From Salipiger bermudensis HTCC2601 (GTDB taxonomy: Bacteria; Pseudomonadota; Alphaproteobacteria; Rhodobacterales; Rhodobacteraceae): a stretch of DNA of 64,000 bases. The notes under the pieces were generated by a model that ran no database searches, was not told the origin of the DNA, and worked only from the letters and a program-made list of their open reading frames with translations. Numbering within the stretch: the first letter of the stretch is position 1; each line of letters begins with the position of its first letter. Shown here piece after piece: positions 1-64,000 of this stretch. Location of the stretch: positions 2,629,893 to 2,693,892 of the forward strand of contig NZ_DS022276.1 of NCBI RefSeq assembly GCF_000153725.1. The letters are read 5' to 3'. The position numbers were made by a program, and so were the translations under genes.

Positions 1-34
1 GCCCCTCCCGCGATCTGTTCGGTCGGCGGACGGC

Positions 35-1069
35 TCAGCGCGCGGCGGCAGCCTCTGCCACGGCGGCGCGGGCGCCTTCGACAAGCGCTTCGCCGTCAAT
101 GCCCTTCGCGGTCACCTCGTCGATCCATTGCTGGACGACTTTCTCGCTGACCGCGTCGAACTTGGCGCCTTCCTCCTCGGAGAGGACGATGCGTTCGACC
201 CCGGCCGCTTCGAGCGCGGCGATGCCCGGCTCTTCGAAGCCTTCCCACAGCGCGCCGATCTCGGCGGCGACATTCATGCCGGAATTGGCGTCGATGACGC
301 CGCGCAGATCCTCGGGCAGGTCATCGTAGATGTCCTGGTTCATCGCCAGCATGAACACCGACGTGCCGAAGCGGTCGCCGTCGGGCAGCTCGGTGGTGGA
401 TTTGTCGAGCTCCTGCAGGCTCAGCGCCGGCACGATCTCGAACGGCGTCAGCGCGCCGTCGACCACGCCCTTGGCCATCGCCTCGGGCAGGGTCGGGACC
501 GGCATCCCCACGGGCTCGGCACCCATGCCGCTGATCACCCATGCGCCGGTGCGGCTGGGGGTGCGCAGCTTGAGGCCCGCGGCATCCTCGAAGCTCCGGA
601 TCGGATCGCCGGCGGAGTGGATCAGGTTGCCGTCATGGCTGTGCATGAACAGGACCTTCACGTCGGTGAAATCCTCGGCAAGCATGTCCATCGAGGCGTT
701 CAGCGCCATCGTGGTGTCGATCGCCGAGCCGGCATGCACCAGCGGCAGTTCGAACACCTCGCTGCGCGGGAAGACGCCCGGGGTATAGCCCAGCAGCGTC
801 CAGACGATGTCGGCTGCGCCGTCGCGGACCTGGCCGTAAAGCTCGTTGGGCTTGCCACCCATCGCCATCGACGGCGCGATCTCGATCGCGATGCGGCCCT
901 CGCTTTCGGTTTCGATCTTCTCGGCCCAGGGTTCGAGCATGTCCTTGTGGGCACTCGAGACCGGCGGCAGGAAGTGGTGCATGATCAGCGTCACATCCTG
1001 TGCGGTGGCAGCGGTGCCCATGGCAGCGGCAAGCGCGGTCGCGCTGATGAGTTTCGAGAATCTGGTCAT
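35..1069 (-). CDS. dctP: TRAP transporter solute-binding protein (DctP family)
   Basis: Periplasmic receptor of a TRAP transporter, which hands organic acids to a DctQM membrane pair. The 344-residue product starts with a Sec signal peptide (residues 1-23, ending ATAQ) and shows the DctP-fold pattern with HHFLPP near the mature N-terminus and a central RTPSRTG segment around the conserved arginine that binds the substrate carboxylate. The start at 1069 is chosen because GGAGGA sits just upstream; an in-frame ATG at 1081 overlaps that ribosome site. The DctQ and DctM partners must lie beyond the left edge if they are linked. The substrate cannot be told from the sequence. Confidence 0.9.
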   Translation of the reverse strand: MTRFSKLISATALAAAMGTAATAQDVTLIMHHFLPPVSSAHKDMLEPWAEKIETESEGRIAIEIAPSMAMGGKPNELYGQVRDGAADIVWTLLGYTPGVFPRSEVFELPLVHAGSAIDTTMALNASMDMLAEDFTDVKVLFMHSHDGNLIHSAGDPIRSFEDAAGLKLRTPSRTGAWVISGMGAEPVGMPVPTLPEAMAKGVVDGALTPFEIVPALSLQELDKSTTELPDGDRFGTSVFMLAMNQDIYDDLPEDLRGVIDANSGMNVAAEIGALWEGFEEPGIAALEAAGVERIVLSEEEGAKFDAVSEKVVQQWIDEVTAKGIDGEALVEGARAAVAEAAAAR

Positions 1070-1396
1070 CCATTCCTCCATCTGGATGGGTTCGCCCGTT
1101 TGAGGCGAATAGTATGTAGGCTTATTATAGCCCGCGAGCGTGTATGAGGGTCAACCTGAATTTTGCGTAGGTCAATGCCATATCCAACACAATGAATGTA
1201 TTGGGTTTCCCGGTTCGTGACCGCTTTTGCTCGGGGATTGTCGCCCCCGAAGCGACGGATGGACCAGATGAAGGGGGCTGCCGAAACGTCTCCTGCTCGC
1301 TTGGCCCGGTCTTGCCGCGGGGCGTGGCACGAGCGTGCTTGTCTGGAACCGCGCGCGCTCTGTGCCGTTGTGAGGCATAGCCAAGGGAGCCTGACG
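1070..1396. other. Divergent intergenic region, no gene seen
   Basis: These 327 bases separate the leftward TRAP receptor from the rightward DUF2252 gene and must hold both promoters. An A+T-rich patch at about 1108-1132 (around AGTATGTAGG and TTATTATAG) is the likely promoter zone for the TRAP gene. Short open frames cross the region but lack ribosome sites and protein-like composition. I found no clear operator palindrome. Confidence 0.4.
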
Positions 1397-2860
1397 ATGA
1401 GCAAGACGACACAAGGCGCGACGCCCAAAAGCCAGAAAAAGACCGCGCCCGCGAAGGCGCGTGCGACCGCCGCCGAACAGGAAGAGGCGATCGCGCCGGT
1501 CAGCAATCTCGAGAGCAGGGTCGAGGCCTATCGCGAACTTTGCGGTGCTTTCGTCAAGTATCCCTGCGTGATGCGCCCTTCGGCGCTGACCGGGTTCGAG
1601 CGGCGCCGGCATGTGCGCGACACCATCGTCGAGGATCACGCGGTGCGTATCGACGAAAAGGCCGAAGGCGCGCGGGAGAAATTCGAGGAGCTGGCCGGGT
1701 CGCTCTACTCGTTCTTCCGGGGCACTTCGCTGCTGTTCCACCGTGACATGCTGGGCGAGGACGAGCGCATGCCGACGGTTCTGGCACTGGGCGATGTGCA
1801 CCCGGAGAACTTCGGCATCATGCCGAACGCCGACAATGTGCCGATCTTCGGGGTGAACGATTTCGACGACGTGCTCTACGCGCCTTTCACATGGGATCTG
1901 AAACGTGGCGCGACGGGCTTTCTCATCGCCTCGGAAGAGATTGGCGGCCACAAGAAGAAGCTGCGCAAGAAGATCACCTGCGAGTTCCTGAAGGGGTATC
2001 GCGAGGGCATCGGCTTTTACGCCCGCCACGACAAGGAGGCGAGCCAGCAGATGCGCGCCGACAACAGCCCCAAGGTCGTGCGGCGGATGTTCAAGAAGGC
2101 CGCCAAGAGCCGCAAGGCATGGCTTTGGGATCGCTATCTGAACGAGACCGGCCGCGGCTTCCCCGCGAATGAAGAACTGACCCCGATCTCATCCCGGATC
2201 GACGAGTTTCAGGGCTATGTGAACGAGGTCGCCAAGCAGAACGGCATCGCGCCGCAGGGCCGCGCCGGTGAGCTCAGGGTCAAGGACGTGTGCATCCGGC
2301 ACGGGCAGGGCACCGCCTCTCTCGGCCTGCCGCGCTATTACTGCCTGATCGAAGGGCCGAGCAAGGATGCCACCGACGACCTGATCGTCGAGTTCAAGCG
2401 CGCCCGCCGCTCAGCGCTGGAGGGGCTGGTGCCCGAGAACGACTTCTTCGCCGGGCGCGAGGGTGATCGCATCACGCATGGGCAAGCCGTGCATCTCGCC
2501 AACGGCGACGTGTTCTACGGCAGCGTCGAGATCGATGGCATGAGCTTCATGTCGCGCGAGCGCGCGCCGTTCCGCGACGACATCGACCTCGACGACCTGT
2601 CCGACAAGAGCTGGAAGCACTATGCCCATGCCTGCGGGCTGGCGCTGGCGCAGGCCCACGCCCGCTCGGACGATGCCGGCGAGCTCGACTACCGCATCGA
2701 GCCGCGCATCCTCGAGGCGATGGCGCCCGACGAGCTGTTCATGGACGACATCCTGTGCTTTGCGCGGTCGGCCGTAAAGCGGCTCAAGACCGATCACCGC
2801 TTCTACAAGCGCGATCTCGCGCTCGGCGCCTTCGACATGTCGCAGAAGCGCTACCGCTGA
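1397..2860 (+). CDS. DUF2252 family protein (kinase-like fold)
   Basis: A 487-residue member of DUF2252, a family whose function is not established but whose core resembles aminoglycoside-phosphotransferase/protein-kinase-like folds. The first 40 residues are a Lys/Ala-rich, probably disordered tail. The core carries GDVHPENFGIM near residue 135 and GVNDFDD about 20 residues later, matching the catalytic-loop His/Asn and metal-binding Asp pattern. ATG at 1397 is preferred: an upstream in-frame extension to 1196 reads as low-complexity non-protein sequence, while the MSKTTQ start follows AAGGGAG. It has no operon partner and lies convergent to the LysR gene. Intact; substrate unknown. Confidence 0.85.
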   Translation: MSKTTQGATPKSQKKTAPAKARATAAEQEEAIAPVSNLESRVEAYRELCGAFVKYPCVMRPSALTGFERRRHVRDTIVEDHAVRIDEKAEGAREKFEELAGSLYSFFRGTSLLFHRDMLGEDERMPTVLALGDVHPENFGIMPNADNVPIFGVNDFDDVLYAPFTWDLKRGATGFLIASEEIGGHKKKLRKKITCEFLKGYREGIGFYARHDKEASQQMRADNSPKVVRRMFKKAAKSRKAWLWDRYLNETGRGFPANEELTPISSRIDEFQGYVNEVAKQNGIAPQGRAGELRVKDVCIRHGQGTASLGLPRYYCLIEGPSKDATDDLIVEFKRARRSALEGLVPENDFFAGREGDRITHGQAVHLANGDVFYGSVEIDGMSFMSRERAPFRDDIDLDDLSDKSWKHYAHACGLALAQAHARSDDAGELDYRIEPRILEAMAPDELFMDDILCFARSAVKRLKTDHRFYKRDLALGAFDMSQKRYR

Positions 2861-2921
2861 AGTCGCGTCGGCTTCCGGCGCAGACGGGCCGTGCTGGGGC
2901 GGGCCGCGATGGGGGTTGTCG

Positions 2922-3950
2922 TCAGGGCCAGTGCCGGTAGCTTGGCGGCAGCATCGCGCTGTCGTAGGTGCGCTCTTCGATCGGGATGCGCCCGATCATC
3001 TCGTCGAGCATCTTCAGCAGGATCTCCTCGGCGCGGTTCTTCACTGCGCGCGGGTTCCAGACCACGTGCACGTCGATGGGCGGCAGATCCTCGTAAGGCG
3101 GGGTCTGCCAGAGCTGGCCATCGGCCACGTCGCGCGCGGCGACGTGCACCGGCAGCGGCCCGATGCCGAGCCCGGCGATGATCATCCGCCGCACCTCCTC
3201 GAGATTGGATGACGTACCGGTGATGCGCTCGCCAAGCAGAGACTGCGCCCGCATCAGGGTCACCGGTTTCAGAACGTCCTGCAGGCGGTCCGTGTCGAAG
3301 CTCACCGTGGTGCAGCCGGCGAGATCGGCCTTGGTCAGCCCTTCGCGCCCGAACAGCGGGTGACGCGGGCCGCAGAACAGGCCGAAGAACTCACGGTAGA
3401 GACGGCGGTATTCCAGCCGCGGGCTGCGGTCGCGCACGAGGCAGACAGCGAAGGACGCGCGCTTGGCCGAGACCTCGGTCAGGGCGCTGGCGCTGGAGAC
3501 CACGTTGATCGACAGGCTCGCCTCCGCGTGCGCCTCGTGGAAATCGGCCAGCAGGCGATCAAAAACCGGGCACACCACGTGGCTGGCCACCGCGATGGTC
3601 ACATGACCGCGCACCGCGTCGGTCATCTCGCGCATGAGGGTCGAGAGGCGCAGGATCGAGCCGTTGATGTCAAGCGCCTCGCGATACAGCAGCTCTCCGG
3701 CTTCGGTCAGGGCGTATTTGCCGGGGCCGCGCTCGATGAGCTTGCGGCCGATCCGATCTTCCAGCCGTTTCAAGGCAGTAGAGACGGAGGGTTGGGTCAG
3801 GCGGAGGCGCTCGGCGGCATCGGTCACCGAGCGCGCCTCGGCCAAGACGACGAAGGTGCGCAGCAGATTCCAGTCGAGCTCACGGGTGATGCGGTCGGGA
3901 TCGTAGGGAGATCCCGGGTCCGGGATGGGATCGCTATCATCGCCTACCAT
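2922..3950 (-). CDS. LysR family transcriptional regulator
   Basis: A 342-residue LysR-type regulator. After an acidic, proline-rich lead of about 25 residues comes the winged HTH (DWNLLRTFVVLAEARS through LTQPSVSTALKRLE), then the two-lobed effector-binding domain. It is transcribed divergently from the polyamine-type ABC operon, the classic LysR layout, so it probably controls that operon in response to a polyamine or a catabolite. The 110-base intergenic space contains an inverted repeat that could be its operator. The inducer is unknown. Confidence 0.9.
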   Translation of the reverse strand: MVGDDSDPIPDPGSPYDPDRITRELDWNLLRTFVVLAEARSVTDAAERLRLTQPSVSTALKRLEDRIGRKLIERGPGKYALTEAGELLYREALDINGSILRLSTLMREMTDAVRGHVTIAVASHVVCPVFDRLLADFHEAHAEASLSINVVSSASALTEVSAKRASFAVCLVRDRSPRLEYRRLYREFFGLFCGPRHPLFGREGLTKADLAGCTTVSFDTDRLQDVLKPVTLMRAQSLLGERITGTSSNLEEVRRMIIAGLGIGPLPVHVAARDVADGQLWQTPPYEDLPPIDVHVVWNPRAVKNRAEEILLKMLDEMIGRIPIEERTYDSAMLPPSYRHWP

Positions 3951-3974
3951 TGATGCCGCCTATATTCACAATTC

Positions 3975-3996
3975 TCATTATCTATTTGCTCAATGA
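3975..3996. promoter_or_regulatory. Candidate LysR operator (inverted repeat)
   Basis: A perfect TCATT-N12-AATGA inverted repeat lies between the divergent LysR gene and the ABC operon, in an A+T-rich stretch suited to overlapping promoters. LysR proteins usually bind a T-N11-A type dyad here. A second small dyad, CACCTT-CCC-AAGGTG at 4001-4015, lies downstream in the likely leader. Assignment rests on position and symmetry only. Confidence 0.4.
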
Positions 3997-4060
3997 AAAT
4001 CACCTTCCCAAGGTGCCGTCAAATCCGAACTGCCTGACCGCAACCTTACGGGACATCCTC

Positions 4061-4927
4061 ATGTCGATCGAAGCCCGAGAACGGCGCCAGCCCTGGATCC
4101 TTCTCTCACCGGCGCTCACCGCGATCACGCTGCTGCTCTTTGTGCCGCTGCTGTTCATCGTGGTCTACAGCTTCTGGCTGCGCACCGCGACGGGGGCGGA
4201 CCAGTCGGGCTTCTTCCTCGACAACTGGCGCGAGGCGCTGAGCGATCCGTTCTACCGCGACATCCTGCTCTTCACCCTGAAGATCGCGGCGATCACCACG
4301 CTGGTCTGCGCCGTCATGGGCTACCCGGCGGCCTATTTCATCGCCCGTTCGCGCGGCAACAAGGCGGTGCTTCTTCTGCTGCTGATGCTGCCCTTCTGGA
4401 TCAGTTACATCATCCGCACGATGAGCTGGATCAACATCCTCGGGGTCTCGGGCGCGCTCAACACCTTCCTGATCTGGACCGGGGTGATCTCGGAGCCGAT
4501 CCAGATGCTCTACAACCAGACGACGGTGATCCTCGGGCTGGTGCATTTCCTGCTGCCTTTCATGATCCTCAACGTCTTCGTCAGCCTCGATGGCATCGAC
4601 GTGACGCTCGAGGACGCCGCCACCTCGCTGGGCGCGACGCGCTGGGAGGCCTTCGTGCAGGTGACCCTGCCGTTGTCTCTGCCGGGCCTCGCCGCCGGTG
4701 GGCTGCTCTGCTTCGTGCTGGCGGCGGGCACCTACATCACGCCGCTGGTGCTGGGTGGGCCCACGGACGCGATGTTCGCCAACCTCGTTTACGAGGCGAT
4801 CATCACTCAGCTCAACTGGCCGTTGGGCTCGGCGCTGAGCCTGATGCTGCTCGCGGTGCTGGGGCTCTTGGTGATGATCTACAACCGCTATCTGGGCATG
4901 GCGCAACTGATGAAGGGGCTGGGCTGA
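4061..4927 (+). CDS. potB: Polyamine-type ABC transporter permease (PotB-like)
   Basis: First membrane subunit of a spermidine/putrescine-type importer, 288 residues with about six membrane spans. The EAA loop that contacts the ATPase is seen as DAATSLGATRWEAF followed by VTLPLSLPG. The ATG at 4061 (MSIEARERRQPW) is preferred over an upstream in-frame extension lacking membrane or signal character. Its stop overlaps the start of the next permease, so both are translationally coupled. The substrate class is inferred from the PotABCD-like set and from an acetylpolyamine deacetylase in the same operon. Confidence 0.9.
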   Translation: MSIEARERRQPWILLSPALTAITLLLFVPLLFIVVYSFWLRTATGADQSGFFLDNWREALSDPFYRDILLFTLKIAAITTLVCAVMGYPAAYFIARSRGNKAVLLLLLMLPFWISYIIRTMSWINILGVSGALNTFLIWTGVISEPIQMLYNQTTVILGLVHFLLPFMILNVFVSLDGIDVTLEDAATSLGATRWEAFVQVTLPLSLPGLAAGGLLCFVLAAGTYITPLVLGGPTDAMFANLVYEAIITQLNWPLGSALSLMLLAVLGLLVMIYNRYLGMAQLMKGLG

Positions 4928-5712
4928 TGGGATGGCACCTGATCCGCGGCTACGCGCTGCTCGTTTATGTGTTCATGTTCCTGCCGGTGGCCGTGGTGGT
5001 GCTGCTGAGCTTCAACGCCTCGCAGTTCGGCAGTTTCCCGATCACCGGCGTCTCGCTGCGCTGGTTCGGCGAGCTGGCGCAGAACGAAGCGATCCTGCGC
5101 GCCTTCCGCACCTCGATCATCCTCGGCCTGCTGACGGCGCTGATCTCGACCACGCTGGGGGTGCTCGCGAGCCTCGCGCTGGTGCGCTACCGGGTCCCGG
5201 GCGAGAACGTCATCTCGACACTGCTGATCGCGCCGATCCTCGTGCCCGAGGTGGTGCTGGCGGTGGCGCTGCTGCTGTTTCTCAACTTCCTCGGCGTGAA
5301 CAAGAGCTTCGGCCTGCTGCTCTTCGGCCATGTCATCTTCACGCTGCCCTTCGTCATCCTCGTGGTGCAGGCGCGGCTGATGGCCATTCGTCGCGATGTC
5401 GAGGAGGCCGCCATGAGCCTCGGCGCCTCGCCGGTGCAGACCTTCTTCCAGATCACCCTGCCGCTGATGCTGCCGGCGGTTCTGGCCGGCGCGCTCTTCG
5501 CCTTCACCATCAGCTTCGACGACATCACCGGCACGCTGTTTTGGAAACCCGGCGGGGTCGAGACCGTGCCGACGCAGATCTTTGCCATGCTGCGCAACTC
5601 GATCTCTCCCGAGATCAATGCGCTGGGCACGGTGATGATCGTGATGACCGTGGGCCTGCCGCTTCTCGGCGCGGCGGCGGCGCGCATCCTTTCAAAGAAG
5701 AGCGGCACCTGA
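4927..5712 (+). CDS. potC: Polyamine-type ABC transporter permease (PotC-like)
   Basis: Second permease of the importer, 261 residues with about six hydrophobic spans. Its EAA motif reads EEAAMSLGASPVQTFF followed by ITLPLMLPA. The start codon overlaps the stop of the PotB-like gene. FTISFDDI near residue 200 is typical of PotC-type subunits. It should pair with the upstream permease to form the channel for the binding protein and ATPase encoded downstream. Confidence 0.92.
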   Translation: MGWHLIRGYALLVYVFMFLPVAVVVLLSFNASQFGSFPITGVSLRWFGELAQNEAILRAFRTSIILGLLTALISTTLGVLASLALVRYRVPGENVISTLLIAPILVPEVVLAVALLLFLNFLGVNKSFGLLLFGHVIFTLPFVILVVQARLMAIRRDVEEAAMSLGASPVQTFFQITLPLMLPAVLAGALFAFTISFDDITGTLFWKPGGVETVPTQIFAMLRNSISPEINALGTVMIVMTVGLPLLGAAAARILSKKSGT

Positions 5713-5749
5713 AGCCGCCTCGCCAACGAGACCCAACAAGGAGAGAGAC

Positions 5750-6895
5750 ATGACGAAGATCGACAACACCACCCGCTACGAACGCCTGCGCGAGCGCTAC
5801 ATGAACGGCGATATCGACCGCAGGTCGTTCCTCGGGCTGATCGGCGCGGCCGGCGCCGCCTACGGGCTGGTGACACCCTACCGCGCCTTGGCGCAGGACG
5901 TGACGCAGGTGCGCTTTGACGGCTGGGGCGGGGTGGTTTCCGAGGCGTTCCGCAAGCACGCCTTCGATCCCTATACCGCCAAGACCGGCATCGAGGTGGT
6001 CGACGGCACCTTCGGCGGCGGCGACGAGTATCTCAGCCGGGTCAAGGCGAGCCAGCCGGGCGAGTACAACATCGCCCACCTGTCGGGGGTGTTCGACTAC
6101 GCGCGCTATGCCGGGCTGGGACTGACCTCGGAGCTCAACGAGGCCAACATCCCCAACCTCGAATACGTCATCAAGAAGCTGGTCGATGTCTACCGCCCGA
6201 TCACCGACGGCAAGATCTCCTGCGTGCCCTACGATTACGGCACCACCGGCATTGCCTATAACCGCAAGTTCATCTCGGACGAAGAGATGCAGGAGAAGGG
6301 CGCCAAGGTCCTCATCGACGAGGCCTACAAGGGCAAGATCGCGGGCTGGGGCGACTGGCGCACGCGGATCTGGTTCGGCGCGCTGCAGACCGGGCAGGAC
6401 CCGAACAACGCCTCCGACATGGACGCCGTCTGGGAGGCGATCCGCGCCCATCGCGACCTGTCGCTGAAATACTGGACCTCGGGCGCCGAGCTGATGTCGC
6501 TGCTGGCCGAGGAAGAGATCTATGTCACCGAGGGCTGGTCTGGCCGGATCTACGCGCTGCAGGAGCAGGGGCACGACATCGGCTACATGGATCCGCCCAA
6601 CGGTTATGGCTGGCAGGAATGCCTCTTCGTGCTCAAGGGCTCGCCGATGGAGGCCTGCGAGGAACTGCTGAACTTCATGCTCGCCCCCGAGACTTCGATC
6701 GCCGTGGCCGAGGGCCAGAACTACCCGCCGGCGCTCGACCCTCAGAAGGTCGAACTCGGCGCCAAGATCCCGACGCTTCCGGCCTTCGATCCGACAGGGA
6801 CGCTCGAGGGGCTGACCTTCGCCGATCCGACCTACTGGAATGGCCACGAGGCGGAGTGGTCGAAGACCTTCGGCCGCGTCCAGAAGGGCTACTGA
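5750..6895 (+). CDS. potD: ABC transporter solute-binding protein (PotD-like), Tat-type signal
   Basis: A 381-residue periplasmic receptor for the PotABC-like importer. The N-terminus has a twin-arginine signal (DRRSFLGLIG, Arg24-Arg25) with cleavage likely after ALAQ near residue 50, so it may be exported folded. The mature part has the PotD/PotF arrangement, for example FDGWGGVV early and VPYDYGTTGIAYN in the hinge region. GGAGAGA precedes the ATG. Downstream, a strong hairpin separates it from the ATPase gene, which may raise receptor mRNA above that of the rest of the operon. Confidence 0.9.
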   Translation: MTKIDNTTRYERLRERYMNGDIDRRSFLGLIGAAGAAYGLVTPYRALAQDVTQVRFDGWGGVVSEAFRKHAFDPYTAKTGIEVVDGTFGGGDEYLSRVKASQPGEYNIAHLSGVFDYARYAGLGLTSELNEANIPNLEYVIKKLVDVYRPITDGKISCVPYDYGTTGIAYNRKFISDEEMQEKGAKVLIDEAYKGKIAGWGDWRTRIWFGALQTGQDPNNASDMDAVWEAIRAHRDLSLKYWTSGAELMSLLAEEEIYVTEGWSGRIYALQEQGHDIGYMDPPNGYGWQECLFVLKGSPMEACEELLNFMLAPETSIAVAEGQNYPPALDPQKVELGAKIPTLPAFDPTGTLEGLTFADPTYWNGHEAEWSKTFGRVQKGY

Positions 6896-6902
6896 GCCAC
6901 CA

Positions 6903-6929
6903 TGGCGGGGGCGAATGCCGCCCCCGCCA
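6903..6929 (+). other. Intercistronic stem-loop after the binding-protein gene
   Basis: A perfect ten-base-pair stem, TGGCGGGGGC (6903-6912) and GCCCCCGCCA (6920-6929), with a seven-base loop. It lies just after the PotD-like stop codon. There is no clean T-run after it, so it looks more like a transcript-stabilising or partial-termination hairpin than a full terminator. Similar hairpins follow two other binding-protein genes in this window. Confidence 0.7.
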
Positions 6930-6960
6930 GCTTGATTTCTCCCACTCAGGACGTCTGCGC

Positions 6961-8046
6961 ATGAGCTCCGTCACCCTCCAAAACGTCGTGAAGCGCTTTC
7001 ACAAGTTCACCGCGGTGCATCAGGTCAATCTCGAGATCCCGGACGGCGCCTTCGTCACGCTGCTGGGGCCGTCGGGTTGCGGCAAGACCACGAACCTGCG
7101 GATGATCGCAGGGCTGCTCGATCCGACCGAGGGCGAGATCCTGATCGGCGGCACGCGGGTCAATGACGTGCCGATCCACAAGCGCAACCTCGGCATCGTG
7201 TTCCAGAACTACGCGTTGTTTCCGCACAAGACCGTGGCCGAGAACGTCGCCTTCGGTCTGAAATACCGCGACGTGCCCAAGGCCGAGATCCCGGCCCGGG
7301 TACAAGCCGCGCTGGAGCTGGTGCAGCTGCCGCATGTGGGCGAGCGCTACCCCAAGGAACTCTCCGGCGGCCAGCAACAGCGCATCGCGCTGGCACGGGC
7401 CATCGTCATCGAGCCCGACGTGCTGCTGCTCGACGAGCCGCTCTCGGCGCTCGACGCCAACCTGCGCGAGGACATGCGGGTCGAGCTCAAGCGCATCCAG
7501 GAACAGATCGGCGTGACCACCGTCTTCGTCACCCACGACCAGTCCGAGGCGCTCGCCATGTCGGACCAGATCGTGGTGATGAGCGCCGGCCGGATCGAGC
7601 AGATGGGCTCGCCCGAGGAGGTCTACAACAATCCCGCCTCCGAGTTCGTGGCGAACTTCCTCGGCGCGTCCAACATGTTGCCCGCCACTTGCACGGCGAA
7701 CGGGCCCGAGGGCGCGACGCTCGACGTGGCACCGTTCGGCGCAGTGGCGATCCCGGCGCACAAGGCCGAGCGGCTGACCGGGCAGGGGCCCGCGCAACTC
7801 GTCCTGAGGGCCGAGAAGCTGCGTGTCCTGCACCCGGGCGAGACCGGGGAAACCATGCTCACCGCGCCGGCGACGGTCGAGGCAGTGGACTACCAGGGCC
7901 AGACCGTCCGCTACTTCCTGCGCCTCGGCGAGCGACAGCTTCAGGCGATCAACATGATCGACGACCGACCATTCGAACAAGGCGCCGAGGTGCGGATCGG
8001 CTTCCGCGCCAAGGATGCCTCGGCCCTTCCCACGGAGGCACAATGA
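6961..8046 (+). CDS. potA: Polyamine-type ABC transporter ATP-binding protein (PotA-like)
   Basis: Cytoplasmic ATPase of the importer, 361 residues. Walker A is GPSGCGKTT (residues 36-44), the signature is LSGGQQQR, Walker B is LLLDEP, and the H-loop Asp-His is VTHDQSEA. The C-terminal hundred residues form the TOBE-type regulatory domain common in PotA. The start at 6961 follows CAGGA spacing after the hairpin; its stop overlaps the ATG of the aminotransferase gene. This overlap ties transport to the downstream catabolic enzymes. Confidence 0.93.
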   Translation: MSSVTLQNVVKRFHKFTAVHQVNLEIPDGAFVTLLGPSGCGKTTNLRMIAGLLDPTEGEILIGGTRVNDVPIHKRNLGIVFQNYALFPHKTVAENVAFGLKYRDVPKAEIPARVQAALELVQLPHVGERYPKELSGGQQQRIALARAIVIEPDVLLLDEPLSALDANLREDMRVELKRIQEQIGVTTVFVTHDQSEALAMSDQIVVMSAGRIEQMGSPEEVYNNPASEFVANFLGASNMLPATCTANGPEGATLDVAPFGAVAIPAHKAERLTGQGPAQLVLRAEKLRVLHPGETGETMLTAPATVEAVDYQGQTVRYFLRLGERQLQAINMIDDRPFEQGAEVRIGFRAKDASALPTEAQ

Positions 8047-9380
8047 GCCACCTCTTCTACCAGGGGCACGGGCGCAAAACCGTGCTCGACCAAGCCCGCG
8101 GCGTCTATATGTGGGACACCGACGGCAAGCGCTACCTCGACGGCTCCTCCGGCGCGATGGTCTGCAATATCGGCCACTCCAACGCCACCGTTCTAGCGGC
8201 GATGCGCGAGCAGATGGAGCGCGCGACCTTCGGCTACCGGCTGCATTTCGAGACCGAGGCCAGCGAGCGCCTTGCTGCCAAGACCGTCGAGAAAATGCCC
8301 GAAGGGCTGAGCCGCGTGTTCTTCGTCTCGGGCGGCTCCGAAGCGATCGAGAGCGCCATGAAGCTCGCCCGGCAATATGCTGTCGCCGTCGGGCAGGGCA
8401 GCCGCTGGAAAGTGATCTCGCGCAGCCCCTCCTATCATGGCTGCACGCTGGGCGCGCTGGCGGTCACCGGCTATCGCTCGCTGACCGAGCCCTTCGCGCC
8501 GATGATGCGCGAGCTGCCAAAGGTGCCGGCGCCGCGCGCCTATCTCGACGGGCTCGACCCGTCCGATCCCGCGACGGGGAAGCACTACGCCGACATGCTC
8601 GAGGCGCAGATCGAGGCCGAGGGGCCCGAGAGCGTGCTCGCTTTCCTGCTCGAGCCGGTGGGCGGCGCGTCGACCGGGGCACTGGTGCCGCCCGAGGGCT
8701 ACATGCAGCGCATCCGCGAGATCTGTGACCGCTACGGCGTCTTGCTGATCATGGACGAGGTGATGACGGGCGCCGGGCGCACCGGTGCCTTTCTGGGCTG
8801 CGAACACTGGAACACAAGGCCCGACATCGTGGTGCTCTCGAAAGGTTTCGCGGCGGGCTACGCGCCTCTGGGCGGCATCGTGGCGCCGGAGTGGATCGTC
8901 GAGCCGGTGCTGGGGCAGGGCGGTTTCGCCCATGGCTTCACCTATGCCGGCAACCCGCTGGCCTGCGCTGCCGGGGCCGCGGTGCTGGACGAGATCGACC
9001 GGCAGGGCCTCGTGGCCAATGCCGCGGCGATGGGCGAGACCCTCCTCGCGCGTCTGCACGCGCTGGCCCAGAAGCACGAGATCATCGGCGATGTCCGGGG
9101 CAAGGGGCTGCTGACCGCCTTCGAGTTCATGGCCGACCCGGTCAGGAAGACGCCGCTGCCGAAAGAGCTGCGCGCCTTCGACCGCTTCGTGCAGATCGCC
9201 TATGACAACGGGCTGATCGTCTATTCCCGCCGCACCCGCGACGGCGTCGAGGGCGACCACATCCTCGTCTGCCCGCCGCTGATCGTGACCGAGACCCATC
9301 TCGACGAGATCGTCGCCGGGCTCGACCTGTCGTTGACGCAGTTCCGGGCCGAGCTGCCCGCTCTGGGCGAGGTGGTCTGA
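8043..9380 (+). CDS. Class III PLP-dependent aminotransferase
   Basis: A 445-residue omega-aminotransferase of the class III (AT-III) family, which moves amino groups from terminal amines such as putrescine, GABA, beta-alanine or related amines. The PLP-binding lysine is Lys267 in VLSKGFAAGYAPLGG, preceded by the cofactor aspartate in IMDEVMTGAGRTG. SGGSEAIESAMK forms the phosphate-binding region. It overlaps the ATPase stop and is followed directly by the cleavage enzyme gene. In this operon it probably deaminates the imported amine or a product of it; the exact substrate is not visible. Confidence 0.9.
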   Translation: MSHLFYQGHGRKTVLDQARGVYMWDTDGKRYLDGSSGAMVCNIGHSNATVLAAMREQMERATFGYRLHFETEASERLAAKTVEKMPEGLSRVFFVSGGSEAIESAMKLARQYAVAVGQGSRWKVISRSPSYHGCTLGALAVTGYRSLTEPFAPMMRELPKVPAPRAYLDGLDPSDPATGKHYADMLEAQIEAEGPESVLAFLLEPVGGASTGALVPPEGYMQRIREICDRYGVLLIMDEVMTGAGRTGAFLGCEHWNTRPDIVVLSKGFAAGYAPLGGIVAPEWIVEPVLGQGGFAHGFTYAGNPLACAAGAAVLDEIDRQGLVANAAAMGETLLARLHALAQKHEIIGDVRGKGLLTAFEFMADPVRKTPLPKELRAFDRFVQIAYDNGLIVYSRRTRDGVEGDHILVCPPLIVTETHLDEIVAGLDLSLTQFRAELPALGEVV

Positions 9381-10307
9381 ATGTCGAAGATCCTGATCAC
9401 CTGCGCACTCACAGGCTCGATCCATACGCCGACCATGTCGCCGCACCTGCCGGTCACTGCCGACGAGATCGTCGAGCAGGGCGTGGCCGCCGCCGAGGCC
9501 GGGGCTGCAATCCTGCACCTGCACGCGCGCGACCCTGGAACCGGCAAACCGTCGGCAAGTCCGGAGCTTTTCAACGCCTTCCTGCCACGGCTGAAGCAGG
9601 GCACCGGCGCCGTGCTCAACCTCACCACCGGCGGCAGCGCGGTGATGACGCTCGAAGAGCGGCTGGCCGCGCCCAAGGCGGCGGAGCCAGAGATGTGTTC
9701 GCTCAACATGGGCTCGATGAACTTCGCACTCTACCCGATGGCGGCGCGGATCTCGGAGTGGGAGCACGACTGGGAGCAGCCGTTCCTCGAGAACTCCGAC
9801 GACCTGATCTTCAAGAACACGCCCCGCGACATCGCCCATGTGCTGACCGAGATGGGCGAGAAGCGCGGCGCACGTTTCGAGTTCGAGTGCTACGACGTGG
9901 GCCACCTCTACATGCTGCGCCACTTCGTCGATCGCGGGCTGGTGAGCGGGCCGATCTTTTTGCAATTCGTCTTTGGCGTGCTGGGCGGGATTGGACCGGA
10001 CCCCGAGAACCTCGACCACATGAAGCGTATCGCCGACAAGCTTTTCGGCGACAGCTACCAGTTCTCGGTGCTCGCCGCCGGGCGCCACCAGATGCCTCTG
10101 GCCACCATGGCCGCCGCCATGGGCGGGCACGTCCGGGTGGGGCTCGAGGACAGCCTCACCATCGCACGCGGCACGCTGGCCCGGTCCAATGCCGAGCAGG
10201 TCGCCAAGATCCGCCGGATCGTCGAAGAACTGGGCCGCGAGCCCGCCACCCCCGACGAGGCGCGCGCCATGCTGGGCCTCAAGGGCGCGGACAGGACGGC
10301 GATATGA
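9381..10307 (+). CDS. Beta-keto acid cleavage enzyme (BKACE/Kce family, DUF849)
   Basis: A 308-residue TIM-barrel enzyme of the BKACE family. Members condense a beta-keto acid with acetyl-CoA and split it to acetoacetate and a new CoA ester; the founding enzyme acts on 3-keto-5-aminohexanoate. The metal-binding HLHARD (His46, His48) and the late VRVGLEDS glutamate are present. It starts right after the aminotransferase stop. An aminotransferase that makes an oxo acid followed by a BKACE suggests a route from the imported amine to a keto acid and then CoA esters; the specific acid is unknown. Confidence 0.9.
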   Translation: MSKILITCALTGSIHTPTMSPHLPVTADEIVEQGVAAAEAGAAILHLHARDPGTGKPSASPELFNAFLPRLKQGTGAVLNLTTGGSAVMTLEERLAAPKAAEPEMCSLNMGSMNFALYPMAARISEWEHDWEQPFLENSDDLIFKNTPRDIAHVLTEMGEKRGARFEFECYDVGHLYMLRHFVDRGLVSGPIFLQFVFGVLGGIGPDPENLDHMKRIADKLFGDSYQFSVLAAGRHQMPLATMAAAMGGHVRVGLEDSLTIARGTLARSNAEQVAKIRRIVEELGREPATPDEARAMLGLKGADRTAI

Positions 10308-10783
10308 CCGTTCAGTTCGAGGTCGCGACCGAGGCCCAAGTGCCGCGCCTGCACGCGGCGCTGGCACGGCTCTCGCAGGATCTGGGCGATACCCATCGAG
10401 CTGGGGTGGACGAGCTGCGCCGTGCGGGCTTCGGCGCGCATCCGGCCTTTCGCGCCGTGCTCGCCAGCGAGGCGGGCGAGACGCTGGGCGTTGCGCTCTA
10501 CTCGCCGAGCTTCTCGACCGCGCGCGGGGGCGTCGTGGTCTATGTCTCGGATCTCTGGGTCGATGCGCAGACCCGGGGCAGCGGGCTTGGCCCGCGCCTG
10601 CTGGCGGCGGTGCTGCGCGATGCGCAGGCGTGTTGGGGGGCGGGGCGGATGAAGCTCAACGTCTACCACGCCACGCCGCGCGCCCGCAGTTTCTACGAGC
10701 GTCTGGGCTTCACCCCGGCCGAGGGCCAGACCGAGATGCATCTTGATGAAACGGGCTGCGAGGCCCTGAAGGACACCCGATGA
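10304..10783 (+). CDS. GNAT family N-acetyltransferase
   Basis: A 159-residue acetyl-CoA-dependent N-acetyltransferase. The acetyl-CoA pyrophosphate-binding motif A is seen as VDAQTRGSGLGPRLL after the beta-strand VYVSDLWV, and the C-terminal motif B is ARSFYERLGF. Its ATG overlaps the BKACE stop and its end overlaps the deacetylase start. Pairing an acetyltransferase with an acetylpolyamine deacetylase implies an acetylated intermediate or detoxification cycle for amines, an inference from context. Confidence 0.85.
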   Translation: MTVQFEVATEAQVPRLHAALARLSQDLGDTHRAGVDELRRAGFGAHPAFRAVLASEAGETLGVALYSPSFSTARGGVVVYVSDLWVDAQTRGSGLGPRLLAAVLRDAQACWGAGRMKLNVYHATPRARSFYERLGFTPAEGQTEMHLDETGCEALKDTR

Positions 10784-11802
10784 AAGCCTTTCTCGACGAC
10801 CGCCAGTGGCACCACGATCCCAAGCATTTCATGGCCAACGGCAAGGTCTATCCCAGCCCCGAGGAACCGCGCCGGATCGAGGTGCTGAAAGCCGCCGCCG
10901 AAGACGCCGGCTGCGCCTTCGAGGCGCCCCGGGATGCCGGGCTCGGCCCCATCGCGGCGCTGCACTCGCCCGAGTACCTGACCTTCCTGCGCAACATCTA
11001 CACCCGCTGGCAGCGCATTCCCGATGCCGGCCCCGAGGTGATCCCGAACATCCACCCGGCCAACCGTAGCGACGGCTATCCGAAATCCGCCATCGGGCAG
11101 GCCGGCTACCATCAGGCCGACACCGCCTGTCCGATCGCCGAGCACACCTTCGAGGCGGCCTACTGGTCGGCGCAGAGTGCCATCGCCGGGGCCGACCTGA
11201 TCGCGGGCGGCGCGGGGGCGGCCTATGCGCTGTCGCGCCCGCCCGGGCACCACGCCTTCGGTGATCTCGCCGGCGGGTTCTGCTTTCTCAACAATGCCGG
11301 AATCGCCGCCGAGCGGCTGCGCGCGGCAGGTCTGCGGCCTGCGATCCTTGATGTGGACGTGCATCACGGCAACGGCACGCAGGGGATCTTCTACGGCCGC
11401 GATGACGTTCTGACCGTCTCGCTTCACGCCGATCCGGCGCGCTTCTACCCGTTCTTCTGGGGCCATGTGCAGGAGCGCGGCGAGGGGCGCGGCACCGGTT
11501 GCAACCTGAACCTGCCGTTGCCCCGGGGCACCGACGACGTGGCCTACCTCGCGGCGCTGGAGATCGCGCTCGAGCGGGTCGGGAGCTTCGGCACCGAGGT
11601 GCTGGTCGTGGCGCTGGGGCTTGATGCCTCGATCGACGACCCGTTCAAGGGCTTCGCCGTGACGCAGGACGGCTTTGCGCGCATCGGCGCGGCCATCGCC
11701 AAGGCCGGCCTGCCAACGCTCTTCGTGCAGGAGGGGGGCTATCTGAGCCCGTCGCTCGGGGCGAACCTGACACGGACCCTGACCGGCTTTCAGGGCGGCT
11801 GA
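10780..11802 (+). CDS. Acetylpolyamine amidohydrolase (class II HDAC-like deacetylase)
   Basis: A 340-residue zinc deacetylase resembling acetylpolyamine amidohydrolases, which remove acetyl groups from N-acetylated putrescine, cadaverine or spermidine. Catalytic His157-His158 sit in RPPGHHA. Zinc ligands are Asp193 and His195 in DVDVHHGNGTQ plus Asp282 in LGLDASIDDP. The transition-state tyrosine is Tyr321 in EGGY. All active-site residues are present and their spacing closely tracks the well-studied Mycoplana enzyme as I recall it. It is the last gene of the operon and is the main reason to read the transporter as a polyamine or acetylpolyamine importer. Confidence 0.9.
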   Translation: MKAFLDDRQWHHDPKHFMANGKVYPSPEEPRRIEVLKAAAEDAGCAFEAPRDAGLGPIAALHSPEYLTFLRNIYTRWQRIPDAGPEVIPNIHPANRSDGYPKSAIGQAGYHQADTACPIAEHTFEAAYWSAQSAIAGADLIAGGAGAAYALSRPPGHHAFGDLAGGFCFLNNAGIAAERLRAAGLRPAILDVDVHHGNGTQGIFYGRDDVLTVSLHADPARFYPFFWGHVQERGEGRGTGCNLNLPLPRGTDDVAYLAALEIALERVGSFGTEVLVVALGLDASIDDPFKGFAVTQDGFARIGAAIAKAGLPTLFVQEGGYLSPSLGANLTRTLTGFQGG

Positions 11803-11809
11803 TCAGCCG
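11796..11809. other. Perfect 14-base palindrome over the deacetylase stop codon
   Basis: CGGCTGATCAGCCG is fully self-complementary and covers the TGA stop. It could form a short cruciform or RNA hairpin at the operon end, or be a binding site. It lacks a loop and a T-run, so a conventional intrinsic terminator is not supported. Confidence 0.4.
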
Positions 11810-11979
11810 ATTTCAAGGAGGGCTCGGCGCAGCGCCTCGACGCGTCGCGCGGGGAGCGCTCGGGCGGGGCAGGTGCCATGCCCGCGCACATCGCCCCCGC
11901 GGGACGGCGCCCAGCAAGCGTCGCAGCCTTCGGATCTCGCTGGTTTCACATCGTGAGAATCGCCTTAAAGTGGTATTGT

Positions 11980-12013
11980 CCTCGCATTGAATTCACCATT
12001 TTTCTTTGCGAGG
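11980..12013 (+). promoter_or_regulatory. Possible ribosome-site-masking hairpin upstream of the metzincin gene
   Basis: CCTCGCA (11980-11986) is complementary to TGCGAGG (12007-12013), with a 20-base A+T-rich loop. The right arm contains the GAGG ribosome-binding sequence of the gene starting at 12018. If the stem forms it would hide the ribosome site and lower translation. The pairing is direct from sequence; the regulatory role is inferred. Confidence 0.35.
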
Positions 12014-12017
12014 TGTT

Positions 12018-15000
12018 ATGGTCCGGTCTTTTCACTTTCGTTTAGTGGCCTGTTTCTTAATGGCCTTTCCTGCGTCCGTTGCCGCCGATCTGGATCGTGA
12101 TTGTCGTGACGAGCTGGTGGTGGGGCGTGACGCGGGAGACAATCACAGGTGGTTCGTCTTCGGAGATGATCCGTCCGGCTATGCACTCGAAACGCGTGGC
12201 GGCGACGGGTGGGGCATCGCACGCGAAGCGCTGTCGGTTGCGGTCGGCGACATCGACGGTGACGGGCGCGACGAGTTCGCTGTCGGGCGGGACGGCGCCG
12301 CTTCGCAGTCGGTGCGCGTGCTGCTTTTCGACGATGCCAATGCCGGCTTCGGGCAGATCGCCTCGCTGGGCAACGGCTGGGGCGCCGGACGCAGTGCGAC
12401 CGCCATCGCCTTCGGCAATGTCGATGGCGATGCCGCGCTCGAGATGGCCGTGGGCCGGGACGCGCCGGACGGGATGCGGTTCGAGATCTACGATGACCGC
12501 GATGCCAATTTCGCCGTGCTCCACACCGGTGGCTCCAGCTGGGGGAGCGACCGCCGCGTGACCGCGCTTGCCTTCGGGGACGTCGATGGCGATGGCCGTG
12601 ACGAGCTGGTCGTCGGGCGCTCGGGCGGGGCCGTGGCGCGGCCGCGCTGGATCGTGGTGGACGACGCCGCCGGCGGCTTCGCCGAGATGATCGCCGCGGG
12701 AGCCAGCTGGGGCGCCGGGCGCCGGGTAACCGCGCTCGCGACCGGTGACGTCGACGGCGACGGCTTCGACGAGATCGCCGTCGGGCGCGATGCCGGCGCC
12801 AATTTCCACTGGGGCGTCTTCGACGGGGCAGACGGCAATTTCGCGCTTCTCCAGAGCGGCGGAGACGGCTGGGGCACGACGCGTGAGACCACGGCACTGG
12901 CGCTCGGAGACCTTGATGGCGACGGCATGGATGAGCTGGTCGTGGGGCGCAACGGTGGCTCCGGTGTGCGCGTCCTGACCTTCGATGATGCGGCTGCGGG
13001 CTTTCGGATGCTGGAGGAACTGGCCTCCGGCTGGGGTGTCAGCCGCGGGGTGCGGGCCATCGCGGTGGGGGATCCCGACGGCGACTTCGTCGATGAGATC
13101 GCCGTCGGGCGCAACGGCGGCTCGGGGCCGCGCTGGTTCGTCTACGACGACCGCCTGCGCGGCTTCGAATTGCTGCAGGATGGTGGCGACGAATGGGGTG
13201 TCGGCCGTGCGGTCAACGCGCTGGCCTTCCGCGCGGCGCGACCGAGCGGCATGGACAGCGATGTCGACGGGCTGTTCGATGTCTGGGAGCAGGCCGGGAT
13301 CGATATCGATTGCGACGGCGTGGCCGATTTCACCCCGCCGGGGGCCGATCCGGACCGCAAGAACGTTTATGTCGAGATGGACTTCATGACCAACCACGAC
13401 CCGGACGACGATGCGGTCAACGACGTGATCGCGGCCTTCGCGACTGCACCTGTCAGCAATCCGGACGGCAGCACCGGCATCGATCTGGTGATCGATCAGG
13501 ACGATCAGATCCCGGAGGTGCTCGACATCACCACGTGGGATGATGTCGACGACATCAGGGAGGCGAATTTCGGCACCGCGGCCGAACGGGCCGATCCCGA
13601 TGCCGACAAGATCCTCGCGGCCAAGGCGCTGGTCTATCGCTACGCGCTCTACGCCCACGCCCGCGATGGCGGCAAGTCCTCGGGCCGGGCGAAGCGCGGC
13701 AATTTCGTCGTCTCGCTCGGTGACGGCTGGGGAAGGGATGCGAGCGGGCATAGCGTCGGCACGCGCCGGCAGCAGGCAGGCACCATCATGCACGAGCTTG
13801 GCCACACGCTCGGCCTTGGTCACGGCGGCGGTGACAATGTGAACTGCAAGCCGAACTATCTCAGCGTGATGAGCTATTCCTTCCAGACCCGGCACATCCC
13901 GAACCCCGGCGCGACCGGGCCAAGGCTCGACTATTCCGGTCTGGCGCTGCCGGATCTCGACGAGTCGGCGCTGAACGAGGGGCTGGGCATCCAGGACGGC
14001 ACCGACAACACGATTTTCGGCACCGACGGCAGCACCAACGTCGTTGGCGCGGGCAGCGGCGCGATCGACTGGGACCAGTCGGGCGGTATCGACGCCGGCA
14101 CCGTGCCTTCGGATATCAACTTCACCACCGCCAGTGCCTGCGCGGCCTCGCCGGGCGAGACGCTGCTGGGGTTCGATGACTGGCAGAACCTGTTCCTGCC
14201 GACCCGCTCGGCGCCCGGCCAGCCGCTCGACGAGGTGATGTTCCCGGAGGACGAGATGACCGCCGAGGACGCGGCCGCGATCGAAGCCTGCGCCACCGGC
14301 GAAGACAGCGCGCGCTGCACCATGCCGCCCTTCGAATACGCCGCCAAGTTCGTCTGCGGCGTGCAGGATGATCCGGAGACCCTGCGGCTCACGCGCGGGG
14401 TCTATGGCACGACGGTCAATGTCCACAACCCGTGGGACCGTGACGCGCTGTTCTACAAGAAGGTCGCGGTGGCCTATCCGCCGGCAGAACAGGCGGCGGG
14501 CGATATCCTGCAGATGGGCAAGGACCTGCTGCGCTACGACGAGGCGCTGAAGGTGGATTGCGAGGATATCCGCGAGAAGGCCTTCGGCGGGCGCTTCCCG
14601 ACGCCCTATGTCGAGGGCTTCGTGGTGATCCAGAGCTTTGACAGCCTCGACGTCACCGGCGTCTACACCACCGCCGCGCTGATCGATGACGGCGCCGCCT
14701 GCTGTGGGCGTCAGGACCGGGAGGTCCGCAACACCGGCATGGAGATCGTGGAGATCGACGAGCGTCGCAAGCCGCGCCGACCCGACCCGGATCCCGATCC
14801 GGGCGCCCCCGACCTGCTGCCCGAACCTGTCTTTGCGCCGCCGCCCTCGGATGCGCCGGGCACCTTGCCGCAGAATTACTGCGGCGCGTTGCCGGCAGGC
14901 GTCCCGATCAGCACGCTGCAACTGCACCTGCGCATCCGCAACCAGGGCGACGCGGGGGCGGGTGCGTCGACCACGACGGTGCTCTTCAGCCCCTCGGCGC

Positions 15001-15221
15001 AGCTTGATCCGGTGGCGGGCACAGTCGATCTGGCGACCCCGGCGCTGGCGGCTGGCGCCGCCCATGAGCACGTGGTCGACATCCCCCGGCGCTGCTTCCC
15101 CGGTGGCGGCTCGGGCTGTTCCTTCCGCATCACCGCGGATGCGGCCCAGCCCGAGGATGTGGCGGAATCCGACGAGGGCAACAATATCGCGCAGAGCTTC
15201 TGCCCCGGCATCGCGCCATGA
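12018..15221 (+). CDS. Secreted metzincin-type metalloprotease with FG-GAP propeller and CARDB domain
   Basis: A 1067-residue exported protein. Residues 1-23 are a Sec signal peptide. Residues about 24-405 hold seven FG-GAP/integrin-type repeats with calcium-loop motifs such as DIDGDGRDE. A metzincin zinc protease domain follows: HELGHTLGLGH at His592 and a Met-turn VMSY at Met618, giving the full HExxHxxGxxH signature. A proline/Asp-rich linker (PDPDPDPGAP) precedes a C-terminal CARDB-like adhesion domain (STLQLHLRIRNQGDAG). ATG 12018 is chosen because GAGG lies upstream; an alternative TTG at 12006 would add four residues. It stands alone between operons. Likely an extracellular calcium-dependent protease; target unknown. 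Confidence 0.85.
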   Translation: MVRSFHFRLVACFLMAFPASVAADLDRDCRDELVVGRDAGDNHRWFVFGDDPSGYALETRGGDGWGIAREALSVAVGDIDGDGRDEFAVGRDGAASQSVRVLLFDDANAGFGQIASLGNGWGAGRSATAIAFGNVDGDAALEMAVGRDAPDGMRFEIYDDRDANFAVLHTGGSSWGSDRRVTALAFGDVDGDGRDELVVGRSGGAVARPRWIVVDDAAGGFAEMIAAGASWGAGRRVTALATGDVDGDGFDEIAVGRDAGANFHWGVFDGADGNFALLQSGGDGWGTTRETTALALGDLDGDGMDELVVGRNGGSGVRVLTFDDAAAGFRMLEELASGWGVSRGVRAIAVGDPDGDFVDEIAVGRNGGSGPRWFVYDDRLRGFELLQDGGDEWGVGRAVNALAFRAARPSGMDSDVDGLFDVWEQAGIDIDCDGVADFTPPGADPDRKNVYVEMDFMTNHDPDDDAVNDVIAAFATAPVSNPDGSTGIDLVIDQDDQIPEVLDITTWDDVDDIREANFGTAAERADPDADKILAAKALVYRYALYAHARDGGKSSGRAKRGNFVVSLGDGWGRDASGHSVGTRRQQAGTIMHELGHTLGLGHGGGDNVNCKPNYLSVMSYSFQTRHIPNPGATGPRLDYSGLALPDLDESALNEGLGIQDGTDNTIFGTDGSTNVVGAGSGAIDWDQSGGIDAGTVPSDINFTTASACAASPGETLLGFDDWQNLFLPTRSAPGQPLDEVMFPEDEMTAEDAAAIEACATGEDSARCTMPPFEYAAKFVCGVQDDPETLRLTRGVYGTTVNVHNPWDRDALFYKKVAVAYPPAEQAAGDILQMGKDLLRYDEALKVDCEDIREKAFGGRFPTPYVEGFVVIQSFDSLDVTGVYTTAALIDDGAACCGRQDREVRNTGMEIVEIDERRKPRRPDPDPDPGAPDLLPEPVFAPPPSDAPGTLPQNYCGALPAGVPISTLQLHLRIRNQGDAGAGASTTTVLFSPSAQLDPVAGTVDLATPALAAGAAHEHVVDIPRRCFPGGGSGCSFRITADAAQPEDVAESDEGNNIAQSFCPGIAP
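12087..13230 (+). repeat. Seven-unit FG-GAP repeat array inside the metzincin gene
   Basis: Seven units of about 53-54 residues, each with a D-x-D-x-D-x-x-x-E/D loop, then VGRD or VGRN, an aromatic strand (such as RWFVYDD) and a GxGWGxxR turn. Seven units would close one seven-bladed beta-propeller of the integrin-alpha type. The second loop aspartates are altered in unit 1 (DRDCRDE) and unit 3 (NVDGDAALE), so calcium binding may differ there. Confidence 0.8.
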
Positions 15222-15245
15222 TCGGGCTGATGGCGCGGGGCGGTT

Positions 15246-15971
15246 TCACTTGCGGACGAAGCTGAACGAGAACGCCGAGCCGCGGTGGTAGTCCTTGGCA
15301 AATATCACCCGGGTTCCGTCGTCCGAGAAACAGGTCTCCTCGATCAGCAGCGCGGGGCCGAACTGCTCGAGCTTGTGCAGCTTGGCGACGAGCTCCGGCA
15401 GCATCGTCGCGCTGATATTCGCGGTCGAGGCGATGGGGCGACGGTCCATCTCGGTCAGCATCTCGACGATGGATCCCGCCCAGTCCATGCGGCCCTGCTG
15501 GCCGTCGTGGAACAGGGCGACGGGGATCCAGTCGAGCGAATAGACCAGTGGTTCGCCATTGGCATGACGCAGACGCTCGACCCGCATCACCGGGTCGTCG
15601 ACGGCGATGCCGAGTGCGGCGGCGACCTCGGCATCGGCGGGGATGGTCGAGAAGCCGAGGATGCTGGTCTCGGCGACGTAGCCGTGGCTGCGGACCATGT
15701 CCGAGACGCTCTCGAACTTGGTGATCGGCCGGGCGATGGTCAGCATGGCGCCGGCGGTCACGAAGCGGCCCTTGCCCTGCTGGGCCTCGATGATCGAGTC
15801 CTGTTCGAGCAGCTTCAGAGCCTCCCGCAGGGTCGGGCGGGACACGTGGAAACGCTCGCTCATCTCCTTCTCGGAGGGCAGCTTGTCCCCGAGCGTCAGC
15901 CCGTCGTCGCGGATCATCTCGAGCACGCTGCTCCGCAACCACTCGATGCCGCCGGTCTTCAGCTTCTCCAT
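15246..15971 (-). CDS. GntR family transcriptional regulator (HutC/UTRA type)
   Basis: A 241-residue GntR regulator. The winged HTH covers about residues 10-78 (GDKLPSEKEMSERFHVSR, then PTLREALKLLE), and residues 95-240 form the UTRA effector-binding domain, which often senses sugar phosphates or amino compounds. It is the last gene of the leftward operon after the FrlC-like and asparaginase genes and overlaps the asparaginase end by 13 bases. It is the likely repressor of both divergent operons: TTGT-N3-ACAA motifs occur at both promoters and just upstream of this gene. The position matches FraR beside the Salmonella fructose-asparagine genes. Confidence 0.9.
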   Translation of the reverse strand: MEKLKTGGIEWLRSSVLEMIRDDGLTLGDKLPSEKEMSERFHVSRPTLREALKLLEQDSIIEAQQGKGRFVTAGAMLTIARPITKFESVSDMVRSHGYVAETSILGFSTIPADAEVAAALGIAVDDPVMRVERLRHANGEPLVYSLDWIPVALFHDGQQGRMDWAGSIVEMLTEMDRRPIASTANISATMLPELVAKLHKLEQFGPALLIEETCFSDDGTRVIFAKDYHRGSAFSFSFVRK

Positions 15972-16975
15972 GTTGGCCTCCCTGCTTCGCCTCGCCTGTC
16001 AAACAACTCCGCGATCTGCGCGGGAGATCTTTGCGATGCCAGTGCATATTGCAACAATATTCGGGCTTTTGCCGGGGAAAACCCTGCGGCAGGAAGAAAG
16101 CCGTGGCCCCGGTTGCGGCTGTTGCCGGGCACTCGCCCGAAAGCCTGCGAGGCGGCAATGACGATGCCGCCGCCCTCATGCACCCAGGTCTCGAGCGCCT
16201 TGGCCTGCCGGCTCGTGGCATAGCCCGGTGCGAAGCCCGCGATCACGATCCCGCGGGCCCCTGCGGCGATGAACGCCTCGATTGCGGCGGCGTCGCCGTC
16301 GCTGTGGCAATGCAGGATATCGACGCGGGGGAGGGCGCCGAGCCGATGCCAGGGCAAAAACGGGCCGGGCGCGGCGGAGCGGGCGAAGAGGTCGAGCTCT
16401 GAGCCTGCGAAGCGCCCCAGCGGACCGAACCTGGGCGAGCGGAACGTGTCGAGCGCGCTGTTGTCGAGCTTGGTGACATCACGCGGGTCGTGCAAGACGC
16501 CGTCGAAGGCGACCGCGACCGATCCTCCGAGGCGCTGGTCCGCGGCGGCGGTCAGGGCGTGAAACAGGTTCATCGGCCCATCGGCGCCCTGCGCCGACGC
16601 CGGGCGCTGCGCACCGGTGACCACCAGGGGCACGTCGAGGTCCCAGCACAGGGACAGGAAAAACGCCGCCTCGGCCAGGGCGCCCGTGCCGTGAGTGAGC
16701 ACGAAACCCGAGATCGATGGGGCCTCCTTCAGCGTCGCGGCGCAGGCGGCACAGATTGCGGCCCAGCGCTCGGCCCCCATGTCGAAGCTGGGAGCCGGGT
16801 CGACGGGCACGTTTGTAACGTCGAAGCGCCCGCGCAGCTGCCCGGAGCGCTCGAGCAACGCGTCGGGGGAAAGGCTTCCGGCGTTGCCGTAGTCGTTGAT
16901 TTCAAAAGGATCTTCGGCAAGAGCGGTGATCGTTCCGCCGGCGACGATCAGCCCGATATGCGGCAGGGCGCTCAT
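15959..16975 (-). CDS. Asparaginase-family amidohydrolase with altered substrate pocket (FraE-like)
   Basis: A 338-residue cytoplasmic member of the type I/II asparaginase family, with no signal peptide. The nucleophile threonine (Thr15 in GGTIT), second threonine (Thr97 in THGTG) and lysine (Lys169 in DVTKL) are conserved. However, the residue equivalent to E. coli AnsB Asp90 is Gly98 and that of Gln59 is Phe64 (PAPSFDM). In classical enzymes these two bind the alpha-amino group of asparagine. Their loss fits a substrate whose alpha-amino group is substituted, such as fructosyl-asparagine. It sits between FrlC-like and GntR genes, paralleling fraE. Deamidation of a glycated asparagine is inferred, not shown. 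Confidence 0.88.
   Translation of the reverse strand: MSALPHIGLIVAGGTITALAEDPFEINDYGNAGSLSPDALLERSGQLRGRFDVTNVPVDPAPSFDMGAERWAAICAACAATLKEAPSISGFVLTHGTGALAEAAFFLSLCWDLDVPLVVTGAQRPASAQGADGPMNLFHALTAAADQRLGGSVAVAFDGVLHDPRDVTKLDNSALDTFRSPRFGPLGRFAGSELDLFARSAAPGPFLPWHRLGALPRVDILHCHSDGDAAAIEAFIAAGARGIVIAGFAPGYATSRQAKALETWVHEGGGIVIAASQAFGRVPGNSRNRGHGFLPAAGFSPAKARILLQYALASQRSPAQIAELFDRRGEAGRPTWRS
15996..16006. promoter_or_regulatory. Candidate GntR operator upstream of the regulator gene
   Basis: CTGTCAAACAA matches ten of eleven positions of the TTGTCAAACAA motif found at the divergent promoters. It lies 25 bases upstream of the GntR start, inside the 3' end of the asparaginase gene. It could allow autoregulation from an internal promoter. 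Confidence 0.45.
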
Positions 16976-17802
16976 GCGGCTTGCAGCATTGCTGCGCGGG
17001 CGCTTTCGAGCGGCGTCCGCGGGTCGAGCCAGTAGGCTTGCGACACGAACTCGAAGCTGTAGTCGCCTTGGTAGCCCGCGGCTTCCAACTCGGCGACATA
17101 CTGCGCCAACGGCAGGCTGCCGTCGCCCCAGGCGAGGTGCCCCTCGGGCGTGCCGTCACAGACATGCACATGCCGCAGCGCGTCTCCGAACCGGGCGAGG
17201 TAGTCTGCCGGGGTCTCTCCCGCCGCGGCCATGGCATTGAGGTCGAGGATGGCGGCGACCTGCGGCGAAGCGAGCTCGGCCATCATGCGGGCGAGCTCGG
17301 CACTGGTGGTGATGAGGTTCGACTCCGTCCGCGAGAGCGGCTCGAGCAGCAGCGTGACACCCTCTCTCGCGGCTTCGTCGGCGAGCGCGCCGAGCTGGTC
17401 TCGGGCGCGCTCCCACGCATCGGAGGCGGGAGCGTCGGCATAGCCCCACCCCGCCGTCACCAGCAGCTGCCGGCAGTCGAGCGAGGCGGCGCCATGCAGG
17501 GCCCTGCGGAAGTAGTCGAAACTACGGCGCGCGGTGCCGGGATGCTCTGAAGCGAGGTTGATCGGGTAGACGCACTGCTCGGGTGTGAAGCAGCTGAGCG
17601 AGAGATCACGGGCGGCGATCATGCGCCGCACATCGCGGAGTTCCGTGGCGGAGGCGTCATCGAGGCTGAGATGCGGCATGCCTGCCCAAAGTTCGATCCG
17701 TGCAAAGCCGAGCGCCGCCGCATCGTCAAGGAATCGCGTCAGGCTGTGACGGAAATAATGGATGTTCATGGCGGCCAGCCTGCTGGACAATGTCTGCGAC
17801 AT
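16972..17802 (-). CDS. Sugar epimerase, TIM-barrel, FrlC-like (fructoselysine 3-epimerase family)
   Basis: A 276-residue AP-endonuclease-2-fold isomerase. It resembles FrlC, which interconverts psicoselysine and fructoselysine: shared blocks include FTPEQCVYPINLA, LLLEPLSRTESNLI (metal-binding Glu) and GDALRHVHVCDG followed by GDGSLPL. Length equals the 276 residues recalled for E. coli FrlC. GGGAG eight bases upstream supports the start at 17802 over an internal Met at residue 13. First gene of the leftward operon, overlapping the asparaginase start by four bases. It probably brings the 3-epimer of the imported Amadori compound into the main pathway. Confidence 0.85.
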   Translation of the reverse strand: MSQTLSSRLAAMNIHYFRHSLTRFLDDAAALGFARIELWAGMPHLSLDDASATELRDVRRMIAARDLSLSCFTPEQCVYPINLASEHPGTARRSFDYFRRALHGAASLDCRQLLVTAGWGYADAPASDAWERARDQLGALADEAAREGVTLLLEPLSRTESNLITTSAELARMMAELASPQVAAILDLNAMAAAGETPADYLARFGDALRHVHVCDGTPEGHLAWGDGSLPLAQYVAELEAAGYQGDYSFEFVSQAYWLDPRTPLESARAAMLQAA

Positions 17803-17823
17803 GAGGCGACTCCCTTTGATGTA

Positions 17824-17834
17824 TTGTTTGACAA
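17824..17834. promoter_or_regulatory. Candidate GntR operator for the leftward operon
   Basis: TTGTTTGACAA, the exact reverse complement of TTGTCAAACAA found at 17954, lies 22 bases upstream of the FrlC-like start codon. The core is a TTGT-N3-ACAA inverted repeat of the size GntR dimers bind. A repressor bound here would block the leftward transcript start. Confidence 0.55.
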
Positions 17835-17922
17835 CATAAGGTCACCACTCGGGGCTGCGCGCAAGTATTATCCTTGTTTACATGGGTGTAATCGAAATTC
17901 ACCCAGGAAATCCAAAAGCCGA

Positions 17923-17964
17923 TTGACAGTGCTCGGAGCTTTATGCTGGTATCTTGTCAAACAA
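17923..17964 (+). promoter_or_regulatory. Promoter and candidate GntR operator for the rightward operon
   Basis: A consensus -35 TTGACA (17923-17928) is followed after 18 bases by TGGTAT (17947-17952) as a -10. Directly after it comes CTTGTCAAACAAG (17953-17965), a perfect inverted repeat with a CAA centre, placed over the expected transcription start. This is the textbook geometry for repression. An extra dyad, GGGTG-N11-CACCC, lies just upstream at 17884-17904. Confidence 0.55.
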
Positions 17965-18016
17965 GTTGAAAGATCTGCCAGCGAAAGAGTGGTGCGATCG
18001 TTCGGAAAGGTCAGGG

Positions 18017-18769
18017 ATGTCGGTGATGGATGCGGAGCAGGACGGGATCAGCTTCCGGAAGGTGAATAAGTGGTTCGGCCGGATGCATGTCCTTCGCGAC
18101 ATCGATCTGGGTGTCGCGAAAGGTGAGAAGGTCGTGGTCTGTGGTCCCTCGGGGTCGGGAAAGTCGACGATGATCCGCTGCATCAACCGCCTCGAAGAGC
18201 ACCAGTCCGGCACCATCCTCGTCGATGGAATCGAGGTCAATGACAACAAGGTCAACATCGGTCAGGTGCGCGAGCGCGTCGGCATGGTGTTCCAGAACTT
18301 CAATCTTTACCCGCACCTGACCATTCTCGACAATTGTACTTTGGCGCAGCGCTGGGTGCGCGGCCGGTCACGGGCCGAAGCCGAGGAGCGCGCGATGCAC
18401 TACCTGGGCCGGGTGCGCATTCCGGACCAGGCCAACAAGTATCCCAGCCAGCTTTCGGGTGGCCAGCAGCAGCGCGTGGCCATCGCGCGTTCGCTGTGCA
18501 TGTCTCCTGACATCATGTTGTTTGACGAGCCCACATCGGCGCTCGACCCGGAGTTGGTGCGCGAGGTGCTCGACACCATGGCAGAACTGGCCTCGGAAGG
18601 CATGACGATGGTCTGCGTGACCCACGAGATGGGCTTCGCCCGGCAGGTCGCCGACCGCGTCATCTTCATGGATCAGGGGGCCGTGGTCGAAAGCGCTCCG
18701 CCGCAGGAGTTCTTCGACGCGCCGAAAGAAGAGCGCACGCGGCGCTTCCTCAGCCAGATCCTGCACTGA
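18017..18769 (+). CDS. Amino-acid-type ABC transporter ATP-binding protein (GlnQ-like)
   Basis: A 250-residue ATPase of the polar amino acid uptake family. Walker A is GPSGSGKST, the signature LSGGQQQR, Walker B IMLFDEP and the H-loop CVTHEMGF. The ATG at 18017 (MSVMDAEQ) with GGTCAGGG upstream is preferred over an in-frame ATG at 17954, which lies on the candidate operator; MDAEQ at 18026 is also possible. First gene of the rightward operon, followed by the receptor and two permeases. It powers import of the presumed fructosyl-amino acid. Confidence 0.9.
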
Positions 18770-18787
18770 TTTCTCACCGGATTGTCA

Positions 18788-18808
18788 CCGGCCCAAAAAG
18801 AAGGCCGG
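18788..18808 (+). other. Intercistronic stem-loop before the receptor gene
   Basis: CCGGCC (18788-18793) and GGCCGG (18803-18808) form a six-pair stem with a nine-base A-rich loop, between the ATPase and the receptor genes. No T-run follows. It may protect or separate the downstream mRNA. Confidence 0.4.
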
Positions 18809-18869
18809 GATCGCGGCGGCGCGTCCGCCCACTTCCACAGATTACGTCCATAACAACAGGGAAATACTC

Positions 18870-19700
18870 ATGAAAACGACCTTTACCTCTGCCCTCGCGC
18901 TGCTGGTCGCGGGGCTCGCCGCGGCCCCGGTTGCCGCCCAGGACTTTCCGCCGCTGCCTGCCTCGATCGAGGAGCAGGGCGTTCTTCGCATCGGCGTGAA
19001 ATGCGACAGCCCGCCCTTCGGCGCCTCGGGTATCGACGGCACCCCGATCGGCATCGAAGTCGAGATGGCCAAGAAGATCGGCGAATACGCCTTCGGCTCG
19101 GAAGAGGGCGCCGAGCTCTCCTGCGTGACCTCGGAATCGCGCATCCCCTCGCTCAATTCGGGCAAGATCGACCTGATCCTTGCCACGCTGGGCCGCTTCC
19201 CGGCGCGCGAGGAAGTCATCGACTTCTCGAACATCTACTTCTGGGGCACCTCGAACGTGCTCGTGCCGGTCGACAGCCCGGTGCAGGAGCTTTCGGATCT
19301 TGCCGGCGAGACCCTGCTGATCGTCAAGGGCGGCTCGCAGATCCGGTGGCTCGAGGAGAATATCCCCGACATCGAGATGATGCAGCTCAACACCACCGCC
19401 GACGGCATCCAAGCGCTGCTGCAGGGCCGCGCCGCGGGCTATGTGGGTGACGGCGGCCTGATCTACACGCTGGCGGGCAACTACGACCAGCTGCGCGTGG
19501 TCGAAGAGGGGCTCGACCTCGGCGTGAACGGCATCGGGCTGCGCAAGGACGAGCCGGAACTCATGGCCTTCGTCAACGCGGCGCTGGACCAGCTTCGTGC
19601 CGAGAACTTCTACGAGACGGTGATCACCGAGTTCGTCGAAGAGCCCGCGGTCGCAGACGTCATGACGCGCGGTTTCACCGAAGAGCCGCCGCAGATGTAA
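18870..19700 (+). CDS. Amino-acid-type ABC transporter solute-binding protein
   Basis: A 276-residue periplasmic receptor of SBP family 3. A Sec signal peptide ends at AAPVAAQ (about residue 24). The mature protein shows VLRIGVKCDSPPFG and later NSGKIDLILATLGR and FSNIYFWGTSNVLV, typical of the polar-amino-acid/opine group. The gene sits between its ATPase and two permeases. A strong hairpin follows it. Substrate is inferred from the downstream and divergent FrlBCD-like enzymes as a glycated or N-substituted amino acid. Confidence 0.9.
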   Translation: MKTTFTSALALLVAGLAAAPVAAQDFPPLPASIEEQGVLRIGVKCDSPPFGASGIDGTPIGIEVEMAKKIGEYAFGSEEGAELSCVTSESRIPSLNSGKIDLILATLGRFPAREEVIDFSNIYFWGTSNVLVPVDSPVQELSDLAGETLLIVKGGSQIRWLEENIPDIEMMQLNTTADGIQALLQGRAAGYVGDGGLIYTLAGNYDQLRVVEEGLDLGVNGIGLRKDEPELMAFVNAALDQLRAENFYETVITEFVEEPAVADVMTRGFTEEPPQM

Positions 19701-19711
19701 GCTGTTGCATC

Positions 19712-19742
19712 GCGCGAGGGAGGCGGACCGCCCCCCTCGCGC
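19712..19742 (+). other. Strong intercistronic hairpin after the amino-acid receptor gene
   Basis: An inverted repeat of 31 bases: GCGCGAGGG (19712-19720) pairs with CCCTCGCGC (19734-19742), with an inner GGCGG/CCGCC pair separated by one A. Only one internal mismatch (A/C) interrupts the arms. It begins 12 bases past the receptor stop and lacks a T-run. Likely a 3' stabiliser or partial terminator that raises receptor mRNA over permease mRNA. Confidence 0.7.
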
Positions 19743-19782
19743 CCCTGATACCTCCAAGACGCAAGAGCGGACCAATTCCACC

Positions 19783-20445
19783 ATGATCGACTGGGCCTAT
19801 ATCTGGGCAGCGGTGCCGGACCTTATGCGGGGTCTGGGCATGACGCTGATCGTCAGTTTCCTCGCCATCCTGTTCTCACTGATCGGCGGGGTGATCGGCT
19901 GCGCGCTGCGTGTCTCTCCGATCAAGCCGCTGAGTTGGCTGGTGGCGGGCTATGTCGAGTTCATTCGCGGCACGCCCTACCTGGTTCAGGTCTTCTTCGT
20001 CTTCTACGGTCTTCCCAGCCTCGGGCTGCGGCTGTCGATCTTCTGGTCGGGCGTGGTGGCACTGTCGCTCTGGGCCAGCGTCTTCCATATCGAGAGCTTC
20101 CGTGCGGGGCTGTCTTCGGTCAGTAAGGACATCCGCAACGCCTCGGCCTCGCTCGGCCTGCGGCGCTGGCATCACGGGCTCTTCGTGGTGCTGCCCATCG
20201 CGGCGCGCTCGGCGTTGCCCTCGACGCTGAACACCATCGTGTCGACGATCAAGAACTCGGCCTACCTGCAGGCGATCGGCCTTGTCGAGCTGACCTTCGT
20301 CGCGGTCGACCGGATCGCCTACGAGTTCCGCTCGATCGAGATGTTCCTGTCGATCTGCGTGATCTACCTCGCCGTCGTCCTCGTGGTCTCGACCCTTGGC
20401 CATCGTCTCGAACGCCGGCTCGACCGGCCCTATGCGGGGCGCTGA
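19783..20445 (+). CDS. Amino-acid-type ABC transporter permease
   Basis: A 220-residue HisM/GlnP-type membrane subunit with about five spans. The family pattern FIRGTPYLVQVFFVFYGLP and the EAA-like loop SVSKDIRNASASLGLRRW are clear. The ATG at 19783 (MIDWAYIW) is chosen; the longer in-frame extension to 19705 would start inside the intercistronic hairpin. It pairs with the next permease, separated by three bases. Confidence 0.9.
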   Translation: MIDWAYIWAAVPDLMRGLGMTLIVSFLAILFSLIGGVIGCALRVSPIKPLSWLVAGYVEFIRGTPYLVQVFFVFYGLPSLGLRLSIFWSGVVALSLWASVFHIESFRAGLSSVSKDIRNASASLGLRRWHHGLFVVLPIAARSALPSTLNTIVSTIKNSAYLQAIGLVELTFVAVDRIAYEFRSIEMFLSICVIYLAVVLVVSTLGHRLERRLDRPYAGR

Positions 20446-20448
20446 ACC

Positions 20449-21180
20449 ATGTCGCTGCTCTACGAATATCGCGTCTTCCTCTTTTCCGGCTTCGTCCAGA
20501 CCCTGCTGATGTCTCTGGTCGTGGCGCTCGGGACCACCGCCGTCGCCATCCTGCTTGTCGCAATGTTGCAGTCGAAGCTTCGTCTCGTCAGTCGGCTCGG
20601 CTATGCGCTGGTCGAGGTGCTGCGGGACATCCCGCTGATGGTCAACGTGCTGATGGTCTACTTCATGCTGCCGCTGATCGGGCTGGGCTTCGGGCCGTTC
20701 TGGTCGGTCTGCGTCGCCATCTCGATCTGGGGCGGGGCGAACGGGGCGCAGATCCTGCGCGCCGGGCTGCACTCGGTTGGCCAGGGCCAGCGCGAGACCG
20801 CCGCGGCCTTCAACTTCGGTCCGGTGAAGACCCTGTTCCTGATCGTCCTGCCGCAGGCCATGCCGGTGATCCTGCCGCCCTATATCAGCCTGATGACCGC
20901 CGTGGTGCAGGCAACGTCCCTCGGTGCCGTGGTCGGCGCGACCGAGCTGCTGCGGGCCGGGCAGATCCTCATCGAGCAGACCACCATCATGCGCGGCGGC
21001 AGCCCTGCCTACCTGGTCTACGGTTCGATCCTCGTCGTCTACTTCGTTCTCTGCAGCCTGATCTCCTTTGTCGGCGCCCGTCTCGAGGCCTATTACCAGC
21101 GCCCGTACCGGACCGACGCCAGCCGCAAGATCGATGCCAGGGCGCACGAGATCGAAGCCACGGTGCAGACCAGCGCATGA
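20449..21180 (+). CDS. Amino-acid-type ABC transporter permease
   Basis: A 243-residue second permease of the same importer, with about five spans. VLRDIPLMVNVLMVYFMLP is the counterpart of the RGTP segment, and SVGQGQRETAAAFNFG is the ATPase-contact loop. Its stop overlaps the start of the MmgE/PrpD gene, linking transport to the catabolic enzymes in one transcript. Confidence 0.9.
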   Translation: MSLLYEYRVFLFSGFVQTLLMSLVVALGTTAVAILLVAMLQSKLRLVSRLGYALVEVLRDIPLMVNVLMVYFMLPLIGLGFGPFWSVCVAISIWGGANGAQILRAGLHSVGQGQRETAAAFNFGPVKTLFLIVLPQAMPVILPPYISLMTAVVQATSLGAVVGATELLRAGQILIEQTTIMRGGSPAYLVYGSILVVYFVLCSLISFVGARLEAYYQRPYRTDASRKIDARAHEIEATVQTSA

Positions 21181-22556
21181 CCTCTGCGGCCCTCATATCG
21201 CCCTCGCTCGACACCGGCCTCGCCCGGCTTGTCGCGGCGCCCGTGACCGAGACCGAGCGGCTCGCTTCGACGGCGACGATCTGCGACACGCTCGCGGTCG
21301 CGCTGGCGGGGGCGGCTGACCCGCGCGCCTCTGCACTGCTGGCGACACTGGCCGGTGGACCGGTGCAGGCGCCGGGCTGCGCGCGCGGCTTGGCGGCGGT
21401 GGATGCGGCGCTCTGGTTCGGGCTCTGCGCCCACCTCTTGGATTACGACGACGACGAGACCGAGCGCGCCATGGCGCATCTTTCGGTGCCCTGCCTCGCA
21501 GCGTCCCTTGCGCTTGCGGGGGATGACGGCGCGCTGCTGGCAGAGGCCTATGTCACTGGTTGCAAGGCCATGCTGATGCTTGGCGCGGCATGGAACCCGG
21601 CGCTGCACGGCGCGGGCTGGCATCCGAGCTCGGTGCTGGGCGTGTTCGGAGCGGCGGCCGCCGCGTCCCGGATGCTGGCGCTGTCCGAGGCGCAAAGCGT
21701 CGAGGCGCTGCGGCTTGCAGCGGCGCTGGCCTCGGGCACGCGCGGTGCCTTCGGGGGCATGGGCAAGCCGCTGCAGGTGGGGCAGGGCGCGGCCTCGGGG
21801 CTGCGCTGTGCCATGCTCGCCGCGCGAGGTTGGCAGGGCAGCACCGAAAGCCTGGACGGTCTCGCCGTGGCGCTCTTCGGTCGGTCAGGGCGGCTGCCGG
21901 AGGAGCAAGCGCCGGAATTCCCGCCGCAGGGCTTCGTCACCAAGCTCTACCCCAGCTGCACCGCGACCCACGCCGCGATCCACGCGGTGCTGACGCTTCG
22001 TGCCGCCCGCCCGGGCGCGATCCCGGCCCGGATCCGCGCCGGCCTCGACCCGCGTGCGCTGGCGATCCTGATCCCGCACAGGGCGCGCACCGGCGACGAG
22101 GGGCGGTTCTCGCTGGGCTATTGCCTCGCCGTCGCCGCTGCCACGGGCGCGGTCACGCTCGAGGCCTTCGAGGCGGCGGCCTTCGACGATGCCTTGCCCG
22201 CCGACCCGCAGGTGCGGGCGCTGCTCGACCGGATCGAGGTCGTAGAGGCTGATGATCTGCCGTTCGGACCCAGCGGCATCGCCACCGGCGCTCATGTGGA
22301 GATTCTGTGGCCGGACGGGGGCACCGACGGCCTGACCGTCGACGCCGCCCCCGGCAGCCGCGCACTGCCCGCGCGATCCGAGGCGCTCGAGGCCAAGTGG
22401 CACGACTGCCTCGCGCGCCATGCAGGGGCGGAGGCCGCAACCGGGCTGTTGCCGCTCCTGCGCTGCGCCACGCAACCCGGAGGGATCGCCGCCTTGCGCG
22501 CCGCCCTCGCTGACCTCCCCCAATTTCAAGGCAAGGAAGAATGCAGAATTCCGTAA
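21177..22556 (+). CDS. MmgE/PrpD family protein (possible iminodisuccinate-epimerase-like enzyme)
   Basis: A 459-residue member of the MmgE/PrpD family, which includes 2-methylcitrate dehydratase, cis-aconitate decarboxylase and iminodisuccinate (IDS) epimerase of Agrobacterium. Motifs seen: HLLDYDD near residue 85, GWHPSSVLGVFGAAAAASRM near residue 145, FGGMGKPLQVGQGAASG and VTKLYPSCTATHAAI. It overlaps the next gene, a C-N lyase, by 16 bases. In Agrobacterium IDS breakdown, an MmgE/PrpD epimerase works with a C-N lyase to give fumarate and aspartate, so the pair here probably handles an N-substituted aspartate. A propionate (methylcitrate) role is unlikely: no prpB or prpC is present. Confidence 0.85.
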   Translation: MTSAALISPSLDTGLARLVAAPVTETERLASTATICDTLAVALAGAADPRASALLATLAGGPVQAPGCARGLAAVDAALWFGLCAHLLDYDDDETERAMAHLSVPCLAASLALAGDDGALLAEAYVTGCKAMLMLGAAWNPALHGAGWHPSSVLGVFGAAAAASRMLALSEAQSVEALRLAAALASGTRGAFGGMGKPLQVGQGAASGLRCAMLAARGWQGSTESLDGLAVALFGRSGRLPEEQAPEFPPQGFVTKLYPSCTATHAAIHAVLTLRAARPGAIPARIRAGLDPRALAILIPHRARTGDEGRFSLGYCLAVAAATGAVTLEAFEAAAFDDALPADPQVRALLDRIEVVEADDLPFGPSGIATGAHVEILWPDGGTDGLTVDAAPGSRALPARSEALEAKWHDCLARHAGAEAATGLLPLLRCATQPGGIAALRAALADLPQFQGKEECRIP

Positions 22557-24040
22557 GTTCCCGTCTGGCCGAGGCGACCGCGCCGGAAGTGGCGCAGACG
22601 ATCTATGCCCCGCCGATGCGCGGCTTCGATGCCGCGGCGCTCGAGCGCATGTGCGCGCTCAACGAGGCGCACGCGCTGATGCTGGCCGAGCGCGGCCTGA
22701 TCGCCCGCGACACTGCCGAGGCGATCCTCAGGGGCATCGCGCAACTCCGTGCCGAGGGTCCGGAGGCCATCGACCTCGATCCGCAGTTCGAGGACAGCTA
22801 TTTTGCCTTCGAAAACCGTCTCGGGCAGGTGATCGGCAGACCCGCCGCGGGCTGGCTGCACATCGGTCGCAGTCGCAACGACATCGGCTCCACCATCGAT
22901 CGCATGACCACCCGCGAGTGGTGCCTGCACCTGCTGGCGCAGCTCAACGTGGCGCGTCAGGCCTGCCTCGAGGCGGCCGGGCGCCACGCGGACACGGTGA
23001 TGCCGGGCTACACCCACCTGCAGCCCGCGCAGCCGATCACCTTCGGCTACTACCTCGCCAACGTGGCGCGCGGGATGGAGCGCGAATACGATCGCGTCGC
23101 GGCGGTCTATCCGCGGGCCGACGATTGCGCGCTGGGCTCCGCCGCCTTCGCAGGCACCTCGTTCCCCATCGACCGCGACATGACGGCCTCGCTTCTGGGC
23201 TTTGGCAATATCGCGACGCCGGGCCTCGACGCCGTGGCATCGCGCGATTTCGTCACCGAGCTTCTCTGGGCGGTGACCAGTTGCCAGGTGCTGCTGTCGC
23301 GGGTCGCGCAGGATCTCTACACCTTCACCACCTGGGAGTTCGGCACCCTGCGCTTTCCCGATGGCGTCGCCGGCACCTCGTCGATCATGCCGCAGAAGAA
23401 GAACATGCTGCCGCTCGAGTTCTTCCGGGCAGAGGCCGGTCGCAGCATCGGCGCGCTTGCCGGAGCGCTCTCGGCGGTGAAAGGCTCGAACTATTCCATC
23501 GGGCTCGACAGTGTCCGCGAGGGCCTGAGCGATGCGTGGCCGGTGTTCCAGCGCTTTGCCGACGCTCTGCCGCTGCTGCGCCTGGTGTTCGAGACCGCCG
23601 AGCCCGACACCGACATGCTGCTGGCCCGCTGCTCGGCCAACTTCTCGACCGCGACCGACGTGGCCGACGGGCTGGTGCGCGAGCACGGCATCTCGTTCCG
23701 CGAGGCGCATCACGTGGTCGGGCGCGCCGTGCAGATGGTAATCGCGCGCGGCGCCGATGCCTCGGGGCTTGACGTGGCGACCCTCAATGCCGCCGCCGAG
23801 GCCGAGATCGGCCGTAGCTTCGAGATCGCCGAAGACACGCTCCGTGGCTGGGCCGATCCGGCCTCGGCGGTGGCAAGCCGCGTGGTCACCGGCGGGCCTG
23901 CGCCCGCTCCGATGCGGGACATGCTCGACGGCATGACCGCGAAACTCGCGGCTGACGCTGCGGCGCTCGATACCCGCCAGACCCACCTGCGCGACAGCGC
24001 GCACCAGCTTTCGGAGCGGATCTCGGCCTTCCTCGGCTGA
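22541..24040 (+). CDS. Argininosuccinate-lyase-like C-N lyase (aspartase/fumarase superfamily)
   Basis: A 499-residue lyase of the fumarase/aspartase superfamily. The three signature regions are HIGRSRND (107-114), GYTHLQPAQP (156-165, general acid/base region) and TSSIMPQKKN with the catalytic serine loop at Ser280-Ser281. True argininosuccinate lyases continue GRSRND with Gln and MPQKKN with Pro-Asp; here Ile and Met-Leu follow, pointing to another substrate. Family precedents include EDDS lyase and the IDS C-N lyase, which release fumarate from N-substituted aspartates. No arginine-biosynthesis genes are nearby. It probably cleaves a C-N bond of an imported aspartate derivative. Confidence 0.85.
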   Translation: MQNSVSSRLAEATAPEVAQTIYAPPMRGFDAAALERMCALNEAHALMLAERGLIARDTAEAILRGIAQLRAEGPEAIDLDPQFEDSYFAFENRLGQVIGRPAAGWLHIGRSRNDIGSTIDRMTTREWCLHLLAQLNVARQACLEAAGRHADTVMPGYTHLQPAQPITFGYYLANVARGMEREYDRVAAVYPRADDCALGSAAFAGTSFPIDRDMTASLLGFGNIATPGLDAVASRDFVTELLWAVTSCQVLLSRVAQDLYTFTTWEFGTLRFPDGVAGTSSIMPQKKNMLPLEFFRAEAGRSIGALAGALSAVKGSNYSIGLDSVREGLSDAWPVFQRFADALPLLRLVFETAEPDTDMLLARCSANFSTATDVADGLVREHGISFREAHHVVGRAVQMVIARGADASGLDVATLNAAAEAEIGRSFEIAEDTLRGWADPASAVASRVVTGGPAPAPMRDMLDGMTAKLAADAAALDTRQTHLRDSAHQLSERISAFLG

Positions 24041-24081
24041 GCCCGCGCCACCCTCACGCCCCGCAGGGCAAACCCCGCCGT

Positions 24082-24127
24082 CCCGATGATCGGGCGGTGA
24101 ACGCTAGAGCTATGCCCGTGGACGGGC
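24082..24127 (+). other. Two small intercistronic hairpins before the deglycase gene
   Basis: CCCGAT-G-ATCGGG (24082-24094) and GCCCGT-GG-ACGGGC (24114-24127) are each perfect dyads in the 106-base gap between the lyase and deglycase genes. Loops are very short and no T-run follows. They may mark an mRNA processing point. Confidence 0.35.
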
Positions 24128-24146
24128 GAACTGCAAAGGACTGATC

Positions 24147-25160
24147 ATGCTCAATTTTGACGAAGCCCGCTTTCTCGAGATCCAGGGCGGCGCCGTGGCG
24201 CTGGCGCCGCGCATCGATGCGGTGATTGCCGAGGCGATCTCGGCCGGGGCGACCAATCTCTACTTCCTCGGCACCGGTGGTGTTGCCTACCTGATGGAGC
24301 CCGCCGTGCAGCTGCTGCACCGCCGCTCGGGGTTTCAGGTGTTCAAGGACTACCCCGCCGAGGTGGTGCTGACCGGCACCGCCAACCTCACCGACAAGTC
24401 CATCGTGGTGATGCCGTCGCTCTCGGGCACGACGAAGGAGAGCGTCGCGATGCTCGAGAAGGTCAAGGAGATCGGCTGCACGCTGATCACGCTGGTGGGG
24501 CACGCCCAGACGCCGCTCGGCCTTGGGGGCAACCCGGCGCTGGTGAACTTTGCCGAGGACGACACGTCGTCGGAGTCCTTCTACATCCAGTCGCTGCTCA
24601 TCGCGCTTTCGGTGATGAAGGCCCGCGGAGAGATCGACAATTACGACGCGCTGGTCGCCGAGATGCAGACCGTGCCGCAGGCGCTGCTCGACGCCAAGCG
24701 CGCCTTCGAGCCGAAGGCCGAGGAGTATGCGAGCATCATCGCGGGTGCCGACTATCACATGTTCACCGGCGCCGGGAACATGTGGCCCGAGGCGCTCTAC
24801 TATGCGACCTGCATCCTCGAGGAAATGCAGTGGATCCGCACCCGCCCGGTGCACGCATCGGACTTCTTCCACGGCCCGCTGGAGCTGATCGAGACGGGCG
24901 TGAGCCTCATTCTCTTCCGCGGCGAGGATGCCTATGATGCTCTGGCAGAGCGCGTGGCGCAGTTCGCGCCGCAATACACCGACCGCTTCACCGTGCTCGA
25001 CGTCGCAGAATTCGCGCCGCGCTCGCTATCGGAGGAGATGCGCGCGCTGCTCTCGCCTGCCATGATGGCAACGCTGCTCGAGCGGCTGAGCGCCCATCTC
25101 GAGGTGATGCGCGACCACCCGCTGGTGACCCGCCGCTATTACAAGCGCGTCGCCTACTGA
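24147..25160 (+). CDS. SIS-domain sugar-amine deglycase (FrlB/FraB-like)
   Basis: A 337-residue protein with two SIS domains, resembling FrlB/FraB deglycases that split 6-phosphofructose-amino acids into glucose 6-phosphate and the amino acid. SLSGTTKES forms the sugar-phosphate loop (residues 91-99). Glu226 and His242 (in FFHGPLE) lie 16 residues apart, as do the catalytic Glu214/His230 recalled for FraB. The C-terminus RRYYKRVAY closely echoes the FrlB end. Separated from the upstream lyase by 106 bases and followed by a strong terminator. This is the key evidence for an Amadori pathway. Confidence 0.87.
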   Translation: MLNFDEARFLEIQGGAVALAPRIDAVIAEAISAGATNLYFLGTGGVAYLMEPAVQLLHRRSGFQVFKDYPAEVVLTGTANLTDKSIVVMPSLSGTTKESVAMLEKVKEIGCTLITLVGHAQTPLGLGGNPALVNFAEDDTSSESFYIQSLLIALSVMKARGEIDNYDALVAEMQTVPQALLDAKRAFEPKAEEYASIIAGADYHMFTGAGNMWPEALYYATCILEEMQWIRTRPVHASDFFHGPLELIETGVSLILFRGEDAYDALAERVAQFAPQYTDRFTVLDVAEFAPRSLSEEMRALLSPAMMATLLERLSAHLEVMRDHPLVTRRYYKRVAY

Positions 25161-25169
25161 TGTTCTGAC

Positions 25170-25198
25170 GGGGCCCGGTGCGATGCCGGGCCCCTTTT
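25170..25198 (+). terminator. Intrinsic terminator between deglycase and kinase genes
   Basis: GGGGCCCGG (25170-25178) pairs perfectly with CCGGGCCCC (25186-25194) around a seven-base loop, followed at once by TTTT. This is the cleanest rho-independent terminator in the window, yet the kinase gene of the same pathway starts only 17 bases later. It should reduce kinase transcription relative to the deglycase unless read through. Confidence 0.85.
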
Positions 25199-25214
25199 CC
25201 TGCCGGAGACCTTC

Positions 25215-26009
25215 GTGACCAGACTTCGACTTGCTGCCGCCGGTGACAATTGCATCGATCGCTTCCTGACCCGCAAGATCGCCCGTGTCGGGGGCAACGG
25301 GCTGAACGTCGCCGTGAACTTCGCGCTCGCAGGGCATGGCTCGGCCTATTTCGGCGCGGTTGGAGACGACGCGGACGGGCGCTGGACCCGCGCCGAGCTG
25401 AAGGCGAGGGGGGTGGACGTCGACCATCTCGAGATCCGGCCCGAGCCGACCGCCTACACCGACATCGCGCACACGCCGGAAGGCGACCGCCGGTTCCTGT
25501 TCGAGGAGTTCGGCGCGAGCGGTGCCTATTTCCCCTCCGACGAGGCCGTGGAGACGCTCGGGACGATACAGCATCTGCATCTGGGGCTGCTGCATGGCAG
25601 CGAAACGCTGGTGGCCTCTCTCGCGGGAGGCGGGGCGACGATCTCGGTCGATTGTGCCGTGAACCCGTTGCCATTGCCGGTCGATGTGGCCTTCGGCTCT
25701 GTCGGTGAGGATCTGGCGGCGGCGCTCAGCGAGCGCGATCGCCTGCTGGCAATCGGCCACCGGCTGGTGATCGTGACCCGGGGCGCCGACGGCGCCATCG
25801 CCTCGGACGGCCAGAGCAGCTGGTCCGTGGCCGGCAAGCCGATCCGCCCGGTCGATACCACGGGCGCGGGAGACAGCTTCATCGCTGGCTTCATCGCGTG
25901 CTGGAAGGAAACGGGAGACGTGGCGGCCGCGCTCGACGCCGGGACCGAGCGCGCCGCGGTAACCTGCATGACGCTCGGGGGCTTTCCGCAGGACGGGCGC
26001 GCGTTCTAG
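25215..26009 (+). CDS. PfkB-family kinase, FrlD-like (fructoselysine 6-kinase family)
   Basis: A 264-residue ribokinase-fold sugar kinase. It shares the FrlD-type N-terminus GDNCID and GGNGLNVAVN, and the PfkB C-terminal signature DTTGAGDSFIAGF with the catalytic aspartate. Length matches E. coli FrlD (about 261). It uses a GTG start at 25215 with CCGGAGA upstream. Expected role: ATP-dependent phosphorylation of the imported fructosyl-amino acid at C6, before the deglycase step. Located after the terminator and convergent with the next operon. Confidence 0.87.
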   Translation: MTRLRLAAAGDNCIDRFLTRKIARVGGNGLNVAVNFALAGHGSAYFGAVGDDADGRWTRAELKARGVDVDHLEIRPEPTAYTDIAHTPEGDRRFLFEEFGASGAYFPSDEAVETLGTIQHLHLGLLHGSETLVASLAGGGATISVDCAVNPLPLPVDVAFGSVGEDLAAALSERDRLLAIGHRLVIVTRGADGAIASDGQSSWSVAGKPIRPVDTTGAGDSFIAGFIACWKETGDVAAALDAGTERAAVTCMTLGGFPQDGRAF

Positions 26010-26020
26010 CGGGGCGGCCC

Positions 26021-27094
26021 TCAGGCCTCCGCCATCGCGCGCGCCATCAGCACCTCGCCTTCCGGGTCGTGAAAGCTCCACAGGTCGTGCAGGGTCAGGC
26101 CAACGGTCTCGCCGAGGCGGGCGCGTTGCGTGGCGAAGGCGGTGAGCGTCTCTCCGGCGGCCTCGAGCGTCAGGCGGAAGCGGCCGCCGAGATAGGTGCA
26201 GCCGGTGATCCGGCCGCGCAGAGGGGCGTCGTGCGACAGGCGGATGTTCTCGGGGCGGATGCTGGCATGGGTCGGGCGACGCGTGTTGGTGCGGGTCGGC
26301 ACGCGACAGCCCAGCACCTCGATCCGCAGCGCGTCCGGGGCCGGTTCGCAGGCCCGTGCCGAGACCACCGCACCATCGCCCACGAAGCCCGCCACGAAGC
26401 AATCCGCCGGCTCGCGGTAGAGCACTTCGGGCGCCGCGAACTGCCGGATGCGGCCACGCTCCATCACCGCCACCCGGTCGGCCAGTGCCAGCGCCTCGCC
26501 CTGATCGTGGGTGACGTAGAGCATCGTGGCGCGGGTGCGCTGGTGGAACATGCGAAACACCTCCTGCATCGAGGCCCGCAGCGCGAGGTCGAGATTGGCC
26601 AGCGGCTCGTCGAGCAGCATGGCGCGCGGCTCGAACACCAGACAGCGCGCCAGCGCCACGCGCTGCCGCTGCCCGCCCGAAAGCTGCGCCGGCATGCGAT
26701 GGGCGAACGCGCTCAGCCCGGTCAGCGCCAGCGCCTCGGCAACGCGGGCGTCGCGCTCGGGCTGCGGAACGCGGCGCACCTCGAGCGGGAACGAGACGTT
26801 GCGCGCCACGCTCTTGTGGGGCCAGAGCGCGTAGGACTGGAAGACGATGCCGATCTCGCGCGCTTCGGGGGCGATGAAGCGGGTGGCGTCGGTCATGACC
26901 TCTCCGCCAAGCGTGACGCTGCCCTCGCTCGGGGTCTCGAAGCCGGCGGTGAGGCGCAGGAGCGTGGTCTTGCCACAGCCCGAGGGGCCGAGCAGCGCCA
27001 CGAATTCGCCCGAGCCGATATCGGCGCTGACGCGGTCGAGCGCGGCGTGGCCGTCGAAGCGCTTGGTGAGGCCGGAGAAACTCAGCTCTGCCAT
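26021..27094 (-). CDS. FbpC/AfuC-type ABC transporter ATP-binding protein
   Basis: A 357-residue ATPase with Walker A GPSGCGKTT, signature LSGGQRQR, Walker B MLLDEP and VTHDQGEA. The C-terminal half is a TOBE-type domain as in the ferric-iron/sugar-phosphate/2-aminoethylphosphonate subgroup. It is the last gene of a three-gene leftward operon and overlaps the permease by 13 bases. The operon promoter bears a Pho-box-like element, so a phosphorylated substrate is more likely than iron. Confidence 0.88.
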   Translation of the reverse strand: MAELSFSGLTKRFDGHAALDRVSADIGSGEFVALLGPSGCGKTTLLRLTAGFETPSEGSVTLGGEVMTDATRFIAPEAREIGIVFQSYALWPHKSVARNVSFPLEVRRVPQPERDARVAEALALTGLSAFAHRMPAQLSGGQRQRVALARCLVFEPRAMLLDEPLANLDLALRASMQEVFRMFHQRTRATMLYVTHDQGEALALADRVAVMERGRIRQFAAPEVLYREPADCFVAGFVGDGAVVSARACEPAPDALRIEVLGCRVPTRTNTRRPTHASIRPENIRLSHDAPLRGRITGCTYLGGRFRLTLEAAGETLTAFATQRARLGETVGLTLHDLWSFHDPEGEVLMARAMAEA

Positions 27095-28788
27095 GGGATG
27101 GTACCTTTCGGAAAATGCCGGGCGCCCAGCTGCACCGCTGCCATCAGGGCTATGATCAGGCAGGTGATCGACATCGCCAGCGCGGATGCCATGACGGTTT
27201 CGCCGCTGTCCTCAAGATTGAAGATCACCACCCCCAGCGTCTCGGTGCCCGAGGACCAGAGCAGCGCCGACACCGTAAGCTCGTTGACCGCGGTGAGGAA
27301 GACGAGGATCGCGCCGGCCGCCGCCGAGGGCGCGGCGAGGGGCAGCACGATGGCGCGCAGCCGCCGCCCCAGCCGGGCGCCGACGCTGGCCGCGGCCTCC
27401 TCCATCGCCGGGTCGAGCTGTGCGAGGCTCGACTGGATCGGGCGCAGCATCACCACGAAGAACCGCGCAAGATAGGCCATCAGGATGATCCAGATCGTGC
27501 CATAGAGCGTGAGGTCGGTGAAGGGCAGGCGCGTGAAGGTGAGGATGCAGGCGATCGACAGCACCACGCCGGGCAGCGCGTAGGGCAGGTCGATCAGCCC
27601 GTCGAGCAGGCGCGTGATGCGCGAGGGGCGGCGTTCCATCAGCCACGCCAGAGGCAGGCAGATGGCCATCAGGATCAGCGCCGCCGCGACCGCGAGGAAC
27701 AGCGAGTTGGCATAGGCCCGGCGGGTGACCGGCTGCACCAAAAGCGCCTCGTGCCAGGCCTTGAAGGTCGCGGTCTCGAAGCTGAGCGGCACGCCGTAGG
27801 CCGGGATCAGGGAGGTCGCCAGAAGCGCCAGCAGCGGCAGCACGAGGATCATCGCGATGAAGGCCCAGAGCGCAATCTCCACCGGCAGCCGGGCGCGCCC
27901 GAGCGAAAATGCCAGCGGCGTGCCCGAAAGGCCAACGAGGCCGAAGCCACCGCGCGACAGCACGACCCGCCCGGCCAGCACGCCGGCGATCGCCACCAGC
28001 CCGATCAGCAAAGACAGCACCGCCACCTCGGGCAGCACGCTGGGGCCAAGCCCCACGAGGCGCTGGTAGATCAGCGTCGGCAAGGTGGAATACCGGGCCG
28101 GAATGCCCAGCATCGCGGGAATGCCGAAATTGCCGAGCGCGGTGACAAAGGCCATCGCCGCCCCGGCGATCAGCGCCGGCATCGACAGGGGCAGCACCAC
28201 CTGCGCCCAGACCCGGAGCGTGCCGCCGCCGCACATGCGGGCGGCCTCGACGAGATCGGCGGGGATCATGCGCAGCCCGGCGCGCAGGGTGAGAAACACC
28301 AGCGAGGCGTGCTGGATGCCCAGCAGCAGCACGATGCCTTGCGGGGAATGCAACGGCTGCGGACTGCCGAGCGGCGGCGCGAGGCCCAGCATCTTGAGCA
28401 GCACCGAGGAGGGGCCGGTGACCTGCATCCACGCCAGCGCGGTGATCTGCGGCGGGATCATCATCGGCACCATCAGGCAGAACACCAGCGCGCCCTTGCC
28501 GCGGATGTCGGTCAGCGCCACGAGAAAGGCGAAGCTCGCACCGATCAGGATCGAGATCAGCGTACCGCCCCCGGCGGTCACCAGCGAGTGCAGCAGTGCC
28601 GTGCGCGTGCCCTCGCGGGTCAGCACGGTCGTCAGGTGCTCGGATGTCAGCCCGTCGCCAAGGCCCACGCCCTCGAGCAGCAGCCGCAGGACCGGGCCGA
28701 GCGCGATCAGCGCGACCGGCAGGAGGATCAACGGAAACAGCCGGTCCAGGGACCGGCTGCCGCCTTTTCGCAAACGCGTGGCGATCAT
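27082..28788 (-). CDS. Two-domain ABC transporter permease (FbpB/AfuB-type fusion)
   Basis: A 568-residue membrane protein made of two fused permease halves with about twelve spans. Each half has its own ATPase-contact loop: EAARMCGGGTLRVWAQ with VLPLSMPA in the first, and EAAASVGARLGRRLRA with VLPLAAPS in the second. Such fused subunits are typical of FbpB, AfuB (sugar phosphates) and PhnUV-like systems, so one polypeptide forms the whole channel. Overlaps both neighbours by a few bases. Confidence 0.9.
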   Translation of the reverse strand: MIATRLRKGGSRSLDRLFPLILLPVALIALGPVLRLLLEGVGLGDGLTSEHLTTVLTREGTRTALLHSLVTAGGGTLISILIGASFAFLVALTDIRGKGALVFCLMVPMMIPPQITALAWMQVTGPSSVLLKMLGLAPPLGSPQPLHSPQGIVLLLGIQHASLVFLTLRAGLRMIPADLVEAARMCGGGTLRVWAQVVLPLSMPALIAGAAMAFVTALGNFGIPAMLGIPARYSTLPTLIYQRLVGLGPSVLPEVAVLSLLIGLVAIAGVLAGRVVLSRGGFGLVGLSGTPLAFSLGRARLPVEIALWAFIAMILVLPLLALLATSLIPAYGVPLSFETATFKAWHEALLVQPVTRRAYANSLFLAVAAALILMAICLPLAWLMERRPSRITRLLDGLIDLPYALPGVVLSIACILTFTRLPFTDLTLYGTIWIILMAYLARFFVVMLRPIQSSLAQLDPAMEEAAASVGARLGRRLRAIVLPLAAPSAAAGAILVFLTAVNELTVSALLWSSGTETLGVVIFNLEDSGETVMASALAMSITCLIIALMAAVQLGARHFPKGTIPWQS

Positions 28789-29756
28789 TGCACGCCGAAG
28801 ATCTCGGCGAAGCGGGCCTTGTTGGCCTCGGCGTCGTCAAGCGCCTTGGCGGGGTCGAAGTCCATCAGCGTGATCTCGTCGCGCGAGGGGAAGCCCTCGG
28901 GGCTGGCAACGCCGTTGCGGGCCGGGATGTAGCCCATGTCGACCACCAGTTCCTGACCGGTTTCACTGAGCACGAAGTCGACGAATTTCTGCGCCGCGTC
29001 CTTGTTGTCGCTGGCCTTGAGGATGGCGACCGGCTCGGTCACGTAGGAGACGCCCTCTTCGGGGAACACGAACTCGACCGGCGAGCCGTCGGCCTTGGCG
29101 CGCAGCGCGAGGAAGTCGACCAGCACGCCATAGGGCTTCTCGCCGGAGGCCACGGCCTTGAAGGTGCCGCCATTGCCGCCTTCGGCGCGGGCGTTGTTGT
29201 CGGCCAGCGCCTGGTAGTAGTCCCAGCCCAGACCGTCGGTCTCGGTCAGCGTTGCGAGGTGGATCAGCGCGGCGCCGGAATAGAGCGGCGAGGGCATGGC
29301 CACGAGGTTGGCCATCTCAGGCTTGGCAAGATCGGCCCACGAGGTCGGCACGGTCTCGGCGCCGGTGTTGTAGGCGATGCCGGTGGTGATCAGCTTGGTC
29401 GAGTAGTAGTGGCCGTCGGGGCTGTAGAGCGCGGCGTCATAGGCCTCGGCCTCGGGCGAGTCGTAGGCCGCGAGCAGGCCCTGCTGCGCCATGCCCTCGA
29501 GCGTCACGGTGTCGGCGATCAGCAGCACGTCGGGAGAGGGGGCACCCGCCTCGATCTCGGAGGTCAGGCGGGCCATCAGCTTGGTGGTGCCGTCGCGGAC
29601 CCAGTCGACGGTGATGTCAGGGTTGGCTTCCATGAAGGCGTCGACGGTCTGCTGCGCGTCCTGGTTCGGCTGCGAGGTGTAGAGCGTCAGGGTCTCGGCG
29701 GAGGCAAGGGTCGGCAGGGCCAGCGCGCAGGCCGCAGCAATGAGGGAACGGGTCAT
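28785..29756 (-). CDS. FbpA/AfuA-type ABC transporter solute-binding protein
   Basis: A 323-residue periplasmic receptor. The signal peptide ends at TLASA (about residue 19), followed by ETLTLYTSQPNQDAQQTV, the typical opening of this receptor class. The start at 29756 is chosen because an upstream in-frame extension has no signal character. First gene of the operon, with a two-repeat Pho-box-like element 80-98 bases upstream. The substrate is probably an organophosphate or phosphonate by regulation; iron cannot be excluded without a structure or binding assay. Confidence 0.87.
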   Translation of the reverse strand: MTRSLIAAACALALPTLASAETLTLYTSQPNQDAQQTVDAFMEANPDITVDWVRDGTTKLMARLTSEIEAGAPSPDVLLIADTVTLEGMAQQGLLAAYDSPEAEAYDAALYSPDGHYYSTKLITTGIAYNTGAETVPTSWADLAKPEMANLVAMPSPLYSGAALIHLATLTETDGLGWDYYQALADNNARAEGGNGGTFKAVASGEKPYGVLVDFLALRAKADGSPVEFVFPEEGVSYVTEPVAILKASDNKDAAQKFVDFVLSETGQELVVDMGYIPARNGVASPEGFPSRDEITLMDFDPAKALDDAEANKARFAEIFGVQ

Positions 29757-29823
29757 CGGAAACTCCGGTTGGGTTGCTCTTGTCCGAGGGCGGGTCGGGG
29801 AGACGCCGTCGGTTGCGGACCGT

Positions 29824-29854
29824 CTAGGGGGCTTCGATGACAGCTGAATGACGA
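29824..29854 (-). promoter_or_regulatory. Pho-box-like promoter of the FbpABC-type operon
   Basis: Read on the minus strand, TCGTCAT (29854-29848) and CTGTCAT (29843-29837) are seven-base repeats at the eleven-base spacing of PhoB sites (TCGTCAT-TCAG-CTGTCAT). CTAG at 29827-29824 follows nine bases later, where a -10 would sit. The same CTGTCAY-N9-CTAG layout occurs upstream of ugpB. Orientation is toward the gene. Confidence 0.65.
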
Positions 29855-30003
29855 GCTTCAAGATATTGAAAATAATGACGAACGTAACGTTCTGGCAAAG
29901 CCTGTCAGGGCTGCCCCGATGGCCGGGGCAGCCTGTTGCATGGTGTCGGAATATGATGCCGATGGCTGCGCACAGGCGCTGATGGCTTGCCGGCGTAGCG
30001 TCC

Positions 30004-30998
30004 CTAGGTCTCCGGCGTCTGCGGCACCGTCAGGTCGGTGATGCGCGTCACGATGGCGTCGTGATCCGAGAGCGGCCGTCCGGTGGCATCGAGCGAGGAG
30101 CGGATCTCGGTCTCTTCGAGGCGCATATTTCGGGCGAGGAACCAGTCGAGCTTCATCTGCCGTTCCGGCCAGCGGGTGATCAGGCTGGGCCGCGTGGTCG
30201 GCTGATCCTCGGGGCCGCCATGCACGGTGAAACCGGCCTCGCGGGCAGCGTCGAACAGCCTCTCGGCGCGCCAGTCGCCGTCGTTGTGGTTGCCGGTGTT
30301 GAGATCGCCGCCGATCAGCACCGGCAGGCCGGGGAAGGCCGCGTCCAGCGCCGCGATCAGGCCGCGGATCTGCATCTCGCGATGCTCCGGGCCGCAGGCG
30401 CTTTCGAGATGGGTGGAGATCGCCAGCAGCGGGCCGGCCTCGGTGTCGACCGTGGCGCCGACCGCGATGCGCTCGCCAAGCCGCGGCTGCTCGGCATCCG
30501 AGAACCACTGCCGCTCGCCCCAGAGCCGGAGCGCGAAGTGATCGCGCAGGTCGGTCTTCGCCATCAGCGCGTTGCCGTGGTAGCCGAGCGCATTGTGATC
30601 GTCCTCGCAGAACGCGTGCTCGATCGGCGAGCCGAGCCCCATCTCGAGAAACTCGACCGCGTAGGCGTAGGCCATGCCGAGCCCGCCCGCGATGTCGCGG
30701 GTGGTGTTGCGCTGGCCGGTGCGGGCCATGCCGTGATCCATCTCCGACAGCAGCAGCAGGTCGCAATCGGCCATCTTCTGCGCCGCCCCCTCGGGAAACA
30801 GGCAGCGCTCGAGGTTCCACGCCCCCACGGTCAGGGGCAGGGCGAGCGCCGCTGAAGGCGCCGCGCCGCCGGTCTCGATCAGGTTCATCCCCGCGACCTG
30901 CGCCATGTGGCTGTCATGAGCGCTGACGCTGCGCGGCAGCGCACGCAGCGCCAGATCCGCCTCGGTCGGGACCGGCAGGTCGGGAACCGTGTCGCGGA

Positions 30999-31002
<4 letters not shown>
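30004..31002 (-). CDS. Endonuclease/exonuclease/phosphatase (EEP) family protein
   Basis: A 332-residue metal-dependent hydrolase of the EEP superfamily with no signal peptide, so cytoplasmic. Visible motifs: AWNLER (metal Asn/Glu region), LLLSEMD, STHLES (His), [10 protein letters not shown] (Asp/Asn), and LSDHDAI (catalytic Asp-His). It is the last gene of the ugpBAEC operon and overlaps the ugpC stop. In many bacteria that position holds UgpQ, a glycerophosphodiesterase with another fold. Hydrolysis of imported glycerophosphodiesters or another phosphodiester is the natural inference. Confidence 0.85.
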
Positions 31003-32071
<1,069 letters not shown>

Positions 32072-32072
<1 letters not shown>

Positions 32073-32914
32073 TACTTGTCGCTTTCCGTCAGGCCCTTGA
32101 TGAACATGCGCTGGAAGATCACCACCACCGCAACCGGGGGGACCATCGCCAGCACCGCAAGGGCAAAGGCTTCGTTGTAATCGGGGATCTGGCTGCCGAC
32201 CCAGACCTGCAGGATCGACTTGATGCCACGCATGAGCGTGAAGAAGCTCTCGTCCGTGGTCATCAGCAGCGGCCAGAGATACTGGTTCCAGCCATAGATG
32301 AACATGATGATGAAGATCGCCGACATCATCGTCTTCGACAGCGGCACCAGCACGTCGATGAAGAACTTCACCGGGCCGGCGCCGTCGATGCGCGCCGCCT
32401 CGAGCAGCTCATCGGGGACCGAGCGGAAGAACTGCCGGAAGAAGAAGGTGCCGGTGGCCGAGGCCAGCAGCGGGACGATCAGGCCGGTATAGGTGTTCAG
32501 CAGGTGCAGCTCGGACATCACCTGATAGGACGGCATGATGCGCACCTCGAGCGGCAGCAGCAGCGTCGCGAAGATGGCCCAGAAGATCAGCGTCGCAAAG
32601 CGGAAGCGGAAATAGACCAGCGCGTAGGCCGCCATCATCGACAGCACGATCTTCCCGACCGCAAAGCCCAGCCCCATGATCATCGAGTTGGTGAGCATCA
32701 GGAGCCCGGTCACGTCGCCGGTAAAGCCGCCGCGGCTGGTGAGCACCTTGGTATAGGTCTCGGCGCCATGGCTGCCGGGGGTGATGTAGAGGCCGTTCGA
32801 ATGGATATCGATCGCGGCATGGGTGGAGGACATCAGCGCCATCACCACGGGCACGCAGAGAAACAGCGCGCCGAGGATCAGGATCAGGTGGTCGAGGGGT
32901 TTGATCTTCTGCAT
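32072..32914 (-). CDS. ugpE: Glycerol-3-phosphate-type ABC transporter permease UgpE
   Basis: A 280-residue permease of the MalG/UgpE class with six spans. The ATPase-contact loop reads [17 protein letters not shown] followed by VLVPLSKT. It lies four bases downstream of ugpA in the leftward operon and partners UgpA to form the pore. Confidence 0.9.
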
Positions 32915-32918
32915 GGCC

Positions 32919-33890
32919 TTACCCGTAATGCACGCGGCGTTCGAGGAAGCGGAACTGCAGCACCGTGAGCAGCGCCACCACCACCATGAGGATCACCGAC
33001 TGCGCCGAGGAGCCGCCGATGTCGTTGCCTTTGAACCCGTCGAGATAGACCTTGTAGACCAGCGTCATCGGGTTGTTGGCGGGCTTGTCCTTCACGATGA
33101 CGTCGATGATCGGGAAGGTGTCGAACATCGTGTAGGTGATGTTGATGACCAGCAGGAAGAAGGCGGTGGGCGCGAGCAGCGGCAGGGTGATGTCGCAGAA
33201 CCGGCGCCAGCCGGATTTCGCGTCGATCAGCGCCGCCTCGCGCACCGAGACCGGCACCGATTGCAGGCCCGACAGGAAGAAGATGAAGTTGTAGGGGATC
33301 TGCTTCCAGACCGAGATCACGATCAGGGCGCTGGCGGTGTCCCAGTAGTCGATCCCCACCCGCAGGTCGTGGCCGAACCAGGCGGCGATCTGGGTGAAGG
33401 GGCCCATATGCATGTCGAAGAACATCATGCCGATGAGGCCCGCCACCGGCGGCGCGATGGCGTAGACCGAGATCAGCAGCGTCTTGTAGGTCTCGGCGCC
33501 GCGGATCACCTTGTCGGCCTTGACCGCGAGCAGCAGTCCCAGCCCGAGCGACAGCGCCGTGACCACGACGCAGAAGAAGGCGGTGAAGGCGGCGGTGGAC
33601 ATGTAGCCGCGGCTGGTCAGCGCGTCGGTGTAGTTGTCGAGGCCCACGAAGGTGGCGCCAAAGCCAAACGGGTCCTCGAGATAGAAGGACGAGGTCACCG
33701 CCTGCACCGAGGGCCAGTAGAAGAAGATCGCCACCACCGCGAGCTGCGGCAGCAGGAACATCCACGGCGTCAGCGGGCGGTCGAACTGGACGCGCTTGAC
33801 GGGGTTGGCGGTCTCACCGGACCACCAGCGGCGGAGCCGGGTGAACAGCGTGCTGTCGGCCTCGGCGAGGGAAAGGGGGGTGTCGGTCAC
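32919..33890 (-). CDS. ugpA: Glycerol-3-phosphate-type ABC transporter permease UgpA
   Basis: A 323-residue permease of the MalF/UgpA class. The DPFGFGATFVGLDNY segment, IPYNFIFFLSGLQSVP, the contact loop EAALIDAKSGWRRF and FDTFPIIDVI match the E. coli UgpA pattern. The N-terminal cytoplasmic tail is longer than usual by roughly 30 residues. Separated from ugpB by 117 bases containing a strong hairpin. Confidence 0.9.
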   Translation of the reverse strand: MTDTPLSLAEADSTLFTRLRRWWSGETANPVKRVQFDRPLTPWMFLLPQLAVVAIFFYWPSVQAVTSSFYLEDPFGFGATFVGLDNYTDALTSRGYMSTAAFTAFFCVVVTALSLGLGLLLAVKADKVIRGAETYKTLLISVYAIAPPVAGLIGMMFFDMHMGPFTQIAAWFGHDLRVGIDYWDTASALIVISVWKQIPYNFIFFLSGLQSVPVSVREAALIDAKSGWRRFCDITLPLLAPTAFFLLVINITYTMFDTFPIIDVIVKDKPANNPMTLVYKVYLDGFKGNDIGGSSAQSVILMVVVALLTVLQFRFLERRVHYG

Positions 33891-33961
33891 GGGCGTGTCC
33901 TGATCGGGGGCGGGTCGTCCCGGTTTGCGCCGGGCGCGGCAACAAGAGCGGCAACGGAAAC

Positions 33962-33988
33962 GGGGGCCGGGCGCTTGGCCCGACCCCC
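33962..33988 (-). other. Hairpin between ugpB and ugpA
   Basis: An inverted repeat of two blocks, GGGGG/CCCCC and CGGGC/GCCCG, separated by one mismatch and closed by a five-base loop. It lies just after the ugpB stop in the transcript direction. No T-run follows. Same arrangement as the hairpins after the two other receptor genes at 6903 and 19712. Confidence 0.65.
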
Positions 33989-34007
33989 AGACGCGGTCGA
34001 TGCTGGC

Positions 34008-35303
34008 TTAGTTCGCGGTCTTGGCGAAGCGCGCGAGCAGGGCGTTGCCCTCTTCCTCGATGATCGAGAAGGCCTCATCCACCGACACTTCGTCCGAGAA
34101 GATGCGGTTGAACTCGCGCTCCATCACCGAGCGGATCTGCGGGTAGAAGCCCATGCGGTAGCCCTTGGACCATTCACCGCCTTCGAGCATCAGCTGCTGG
34201 ATGCCGACCTCGGCCACCGGCTGGTCGTCGTAGTATCCTTCCGACTTGGCGAGCTCGTAGGCCGCTTCGGTGATCGGAACGTAGCCGGTGCTGCGGTGGT
34301 AGAAGAACTGGGTCTCGGGCGAGGTCAGGAAGGTGAAGAACTGCGCGGTGCAGGCGTTCTCTTCCTCGGACTTGCCGGCCATGGCGAAGAGCGCCGCGCC
34401 ACCGATGAAGCTCTGGGTGCCGGCGCCTTCGATGCTGTCCCAGTAGGGCATGTAGACGGCGTCGAAGTCGAACTCGGCCGACTGCTGCAGGCCGCCGAAG
34501 GAGCCCGAGGAGCCGATCCACATGGCAGCCTCACCCTCTTCGAAGGGCTTGAGGTTGTCGGCCCAGCCGGCACCGTAGAAGCCGTAGAGATCTTCGTCGG
34601 CCCAGGCCTTGAGCTTCTCGAACATCATTTTCTGGTTGTCGTCGCTGACGAGGATCTCGGTGCCCTCGAAGCCGTCATAACCGTTGTTGTTGGTGGCGAA
34701 CTGCTGGTTGTTCCGCGACTTGAAGTTCTCGACCATCATCCAGGTCAGCTGCGAGGCGGTCATCGGGATGTAGCCGGCATCGCGCAGGGCGGGGGCGATC
34801 TCTTCGAACTCTTCCCAGGTCTTCGGCGGCTCGACGCCTGCGGCCTCGAAGGCCTCGGTGTTGTAGTACAGGATCGGCGCCGAGGAGTTGAACGGCATGC
34901 CGATGAACTTGCCGTCGGCATCGGCGTAGAAGTTGCGCACGCCGGCGATGAAGGCCTCGCGGTCGAACTCTTCACCGGCGCCGGTGATCAGGTCCTCGGC
35001 CGGAACGGTCGCGCCCTTGGCGGCGATGATGGTGGCGGCGCCGGCGTCGAACACCTGCAGGATGTTGGGCTGCTCGCCCGAGCGGAAGGCCGCGATGCCC
35101 GAGGACAGCGCCTCTTCATAGGTGCCGCGCGAGACCGGCGTCAGGTTGCACTGGTCCTGTGCGGCGTTGAACTGCTGTGCGATCTCGTTGATCACTTCGC
35201 CGTTGCGGCCACCCATGCCGTGCCACCAGCTGATGTCGGTCGCGGCGTAGGCGGTGGAGGCGGTCAGCGCCAGTGCGATGGCGGTCGATGCCGTCTTGAT
35301 CAT
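34008..35303 (-). CDS. ugpB: Glycerol-3-phosphate-type ABC transporter solute-binding protein UgpB
   Basis: A 431-residue periplasmic receptor with a Sec signal peptide (cleaved after AYA, about residue 20). The N-terminal mature region (ISWWHGMGG, LTPVSRGTYEEALSSGIAAF, NILQVFDAGAATIIAAKG) follows E. coli UgpB, the receptor for sn-glycerol 3-phosphate and glycerophosphodiesters. First gene of ugpBAEC-EEP. A Pho-box-like promoter upstream fits known PhoB control of ugp operons. Confidence 0.9.
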   Translation of the reverse strand: MIKTASTAIALALTASTAYAATDISWWHGMGGRNGEVINEIAQQFNAAQDQCNLTPVSRGTYEEALSSGIAAFRSGEQPNILQVFDAGAATIIAAKGATVPAEDLITGAGEEFDREAFIAGVRNFYADADGKFIGMPFNSSAPILYYNTEAFEAAGVEPPKTWEEFEEIAPALRDAGYIPMTASQLTWMMVENFKSRNNQQFATNNNGYDGFEGTEILVSDDNQKMMFEKLKAWADEDLYGFYGAGWADNLKPFEEGEAAMWIGSSGSFGGLQQSAEFDFDAVYMPYWDSIEGAGTQSFIGGAALFAMAGKSEEENACTAQFFTFLTSPETQFFYHRSTGYVPITEAAYELAKSEGYYDDQPVAEVGIQQLMLEGGEWSKGYRMGFYPQIRSVMEREFNRIFSDEVSVDEAFSIIEEEGNALLARFAKTAN

Positions 35304-35344
35304 GTCCCAGGTCCTTCTTCGGGGGTTTGTTCGTTGCGCGACGG

Positions 35345-35386
35345 CTAGGGGCGCTCTGTGACAGTAGGGCTTAGGATTTGTGAAAC
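35345..35386 (-). promoter_or_regulatory. Pho-box-like promoter of the ugp operon
   Basis: On the minus strand, GTTTCAC (35386-35380) and CTGTCAC (35364-35358) are 22 bases apart, two PhoB half-turn steps; the repeat expected between them is poor (CCTAAGC). CTAG at 35348-35345 follows CTGTCAC by nine bases, exactly as at 29824-29843. The match is weaker than at the FbpABC-type operon but the known Pho control of ugp supports it. Confidence 0.5.
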
Positions 35387-35511
35387 TTTCGCGTCATGCG
35401 AATAGGTTGCGGCGGGGGGAGCGGTCCGAAGTGCCGGCCGGACGCGCGATTCACCGAGACGGGACCTTGATCCGCCTTTAAACTGTCACCCTTCCAGAGG
35501 CATAAGGCGTC

Positions 35512-35967
35512 ATGTTCGAAGACACTCCCATCCGTCCGACGGTTCGCGTCGTGATCCGCAAGGGCCCGCTGGTGCTGGTGCAGGTCAAGAGCCGCGAGGG
35601 CGGCCCGCGCTACCTGACCCTTCCCGGCGGGCGGCAGGAGCCCGGCGAGAGCATGGCGGATTGCGCGCGGCGCGAATGTCTCGAAGAGATCGGCGTCATC
35701 CCGGTGCTGGGTGACGTGCTGCACGTGGCCGACGTGTTCCGGACCCGCGAGGGTGGGCTGCGACAGCTCTCCGAGGTCCTGTTCGCGGCCACCGTGCCCG
35801 ACAGCTACGTGCCCCGGCTCGGCAGCCATCCCGACAAGCGGCAAGTGGCGACCGACTGGGTTGACCCCGCAGCATGCGGCGCCGACTTCCTGCCGCGCTA
35901 CGATCTGGCGCTGATCGACCCCGACGCCCCCGTCTATCTCGGAGCCCTGCGCTGTGAAACGCCCTGA
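35512..35967 (+). CDS. Nudix hydrolase
   Basis: A 151-residue Nudix enzyme that cleaves nucleoside diphosphates linked to another group. The complete Nudix box is present, beginning GRQEPGE and ending RECLEEIGV, with correct spacing (G-x5-E-x7-REuxEExGu). First gene of a seven-gene operon: its end overlaps the next gene by 14 bases. A lone CTGTCAC at 35483-35489, just upstream of the start, resembles one Pho half-site but has no partner. The substrate is not predictable. Confidence 0.92.
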   Translation: MFEDTPIRPTVRVVIRKGPLVLVQVKSREGGPRYLTLPGGRQEPGESMADCARRECLEEIGVIPVLGDVLHVADVFRTREGGLRQLSEVLFAATVPDSYVPRLGSHPDKRQVATDWVDPAACGADFLPRYDLALIDPDAPVYLGALRCETP

Positions 35968-37588
35968 CGCCGTCGAGGAAAACCTCTCCTTCCTGTTCGC
36001 CGAGCTCGACGGCCAGCTGGCGCGGCTGCTCGCCTATTTCGAAGCCCCGCGCCGCGAGACCGCCGAGGCATTGATCGCGCGGGCGGGTTATTCGCAGAAC
36101 CTCGCCTCGCGGGTGCGCAAGGCCTGCCTTGCCGGCATGATGCGCGGCAAGCCGAACGCGGCGCGCGACCTGCGCCTGCAGGGGGTCGACACCATCGCCC
36201 GCAACCTCGACCTGATCTCGCGCCTTGCCCGCCGCTCGGTCCGGCACGCGGGCAATATCGAGCGCACCAAGCTGCTGCGCGCCGACGCCTATCTCAAGCC
36301 GCTCGGTCGGGTGCGCAAGGCGGTGGCCCGGGTGCAGGAGGCGCGGGCTGCCGGCGACAGTCGCCTGGCGGTGCAGATCGGCGCCATCCGGGCCGAGCTT
36401 GGCGCCTTTCACGACCAGCTCTTCCGCACCTACACCCGCGACATGCAGGGCTCCAAGCACGCCGACGACCTCGCCCACGGGCTGCTGACCCTGAACGAGG
36501 TCACCCGCATGGGCGAGGCGCTCCAGACCATCAGCGAGGCGATCCTGTCGACCAATATCGGCCAGACCGTGCAGTTCGAGCGCTACTTCACCCTGCGCAG
36601 CGTCCTTGCGGGCGTCGGCAAGGAGGACGAGGAGATCAAGCTGCAGCCGCTGGCCGAGACCCGCTCGGGCAGCGCGATCTCGAGCGTCACCATGCGCGAC
36701 GGCAATGGCCGCTCGGTGGACGCGGTGTTCAAGGATGGCGACCGGCGCAAGGTCAAGGAAGAGCGCGTCGGGGTGAAGAGCTGGAACTCGGTCTATCCCG
36801 GGCTCGCGCCCGAGATCCTGTCTTACGAGAAGCGCGGCGACAGCGCGGCGCTGCTGATCGAGCACCTCTCGGGGCAGACCTTCGAGGACATCGTGCTGGG
36901 CGGCAGCGCGGCCGAGCTCGACGCCGCGCAAACGGCGCTGCACCGCACCGTGCGCGACATCTGGCGCCAGACGCTCACCGATGAGCCCGCCGAGATGCGC
37001 GCCATGGAGCAGCTTGGCAAGCGCATGAGCGACGTCTACCGGTTGCATCCGAAATTCGCCACCGGGACCCAGCGGCTCAACGGAGCCACGCTCGAAAGCT
37101 TCGACGCGCTGATCGCCGCCGCCGCCAGTCGCGAGGAGGCGCTCAGGGCGCCGTTCTCGGTCTATATTCACGGCGATTTCAACCTCGACAACATCATCTA
37201 CGAGGCCGGCGAGAAGAAGGTGCGCTTCATCGACCTGCACCGCTCGCGCTATATGGACTACGTGCAGGACGTGTCGGTCTTCATGGTGTCGAATTACCGG
37301 TTGCAGGTGCTCGACGCCGGGACCCGCGCCCGCATCGCCTCGGTCGCGGTCGAGATGCACGACATGGCCGCCAAGTTCGCCCGGCGCCAGAAGGACAAGA
37401 ACTTCGAATACAGGCTGGCGCTGGGGCTGGCGCGGAGCTTTGCCAGCTCGACGCGCTTCATCGTCGACAAGAACCATGCGCGCCGCATGATGCTGCGCGC
37501 CCGCTACATTCTCGAAGCCGCGCTGGCCGTGCCCGAGGGCAAGGAAGCGCGGCTCAAACTGCCCATAAGGATGCTGTTCAGTGACTGA
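35954..37588 (+). CDS. PhoU-like helical domain fused to an APH-type phosphotransferase domain
   Basis: A 544-residue protein of the GAK-type gene set. Residues 1-215 are mostly helical and PhoU-like in pattern, with two bundles around NLDLISRLARRSVRHAGNIE and DLAHGLLTLNEVTRMGEAL. Residues about 230-540 resemble aminoglycoside/choline-type kinases: His406-Gly-Asp408 in IHGDFNLDN and the metal Asp427 in FIDLHRSR. GTG start at 35954. It overlaps both neighbours, so stoichiometric expression is likely. Function unknown; a kinase whose activity is tuned through the helical domain is a reasonable guess. Confidence 0.75.
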   Translation: MKRPDAVEENLSFLFAELDGQLARLLAYFEAPRRETAEALIARAGYSQNLASRVRKACLAGMMRGKPNAARDLRLQGVDTIARNLDLISRLARRSVRHAGNIERTKLLRADAYLKPLGRVRKAVARVQEARAAGDSRLAVQIGAIRAELGAFHDQLFRTYTRDMQGSKHADDLAHGLLTLNEVTRMGEALQTISEAILSTNIGQTVQFERYFTLRSVLAGVGKEDEEIKLQPLAETRSGSAISSVTMRDGNGRSVDAVFKDGDRRKVKEERVGVKSWNSVYPGLAPEILSYEKRGDSAALLIEHLSGQTFEDIVLGGSAAELDAAQTALHRTVRDIWRQTLTDEPAEMRAMEQLGKRMSDVYRLHPKFATGTQRLNGATLESFDALIAAAASREEALRAPFSVYIHGDFNLDNIIYEAGEKKVRFIDLHRSRYMDYVQDVSVFMVSNYRLQVLDAGTRARIASVAVEMHDMAAKFARRQKDKNFEYRLALGLARSFASSTRFIVDKNHARRMMLRARYILEAALAVPEGKEARLKLPIRMLFSD

Positions 37589-38462
37589 CAAGATCGGGGT
37601 CATCGGAACCCCCGGAAAATGGTCGACCGAGGCGCTCGCGGATGCGATCGAGGCACGCACCGGCTTTCGGCAGGTGATCGACATGGCGCGTGTGACGCTG
37701 GATCTAGAGGCCGGCACGCTGCTTTGCGACGGCGTCGACCTCTGCACGCTCGACGGTCTGGTGATCAAGAAGGTGGCCGAGACCTACAGCGCGCACGCGC
37801 TCGACCGGCTCGAGATGCTGCGCGTGGCCGAGGCCAAGGGCGTGAAGATCTTCAGCCCCGCCACCGCGATCCTGCGCCTGATGGACCGGCTCGCCTGCAC
37901 CGTGACGCTGAACGCCGCCGGCGCGCCGATGCCGCCGACCACCATCACCGAGGATGAGACGGCGGCGCGCGCGGCTCTGGCGCGCTACGGGGCGGCGGTG
38001 TTCAAGCCGCTGTTCTCGACCAAGGCGCGCGGCATGGTTCTGCTGGAGGCAGACGCACCTGATGCCGAGGCGCAGATCGCCGCCTTCAAGACCCAGAATC
38101 CGGTGATGTATATCCAGAAGAAGGCCGACCTCTCGGGGCACGATCTGGGCATGGTCTTCCTTGGTGGCGAGTATATCTGCACTTATGCGCGGGTGAGCCA
38201 GACCGACAGCTGGAACACCACGATTCACTCGGGCGGCAAATACGCGCCCTACGAGCCCGACGCCGAGCTGATCGAGCTGGGCCGACGTGCGCAGGCGCCG
38301 TTCGGGCTGACCTTCACCACCGTCGATATCGCGCTGACCCCGGACGGGCCGATCGTGTTCGAGGTTTCGGCCTTCGGCGGCTACCGCGGCGCGCAGGAGG
38401 GTTGCGGCATCGACGCCGCCGCGCTGGTGGCCGATCACGTGCTGGAACAGGTGCGCGCATGA
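37581..38462 (+). CDS. GAK-system-type ATP-grasp enzyme
   Basis: A 293-residue RimK-like ATP-grasp protein, expected to join a carboxylate to an amine or thiol through an acyl phosphate. AVFKPLFSTKARGM is the ATP-binding lysine strand, YIQKKADLSGHDL the hinge strand, and FEVSAFGGYRGAQ the metal-binding end. In RimK that last motif is usually E-V-N; here Asn is replaced by Ser. GTG start, overlapping the previous gene by eight bases and the next by four. The set ATP-grasp plus HprK-related kinase is the hallmark of the GAK (grasp-and-kinase) group, whose role is undescribed to my knowledge. Confidence 0.8.
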   Translation: MTDKIGVIGTPGKWSTEALADAIEARTGFRQVIDMARVTLDLEAGTLLCDGVDLCTLDGLVIKKVAETYSAHALDRLEMLRVAEAKGVKIFSPATAILRLMDRLACTVTLNAAGAPMPPTTITEDETAARAALARYGAAVFKPLFSTKARGMVLLEADAPDAEAQIAAFKTQNPVMYIQKKADLSGHDLGMVFLGGEYICTYARVSQTDSWNTTIHSGGKYAPYEPDAELIELGRRAQAPFGLTFTTVDIALTPDGPIVFEVSAFGGYRGAQEGCGIDAAALVADHVLEQVRA

Positions 38463-39535
38463 GCCGGGCGCAGGACATTCTTTCGCAGCTTGATCTTTCA
38501 CCGGCCGAGGCGGCGGAGCCGTTCCACTTGAAGGTCGGGCCGGTGGGCCTCAGCGTGTTTTGCCCCGGAGATCTGCGGGCCGAGCTGGTGGGCTATTTCC
38601 ACGACGCACTGAGCGACACGCCGGGTGAAACGCGCGTACACCTGCTGCCGGGGCAGGCGCTGCCCGCCGAGCCAGAGTGGCAGGACTGGGCGCGCGAGGC
38701 CGGAAAGGCCGGGCGCAAGGATGCGATTTACGGGCTCGGCGACGGGCGCCTGATCCGCAAGGTCCGCAGCGGCGTGACCTTCCTGCAGGCGCCGGGCGTG
38801 GCGGTGGCCTTCGGCCCGCTCGAGCAGAACGTCAGCACGGTGATCAACTTCATCAACACGCAGGTGCTGAACATCTGCCAGCGCGACGGCTGGCAGCTTT
38901 GCCACGCGGCGGCGGTCACCGGGCACGGCCGGACGCTGGCGATCTCGGGGCTGTCGGGCGGCGGCAAGTCGACCTCGATCCTGCGCATGATGGATCTGGA
39001 GGGCACCGCCTTCCTCTCCAACGACCGGGTGCTGGTCAGGGCAGGGCGCCCGCCGCAGGCGCTGGGCATCCCCAAGCAGCCGCGCATCAACCCGGGCACC
39101 ATCCTCGGTAACCCGCGCCTGCGCGGCATGCTCAGCCCCGCGCGCCGGGCCGAGCTTGAGGCGATGCCCGCCGCCGCGCTCTGGGATCTGGAAGAAAAGC
39201 ACGATCTCGTCGTGAGCGAGGTCTACGGGGCGGGACGGGTGCGCTTCGACGCCCCGCTGACCGACTTCTGGGTGCTGAACTGGGCCCGTGATGCGTCTGA
39301 GCCAACGCGCGTTGCGCAGGTGGAGCTTGCCAGCCGGCCCGACCTTCTGGGCGCGATCATGAAGAGCCCGGGGCCATTCTACCAGCATCCCGACGGCCGG
39401 TTCGAGCCCAACGGCGCCACGCCGGAGCCGGGGCCCTATCTCGCAGCGCTGGACGGCGTTCGGGTCTGCGAGGTCTCGGGCCGGGTCGATTTCGACGCGC
39501 TCGCAGCCGAGGGGCGCCGGCTCTTCGATGTCTGA
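38459..39535 (+). CDS. HprK-related kinase B
   Basis: A 358-residue protein resembling the kinase domain of HPr kinase/phosphorylase. The P-loop is GLSGGGKST (residues 164-172), preceded by LCHAAAVTGHGRTL and followed by FLSNDRVLV, as in HprK catalytic cores. It lacks the typical N-terminal HprK sensor domain. No ptsH-like HPr gene is in the window, so its target is unknown; the small amphi-Trp protein three genes downstream is a candidate. Start at 38459 (MSRAQ) overlaps the ATP-grasp stop. Confidence 0.82.
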   Translation: MSRAQDILSQLDLSPAEAAEPFHLKVGPVGLSVFCPGDLRAELVGYFHDALSDTPGETRVHLLPGQALPAEPEWQDWAREAGKAGRKDAIYGLGDGRLIRKVRSGVTFLQAPGVAVAFGPLEQNVSTVINFINTQVLNICQRDGWQLCHAAAVTGHGRTLAISGLSGGGKSTSILRMMDLEGTAFLSNDRVLVRAGRPPQALGIPKQPRINPGTILGNPRLRGMLSPARRAELEAMPAAALWDLEEKHDLVVSEVYGAGRVRFDAPLTDFWVLNWARDASEPTRVAQVELASRPDLLGAIMKSPGPFYQHPDGRFEPNGATPEPGPYLAALDGVRVCEVSGRVDFDALAAEGRRLFDV

Positions 39536-40232
39536 GCCGCTCATGCCCGAGAGCTACCACGCCATCATCCGCCACGGCGCCTATCACCAGCGCGAAGGCG
39601 CGCCGTCGGCCCGTCAGCCCTATGCGCTGACCGACGAGGGCCTGGCGCAGGCCCGGGCCTGCGGTGACGAGCTGGCGGCCATGATCGCCCAGCACGGTCT
39701 GCAACTCGCGCCCGTGATCCATTGCTCGCACCAGCTGCGGGCGTGGCAGACCGCTACGGAAATCGCCGACCGGCTGCGCGCGCATGGCCACGAGATCACT
39801 GAAATCCATGAGACCGGCGCGCTGGCCGAGCGCGGTCTGGGCTCTGCCGCCAACCTCACCGTGGCCGAGATCGAGGCGGTGCTGCGTGACGATCCGCGCC
39901 ATGAGGCGCCGCCCGCGGGCTGGAAATCCGACAGCGACTACCGCCTGCCGCTCGAGGGCGCCGAAAGCCTGATGATGGCCGGCGCGCGCGTCGCCGGGCA
40001 CCTTCGGGACAGCGCCGGGGCCGGGGCGGGGCGGCTGACCGTCCACGTGGGCCACGGCGCCTCGTTCCGGCATGCGGCACATCATCTCGGCCTGCTTGAA
40101 AAAGAAGATCTGGCGAAACTCTCGATGTTCCACGCCCGGGCGTTACTTCTCTGTTACAGGGGCCATGATAGCTGGTCCCGTTTCGCCGGTGCGTGGAAGG
40201 TCAGGACCCCGAAAGAGGACCCGATCGACTAG
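39528..40232 (+). CDS. Histidine phosphatase superfamily protein
   Basis: A 234-residue member of the phosphoglycerate mutase-like histidine phosphatases. The catalytic RHG motif is IIRHGAYHQ near residue 15, and the second catalytic His lies in HVGHGASFRH near residue 175. The opening is close to the N-terminus, with no signal peptide, so it is cytoplasmic. Overlaps the kinase gene by eight bases. It likely removes phosphate placed by one of the kinases of this operon, or from a small molecule. Confidence 0.85.
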   Translation: MSEPLMPESYHAIIRHGAYHQREGAPSARQPYALTDEGLAQARACGDELAAMIAQHGLQLAPVIHCSHQLRAWQTATEIADRLRAHGHEITEIHETGALAERGLGSAANLTVAEIEAVLRDDPRHEAPPAGWKSDSDYRLPLEGAESLMMAGARVAGHLRDSAGAGAGRLTVHVGHGASFRHAAHHLGLLEKEDLAKLSMFHARALLLCYRGHDSWSRFAGAWKVRTPKEDPID

Positions 40233-40259
40233 CGCCGGACCGTCAGGAAAGGGCCGCCA

Positions 40260-41561
40260 GTGGATCAGATCAGCCAGTCGACCGAGACCGCGGGACCGCT
40301 GTTGCCGCCCGTTCACGATCCTCTCGGGCAGCTCTCCGACCTGCCGCGCGAACTGGCGCCGTGGCTCGACCGCCCGGTGCCGCAGATCTCGGACTGCCTC
40401 GCCCGCGCGCGCGATCACGGCGGCTGGCACTGGCCCGAGCAGCCGGTGATCTTCGTCTCCGACGCCCATGCCGATGCCGAGGGCTTCCTGCGCTCGCTGG
40501 TGGCCGCCGGGGTGATCCGGCGCGACGGCGGGGCGGTCACGCTGACGCGGTTCGGCCAGAGCGCGCGGATCATCGTCGGCGGCGACAGCCTCGACAAGGG
40601 GCCGAGCAATCTCGATCTGCTCGACGCGCTGGCGGCGCTGCGGGCCTCCGGGGCCCAGTTCGACCTGCTGGCAGGCAACCACGACCTGCGGATGCGCATG
40701 GCGGTGGATGCGGTGCGTGGCCCCCGCAGCGCCCTGCGCGAGCATCTCTTCGTGCGCATGGGACGCAAGATCCTGCCCGCCCTGCGCGAGGTCTTCGATC
40801 GCTTCGTCACCTGCGACGATCTCGCCGCGCTGCCGGATGAGGCCGCCTGTGCCGCGCGCCTGATGCCCTCGAAGGGCTGGTCGAAGCGCTTTGCCAAAGC
40901 GGCGCGCGGGCAGCTTTCCGGCAAGGCGATCAAGAAGGAGATCACCAAGCTCGACGAGAAGCTGCGCAAGTTCGATCGCGAGCGCGCCAAGGTCGGCATG
41001 TCCCACCGCGAGCTTCTGGCGGCGGTGCTGAAATGCCATGACATCTTCTTTGTCCCCGGCGGCGCCTACGCGTGGTTCTATGACGAGATGGAGGTTGTGG
41101 CCCGCTGCGGCTCGCTGCTCTTCGTTCATGCCGGGCTTTGCGACGAGATGTGCCGCCTGCTGGTGCGCGGCGGCGCGGCGGAGGTCAATGCACGCTACCG
41201 CACCGAGGCCGAGACCGCCTCGCTGGGGTTCTATTTCGGGCCGCTCGCCAACCTGGTGCGGACCAAGTACCGCGCCTCGGACTGCACGCTGACGCAGACG
41301 GGTGTCGATCTGCTGCACCGCGACGGCATCCACATGATCGTGCAGGGCCACGTCAACAACCAAAGCGGCCAGCACCTACGCGCCAAGCGGGGCCTACTGC
41401 ATCTCGAGGGCGATATCACTCTCGATCGCGCCTCGCGCCGGCTCGAAGGGCTTGAGGGCATCGGCGCGGGCGCGACCTTGATCTTTCCGTCCGGAGATGT
41501 GATCGGTCTCAGCCGTGACCACCCGACCGCGAAGCACTTCGCGCCGGGCCGTCTCGTCTAG
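40260..41561 (+). CDS. Calcineurin-like metallophosphoesterase
   Basis: A 433-residue metallophosphoesterase. All metal motifs are visible: FVSDAHADAEG (D-x-H), IIVGGDSLDKGP (GD-x2-D), LLAGNHDLRM (GNHD), then FVHAGL and QGHVNN for the later histidines. An insertion of roughly 130 residues after GNHD, rich in Lys and Arg, is larger than in simple phosphatases. GTG start at 40260 with CAGGAAAGGG upstream. Second phosphatase-type enzyme in the operon. Confidence 0.85.
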   Translation: MDQISQSTETAGPLLPPVHDPLGQLSDLPRELAPWLDRPVPQISDCLARARDHGGWHWPEQPVIFVSDAHADAEGFLRSLVAAGVIRRDGGAVTLTRFGQSARIIVGGDSLDKGPSNLDLLDALAALRASGAQFDLLAGNHDLRMRMAVDAVRGPRSALREHLFVRMGRKILPALREVFDRFVTCDDLAALPDEAACAARLMPSKGWSKRFAKAARGQLSGKAIKKEITKLDEKLRKFDRERAKVGMSHRELLAAVLKCHDIFFVPGGAYAWFYDEMEVVARCGSLLFVHAGLCDEMCRLLVRGGAAEVNARYRTEAETASLGFYFGPLANLVRTKYRASDCTLTQTGVDLLHRDGIHMIVQGHVNNQSGQHLRAKRGLLHLEGDITLDRASRRLEGLEGIGAGATLIFPSGDVIGLSRDHPTAKHFAPGRLV

Positions 41562-41578
41562 ATCCGGAGGCCGCGTGC

Positions 41579-41851
41579 ATGGGCAACTCGAAGACCAGCT
41601 TCAGGCATGACTCGCTGCAGGATGCCAAGACCCTCAAGTCGCTCCTGTCGTCGCTGTCGAAAGGCTTTTCGAAGGGCGAGCTGACGCTGAGCGACGATGA
41701 CGACGAACTGGTGCTCGAGACCGGCGAGTTGATGAACCTGCGCATCAAGGCCGAACGCGAGGACGGGCGCTGCGTGTTCAGCCTGCGCGTCACCTGGGCC
41801 GATCCGGCAGAAGCGCCGCACGCCAAGGGCACCCCGCGCATCGACGTCTGA
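41579..41851 (+). CDS. Small amphi-Trp domain protein
   Basis: A 90-residue acidic protein matching the amphi-Trp domain layout: helix with SLQDAKTLKSLLSSLSKGF, a GELTLSDDDDELVLETGEL strand pair, and a final LRVTWAD strand carrying the conserved Trp. Domains of this kind recur beside HprK-related kinases and ATP-grasp enzymes in GAK sets. Size is close to HPr (about 88 residues) and it has several serines in its first helix, so it may be the kinase substrate; that is speculation. Last gene of the operon. Confidence 0.72.
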   Translation: MGNSKTSFRHDSLQDAKTLKSLLSSLSKGFSKGELTLSDDDDELVLETGELMNLRIKAEREDGRCVFSLRVTWADPAEAPHAKGTPRIDV

Positions 41852-41860
41852 GCAAAGCGC

Positions 41861-41879
41861 GCCCGTTGCGGGCACGGGC
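41861..41879 (+). other. Weak hairpin after the GAK-type operon
   Basis: GCCCGT (41861-41866) and ACGGGC (41874-41879) form a six-pair stem with a seven-base loop, ten bases after the amphi-Trp stop. No T-run follows. Possible weak or rho-assisted end of the operon. Confidence 0.35.
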
Positions 41880-42038
41880 CAGTCCACTCTTCAGAGAACG
41901 CAATACACCTCCTGCGGGGGAGGGGCTCTCGGCGATCCGGCCGGTGCCACCGCCTGTCCCGAGAGCATCTGCGCGAGAGCGGTTCTCGCCCGGTTTGCCG
42001 GCGCGGCGGCACCGCGGCGCATCCTGTTCATAAAAGAC

Positions 42039-42064
42039 GGGCCCGGCATCGACATGCCGGGCCC
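42039..42064 (-). terminator. Intrinsic terminator of the giant nuclease gene
   Basis: GGGCCCGGCAT and ATGCCGGGCCC form a perfect eleven-pair stem with a four-base loop. On the minus strand the stem is followed by GTCTTTTATG, a T-rich tail, about 70 bases past the nuclease stop codon. It may also stop rightward transcripts of the GAK-type operon. Confidence 0.8.
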
Positions 42065-42133
42065 AAACTCGTTCTGACAGATCATCGATCAGAGCCCCGA
42101 GCGTCACGGCGTGACGCTCCGGAGGCCGTCCGA

Positions 42134-45100
42134 TCAGACGAACACGAAGTCTTCGTCGCGCGACACCAGGAACACCACGTCCTGATAGTCGGCGTCTCCG
42201 GTGTTCATCTTGTCCTCGACGCCCACGCGCAGCCCGCTGCCGTCGGCAACCGCGCCCGAGAGGAAGTGCTCGCGATCGTCGGCGCTGAACTCGGCACCCA
42301 GCGAGTGGTAGATGTCGAGATCCAGATCCACGCCGTTGTCCTGCAGCACCGGTTTGTCACCGGTGAAGTCGAACACCAGCTCGTCGCTGAGACCCTCGAC
42401 CATATCCTCGCCGTCGCGGACCACGAAGAAGGCGAGTTCGGCCCCCTCGTCGACGTTGTCGATCTGGTAGCTCGCACCGCCCGCCGGCGATTTCACATCC
42501 GCTTCGAGGATGGTGACGTTGGAGGCCGTGCCGGTCTCGCGGTCGTAGTAGTAGTAGCCGAGCGAGTTGTGGTAGCCGGCCTCGGAGCTGTCCAGTTCGA
42601 TGGTGAAGTCGGCCTGGCCGTTGCCGATGAGGTAGTCGTCGAAGGCGATGCCGTTGATCTGATCTTCGGAGACTTCCTCTGCTTCGCGCAGGTCCGCGCC
42701 GTTGCCGAGCAGATCGCCGACAAAGGCCAGCTCGGTGGTGTTGCCGTCAGAGGCGCTGAGGAAGCGGCCGGTTTCAAGATCCGCGTCGACCCCGAAGGTG
42801 GTGCCGCCGAAGCTGACCTGCTGACCGTCGATGACCAGATCGGCGGAGCTGTGGGCGCCGCCGAAGGTACGCTGGAAGCCCTCGGTCACACCGGCGAAGC
42901 TCTTGCTGCCGAGGCTGACCTTGGCGAGCACCGGGTCGTGGTCCGACGCGCTCTCGTCGGTGACCGCGAACTCGCTGTTCACGTGCACCGCGTCGAACTC
43001 TGCGTCGAGGCCAAGGTTGTTGGACACGAGGATGTGGTCGAGTGACTGCGAGTTGCCCTGGAAGCTGTAGCTGTAGCGCTCGTCTTCCGGCAGCGAGTTG
43101 GTCAGGTTGACCAGCCCCGATCCCTCGAGCTCCTCCAGCGGGCTGACGAACTCGAACTCGTTGAAGTCGCCCAGCACCACCACGTTGGCGGCGCCGTCCT
43201 CGGCCAGAAGCTCGTCGACGAAGCCCTGAACCTCGGCGCTCTGCGCCTGCCGCTCATCGACCGCGCCGTTGACCGACGGGTCTTCCTGCAGGTCGGCGAA
43301 CTCCTGATCGATCCCCATGATCGGGGCAGAGCCGCTCTTGGAGGAGAAGTGGTTGTTGACCACCGTCACCTCCTCGTCGCCGAAGGCGAAGCTTGCCACC
43401 AGCGGCAGGCGCCCGCCCTCGAAGGCCGCGCCCGCGTCCTGGCTCGAGATCGTCCGCACGCTTCCCTCGACCACCGAGACGCGCTCGGGGTTGTAGAGAT
43501 AGGCGGTGCGGATGTTGCCACCGGGGATGCCGCCCGAGGTGTCGTCCGCGATGAAGGTGTTGTCGATATAGGCGTAGGTCGGACCGCCCGCCGCGGCGAT
43601 GCTGTCGATCAGTTGCTGCAGCGTGTCGGAGGCCGAGGTGACGTCATCGGTGCCTTCGGCGCCGGTGTTGTCCTGGATCTCCTGCAGGCCGATGATGTCG
43701 GGCGTGTTGAGGTTGCTGACGATCTGGTTGGCGATCGCGTCGAAGCGGCCGTCGCCCAGGTCGTCGTCCACCGCGTTGTAGGTGCCCGGCAGGATGTTGG
43801 CCTCGTCCTCGATCACCGGATCGAGGTTGAGCACGTTGTAGCTGGCGATCAGCAGCTCGCCCTCTCCGGCGGTCAGGGTGCTGACCTCCGGCTCCAGCCC
43901 GGCCGAGACGACCTGGCTCAGGAAGTCGACGGTCGGGGTGATCTGGAAGTTGCCGTAATCGTAGTTCATCACGCCGGTGACGTTGCCGAGGCTGTCGCCG
44001 GTGTTGATGGCCGAGAGGTCGAGATCGAGCAGGTCGTAATCGGGATCGATCTGGATGCGCTCGGGGTTGAAGTCGCTCTCCGAGATGTTGAGCGTGCCGC
44101 GCTGCGACAGGCCGGAGGCGTTGGCCCCCATGTCGGTGACCGCGAAGAGCTCGTTATAGGCGTTGGTGCCGCTGACGGCGACCATATCCTGCGCGGTGAC
44201 CAGCATGCCCTCGAGGGCCTCGAAGGCATCAAGACCGTCGGTGTCGACGTCGAACTCGGCGAAGCTGTCGCCGTCGATCGACATGTCGGGCAGCATCACG
44301 CCGCCTTCGCCGATGATCGTGGCGGTGACCGGGCCGAGATCTGCGATGGTCTCAATCTGCGGGCTCACCAGCTGGGTGGTGGGCAGGTTGCCCGAAGCCG
44401 ATCCGCCCGGGTAGTACTCGGCGACTTCGCCGGTCACCGCCACGCTGTCGCCGACCGCCACAGTGGGCTCGCTGCCCGAGTAGACGAAGATCGCGTCGGA
44501 GGTGGCCGCGTCGCCGTCACCGGTGGGATCCTGCAGGTAGAAGCCGTTGCCGTCGACCGCGGTGACCACGCCTTCCACCCGGACCTGCTGGCCAGAGTAG
44601 ACATTGTAGACCGAGGCCTCGGCATTGGCGGCGAGGAACTCGGCGTCGGTCATGCTGCCGCGCACATAGGCCGAGACATGGCCCGCGCCCTGCACGTCGC
44701 CGATGGTGGTGTGCAGGGTGGCGACCTCGATCTCGTGTACCACGGTGGTCTTGCTGTCCTCGTTGGTGACGATGAGCAGCGGCTTGCCCGAGGGGCTGTC
44801 CTGCATCGAGACGAACTCGAGCCCTTCCGGCTCGCTGTCGGCTTCGTCGCTGATCAAGTTGACATAGGCCGGGTCGGTCGGGTCGGTGACGTCGAACACC
44901 GCCACCGCGCTGGCGCGCTCCAGCGCCACGAAGGCGAAGGTCTGGCTGCCGATCTGGCCCACGGTGACGTTCTCGGGCTCGGTGCCCTTGTTGTCCGAGC
45001 GGCCATCCGGGTAGATGCCCGCCGCGTCGGCGATCTCGGCCAACGCCGAGCCGCTGTCGAAGACGAGGTTGCCCTCGGCGTCGAAGATCGAGAACGAGCG

Positions 45101-48100
45101 GCTGCCATAGGAGTAGAGCGCGTCGTAATCGCCGTCACCGTCGGTGTCGCCGTCGATGCCGGAGATCTGCAGGCGGCCCATCACGGCGTTGTCCTGAAGC
45201 TCGGCGGCGTTGGGGAAAGCGGTTTCGTCGAGGGTCACGTCGGCGAGGCGCACGTCGCTGTCGCGGGCGTCGCCCTCGTTGGCGGTGATGAAGTAGGCCT
45301 GACCGCCGACGGTGAAGCTTGTGAGGCCGTCGGGCATGCGCAGGCCCTTGACCGGCGCGGTGCCGAGGGTGAGCACGCCGTCTTCGTCGTTGGTGTCGAT
45401 TTCGTTGCCATCCAGCGCGTGATCGACGGTGCCGAGCCCCTCGATGGAGATGATCTCGCCGGTGGTCAGGTCGACGGTGGCGATGGCGTTGGCCTCCTGC
45501 AGGGTCACGAAGGCCTGGCTGCTGTCGGCCGACACCGCGATGTACTCGGGCTCGAGATCGAATTCCGGCGTCTTGCCCGGGAACAGGCGCACGCCCGCCG
45601 CGTCCAGCGTGGCCGCGTCGAAGCCTTCGAAGCCGTTGACGTCAGCGGTCCAGGTGGCGGCATCCGCCGGGGTCACGTCGATGATCGAGATCGAGCCGGC
45701 CGGATCGATCGGATCGTCATTCTCGCCTTCATCGGCGGTGAGCACCTTGGTGCCGTCCGGCGTGAAGGTGACCATGTCGGGGCCGATGCCCACTTCGACG
45801 GTGGTGATCAGGCTGCCATCTGCGGTGTTGAAGAAGGCGGCGACACCGTTGGTCTGGTTGCCGTCCGCGTCCTCGACCTGCACCGCGGCCACCAGAACGC
45901 CGTTCTTGACGTCGACCGAGGTCACCGCCGAAGCACCGGGCACCAGCGCCGCGATGTCGAGGGTCTCGATCTGCGAGGCGGTCAGGTCGGAGGCGAGGGT
46001 GATCATCTCGACCGAGGTCTCGCCGCCGGCCACGAAGATCTTGTTGGTGGTCGGGTCGAAGGCGGGGATCTCGGCGCCGCTCTCGGAGTCGACGCTCAGC
46101 TCGCTGCGGGTGAAGGTCAGCTGCTCGGTGGCGACGGGGCCTTGCGGCGCGCTGTCGACAGCGTCCACATCGATGATCCGGGTGTCGCCGTCGAGGCCGG
46201 TGTCGTCTTCCGCGTAAGCGGTGCCGCCGTTAGCGGGGTTGTAGACGTCGTCGAGATACTCGGCCAGCGCGTCCTGCTCGGTGCCGTCATCGGCAAAGGT
46301 CGCGTCGCCGGTTGCACCGTCATTCTCGCCGTCGCCGTCGAGATCATAAAGGTCGACGCGGTCGGCGGCCGCGAGCGCGTCGAACGGGTAGCCGTCGCCG
46401 CCTCCGGCAAGGTAGTTCAGCGTCACGATGCGGAAGCCCTCGCTCGCGTCGCCCACCAGAGCGCCGTCGGACATCAGCTCGGCGATCACCTCACCGGTCT
46501 CGGGGTCGACGATGCTGGCATCGACGACCCGCGACCCGGCCTCGTTGTCGGCATCGTAGGAGAACTGCAGGCCCGAGACCTGCGGGAAGCGTCCGCCGCC
46601 GATGTCGCCAAGCGCGTGCTCGAGCACGTTGATCAGCTCCTGGCGGGTGACGGTGACCAGCGACAGGCCGTTGTTGAAGGCCAGCGCCGCCTGGATGTCG
46701 TTCTGGCTGATGCCGCCCTCGGGCTTGACCACGTTGCCGTCGCCGTCGGTCACCTCGGAGTTGGCGCTGCGCACCGCTTCGGTGCCGGCGGCGGGAACGA
46801 TGGTCTCGCCGATCGAGGCGCGGATGCCGCCGCCGTTCTTGATCGAGACGACCACGGTCTCGTCCACTGCCTGGGCCGCGGCGAGGTTGGCATCGGCGGT
46901 GAGGTTGCCGAGATTGGTTTCCTGGGTGCGGACGCCGTCGGGATCGTCAACCGCGCCGGTGCCGGTGCGGTTGCCGTTCAGGAACACCTCGGAGACACCG
47001 AAGACGTTGCTTTCGGTGGCGACAATCTGCGCCTCGATGGCGTCGGCGATGTCCTGGATCTCGGGGTCGATCAGGCCCTCGGCCTCCAGCGCGGCGACAC
47101 CTGCTTCATCGGTGGCATAGGCGCCCGAGATGGTCTCGTCGTAGCTTTCGGCGATGATGTTGCCGTCGGCGTCGAAGTCGATGACGAGGCGGCCGACATA
47201 CTTGTAGGAGCCGTCGGTGTTGACCACCGCGGTGTTGGTGCCGCCGGCATTCTCGACAAAGAGCGGGTACTGGCCCTGATCGCTGTCACCGGCGCGGGGC
47301 GTGTCGTCGTCGTCAAAGAGGCGGGTGTTGGAGCCGCCCGCCACGATGATGTCGACATCGGTCAGACGCTCGGCCAGGTCGAGCTCGATGCTGATCTGCT
47401 GCATGTGCGCCAGCAGAACCACCTTGTTCATCTCCGGGTTGGCCTCAAGCAGGGTGTCGACCTCGGCCTGGATCTCGGCGGCCAGCGCGTCGAGCTCGGC
47501 GTCGGTGGGCGTGCCGCTGGCCCATGCGGGATTGACCGTCACGTCGCCGGGGCTCGAGATCGTGGCGAGCGTCGGGGTGGTGGCGCCGACCACGCCGATC
47601 ATCTCGCCATTGGTGTCGATGACCGTCGAGGAGGAGACCACGTTGGCCTGCGGTGCCTGGCCGCCCTCGGTGACCAGCCCCGCCATGTTGGCGTCGGTCG
47701 AAAAGTCCAGGTTGGTCGAGAGATAGGGCATGTCGGTGCCGGTGAAGTCGAGACCTTCCAGCGTGGAGCCGGTGAGAGCCGAGAAGTCACCCTCGGCGGA
47801 GCCGTCGATCAGGCTCGCGAGCAGCTCGGTGCCGTAGTCGAACTCGTGGTTGCCAAGCGCGATGGCCTGCACGCCCAGCTCGTTCTGGATCTGGATGTCG
47901 GCGATGCCGGCCGAGCCGAACACCGCCTCGGAGGCGTCGAAGAACAGGCCCGGGATGATCGCGTCGCCCGAGGACAGCACGAGGGTGTTGTCTGCGAGGC
48001 CATCCTCGCCGAGATCCTCGGCGCGCAGCGCGTTCAACACGGCGGAGAGGTTCGGTGCGTCGACCACGGCCGCGGCGGCGGCCTCCTGGTCGGTGAAGTG

Positions 48101-48709
48101 CAGCAGCTCGAGGGTGAAGTCGGCATCACCGGGCGCCGCAGGCGCCAGCGCGTCGGCGTTCGCCACGGAGCCGGGCGAGCCCACGTTGGGAACATTCGCC
48201 GCGTCGCCGCCCATGGCGTTGGTGGCCACGGCGCCGTCGACGCCGGCCTGCGAGAAGGCCTGGGCGGCGACATCCCAGGTCTGGCCGTCATTGGCATCGG
48301 TCTCGGGGTAGGCGGCGCTGTCGATCACGTCCCCTGCATCCACACCGTCGCCCGCGCGGTCGGCAAACAGGGTGACCGCGTCACCGCCGCCGCCGAGACC
48401 GGCCGCGCTGTCGATGGTGCCGATCTGTACGTTGCTGAGGTCGCGCACGTCGCCCCAGGCGGCCTCGAAGGCTGCAATATCGGTGCTGTCGACCAGAACG
48501 ATCACCGACTCGCCCGGCGCGATGGCGGTCAGCCCGGTGATGGCATCCGCCGTCGTCGCATCCTCGGACTCGTCGTCGTAGAACAGGTCGGCATCCACAC
48601 CCTGCACCCAGGCGGTCGTGCCGATGTTCGTGATCTCGAACCAGTCGGAGGTCAGGTCGCTGCCGCTTTGGCCCGAGAAGATCTCGGAAATACGAAGGTC
48701 GAAAGCCAT
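42134..48709 (-). CDS. Giant secreted 5'-nucleotidase / ExeM-NucH-type nuclease fusion
   Basis: A 2191-residue acidic, multi-domain exported protein. Approximate order: lamin-tail-like domain (1-150); 5'-nucleotidase/metallophosphatase (200-560, with LLHFTDQEAA, SSGDAIIPG, ALGNHEFDYG, AGGSNTRL) and its C-terminal domain (575-790, IKNGGGIRASI, AGGGDGYPF); a choice-of-anchor-I-like propeller (865-1330); an OB-like nuclease lead (1385-1560, VTAVDGNGFYLQDP); an EEP nuclease (1620-1925, ASYNVLNLDP, GLQEIQDN, VLGDFNEF, ASDHDPVL); and a DUF4114-like C-terminus (2090-2191). No classical signal peptide; C-terminal-signal (type I) secretion is likely. It could turn extracellular DNA into nucleosides and phosphate. 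An ATG nine codons upstream is an alternative start. Confidence 0.85.
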   Translation of the reverse strand: MAFDLRISEIFSGQSGSDLTSDWFEITNIGTTAWVQGVDADLFYDDESEDATTADAITGLTAIAPGESVIVLVDSTDIAAFEAAWGDVRDLSNVQIGTIDSAAGLGGGGDAVTLFADRAGDGVDAGDVIDSAAYPETDANDGQTWDVAAQAFSQAGVDGAVATNAMGGDAANVPNVGSPGSVANADALAPAAPGDADFTLELLHFTDQEAAAAAVVDAPNLSAVLNALRAEDLGEDGLADNTLVLSSGDAIIPGLFFDASEAVFGSAGIADIQIQNELGVQAIALGNHEFDYGTELLASLIDGSAEGDFSALTGSTLEGLDFTGTDMPYLSTNLDFSTDANMAGLVTEGGQAPQANVVSSSTVIDTNGEMIGVVGATTPTLATISSPGDVTVNPAWASGTPTDAELDALAAEIQAEVDTLLEANPEMNKVVLLAHMQQISIELDLAERLTDVDIIVAGGSNTRLFDDDDTPRAGDSDQGQYPLFVENAGGTNTAVVNTDGSYKYVGRLVIDFDADGNIIAESYDETISGAYATDEAGVAALEAEGLIDPEIQDIADAIEAQIVATESNVFGVSEVFLNGNRTGTGAVDDPDGVRTQETNLGNLTADANLAAAQAVDETVVVSIKNGGGIRASIGETIVPAAGTEAVRSANSEVTDGDGNVVKPEGGISQNDIQAALAFNNGLSLVTVTRQELINVLEHALGDIGGGRFPQVSGLQFSYDADNEAGSRVVDASIVDPETGEVIAELMSDGALVGDASEGFRIVTLNYLAGGGDGYPFDALAAADRVDLYDLDGDGENDGATGDATFADDGTEQDALAEYLDDVYNPANGGTAYAEDDTGLDGDTRIIDVDAVDSAPQGPVATEQLTFTRSELSVDSESGAEIPAFDPTTNKIFVAGGETSVEMITLASDLTASQIETLDIAALVPGASAVTSVDVKNGVLVAAVQVEDADGNQTNGVAAFFNTADGSLITTVEVGIGPDMVTFTPDGTKVLTADEGENDDPIDPAGSISIIDVTPADAATWTADVNGFEGFDAATLDAAGVRLFPGKTPEFDLEPEYIAVSADSSQAFVTLQEANAIATVDLTTGEIISIEGLGTVDHALDGNEIDTNDEDGVLTLGTAPVKGLRMPDGLTSFTVGGQAYFITANEGDARDSDVRLADVTLDETAFPNAAELQDNAVMGRLQISGIDGDTDGDGDYDALYSYGSRSFSIFDAEGNLVFDSGSALAEIADAAGIYPDGRSDNKGTEPENVTVGQIGSQTFAFVALERASAVAVFDVTDPTDPAYVNLISDEADSEPEGLEFVSMQDSPSGKPLLIVTNEDSKTTVVHEIEVATLHTTIGDVQGAGHVSAYVRGSMTDAEFLAANAEASVYNVYSGQQVRVEGVVTAVDGNGFYLQDPTGDGDAATSDAIFVYSGSEPTVAVGDSVAVTGEVAEYYPGGSASGNLPTTQLVSPQIETIADLGPVTATIIGEGGVMLPDMSIDGDSFAEFDVDTDGLDAFEALEGMLVTAQDMVAVSGTNAYNELFAVTDMGANASGLSQRGTLNISESDFNPERIQIDPDYDLLDLDLSAINTGDSLGNVTGVMNYDYGNFQITPTVDFLSQVVSAGLEPEVSTLTAGEGELLIASYNVLNLDPVIEDEANILPGTYNAVDDDLGDGRFDAIANQIVSNLNTPDIIGLQEIQDNTGAEGTDDVTSASDTLQQLIDSIAAAGGPTYAYIDNTFIADDTSGGIPGGNIRTAYLYNPERVSVVEGSVRTISSQDAGAAFEGGRLPLVASFAFGDEEVTVVNNHFSSKSGSAPIMGIDQEFADLQEDPSVNGAVDERQAQSAEVQGFVDELLAEDGAANVVVLGDFNEFEFVSPLEELEGSGLVNLTNSLPEDERYSYSFQGNSQSLDHILVSNNLGLDAEFDAVHVNSEFAVTDESASDHDPVLAKVSLGSKSFAGVTEGFQRTFGGAHSSADLVIDGQQVSFGGTTFGVDADLETGRFLSASDGNTTELAFVGDLLGNGADLREAEEVSEDQINGIAFDDYLIGNGQADFTIELDSSEAGYHNSLGYYYYDRETGTASNVTILEADVKSPAGGASYQIDNVDEGAELAFFVVRDGEDMVEGLSDELVFDFTGDKPVLQDNGVDLDLDIYHSLGAEFSADDREHFLSGAVADGSGLRVGVEDKMNTGDADYQDVVFLVSRDEDFVFV

Positions 48710-49019
48710 TGTCTTGCTCACCCTGTGATCATGCACAATTGAAAAGAGTCATTTCCGCGGCAGTTGGCATGGACCCATTGCAATCGTGAAGGTGAAATGC
48801 GTTAATTTACAAATATTTCATATGTTTAAGGGGATTTCAGGAAGCTGTCATCGGTCCGTCATCTTGCGTCACAAAACTGAGAGGTCGACGCACTAGGGTG
48901 TCTGGTTTTCCCCGCGAAGCGCTCCGGTTTTCCCGCTTCCCGGCAGGCATCGCGGCTCTGACCGGTATGGCTGCAAGCAGGCCGACAGGGTGGGCAGGAT
49001 GTCGTTGGAGCGGCCGGCC
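48710..49019. promoter_or_regulatory. Intergenic region with Pho-box-like repeats
   Basis: These 310 bases lie between the DUF1537 kinase stop and the nuclease start, both read leftward. On the plus strand, CTGTCAT (48845-48851) and CCGTCAT (48856-48862) stand at eleven-base spacing, and GCGTCAC (48866-48872) follows at ten. That resembles a PhoB site, but its orientation points away from the nuclease gene and no rightward gene follows. An A+T-rich stretch (about 48809-48832) nearer the nuclease gene is the likely core promoter. Confidence 0.35.
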
Positions 49020-50252
49020 TTACGCCGAGCAGCCGTGGAGGCGCCGCGCTTCGAAGGCGTCGAAGAGGTCCCGCGGTCCCATCTGCCCGCCCTTGAGCAT
49101 CACCCGCATGCGATCCCTTTGCGGAGCGGCGTGGCTGGCGACGCAGATGCAGACGCCCGGGGCAAGCGTGTGTTCGAAAGCGAGTGCGTCGAACCCGAGC
49201 TGTGCGCAGATGCGGCTCGAGGTGTCGCCGCCGGCAAGGCCCAGATGCCCGACCTCGGCGCGGTCCAGCAAAGCTGCGACGAAGGCGGCGCATTGGTCGG
49301 CCAGCGCATCGGGGGAGAGCCCGTAATCGGCTTCGGGCAAGAGATGCACGAGCGTCGGGGTGCCGGCGCTCAGAAGCTCCCGGGCCGGTGGGATCAAGGC
49401 CCCCGACCGCAGTGCCTCGGGCGTGAGGGCCAGCTTCGCGTAGCTGCTGGCTTCGGCGACTTGCGTCGCCGTGGTCTGAGAGCGGCTGCCGGCGAAGAGC
49501 AAAATGTTGTTCGAGGCAGGAGGGAGCACCGCATTGGAGGGCTCCCGATGCGTCCCGGCGCCGAGGATTTCGGCGACGGAACTCGCGCCAACCAGAAGCT
49601 GCCGTCCACCGGCGAGGCGCAGGGCTTCGGCGATCCTCGGAAGGTCGTCCGCATGGGTGGCGTCGATCAGGGCCGGACCGGCGCGCAGGGTCTTTGCCAC
49701 GTCCTCCGGGGTGCGGAGATCCGAGACCGAGATCAGGGCGAGCCCCTCCAGTCCCTGCGCGGCAAGGTGTCGGCGCAGGTCGGCCTCCCGCATCGGGGTC
49801 ACCGGGTGCCGGCTCATGATCGGATGGCGGTCGATACGATGGGTCTCGCCGTCGGGTCCGCGGGCAAAGAGCGTGCCGAAGGCGCAATGGCGACCAAGGC
49901 TCGGCTGCCCGCCGATCACCGCCACTACATCCGGCGAGAAGCGGTCGATCAACGCCTGCGTCACGGCGCCGATCGATCCGACCTCGGGTGCGGAGTCGAA
50001 GGTCGAGCAGACCTTGAAGTGGATCACCTGCGGCGCCTCCGCCGCGACCCGTGGCCAGAGGCGGTCGATCTCGTCCCGGGCGGGCGCGGGCGCCAGAGAG
50101 CGCAGATCCGTGGGCAGGCCGAGCGCCTCGAGTCCGTCGTTGCCTGCGGCACCCAGCACCATGCGGGCGCGCATACCGGCCCGTTCATAGGTCGCGAGGC
50201 TGTCCGACGCGCCTGTGAAGTCGTCGCCGATGAAGACGATCCGCGCGCCCAT
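49020..50252 (-). CDS. Four-carbon acid sugar kinase family protein (DUF1537/OtnK-OiaK-like)
   Basis: A 410-residue kinase of the family once called DUF1537, which phosphorylates acid sugars such as 3-oxo-tetronates and 3-oxo-isoapionate. The N-terminal GDDFTGASDSLATYERAG motif is diagnostic; the C-terminal nucleotide-binding domain shows LAGGDTSSRICAQLG. Start at 50252 (MGARIVF) is chosen; the upstream extension overlaps the RuBisCO-like gene out of frame and is not protein-like. Last gene of the TRAP-VOC-RLP operon, two bases after the RuBisCO-like gene. Kinase plus RuBisCO-like protein matches the D-apionate/3-oxo-isoapionate route. Confidence 0.87.
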   Translation of the reverse strand: MGARIVFIGDDFTGASDSLATYERAGMRARMVLGAAGNDGLEALGLPTDLRSLAPAPARDEIDRLWPRVAAEAPQVIHFKVCSTFDSAPEVGSIGAVTQALIDRFSPDVVAVIGGQPSLGRHCAFGTLFARGPDGETHRIDRHPIMSRHPVTPMREADLRRHLAAQGLEGLALISVSDLRTPEDVAKTLRAGPALIDATHADDLPRIAEALRLAGGRQLLVGASSVAEILGAGTHREPSNAVLPPASNNILLFAGSRSQTTATQVAEASSYAKLALTPEALRSGALIPPARELLSAGTPTLVHLLPEADYGLSPDALADQCAAFVAALLDRAEVGHLGLAGGDTSSRICAQLGFDALAFEHTLAPGVCICVASHAAPQRDRMRVMLKGGQMGPRDLFDAFEARRLHGCSA

Positions 50253-50253
50253 C

Positions 50254-51519
50254 TCAGGGCGATCCGAAGAAGTCGAGCGCCGCGGCCAGCGCCGGGCGGG
50301 CGGCCGCGCCCTCGGCCAGCGATCCACCCGACCGGAGCACGTCATATGCCTCGCGGAGCGAGGCGATGCCTGCGTCCGGCCCCTGCGGGTGGGCGAGGAT
50401 GCCGCCACCACACATGAACATCAGGTCGGAGGACTGCGCCGCCGCCAGCGTCTGCGGCAGGGTGCCAGCCCACTGGCCCGATGAAAACGCGGGCATGACC
50501 CGGTCATCGGGGCCGTCCTTGCTGAGCGCTGCGAGGCAGGCGCGGGCGGCGTCGGTGACTTCCTCGGCGGTGTCGACGAACTTGCCGCCGATGCCGTGCA
50601 CGTGCATGTGGTCGATCCCCGTCAGCCTGAACAGTGCGTGGTAGGCCTGAAATCCCATCCCAAGCAGCGGATGGCGGCTCATGGCGCCAAAGCCGTTGCG
50701 ATGGGCATGGATCGCAAGCGGGGTGTGGGTGCGCAGGCTTTCCATGCCCGAGAGGCCGCACCAGTTGAGGCTGGCCATGACGCAGGAGCCGCCCTCGCGC
50801 GCCACCAGATCGGCATGGCGGCGCATGGCGTCGGTCTCGTCGGTGATGTTGAACGCCATCATCACCTTGCGCCCGGTGCGCTCCTGCCACTTGTTGATCA
50901 CCGCCATCACGGCGGGCACCCGCTCGGCCAGCGGCGCGATGTCGGGGTTGGCGCAAACCTCGTCATCCTTGATGAAGTCGACGCCCGCAGCGCAAAGCTG
51001 ATCGACCAGCGCCGCGATCTCGTCCGGTCGCATCCCGACATTGGGCTTGATGATCGTGCCGAAGATCGGTGTCTCGGTCACGCCGAGGCTTTCGCGCGTG
51101 CCGGCGATGCCCTGTGCTGGGAGTTCAAAACGCGTCCGATAGGCCGCCGGGATCTCGAGCGAGAGCAGCTTCAGCCCGGTGATCTCGCCGATATCGAAGA
51201 GGTTGCCTGACACTGTCGCCGCCAGCGTCGGCAGGTTTCGCCCGATATTGCCGGTCGGAAAGGCGATGCGAATGCGGGCGCGGCGGAACGGCCCGGCAGG
51301 CTGCTTCCGCGCGATGTAGGCCGAGTGCAGCGTCGGGGCATCCGCGTGGTCCAGCTCTTCGATCGAGAGCACCTCGGCGGCGGCGCGGGCGCGCAGCTCT
51401 TCGGTTTCTCCGGCGACGCGCACGAAGGTGCCCGAGCTTTGCTCGCCCGCCATCATCGCCGCCACGTCGGCGAGCGGGTAGGGGGTTTCGAGCAGGTATT
51501 CGGCGATGATCCGTTCCAT
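50254..51519 (-). CDS. RuBisCO-like protein (form IV, OiaX/OiaT-like candidate)
   Basis: A 421-residue RuBisCO large-subunit homologue. Lys158 (GTIIKPNVGM) matches RuBisCO Lys175, and Lys184-Asp186-Glu187 (DFIKDDE) match the carbamylated Lys201 and metal ligands. HAHRNGFGAM and MFMCGGGILAHPQGPDAG form phosphate-site loops. The loop-6 lysine (Lys334 in true RuBisCO) is absent; that region reads PAFSSGQWAG. It therefore should not fix CO2. Beside a DUF1537 kinase it probably acts as a decarboxylase or transcarboxylase/hydrolase on 3-oxo-isoapionate 4-phosphate or a related acid sugar phosphate. Confidence 0.87.
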   Translation of the reverse strand: MERIIAEYLLETPYPLADVAAMMAGEQSSGTFVRVAGETEELRARAAAEVLSIEELDHADAPTLHSAYIARKQPAGPFRRARIRIAFPTGNIGRNLPTLAATVSGNLFDIGEITGLKLLSLEIPAAYRTRFELPAQGIAGTRESLGVTETPIFGTIIKPNVGMRPDEIAALVDQLCAAGVDFIKDDEVCANPDIAPLAERVPAVMAVINKWQERTGRKVMMAFNITDETDAMRRHADLVAREGGSCVMASLNWCGLSGMESLRTHTPLAIHAHRNGFGAMSRHPLLGMGFQAYHALFRLTGIDHMHVHGIGGKFVDTAEEVTDAARACLAALSKDGPDDRVMPAFSSGQWAGTLPQTLAAAQSSDLMFMCGGGILAHPQGPDAGIASLREAYDVLRSGGSLAEGAAARPALAAALDFFGSP

Positions 51520-51526
51520 GCCGGCC

Positions 51527-52066
51527 TCAGAGCTTGCTCAGGTCGGGGAAGGGGCGCACCGGGTCCGAGCCGTCCCAGCCCTCGGAGGCGGTGCGGATCA
51601 TGTCGAACATGGTGCCCTTGGGGCCCAGGACCTCGGAAAGTTCGATGCAGGTGCCGGGATGATGCTCCTCGGCGAAATAGGCGAAACGCCCGTTCTGGCC
51701 GACGCAGCCCGACATCTTCACGGTGAAGCCGCGCTCCAGCATCCGTTGCAGGTCGGTCTCGTAATCCGTGGTCCAGAAGGCCACGTGCTGCAACCCGCGA
51801 AGCCCTTTCTGCATGTAGTCGCGATACATCGACGGAACGTCGTTGCGGGTCTGGATCAGCTCGACCTGCATGGCGCCGGAATTGGCCAGCGCGACCGAGT
51901 TGTGCGGCTGGTAGCTCTGGCCATCGTAGAGATAGTCCTCGATCGGAACCTGCGGATTGTAGAACCACGGGCCGACGCCCATGGTCTCGGACCAGTATTT
52001 CATGCCCGCCTCGATATCGTCGACGACGTAGCCGAGCTGGCGGATGGGGCCAAGAAGGGTGCTCAT
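51527..52066 (-). CDS. VOC (glyoxalase/bleomycin-resistance fold) family protein
   Basis: A 179-residue protein with two VOC modules. QLGYVVDDIEAGMKYW opens the first and LQHVAFWTTDYETDLQRM the second; His in LQHVAF and Glu in CIELSEV are likely metal ligands. VOC enzymes include isomerases, epimerases and dioxygenases. The gene lies between the TRAP permease (eight-base gap) and the RuBisCO-like protein (seven-base gap), so it probably does an isomerisation step on the imported acid sugar. The exact reaction is unknown. Confidence 0.85.
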   Translation of the reverse strand: MSTLLGPIRQLGYVVDDIEAGMKYWSETMGVGPWFYNPQVPIEDYLYDGQSYQPHNSVALANSGAMQVELIQTRNDVPSMYRDYMQKGLRGLQHVAFWTTDYETDLQRMLERGFTVKMSGCVGQNGRFAYFAEEHHPGTCIELSEVLGPKGTMFDMIRTASEGWDGSDPVRPFPDLSKL

Positions 52067-52074
52067 TGGGAACC

Positions 52075-53352
52075 TCAGTTCATCAGTGTTTCGGGGAGCC
52101 ATGTGGACAGCGCCGGGACGGCGGAGACCACGAGCAGGGACAGCAGCAGCGGAATGAAGAACGGCATCACCCCGGCGATCACCTGGGTGATCGGCATGCG
52201 CGAGATGATCGAAATCATGTAGAGGCTCATGCCCACGGGCGGGGTCAGCAGGCCGATCATCAGGTTCAGCACGAAGACAATGCCCAGCTGCAGCGGATCG
52301 ACCCCGGCGGCGGTCAGCGCCGGCGCCACGATCGGCGCGATGATCAGGATCGCCGCGATGCTCTCCAGCGCCATGCCGACAACCAGCAGCAGGACGTTGA
52401 CCAGCAGGAGCAGCACGACCGGGTTCTCCGAGACGCCAAGCAGCAGCGCCGAGACCTTCATCGGCACCTGGTCGAGAGTCAGGACCCAGGCAAAGAGCGC
52501 GGCGGTGGCGACGACGAAGAGGATGTTGGCGCTGGCCTCGACGGTCTCGCGCAGGGCGCCGATCACGGCGCGGCCGCTCAGGCTGCGATAGATCGTGAAG
52601 CCGATGAAAAGCGCGTAGGCTACCGTGACGCCCGCCACCTCGGTGGGGCCGAAATAGCCGCTCATCAGGCCGCCGATGAGCAGCACGGGCGCCATCAGCG
52701 CGGGGAACGAGATCACCGCCTTCTGCGCGATCTCGCGCGGTTTGGCGCTGACCTCGTCGCGCGGCAGGCCCTTGACCCGGGCGATGATCGCCACCTGCGC
52801 CATCAGCAGCGCGGTCAGCAGCAGCGCGGGCACGATGCCCGCCAGCAGCAGCTTCACCGCCGAGACATTGGCGACCGAGGCGTAGATGATGATCGGGATC
52901 GAGGGCGGGAAGATCGGGCCGATGGTGGCGGCGGCGACGGTCAGCCCGGCGGCAAACTCCTTGCGGTAGCCCTGCGCGGTCATCTGGTTGATCTGGATCG
53001 CGCCGAGTGCGCCGATATCGGCCAGCGCCGCGCCCGAAACGCCCGAGAAGATCAGCGAGACGAAGACGCTGACCTGCGCCACCGCGCCCCTGATGCGGCC
53101 GAAGAGCATCCGCACGAGATCGAAGAGATGCGTGGTGACGCCGGTTGCGTTGAGCAGCGCCGCGGCAAAGATGAACAGCGGCACCGCCAGCAGCGGCGAG
53201 CTGTCGAGCGCGTTCAGGCTGCGCTGGGCCAGCACCGAGACCGGCAGGCCTTCGGTGACGATGACCACGGCGGCCGAAAGGCCGAGGCACACGGCGATCG
53301 GTGCGCCGAGTGCAAGCAGCACGGCGAAAATGCTCAGAAGGATCAGGCTCAT
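52075..53352 (-). CDS. dctM: TRAP transporter large permease (DctM-like)
   Basis: A 425-residue integral membrane protein with about twelve spans. Typical DctM features: ALGAPIAVCLGLSAAVVI at the start, PLFIFAAALLNATG, FSGVSGAALADIGALGAI and IFPPSIPIIIY. It is the sodium-coupled transport subunit. ATG at 53352 overlaps the DctQ stop by four bases; a long upstream in-frame extension belongs to shadow reading of dctQ and dctP. Confidence 0.92.
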   Translation of the reverse strand: MSLILLSIFAVLLALGAPIAVCLGLSAAVVIVTEGLPVSVLAQRSLNALDSSPLLAVPLFIFAAALLNATGVTTHLFDLVRMLFGRIRGAVAQVSVFVSLIFSGVSGAALADIGALGAIQINQMTAQGYRKEFAAGLTVAAATIGPIFPPSIPIIIYASVANVSAVKLLLAGIVPALLLTALLMAQVAIIARVKGLPRDEVSAKPREIAQKAVISFPALMAPVLLIGGLMSGYFGPTEVAGVTVAYALFIGFTIYRSLSGRAVIGALRETVEASANILFVVATAALFAWVLTLDQVPMKVSALLLGVSENPVVLLLLVNVLLLVVGMALESIAAILIIAPIVAPALTAAGVDPLQLGIVFVLNLMIGLLTPPVGMSLYMISIISRMPITQVIAGVMPFFIPLLLSLLVVSAVPALSTWLPETLMN

Positions 53353-53894
53353 GTGGGTTGTCCGGTCTCGTCGCGGGGATCGTGATAGTCGGCGCTCGGG
53401 TCGCGGCGGCGCAGGGCGCCGAGCACCCTGTGACAGGCCACCGCAAAGAGCAGGAGGCTGCCGGTCAGCGCGAGGCTGTAATAGACCCAGTTCGGCACCC
53501 GCAGCGCCGGGGTCAGGAACTTGCCGGCGCGCGGCAGGAACTCGGCAAAGCTCCAGAGCATCAGGCCGGCGAAGGCAAGCGTGGCGAGGTCGGCCACCAG
53601 CACCATGGCGCGGCGCGGTCCGGGCTTCGACATGTCCGGCAGCATGGTCACCGCGACCATGACCTGCCGGCCCGCAAGCGCGGGGACCGAGACGAACACC
53701 AGGCCGATGCAGGCGAAGCGCGCCAGTTCGTCCGCCCAGGGCAGGCCCAGGTCGAGGAAGTTGCGCGCCGCCACCTGCAGCACCACGAGTGTGGCCATCA
53801 GCGCCAGAAGCGCCATGCCGAGCCAGATGCCCGCGTTGGTGAGCCGCGCGAGAAACGCGCGGCCCGTGGCTTTGGTCGGGGGCGTGCCCGGCAT
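53349..53894 (-). CDS. dctQ: TRAP transporter small permease (DctQ-like)
   Basis: A 181-residue membrane protein with four predicted spans, the small partner of DctM. The family pattern VAARNFLDLGLPWADELARF is clear (E-x2-R/F core in the second span). One-base junction with dctP and overlap with dctM place it firmly in the operon. Confidence 0.9.
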   Translation of the reverse strand: MPGTPPTKATGRAFLARLTNAGIWLGMALLALMATLVVLQVAARNFLDLGLPWADELARFACIGLVFVSVPALAGRQVMVAVTMLPDMSKPGPRRAMVLVADLATLAFAGLMLWSFAEFLPRAGKFLTPALRVPNWVYYSLALTGSLLLFAVACHRVLGALRRRDPSADYHDPRDETGQPT

Positions 53895-54907
53895 CAGCCG
53901 ACCGCCGCAATCTTGGCGTAGAGGTCGCCGTATTCGCCGCCGAAGCGCTCGTCCACCAGCGCGCTGACCGAGGCGCGGAAGGCCTCGAGATCGAGCCCGT
54001 CCTCGGCGCCGATCACGGTCATGCCGAGATCGCGCAGCTGCTGGGTCTCGGTCTCCTCGTTGTCGAGGATCGCCTTGGTGGCCTTCTCGCGGGTCTGCTG
54101 CGCGGCGTCGCGCACCGCGTCCTGCTCGGCGCCGGACATGCCCTGCCAGGTGTCTTCGTTCATCACGACGACCTCGGCGTTCGACATGTGGCCGGTCAGC
54201 ATGAGGTGCGACTGCACCTCGTAGAGCTTGACGTTGAGCACCACGTTGACCGGGTTCTCCTGCCCCTGCACGACGCCGGTGGCGAGCGCGGTCGGCACTT
54301 CCGACCAGTCGACCGGCACGGCGACGGCGCCCATGCCCTCGACCGCGGTGGTGTAGATCGGGAACGGCACGGCGCGGATCTTGGTGCCCGCGAGGTCCTC
54401 TGGCGACATCACCGCCTTGTTGCAGGTCAGGTTCCGGCGGCCGAAATAGTGCGCATAGATGACGCGCACATTGGCCGCGGCGATCAGCCCCTCGTTGAGC
54501 TCCTGCATCACTGGGCTGTCCACGTCGGTCACCTTCATCAGGTGGTCGACGTCGCGGTAGAGATAGGGCGTGTCGAGCGCCGCGAACGGCTGGTAGAGCG
54601 AGCCGAGCGCACCCGCCGTGTTGTGCGAGAAGGCGATGGTGCCGAGCGAGACCGCCTCGGCGAGCTCCTGCAGCTTGCCGAGCTGGCTGTTCGGGAAGAC
54701 CTGCACCGAGATATCGCCGCCCGAGCTCTGCCCGAGCGCCTCAGCGAACCAGTCGGCCTGCGCGCCGGCGACCGACGCGACCTCGTTGTTGTGGCCATAC
54801 CGCAGGCTTCTGGCGGCAAAGGCCGGGCGCGCGATGAACGGCGTCGCAAGCGCTCCGGCGCCGGTGAGCAGCAGGCTGCGACGGGACAGTCCTTTGGTGG
54901 TCTGCAT
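53894..54907 (-). CDS. dctP: TRAP transporter solute-binding protein (DctP-like), Tat-type signal
   Basis: A 337-residue periplasmic receptor. The N-terminus has a twin-arginine-like signal (LSRRSLLLTGAGALATP) with cleavage after PAFA near residue 31. The mature protein follows the DctP pattern, with the conserved arginine in GTKIRAVPFP binding the substrate carboxylate. First gene of the operon. The downstream RuBisCO-like protein and acid sugar kinase suggest a sugar-acid ligand such as apionate or a tetronate. Confidence 0.9.
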   Translation of the reverse strand: MQTTKGLSRRSLLLTGAGALATPFIARPAFAARSLRYGHNNEVASVAGAQADWFAEALGQSSGGDISVQVFPNSQLGKLQELAEAVSLGTIAFSHNTAGALGSLYQPFAALDTPYLYRDVDHLMKVTDVDSPVMQELNEGLIAAANVRVIYAHYFGRRNLTCNKAVMSPEDLAGTKIRAVPFPIYTTAVEGMGAVAVPVDWSEVPTALATGVVQGQENPVNVVLNVKLYEVQSHLMLTGHMSNAEVVVMNEDTWQGMSGAEQDAVRDAAQQTREKATKAILDNEETETQQLRDLGMTVIGAEDGLDLEAFRASVSALVDERFGGEYGDLYAKIAAVG

Positions 54908-54992
54908 CTGATCTCCTCCCTGAAGGTTTGATGCTTTTTGATGTGTATCTCGCGATGTGTCCGCAAGTTTTACATCGAATGAGTAGCTATTG

Positions 54993-55006
54993 ACGAAAGC
55001 TATCGT
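54993..55006. promoter_or_regulatory. Candidate LacI-type operator
   Basis: ACGAAAGCTATCGT is a 14-base palindrome with one mismatched pair, centred on AGCT, in the 152-base space between the divergent dctP and LacI-type genes. Size and location fit a LacI-family operator, though LacI sites more often have a CG centre. A further AGCTAT copy lies at 54985-54990. Confidence 0.4.
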
Positions 55007-55059
55007 TTTGCACCAGCATCAGTCAAAGCAAATAAGATGATGGGTTTTGAGGTGTATTG

Positions 55060-56091
55060 ATGGGCTCAGGCGGCGAATATCCCGCGAGCGAGCGGCCGCA
55101 GCAGGCCGACGTGGCGGCGCGGGCGGGCGTGTCATTGGCCACCGTTGACCGGGTGCTGAACCGCCGCAAGGGGGTGAAGGAGCGCACCCGGCAGCGGGTG
55201 CTCGAGGCGGCGCGTGAGCTTGGCTTCCTGAGCGAGACCGAGGAGGCGCGGCTCGGCAACGCGCGTCCGCTCAATATCGTCGTGTTGCTGCCGGCGGGCT
55301 CGAACCCCTATCTCCGGCTGCTGGGAGAGCGTCTGCGCGCGCGGCTCGAGCGCACCGGGGCGGATGGGCCGGCGCTGCGCTGCTTCTTCATCGAGAGCTT
55401 CAGTGCGCAGGCGCTGGCCGAGGCGCTGCGCCGGAATGCCGGCTGGGCCGACGGCATCGCCTTTTTCGCCATAGAGCATCCGGTGGTGCGCGAGGCCGCG
55501 GCGGAGGTGGCTGCCACGGGCACGCGGCTCGTGTCGATCGTCTCGGATCTCGGCTCGGTCCCGGGCATACCGCATGTCGGGCTTGACAATCGCGCGGTGG
55601 GGCGCACGGCGGGCCTGCTGATCGGTCGGCTCTCGGGCGGCAGGGCAGGGGCCGTCGCGCTGGTGGCGGGCTCGCGGCACTACCGCGCCCATTCCGAGCG
55701 CGAGGCGGGCTTTCTCAGCATCCAGGAAGAGCTGTTTCCCCAGATGCGCGTCCACGGCATGCGTGAGGGGCACGACGATGCCGCCGAGAACTACCGGCAC
55801 ACGCTCGCCCTGCTCGATCAGGTGCCCGATCTGGTCGGGATCTACAACGTCGGGGGCTCCTCCGGCGGCATCACCCGGGCGCTGCGAGAGCAGGGCCGGC
55901 AGGAGGTGATCTTCATCGGCCATGGGCTGACGCAGGACACGAGGAAGGCGGTGCTCGAAGGCACGATGGACGCGATCTTCGATCAGGATCCGGACACGTT
56001 GCTCGACCGGGCGGTGGCGTGCCTGAATGACCCCGCCACCACCGCCCGGCCTCTGAAGCTCGACATCTATTTCAGCGAAAACCTGCCCTGA
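55060..56091 (+). CDS. LacI family transcriptional regulator
   Basis: A 343-residue regulator. The N-terminal LacI-type HTH and hinge (ADVAARAGVSLATVDRVLNR, then KGVKERTRQRVLEAA) are followed by a periplasmic-binding-like effector domain of the type that senses sugars (LLPAGSNPYLRLLG). The ATG at 55060 has TGAGGTGT upstream; a TTG one codon earlier is possible. Divergent from the TRAP/RuBisCO-like operon, which it probably represses until the imported acid sugar or a product binds. Confidence 0.9.
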   Translation: MGSGGEYPASERPQQADVAARAGVSLATVDRVLNRRKGVKERTRQRVLEAARELGFLSETEEARLGNARPLNIVVLLPAGSNPYLRLLGERLRARLERTGADGPALRCFFIESFSAQALAEALRRNAGWADGIAFFAIEHPVVREAAAEVAATGTRLVSIVSDLGSVPGIPHVGLDNRAVGRTAGLLIGRLSGGRAGAVALVAGSRHYRAHSEREAGFLSIQEELFPQMRVHGMREGHDDAAENYRHTLALLDQVPDLVGIYNVGGSSGGITRALREQGRQEVIFIGHGLTQDTRKAVLEGTMDAIFDQDPDTLLDRAVACLNDPATTARPLKLDIYFSENLP

Positions 56092-56672
56092 GCCTTCCTT
56101 GGGCGCTCACCTTGGGCGCTCAAATCCCGGATCGCCCTGCTTGTCTGGGCACATGACGCGGCACTCTGCCGCGGTGCCGCCAGAGCGCCGACCGTCTCTG
56201 CCTTCAGAGCCGGGCGCGCCCCTCGAGCATCTGGCGCGGGGGCAAGCTGCGTGGTCGGGTCGTAGGCCATCACCCGACTTCGGGTCTGTTTCCGGGGCTT
56301 TCCGCAACGCGTGTGCATGGGCCAATCACGAAATCTTCTCTTGGTGAAATGCCATTCTTTATGTAGAACGGATTCGCGCAGGGGTTGCCACTTGATCGGA
56401 AACGACATCCGAAATCGAGATCGGCGCGCCTGCCAGGGAGGACAATCTAACACAAACAGCCATTTGCACTTTGCGCGTGGTTGCGCCCGCAAGCCAAGCT
56501 TTGCGGGACAGACGACGCACACGCGACATCGCGCGAGGCCTTGGCCCTGCGCATGACGTCAAAGCCTGTTCGAAGGTTTGACCCGACGCGCAATTGCGCG
56601 GCAGCGGGCCGGGGAGACTGATCCCCGCCCAATCGCCCCGTCAGGAAAGCGGGGCCGGAGAGGAGGATCACG
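56092..56672. other. Long intergenic region before the LIV-type operon
   Basis: These 581 bases hold no gene I can support; several short open frames lack ribosome sites and family motifs. Visible structure: a 13-base tandem repeat at 56097-56122, a TTCT-N6-AGAA dyad at 56355-56368, a perfect palindrome CGCGCAATTGCGCG at 56587-56600, and two leader hairpins, GGGGA/TCCCC (56611-56626) and GCCCCG/CGGGGC (56635-56655), the second ending 17 bases before the receptor start. The operon promoter must lie here. A small RNA cannot be excluded. Confidence 0.45.
56097..56122 (+). repeat. Perfect 13-base tandem duplication
   Basis: CCTTGGGCGCTCA occurs twice with no spacer, just after the LacI-type regulator stop codon. 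It looks like a recent slippage duplication. No function is suggested. Confidence 0.8.
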
Positions 56673-57800
56673 ATGACCAGACATTTCACCCTTGCAGGCG
56701 CGATTGTTTCGCTTGCCTGTCTTGCGATGCCCGCCGTGGCCGAGGAGCACACCATTGGCGCGATTTTCCCGCTCTCGGGAACGAACGCCGTCTACGGCGA
56801 TGTTTTCATGTCGGGGGCTGACCTTGCCGTCGAGCACATCAACGCCGACGGGGTGCTCTCGGGGCCGCTGTCGATTGCCTATGAGGACAGCCAGGCCCTG
56901 CCGCAGCCTGCGGTCGTCGCGATGACGAAGCTGGTGAACGTGACCGGCGTGCCCTACACGCTTTCCGCTTTCACCGGCGTCTCGAAGGCGATCTCGACGC
57001 TGGCCACCCGCAACTCGGTCGTCGGGGTGAACGGTGGCGGCGTGGGGCCGGACCTCGCCGAGCTCGGCGATTACTTCTGGAACGTCATTCCCCTCGCCAA
57101 TCTCGAGATGCGCGCGGTGGTGCCGTTCCTTGTCGAGGAGCGTGGCCTGAAGAGCTTTGCGCTGGTCTATGTCGACGATCCGCTGGGCGACGCCATGCAC
57201 GAGGAACTCGAAACGATTCTGCCGGAAGTGGGCGGCGAGCTCGTCGACAGCTTCTCGGTGCCGACCACGGCGCAACAGTTCTCCGGGGTTGCGGCGCAGG
57301 TGCGCGCCTCCGGGGCCGACGTGGTCTATGTCGCGAGCTACGGCAACCAACAGCTCCAGATCGTCAAGCAGCTGCGCGACAACGGGGTCGATGCCCAGCT
57401 CGTGGCCTATTCAGGCTACGCCGTGCCCGACGCACTGGCGCTGCCGGAATCCGAGGGCATGATCATCACCGGGCAGGGCGTCGATTTCGACAGCGAAGAC
57501 GCGGTGACGAAGCGGTTCGTGGAGGACTACACCGCCAAGTTTGATCGCGCGCCCACCGCTTACAATGTCAACTATTACAACGCCGTTCTTGTCTACGGCG
57601 CGCTTGCGGCCGCAATCGAGGCTGAAGGCGGAGAGGTGACCGGCGAGGCCCTGCTCGAGGCGCGGCGCGCCACCGAGAGCTTCGATCTGGTCGGCGGCAC
57701 CGTCTCCTTCCAGGACAACGGCACGCTGCTCTTCCCGATCCAGGTGAAAGAGATCCGTGACGGCGCCGCCCATGCCCTGACCTCCGTGACCTTCGACTGA
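56673..57800 (+). CDS. livK: LIV-type ABC transporter solute-binding protein
   Basis: A 375-residue periplasmic receptor of the branched-chain amino acid/HAAT class (SBP family with periplasmic-binding fold I). A Sec signal peptide ends at PAVAE (about residue 24); the mature start TIGAIFPLSGTNAVYGD is typical. GGAGAGGAGG precedes the ATG. The ligand may be an amino acid, aromatic acid or short organic acid; the operon ends with acyl-CoA synthetase and MaoC genes, favouring a carboxylic acid to be activated with CoA. Confidence 0.9.
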   Translation: MTRHFTLAGAIVSLACLAMPAVAEEHTIGAIFPLSGTNAVYGDVFMSGADLAVEHINADGVLSGPLSIAYEDSQALPQPAVVAMTKLVNVTGVPYTLSAFTGVSKAISTLATRNSVVGVNGGGVGPDLAELGDYFWNVIPLANLEMRAVVPFLVEERGLKSFALVYVDDPLGDAMHEELETILPEVGGELVDSFSVPTTAQQFSGVAAQVRASGADVVYVASYGNQQLQIVKQLRDNGVDAQLVAYSGYAVPDALALPESEGMIITGQGVDFDSEDAVTKRFVEDYTAKFDRAPTAYNVNYYNAVLVYGALAAAIEAEGGEVTGEALLEARRATESFDLVGGTVSFQDNGTLLFPIQVKEIRDGAAHALTSVTFD

Positions 57801-57810
57801 GGTAGGCGAC

Positions 57811-58680
57811 ATGCTGGCGATCCAACTGGCCATCACCGGGCTGCAGACGGGCGCGCTCTATGCGCTCACCGCGGTGGGGTTCTCGCTGATCTTCGGATCG
57901 ACGCGGATCTTCCACTTCGCGCATGGCGCCACCTTCGTCATCGCGGCCTATTTCTTCTATGGCGTGTTCGGAGCGGGGCTCGGCCTGCTCCCGAGCATCG
58001 CCGCCGCGGGACTGGGCGCGGTCGCCTTCGGGGTGCTGCTCGACCGTCTGGTCTACGCGCCGATCCAGCGCCACGAGGGGTCATTCTTCACCGTGTTCGT
58101 CGCCTCCTTCGGGGTCGGCATCGTGGTGCAGAACCTGATCGGCATGGTGTTCGGGCGCGGCTTCGTGACGGTGAACACGCCGCTTTCACGTTCAGTCGAG
58201 ATGATCCCGGGGGTTTATGTTTCGCCGCTGGCCTGGATCGCCATCCTGTGCACGGCGATTTTCCTTGGTGCGCTGCAGTTCTTCCTGCGGCGCACCCATA
58301 CCGGCATGGCGCTGCGGGCGCTGGCCGACAACCCCGAGCTGGTGCGCACCTTCGGGCTGAACCCGCGGATGATCGCGGCGACCGCCTTTGCCGTGGGGTC
58401 GGTTCTGGTGGTGCCGGCGGCGATCATCACCTCGGCGACCACCGGGCTCAACCCGGCGATCGGCCACCACGTGATGCTGATCTCGCTCGCGGCGACCATC
58501 GTCGGCGGCATCGGGTCGGTGTCGGGCACCATGCTGGCGGGTCTGCTGCTGGGCCTCGCCGAGAGCCTCGCGCTGCTGGTGGTCGACAGCCAGTGGACCG
58601 AAGCGGTGACCTTCGCGATCCTCTTCGCCTTCATCATCATCCGACCCGCGGGCCTGCTTGGCCGGGCGACGGCGCACTGA
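57811..58680 (+). CDS. livH: LIV-type ABC transporter permease (LivH)
   Basis: A 289-residue membrane protein with about eight spans. The opening LAITGLQTGALYALTAVGFS with IFGSTRIFHFAHG is the LivH hallmark, and GIGSVSGTMLAGLLLGLAES is the conserved ATPase-facing segment. Ten bases after the receptor gene. Confidence 0.93.
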   Translation: MLAIQLAITGLQTGALYALTAVGFSLIFGSTRIFHFAHGATFVIAAYFFYGVFGAGLGLLPSIAAAGLGAVAFGVLLDRLVYAPIQRHEGSFFTVFVASFGVGIVVQNLIGMVFGRGFVTVNTPLSRSVEMIPGVYVSPLAWIAILCTAIFLGALQFFLRRTHTGMALRALADNPELVRTFGLNPRMIAATAFAVGSVLVVPAAIITSATTGLNPAIGHHVMLISLAATIVGGIGSVSGTMLAGLLLGLAESLALLVVDSQWTEAVTFAILFAFIIIRPAGLLGRATAH

Positions 58681-58691
58681 GGAGGAGCCAG

Positions 58692-59567
58692 ATGGAAGCC
58701 TATATCTTCAACCTCGTGAACCTGATCGCGATCTACGCGATCCTCGCGGTCACGCTCAACTTCATCATGGGCTATGCCGGGATCTACTCGCTGGCACATG
58801 CGGTTTTCTTCGGGCTGGGGGCCTACACCTCGGCGTGGGTGGCGCAGAACGTGCATCCGTCGATCCTGCTTACCATCCCGGCGGCGATGATGGCCGCGGC
58901 GGCGCTGTCGCTTTTGCTGGCGCTGCCGGCGCTGAGGGTGCGCGGCGAGTATTTCGTCGCCGCCTCGCTGGGGCTGCAGGTGCTTGCCGTGACGATCTTC
59001 TCGGAATGGAAGAGCTTCACGGGCGGCATCGGCGGCGTGCTGGCGATCCCGCCGGCGAACGTGTTCGGCATCGAGGTGTTCAAGCCGGCGCATTTCGCCA
59101 TCCTGTCGGTGGTCGCGCTGGTCATCGTCATGGCACTGATCAACGCGCTGGTTCACTCGAGCTTCGGGCGCAACCTCCGCGCCATTCATGACAGCGAAAG
59201 CGCCGCCGCCTCGTTCGGGAAGAACGTGCCGATGATCAAGACCATCTCGGTGGTGATCTCGGCGGCGCTCGCCGCGGTCGCCGGAGCGCTCTACGCCAGC
59301 TATCTGAGCTTCATAAATGTCGAAAGCTTCACGCTCGACGCCTCGGTCCTGGTGATGGCGATGGTCATCATTGGCGGCACCGGAACCGTGGCCGGGCCTA
59401 TCGTGGGCGCGGCGCTGCTGATGCTGCTGCCCTCGCTGATCTCGTGGTTCGACTTCCTGCCGCAGACCGAGATCGGTGCGCTGCAGCAGATCATCTACGG
59501 ACTCGGCATGACCTTGCTGATGATCTTCCGCCCCGGCGGCATCGTGGGACGGAGGGCCAAGGCATGA
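58692..59567 (+). CDS. livM: LIV-type ABC transporter permease (LivM)
   Basis: A 291-residue membrane protein, the LivH partner. LNFIMGYAGIYSLAHAVFFG and GGTGTVAGPIVGAALL are characteristic. The ATG at 58692 follows GAGGAG. Its stop overlaps the start of the first ATPase gene by four bases. Confidence 0.92.
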   Translation: MEAYIFNLVNLIAIYAILAVTLNFIMGYAGIYSLAHAVFFGLGAYTSAWVAQNVHPSILLTIPAAMMAAAALSLLLALPALRVRGEYFVAASLGLQVLAVTIFSEWKSFTGGIGGVLAIPPANVFGIEVFKPAHFAILSVVALVIVMALINALVHSSFGRNLRAIHDSESAAASFGKNVPMIKTISVVISAALAAVAGALYASYLSFINVESFTLDASVLVMAMVIIGGTGTVAGPIVGAALLMLLPSLISWFDFLPQTEIGALQQIIYGLGMTLLMIFRPGGIVGRRAKA

Positions 59568-60328
59568 ACATGACCGCGTCCGCCAACGATGCGCCGCTGA
59601 TGCAGATCCGCAACCTCGACAAGAGCTTTGGCGGCGTGAAGGCCGTGGATGATGTCTCGATGGATCTGCGCGCCGGGATCGTCACCACGCTGGTCGGGCC
59701 CAACGGCGCCGGCAAGACCACCTTCTTCAACCTCATCACAGGAAACCTGACCCGCGACGGCGGGCAGGTGACGTGGCTCGGCCGCGACACCGCGGGCATG
59801 AAGCCCTACCGCATCGCGCGGGCGGGCGTGGGGCGCACCTACCAGGACCTGCGATTGTTCGACGGCATGACGGTCTGGGAGAACGTCCTCAACGCCACCG
59901 AGCATGGCGCCTTTCCGGTGCCGATCTCTCGCGCCCATCGCATCGCGCGACGCGAGCGGATCGAGCGCGTGCTTGAGCGCACTTGCCTTGCCGATAAGCG
60001 CAACACGCGGGCCATTGATCTGGCCTATGCCGAGCGCAAGTTCCTGTCGATGGCGCGGATCATGGCGACCGAGGCGAAGCTCTGGCTGCTTGACGAGCCG
60101 GCCTCGGGGCTCGACCCGAACTCCTACGAGCGCTTCCTGGCCATCCTGCGTGAGGACGTGGCCGAAGGCGTCACCGTCTGCATCATCGAACACAACCTCG
60201 ACATCGTCATCGGGATCTCGGACCGGATCGCCTTTCTCGACCGCGGGCGTCTGCTTGCGGATGGGGATCCGCACACCGTGATGAATGATCCCGAGCTGGC
60301 AAAGATCTATTTCGGAGACCGGGAATGA
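59564..60328 (+). CDS. livG: LIV-type ABC transporter ATP-binding protein (LivG)
   Basis: A 254-residue ATPase. Walker A is GPNGAGKTT and Walker B LWLLDEP; the signature motif is degenerate (DLAYAERKFLSMAR in place of LSGGxQ), with a normal HNLD switch region (IIEHNLDIV). The LSGGQ loss is unusual for LivG, whose signature is normally LxYGxQR, so this subunit may form the weaker of two ATP sites. Overlaps both livM and livF. Confidence 0.9.
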   Translation: MNMTASANDAPLMQIRNLDKSFGGVKAVDDVSMDLRAGIVTTLVGPNGAGKTTFFNLITGNLTRDGGQVTWLGRDTAGMKPYRIARAGVGRTYQDLRLFDGMTVWENVLNATEHGAFPVPISRAHRIARRERIERVLERTCLADKRNTRAIDLAYAERKFLSMARIMATEAKLWLLDEPASGLDPNSYERFLAILREDVAEGVTVCIIEHNLDIVIGISDRIAFLDRGRLLADGDPHTVMNDPELAKIYFGDRE

Positions 60329-61035
60329 GTGCCGTTCTTGAAACCCGTCAGGTCGCCGCCGGATATGGCGGCCGGCCCGTTATCACCGGCATCGACATTG
60401 CGCTGCAACCGGCCGAGGTTCTCTGCCTCATCGGCCACAACGGCGCTGGAAAGTCGACACTGCTCAAGACCATGTTCGGGCTGATGGCGCCCGAGGCAGG
60501 CGAGGTCCGGATCAATGGCGAGCCCGTCTCGGGGCGCTCCCCCCGCGAGATTGCAGAGATGGGCGTTGCCATGGTGCCCGAGGGGCGCGGGGTCTTCCCC
60601 TCGCTCACTGTGACCGAGATTTTTGCGCTGGGGATGCACGCAACCGGGGTGCCGAAGGCCGAGCGCGCGGAGCGCGTCGACTGGGTGCTGGGCATCCTGC
60701 CGGTGATCCGTGAATTCATGCATCGCCCAGCCTCGACCCTGTCCGGCGGGCAGCAGCAGATGGTCTCGATCGGACGGGCGCTGTTGTCGCGGCCGAAGAT
60801 CCTGCTGATGGACGAGCCCTCGATCGGGCTTGCGCCGAAGCTCTTCCAGGACCTGCTGGCGCCGATCCGGACGTTACAGCAGCGCGAGGGGCTGTCGATC
60901 CTGCTGGTCGAGCAGAACGTGCGTGAAGCGCTCAAGATCTCGGACCGCGCGGTGGTGATGAAATCCGGACAGATGATCTGGGAGGGCGGTCCGGATGAAC
61001 TCTCGGACAACGAAAAGCTGATGGAGCTCTACTGA
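60325..61035 (+). CDS. livF: LIV-type ABC transporter ATP-binding protein (LivF)
   Basis: A 236-residue ATPase with Walker A GHNGAGKST, canonical signature LSGGQQQM, Walker B ILLMDEPSIGLAP and LLVEQNV. The MVPEGRGVFPSLTV block is typical of LivF. Its stop codon shares one base with the acyl-CoA synthetase start. It likely supplies the catalytically competent site in the LivG-LivF dimer. Confidence 0.93.
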   Translation: MSAVLETRQVAAGYGGRPVITGIDIALQPAEVLCLIGHNGAGKSTLLKTMFGLMAPEAGEVRINGEPVSGRSPREIAEMGVAMVPEGRGVFPSLTVTEIFALGMHATGVPKAERAERVDWVLGILPVIREFMHRPASTLSGGQQQMVSIGRALLSRPKILLMDEPSIGLAPKLFQDLLAPIRTLQQREGLSILLVEQNVREALKISDRAVVMKSGQMIWEGGPDELSDNEKLMELY

Positions 61036-62621
61036 TGCAGGACGATCCGACCTTCGACGGGCTGATCGCCGAACGGCTGGCGCGCGCAGAGGTGCGTCCG
61101 GTGCTGGTGACCGGGGGCGGCCTCGAAATCTTGCCCGACGCCTTCGAGCGCATGGTGGGGCAGGCGGCCGCGTGGCTGCAGCGGCAGGGCATCGGGGCAG
61201 GGGATGTCGTCGCGATCTGGCTCTCGAACCGCCCGCAATGGCTTGCGCTGCTCTTTGGCGCGGCGCGGATTGGTGCCATCGTCGCCGCGGTCAACACACG
61301 CTACCGCAGCGCCGAGTTGCACCACATCCTCGCAAGCTCCGGTGCGCGGCTGCTGATCTTCGAAGGCGCTGACCGCCACGCGGATTTTCATGCCATGATC
61401 GCCGAGCTCGACCGCGAGACCCTGCCGGAACTCGCGGCGCTGGCCGCCATCGGCAGCGGAGAGCTTGCGCCGGTTCTGGGACTGGAGGTGGCGCATTGCG
61501 CCTTCGACGATCTCGAGCCGCTGCCGTCGCAGGGCGCGCGCGCCTCCGATCCCGTGCTGCTCTTCACCACGTCGGGAACGACCTCGAAGCCCAAGCTTGT
61601 GCTGCACACGCAGGCCAGTCTCGCCCGTCACGCGCGCAACTCGGCCCGCGCCTATGGCTTCGATGGCGAGGGCGCGGCCTATCTCGCGGCGATGCCGTTC
61701 TGCGGCGTCTTCGGCCTCAATCCGAGCTTCGCGGCACTCGCGGGCGGGGCGCCGATCCACCTGATGTCGGCCTTCAAAGTCGGTCCCGCCCTGGAGATCT
61801 GTCGGCGCGCCGGGATCACCCATTTCTGTGGCTCGGACGAGATGTTTCGCCAGATGTGGCAGGCGGATCGCGTGGCACTGAGCCGGGCGCGGCTCTGCGG
61901 CTACGCCTCGTTTACCCCGGGGCTTGGCGGTGCGTTGCAAGAAATGGCCGAGGCCGGGCTGCCGCTGGTCGGGGTCTATGGCGCCTCCGAGGTCAACGCG
62001 ATCTTCGCCATCCAGTCGACCACGGCGCCGATTGCACAGCGGCTTCAAGGGGGCGGATATGCGGCCGGCCCGGGGGCCGAGATCCGGGTGCGCGATCCCG
62101 AGACCGGTGCGCTTTGCGCCGATGGCGAGAGCGGGGTGCTCGAGATCCGGGCCGACACCAACTTCTCGGGCTACTACCGCAACCCCGAAGCCACCGCGCG
62201 GGCGATCGACGCCGAGGGGTTCTTTCGCTCTGGCGATGTCGGCCAACTGCGCGGCGACGGCAGCTTCGTCTACCTCGCACGCAACGGCGACTTCATCCGC
62301 CTGTCGGGCTTCCTGACCGATCCCGCCGAGATCGAGGAGGTGATCGAGGCCGCCGATGGCGTTGCCAAGGCGCAGGTGGTGGGGGTCGCCCATGAGGGCA
62401 GGACCCGGCCCGTGGCGTTCATCCTGCCGGAGGAGGGGGACGCCCCCGATCCCGAGGCGGTGCTGGCGCATGTCAACGCCCGGCTTGCCCATTACAAAGT
62501 GCCGCTGATGATCGTCCCGGTCGAGGCCTTCCCGACGACCGAGAGCGCAAACGGACTGAAGATCCAGAAGGCGCGGCTGCGCGATATGGCTGAAGCCCGC
62601 CTCGCAGGAGAGAGCGCATGA
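61035..62621 (+). CDS. AMP-dependent acyl-CoA synthetase/ligase
   Basis: A 528-residue adenylate-forming enzyme that activates a carboxylic acid with ATP and CoA. The P-loop-like LLFTTSGTTSKPKLVL, the VYGASEVNAIF adenine motif, FFRSGDVGQL and RNGDFIRLSGF hinge, and the C-terminal catalytic-lysine region NGLKIQKARLR are all present. Located directly after the transporter ATPase gene and overlapping the MaoC gene, so it probably activates the imported acid. Acid identity (aromatic or aliphatic) is not evident. Confidence 0.9.
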   Translation: MQDDPTFDGLIAERLARAEVRPVLVTGGGLEILPDAFERMVGQAAAWLQRQGIGAGDVVAIWLSNRPQWLALLFGAARIGAIVAAVNTRYRSAELHHILASSGARLLIFEGADRHADFHAMIAELDRETLPELAALAAIGSGELAPVLGLEVAHCAFDDLEPLPSQGARASDPVLLFTTSGTTSKPKLVLHTQASLARHARNSARAYGFDGEGAAYLAAMPFCGVFGLNPSFAALAGGAPIHLMSAFKVGPALEICRRAGITHFCGSDEMFRQMWQADRVALSRARLCGYASFTPGLGGALQEMAEAGLPLVGVYGASEVNAIFAIQSTTAPIAQRLQGGGYAAGPGAEIRVRDPETGALCADGESGVLEIRADTNFSGYYRNPEATARAIDAEGFFRSGDVGQLRGDGSFVYLARNGDFIRLSGFLTDPAEIEEVIEAADGVAKAQVVGVAHEGRTRPVAFILPEEGDAPDPEAVLAHVNARLAHYKVPLMIVPVEAFPTTESANGLKIQKARLRDMAEARLAGESA

Positions 62622-63076
62622 GCCACTCGATGTTCTACGGCGACTTCGAGCCCGGACAGGTTTTTGTCAGTCAGGGCCGGACGATGACGGAGACCGACCT
62701 TCAGATGTTCTCGATGCTCACCGGGGACTGGAACCCGGTGCACAATGACGCGGAATTCGCCAAGACGACGAAGTTTGGCCAGCGACTGATGCACGGGGCG
62801 TTCGGCATCGGTCTGGGGATCGGTCTGATGCATACGCTCGGGATTTTCGAGGACAGCGCGGTGGCCCTGCTCGACGTGGCGGAATGGAAGTTTCTCGAAC
62901 CTGTCTATATCGGCGACACCTTGCATCTTCGTCTCACGATCCTCGACAAGTCGCTCGGGACGTCGGGCAACACGGGGCGCATCGGACGCCGCTTCGAGCT
63001 GATCAATCAGCATGGGCGCCCGGCGCATTCCGGCCGCGCCGACGTTCTGGTGCGGGTCCACCGCCCGGTCGGGTAA
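62618..63076 (+). CDS. MaoC-like hydratase/dehydratase
   Basis: A 152-residue hot-dog-fold protein with the hydratase-2 motif: FSMLTGDWNPVHND, then FGQRLMHGAF, giving the catalytic Asp and His. It would hydrate an enoyl-CoA or act on a related CoA ester made by the synthetase whose stop it overlaps. Last gene of the LIV-type operon. Confidence 0.88.
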   Translation: MSHSMFYGDFEPGQVFVSQGRTMTETDLQMFSMLTGDWNPVHNDAEFAKTTKFGQRLMHGAFGIGLGIGLMHTLGIFEDSAVALLDVAEWKFLEPVYIGDTLHLRLTILDKSLGTSGNTGRIGRRFELINQHGRPAHSGRADVLVRVHRPVG

Positions 63077-63466
63077 GGCAAGGCGGGCCCATCGCGTGGG
63101 GAGAGCACTCAATAGGGGTGAGCAAGAGCCTGAGTTTGTCGGTCGAGTTGCGGTGTTAACTTTGGAAAGCTCGCCTGAAGCTTCGACGATCGCGCCGGGC
63201 GCGCGGATGTTCAGCTGAGCCTCTTGCACCGGAGCGGCGGGTGCCGCGAGCACGGCCCATGTCTTCGGCATATACTCCGACATCGCGACACGCGTCAGTG
63301 ACAGCGCGTCGATGCCCGTGGCGACGGCAAAGGCCGGGATCCTCTCGATCGGCATGCGCATCTCGCCGGATTTCAGCATGGAGATCACGTTTCCGGGCTC
63401 AAGGCCCATCTCGGTGGCAATTTCTCGCAGGGTCTTCCCGCTCCCCTCGACGGCGTCGGTGATCAT
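63077..63466 (-). pseudogene. XRE-type HTH protein remnant
   Basis: The first 70 residues (from MITDAVEGSGKTLREIA through LTRVAMSEYMPKTW) look like the small HTH proteins common in Rhodobacteraceae, with a recognisable helix-turn-helix. After about residue 75 the frame runs on without a stop into the MaoC gene on the other strand, through sequence that does not look like a protein. So the natural C-terminus is probably lost by frameshift or deletion. No clear ribosome site precedes the ATG. It could instead be a short intact gene with an uncertain end. Confidence 0.4.
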
Positions 63467-63493
63467 GCGGGCGGTGGGGTTGGGCGACTGTGC

Positions 63494-64000
63494 CTATGAC
63501 GGTGTGACGCGGTCCCAGAAGGCCGACTTGCGCCCATGCGCAGCGCGCAGCTGCTCCACGAAGGCACCATGCTCGGGACGGCCTTCATAGTCGGATATTG
63601 CAGCGTCGGCTGCGGCGCAGGCGTCGAGATGGCGCGCGGCGTGGCCATAGCGGGTCGATCGTGCGCGCTCCAGTGCGAACTCGATCATCGAGCGCCAGAT
63701 CAGAACTGCGGCCAGCGGGTGGGCGGAGGAAAGCGCCTCGGCGGTCGGGGTGAGGATCTCGTAGGTGTCCCCATCGATCTCGTCGGATCGGCTGAGCACC
63801 AATTGCGCCGCCAGCGTCGTGTCCGGCCAGGACAAGCAGAACGCCAGGCCAGCCTCGATGGGGGTGAATGCCAGGACAACCTCGCGGGCGCGGTCTTCGA
63901 CCTCAACATCCTCGAAGTCCGGTAGGCGTTTCAGGAGACGACGAAGCGCATCGGGGCAAAGGCGCCGCTCGAAGCGAGCCCAGAGCGCCTGGCGTAGCTG
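63494..64000 (-). CDS. DUF6880-like protein, 3' part only
   Basis: The open frame continues without a stop to the right window edge, so at least 168 C-terminal residues are present and the start lies outside. Visible blocks: KRLPDFEDVEVEDRARE, HPLAAVLIWRSMIEFALER, RYGHAARHLDACAAADAA and LRAAHGRKSAFWDRV near the end, resembling the DUF6880 family of unknown function. The apparent internal start near 63835 is a TTG and not needed. Reads leftward toward the HTH remnant. Confidence 0.7.
   Translation of the reverse strand, partial: QLRQALWARFERRLCPDALRRLLKRLPDFEDVEVEDRAREVVLAFTPIEAGLAFCLSWPDTTLAAQLVLSRSDEIDGDTYEILTPTAEALSSAHPLAAVLIWRSMIEFALERARSTRYGHAARHLDACAAADAAISDYEGRPEHGAFVEQLRAAHGRKSAFWDRVTPS

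What the first reader, a model, noticed from the sequence alone, without database searches (positions are those of the whole stretch)
15246..26009. Amadori-compound catabolic cluster joining FrlBCD-like enzymes with an asparaginase and a C-N lyase/epimerase pair
Seen: FrlC-like epimerase, FrlB/FraB-like deglycase with Glu226/His242 at the family spacing, FrlD-like kinase, an asparaginase, a UTRA-type GntR regulator and an amino-acid ABC importer. Known: Salmonella fra (fraR, fraB, fraD, fraE) degrades fructose-asparagine; E. coli frl degrades fructoselysine. Unusual here: an MmgE/PrpD protein and an argininosuccinate-lyase-like protein are encoded within the same operon. Inference: glycated asparagine is deamidated, then the fructosyl-aspartate is either phosphorylated and deglycated, or split by the lyase to fumarate and a fructosamine. 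I know of no described pathway with this full set.
Basis: partly seen in the sequence, partly recalled or inferred. Interest (0 to 1): 0.88.

Follow-up and report, generated by a model that had tools for sequence, protein, structure and literature searches.

The report
Glycated-asparagine operon with added C–N lyase
This bacterium carries a self-contained set of genes that probably lets it eat sugar-damaged asparagine, and unlike the known pathways it seems to include an enzyme that cuts the amino acid off as fumarate, a step that could be tested directly in ordinary laboratory strains.

Summary
In detail: 15246-26009 encodes a UTRA-GntR regulator, asparaginase, FrlC-like epimerase, amino-acid ABC importer, MmgE/PrpD protein, argininosuccinate-lyase-like protein, FraB-like deglycase and PfkB kinase. 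It is one unit: MmgE and lyase overlap their upstream genes, and two of only three exact TTGTCARACAA sites in the 5.48-Mb genome lie in the divergent intergenic region. The cluster recurs on plasmids of Cereibacter, Rhodobacter capsulatus and Agrobacterium; a separately assembled set with two such lyases occurs in Ammoniphilus (Bacillota). The lyase is not ArgH: a true ArgH lies elsewhere, and the lyase falls outside the ArgH clade, nearest EDDS lyase among solved structures. The operon asparaginase has Gly where EcAII has Asp90, in the window and six related loci but in no other asparaginase-like sequence examined, which suits an Nα-substituted asparagine. MmgE is optional. Best reading: fructosyl-asparagine is deamidated to fructosyl-aspartate, which the lyase splits to fumarate plus fructosamine, then phosphorylated and deaminated to glucose-6-phosphate. 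The substrate is well supported by context; the lyase step is inferred and untested. A new variant of fra/frl catabolism.

The parts
15246..15971 (-). GntR/UTRA regulator (FrlR-like role)
   Evidence: Pfam GntR + UTRA; 63% identical to the R. capsulatus and 47% to three rhizobial FrlB-cluster regulators
15959..16975 (-). Asparaginase-fold amidase with HGTG in place of HGTD (EcAII Asp90 to Gly); no obvious signal peptide, so probably cytoplasmic (by eye)
   Evidence: Pfam Asparaginase N/C; alignment with orthologues and classical enzymes
16972..17802 (-). FrlC-like sugar isomerase/epimerase
   Evidence: AP_endonuc_2; best NCBIfam fructoselysine 3-epimerase, below cut-off
17824..17834 (-). Operator-like TTGTCAAACAA, site 1 (just upstream of the FrlC start)
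17954..17964 (+). Operator-like TTGTCAAACAA, site 2 (upstream of importer)
   Evidence: one exact and one near-match site at the same place in C. sphaeroides strains, R. capsulatus and three rhizobial FrlB-PfkB clusters
18026..18769 (+). Amino-acid (PAAT-type) ABC importer, ATPase (start codon chosen by me)
   Evidence: scanned from 17954
18870..19700 (+). Solute-binding protein, family 3
19783..20445 (+). ABC permease 1 (start codon chosen by me)
   Evidence: scanned from 19705
20449..21180 (+). ABC permease 2
21177..22556 (+). MmgE/PrpD protein, iminodisuccinate-epimerase-like; one catalytic His kept, second base Tyr145 is His here
   Evidence: best solved match 2hp0/2hp3 IDS epimerase; alignment
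22541..24040 (+). C-N lyase of the argininosuccinate-lyase superfamily, not ArgH; nearest solved relative EDDS lyase
24147..25160 (+). FraB/FrlB-like SIS deglycase with Glu226/His242
25170..25194 (+). Terminator-like GC hairpin between deglycase and kinase genes
   Evidence: 1 found, 0.2 expected from shuffles
25215..26009 (+). FrlD/FraD-like PfkB kinase, GAGD motif present

Best explanation
A sporadic, probably horizontally acquired, GntR-controlled operon for catabolism of N-glycated asparagine (fructosyl-asparagine). Proposed route: the ABC importer takes up fructosyl-asparagine; the specialised asparaginase (Asp90 lost, so a free alpha-amino group is no longer clamped) deamidates it to fructosyl-aspartate; the EDDS/IDS-lyase-like enzyme cleaves this N-substituted L-aspartate by elimination into fumarate and fructosamine (1-amino-1-deoxyfructose); the PfkB kinase makes fructosamine 6-phosphate; the FraB-like SIS enzyme converts that to glucose 6-phosphate and ammonia. 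The FrlC-like protein would bring 3-epimeric sugars in; the MmgE/PrpD protein would epimerise the alpha carbon of D-aspartate-derived adducts for a stereoselective lyase. Shown: gene content, synteny, operator-like sites, active-site residues, non-ArgH phylogeny. Inferred: every substrate and the order of lyase and kinase. Confidence that the operon degrades a glycated asparagine/aspartate is about 0.75; the number below is for the full scheme with the lyase acting on fructosyl-aspartate or its 6-phosphate.
For: Lyase directly upstream of the FraB-like gene in each window-type cluster opened (window; L020 and L132, near-copies, C. sphaeroides 2.4.1 type; L131 KD131; L134 IL106; L130 R. capsulatus; L133 Agrobacterium). 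Searching from the asparaginase gives 10 plasmid records, all 10 also lyase records. Separate assembly in Ammoniphilus: regulator, two PfkB, importer, FrlB, asparaginase, lyase, FrlC, lyase, regulator on one strand; its lyases group with unlinked Bacillota enzymes rather than with the window type. Both hosts hold a separate better ArgH (605 bits; 679 bits). Nearest solved structures: EDDS lyase by sequence and by fold, IDS epimerase, FraB. EDDS lyase adds many primary amines to fumarate to give N-substituted L-aspartates (PMC12363623, start of abstract; passages). Asparaginase Asp90 to Gly in the window and 6 of 6 other window-type loci (two are near-copies; 4 species in all), Asp in all 9 other distinct asparaginase-like hits (4 of them GatD-like) and in 4 of 4 others from the order. 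Operator-like pair.
Against: In Salmonella the kinase and FraB act on fructosyl-aspartate without a lyase (PMC4941530, passages), so kinase plus deglycase would suffice. Close FraB-like orthologues (57-81%) in five opened rhizobial/Paracoccus clusters have no lyase in view, nor has an 83% one on a short contig of G328. Most relatives of the lyase are not near frl genes. Asparaginase also sits beside ArgH-type lyases in two erythrobacters (L085, L087), so that neighbourhood alone is not telling. In C. sphaeroides the kinase belongs to the adjoining Amadori cluster, and in IL106 it is matched only in two pieces. The Ammoniphilus asparaginase keeps Asp90, so its loss is not required; whether Salmonella FraE keeps it was not tested. 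No docking or assay was done; model residues 316-324 of the lyase are poorly predicted.
Confidence: 0.5

Rival explanations
1. Classical fra route plus a side branch: asparaginase, kinase and FraB-like enzyme degrade fructosyl-asparagine to aspartate and glucose 6-phosphate, while epimerase and lyase act on another imported N-substituted aspartate (iminodisuccinate-like, or a natural aminopolycarboxylate).
For: Nearest solved relatives are IDS epimerase and EDDS lyase; an MmgE/lyase pair occurs without frl genes in G1469 (L179); importer-plus-lyase clusters without frl genes exist (L045, L125, L126, L127, L180).
Against: MmgE is dispensable while the lyase stays beside FraB in the clusters opened; the lyase recurs with frl genes in a distant phylum, with no MmgE match in that locus (L046; the rest of that genome was not searched for MmgE); one importer and one pair of operator-like sites serve everything.
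Confidence: 0.25
2. Detoxification valve: kinase and FraB are the main route, and the lyase removes fructosyl-aspartate or the toxic 6-phosphofructosyl-aspartate before it builds up.
For: 6-P-F-Asp is growth-inhibiting in a Salmonella fraB mutant (PMC4941530, passages); a hairpin separates deglycase and kinase genes in 5 of 5 loci folded (window, Agrobacterium, three rhizobial), which could keep kinase output low.
Against: The rhizobial clusters have the hairpin but no lyase; other intergenic stretches folded in the same call are as stable (for example lyase-FraB in the window), and only the window hairpin was tested with the terminator scan.
Confidence: 0.13
3. The lyase is a second, ordinary argininosuccinate lyase that happens to sit in an frl operon.
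For: Passes the TIGR00838 cut-off; annotated argH in public records.
Against: Separate ArgH in the genome; outside an ArgH clade supported 100/99; lacks the Tyr and Gln that all 18 ArgH rows carry at columns 320 and 326 (those rows were labelled ArgH by that motif, so the count is partly circular).
Confidence: 0.04
4. Chance neighbourhood of unrelated catabolic genes.
For: The family is sporadic: lyase at E<=1e-95 in 3 of 394 family genomes.
Against: Overlapping genes, shared operator-like sites, and conserved order across genera.
Confidence: 0.02

Closest known systems
Salmonella fra operon, fructose-asparagine catabolism
   Same: FraB-like SIS deglycase (best solved match), PfkB kinase, asparaginase; a FraR regulator in Salmonella is recalled
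   Different: ABC importer instead of FraA; FraE is periplasmic in Salmonella (PMC4941530 passages), the window asparaginase shows no obvious signal peptide and has lost Asp90; adds FrlC-like epimerase, C-N lyase and MmgE protein
E. coli frl / B. subtilis frlBONMD-frlP
   Same: FrlB, FrlD, (E. coli, recalled) FrlC-like proteins and a FrlR repressor; B. subtilis uses an ABC importer
   Different: No asparaginase or lyase gene named in the B. subtilis operon (PMC12632257 passages; E. coli recalled); different importer family
Iminodisuccinate degradation, Agrobacterium tumefaciens BY6 (IDS epimerase + stereoselective C-N lyase)
   Same: MmgE/PrpD epimerase-like protein paired with a C-N lyase on N-substituted aspartates; IDS epimerase 2hp0 is the best solved match
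   Different: Here embedded in an Amadori operon; the window protein has His where IDS epimerase has Tyr145 (KD131, IL106 and Agrobacterium orthologues have Tyr). The 2004 paper itself is not held; known from its title and a summary in PMC7347537 passages
EDDS lyase, Chelativorans sp. BNC1
   Same: Fold, signature motif SSIMPQKKN, fumarate-side residues; non-ArgH side of the tree
   Different: 32% identity; Asp290 and Tyr320 of EDDS lyase are Leu290 and Ile320 here, Gln159 is His159

Membership tests
fra/frl Amadori catabolic operon | SIS-family 6-P deglycase with the Glu/His catalytic pair | tested here: met
   E226/H242 aligned to FraB; 82 bits to the fructoselysine-6-P deglycase model, below its cut-off of 430, so the family is met and the equivalog is not
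fra/frl Amadori catabolic operon | PfkB kinase with GAGD motif in the cluster | tested here: met
   in C. sphaeroides and R. capsulatus the kinase lies past the regulator, in C. sphaeroides within an adjoining Amadori cluster
fra/frl Amadori catabolic operon | Growth on, and induction by, a fructosyl amino acid | not testable with these tools
   needs culture
fra (fructosyl-asparagine) operon | Dedicated asparaginase acting on fructosyl-asparagine | tested here: inconclusive
   Asparaginase present, Thr and Lys motifs kept, Asp90 lost; activity not tested
Argininosuccinate lyase (ArgH) | Groups with true ArgH | tested here: not met
   ArgH clade 100/99 excludes it; it does pass the TIGR00838 score cut-off
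Argininosuccinate lyase (ArgH) | ArgH-specific Tyr/Gln (columns 320, 326) | tested here: not met
   Ile320/Arg326 in the window; Tyr/Gln in 18 of 18 ArgH rows; role on the arginine side recalled
EDDS/IDS-type C-N lyase | Superfamily signature and fumarate-binding residues | tested here: met
   R112, N113, S280/S281, K286, N288 as in EDDS lyase
EDDS/IDS-type C-N lyase | EDDS-lyase amine pocket (Q159, D290, Y320) | tested here: not met
   H159, L290, I320; pocket residues named in PMC12363623 passages
IDS epimerase | Two bases, H99 and Y145 | tested here: inconclusive
   H99 equivalent in the window and orthologues; Y145 is His in the window, Tyr in KD131, IL106, Agrobacterium; residue roles from PMC7347537 passages
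Class 1 bacterial asparaginase | Thr-Tyr-Thr-Asp-Lys catalytic set | tested here: not met
   Asp (EcAII D90) is Gly in the window and 6 of 6 other window-type loci; the other four appear kept

The most novel reading that the evidence does not exclude
A separate chemistry for breaking Amadori compounds: elimination from the amino-acid side (C-N lyase releasing fumarate and leaving free fructosamine) instead of oxidation or deglycation from the sugar side, served by an asparaginase re-specialised for Nα-glycated asparagine through loss of a residue considered invariant, and by an epimerase that makes both enantiomers usable; assembled at least twice, in Alphaproteobacteria and Bacillota.
Probability: 0.45. 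Interest if true: 0.76.

Novelty: new variant of a known kind. Interest (0 to 1): 0.63.

Why it matters
If true, the C-N bond of a glycated amino acid can be opened by a lyase without oxygen and possibly without forming the toxic 6-P-fructosyl-aspartate. It would give natural substrates to two enzyme families known from synthetic chelators (EDDS, iminodisuccinate), expose a set of genes misannotated as argH, and offer an asparaginase with predicted selectivity for glycated asparagine. R. capsulatus SB1003 and C. sphaeroides carry the genes, so it is testable now.

Tried and rejected
Ordinary ArgH: rejected. FrlB as an exclusive partner of the lyase: rejected; close orthologues occur without it. 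General linkage of this lyase family with frl genes: rejected. So linkage rests on two lineages. Asparaginase-like neighbours of ArgH in methanogens (L051, L053, L057, L064; 23-25% identity) are set aside as GatD-like, my judgement. A TTGTCARACAA match in Ammoniphilus (L155) lies inside a regulator gene and is discounted; one in another FrlB locus (L014/L029, G194) was not followed. Klebsiella CP125156.1 was opened to see a fraE-type asparaginase; that locus is a PTS-type cluster with no asparaginase, so FraE stays untested. The promoter scan found no sigma-70 site in the divergent region. Of the 10 plasmid records with lyase identity of 60% or more, 5 were opened; of the 155 FrlB-like plasmid records, 6 were opened by way of that query.


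Full report
Observation. The window region 15246-26009 holds two divergent transcription units. Leftward: FrlC-like epimerase, asparaginase and UTRA-GntR regulator, overlapping by 4 and 13 bases. Rightward: amino-acid ABC importer (four genes), MmgE/PrpD protein, argininosuccinate-lyase-like protein, FraB-like SIS protein and PfkB kinase; MmgE overlaps the permease by 4 bases and the lyase overlaps MmgE by 16.

The lyase is not ArgH. It passes the argH model (335 bits, cut-off 279.5), but the genome has a much better ArgH elsewhere (605 bits). In a 44-row maximum-likelihood tree the 18 ArgH rows form one side of a branch (100/99) and the window lyase falls with 25 others, among them EDDS lyase. 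Its best solved relatives are EDDS lyase by sequence and by Foldseek on an AlphaFold model (mean pLDDT 84.7). Fumarate-side residues are conserved, while the pocket for the leaving amine differs from both ArgH and EDDS lyase: Leu290 for Asp, Ile320 for Tyr, and Arg326 where ArgH has Gln. I labelled the ArgH rows by the QEDK-type motif seen, so residue counts against them are partly circular; the tree grouping and the host's own ArgH are not.

The MmgE/PrpD protein is closest to IDS epimerase among solved structures (110 bits). The His base is kept; the second base, Tyr145 in IDS epimerase (PMC7347537, passages), is Tyr in KD131, IL106 and Agrobacterium and His in the window. It is optional: R. 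capsulatus SB1003 has only about 93 bases between permease and lyase across the plasmid origin, and C. sphaeroides 2.4.1 keeps a 76-residue remnant that matches three stretches of the KD131 protein.

Conservation. The set recurs on plasmids of C. sphaeroides KD131, IL106 and 2.4.1, R. capsulatus SB1003 and Agrobacterium sp. 33MFTa1.1; the last has every window component, kinase and epimerase included, with asparaginase and regulator turned round. In C. sphaeroides the kinase and an FrlC-like gene lie in an adjoining Amadori cluster, and in IL106 that kinase is matched only in two pieces. Because these were found through the lyase, its constancy is partly by selection; but the asparaginase query gave 10 plasmid records, all 10 also lyase records. 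The family is sporadic: FrlB-like matches in 11 of 390 genomes of the order, none in the 4 other members of the genus listed; lyase at E<=1e-95 in 3 of 394 genomes of the family, one of them (G980) without FrlB in view, and in the Neorhizobium family draw 2 of 247 at E<=1e-90, both without FrlB in view. A draw from the class gave 13 of 385 at E<=1e-75, a mix of ArgH and non-ArgH.

Independent assembly. In Ammoniphilus sp. YIM 78166 (Bacillota) one strand carries GntR-UTRA, two PfkB kinases, an amidohydrolase, a UPF0047 protein, an amino-acid ABC importer, an MFS transporter, FrlB-like deglycase, type II asparaginase, lyase, FrlC-like epimerase, second lyase and GntR-UTRA. The host has a separate ArgH (679 bits). 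The FrlB is only 26% and the asparaginase 32% identical to the window's, and the two lyases group with unlinked Bacillota enzymes (95/93) rather than with the window type (100/100), which favours a second recruitment. The branch that gathers all seven linked rows is weakly supported (85/57) and also holds 12 unlinked rows, so a single older linkage with losses is not excluded. Among 398 genomes of that phylum, 10 had a lyase at E<=1e-85 and none of the 9 others showed FrlB in the stretch fetched.

Asparaginase. EcAII uses Thr12, Tyr25, Thr89, Asp90 and Lys162 (PMC8256714, passages); Asp90 is described as invariant in all L-asparaginases and critical for binding canonical substrates (PMC6667453, passages). 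The window enzyme and those of six other window-type loci (R. capsulatus, Agrobacterium, and four C. sphaeroides-type loci of which two are near-copies) read HGTG instead of HGTD. The 9 other distinct asparaginase-like hits in the loci at hand, Ammoniphilus included and four of them GatD-like, and four from other genomes of the same order, read HGTD. That Asp90 contacts the substrate's alpha-amino group is recalled. Losing it fits a substrate whose alpha nitrogen bears a sugar. Ammoniphilus shows that the loss is not obligatory, and Salmonella FraE was not examined.

Regulation. A palindrome TTGTCARACAA occurs at 17824-17834 and 17954-17964; with one mismatch allowed the window has 4 matches against 0.47 expected. 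These two are 2 of 3 exact matches in 5.48 Mb; the reversed control pattern gives 2. The third lies near a GntR-FCD gene. One exact and one near-match site stand at the same place in the C. sphaeroides strains and R. capsulatus, and in the FrlB-PfkB clusters of three rhizobial plasmids whose regulator is 47% identical. Agrobacterium has only divergent versions (TTGTCAGACGA, TTGTCAGACGT) upstream of asparaginase and no match within two mismatches before the importer; the Paracoccus stretch has none. So the regulator appears to belong to FrlB-kinase gene sets in general, with asparaginase and lyase as additions. FrlR repressors are proposed to sense phosphorylated Amadori compounds (PMC12632257, passages).

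Mechanism. An importer, an amidase apparently tuned to an N-substituted asparagine, a lyase of a family that releases fumarate from N-substituted aspartates (EDDS lyase; PMC12363623, start of abstract and passages), and a kinase/deglycase pair point to fructosyl-asparagine. The likeliest order is deamidation, elimination to fumarate and fructosamine, phosphorylation, and FraB-type conversion of fructosamine-6-P to glucose-6-P and ammonia. Elimination after phosphorylation is equally compatible with the genes. In Salmonella the deglycase works directly on 6-P-fructosyl-aspartate, whose build-up is toxic (PMC4941530, passages), so the lyase is not needed in principle; its place beside FraB in four species and its probable second recruitment are the argument that it acts on the same metabolite. 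A hairpin lies between deglycase and kinase genes in the 5 loci folded; it may hold kinase expression down, though other intergenic stretches folded there are as stable.

Novelty. In the ten searches made (open-licence PMC only, listings mostly capped) I saw no paper that joins a C-N lyase to Amadori catabolism. The parts are known families; the combination and the predicted reaction appear new, so this is a new variant of fra/frl catabolism.

Noticed in passing
L132 9774-10004 (C. sphaeroides 2.4.1 plasmid pB): MmgE gene reduced by internal deletions to a 76-residue in-frame remnant that still overlaps the lyase start, while strains KD131 and IL106 keep the full gene.
   Followed up: yes
L134 790-1426 (C. 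sphaeroides IL106 plasmid): The fructoselysine-kinase-like gene of the neighbouring Amadori cluster matches only in two pieces in different frames and is not annotated as a gene.
   Followed up: no
window 25170-25194: Terminator-like hairpin between deglycase and kinase genes; unrelated hairpins at the same place in Agrobacterium and three rhizobial clusters.
   Followed up: partly
L049 (uncultured Selenomonadaceae): DcuA/B-type transporter, asparaginase, non-ArgH lyase and aspartase/fumarase-type lyase in a row: a possible fumarate-generating cluster.
   Followed up: no
L045, L125, L126, L127, L180: Amino-acid ABC importer with a related lyase but no frl genes in view: perhaps uptake of other N-substituted aspartates.
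   Followed up: partly
L179 (G1469) 8046-10831: MmgE/PrpD protein beside a non-ArgH lyase without frl genes in view, a candidate iminodisuccinate-type pair.
   Followed up: partly
G000:C6:3668009-3668019: Third exact copy of the operator-like motif in the genome, next to a GntR-FCD regulator gene of another subfamily.
   Followed up: partly
plasmids collection: FrlB/FraB-like genes (E<=1e-30) on 155 plasmid records, 82 of them Enterococcus, which suggests that Amadori catabolism travels widely on plasmids.
   Followed up: no
window 12006-15221: 1071-residue FG-GAP repeat protein; the translation also shows a zinc-protease-like motif (HELGHTLGLGH, by eye) upstream of the operon.
   Followed up: no
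window 9381-11802: BKACE (beta-keto acid cleavage) gene and, after a small ORF, a histone-deacetylase-like gene, apparently a separate catabolic cluster.
   Followed up: no
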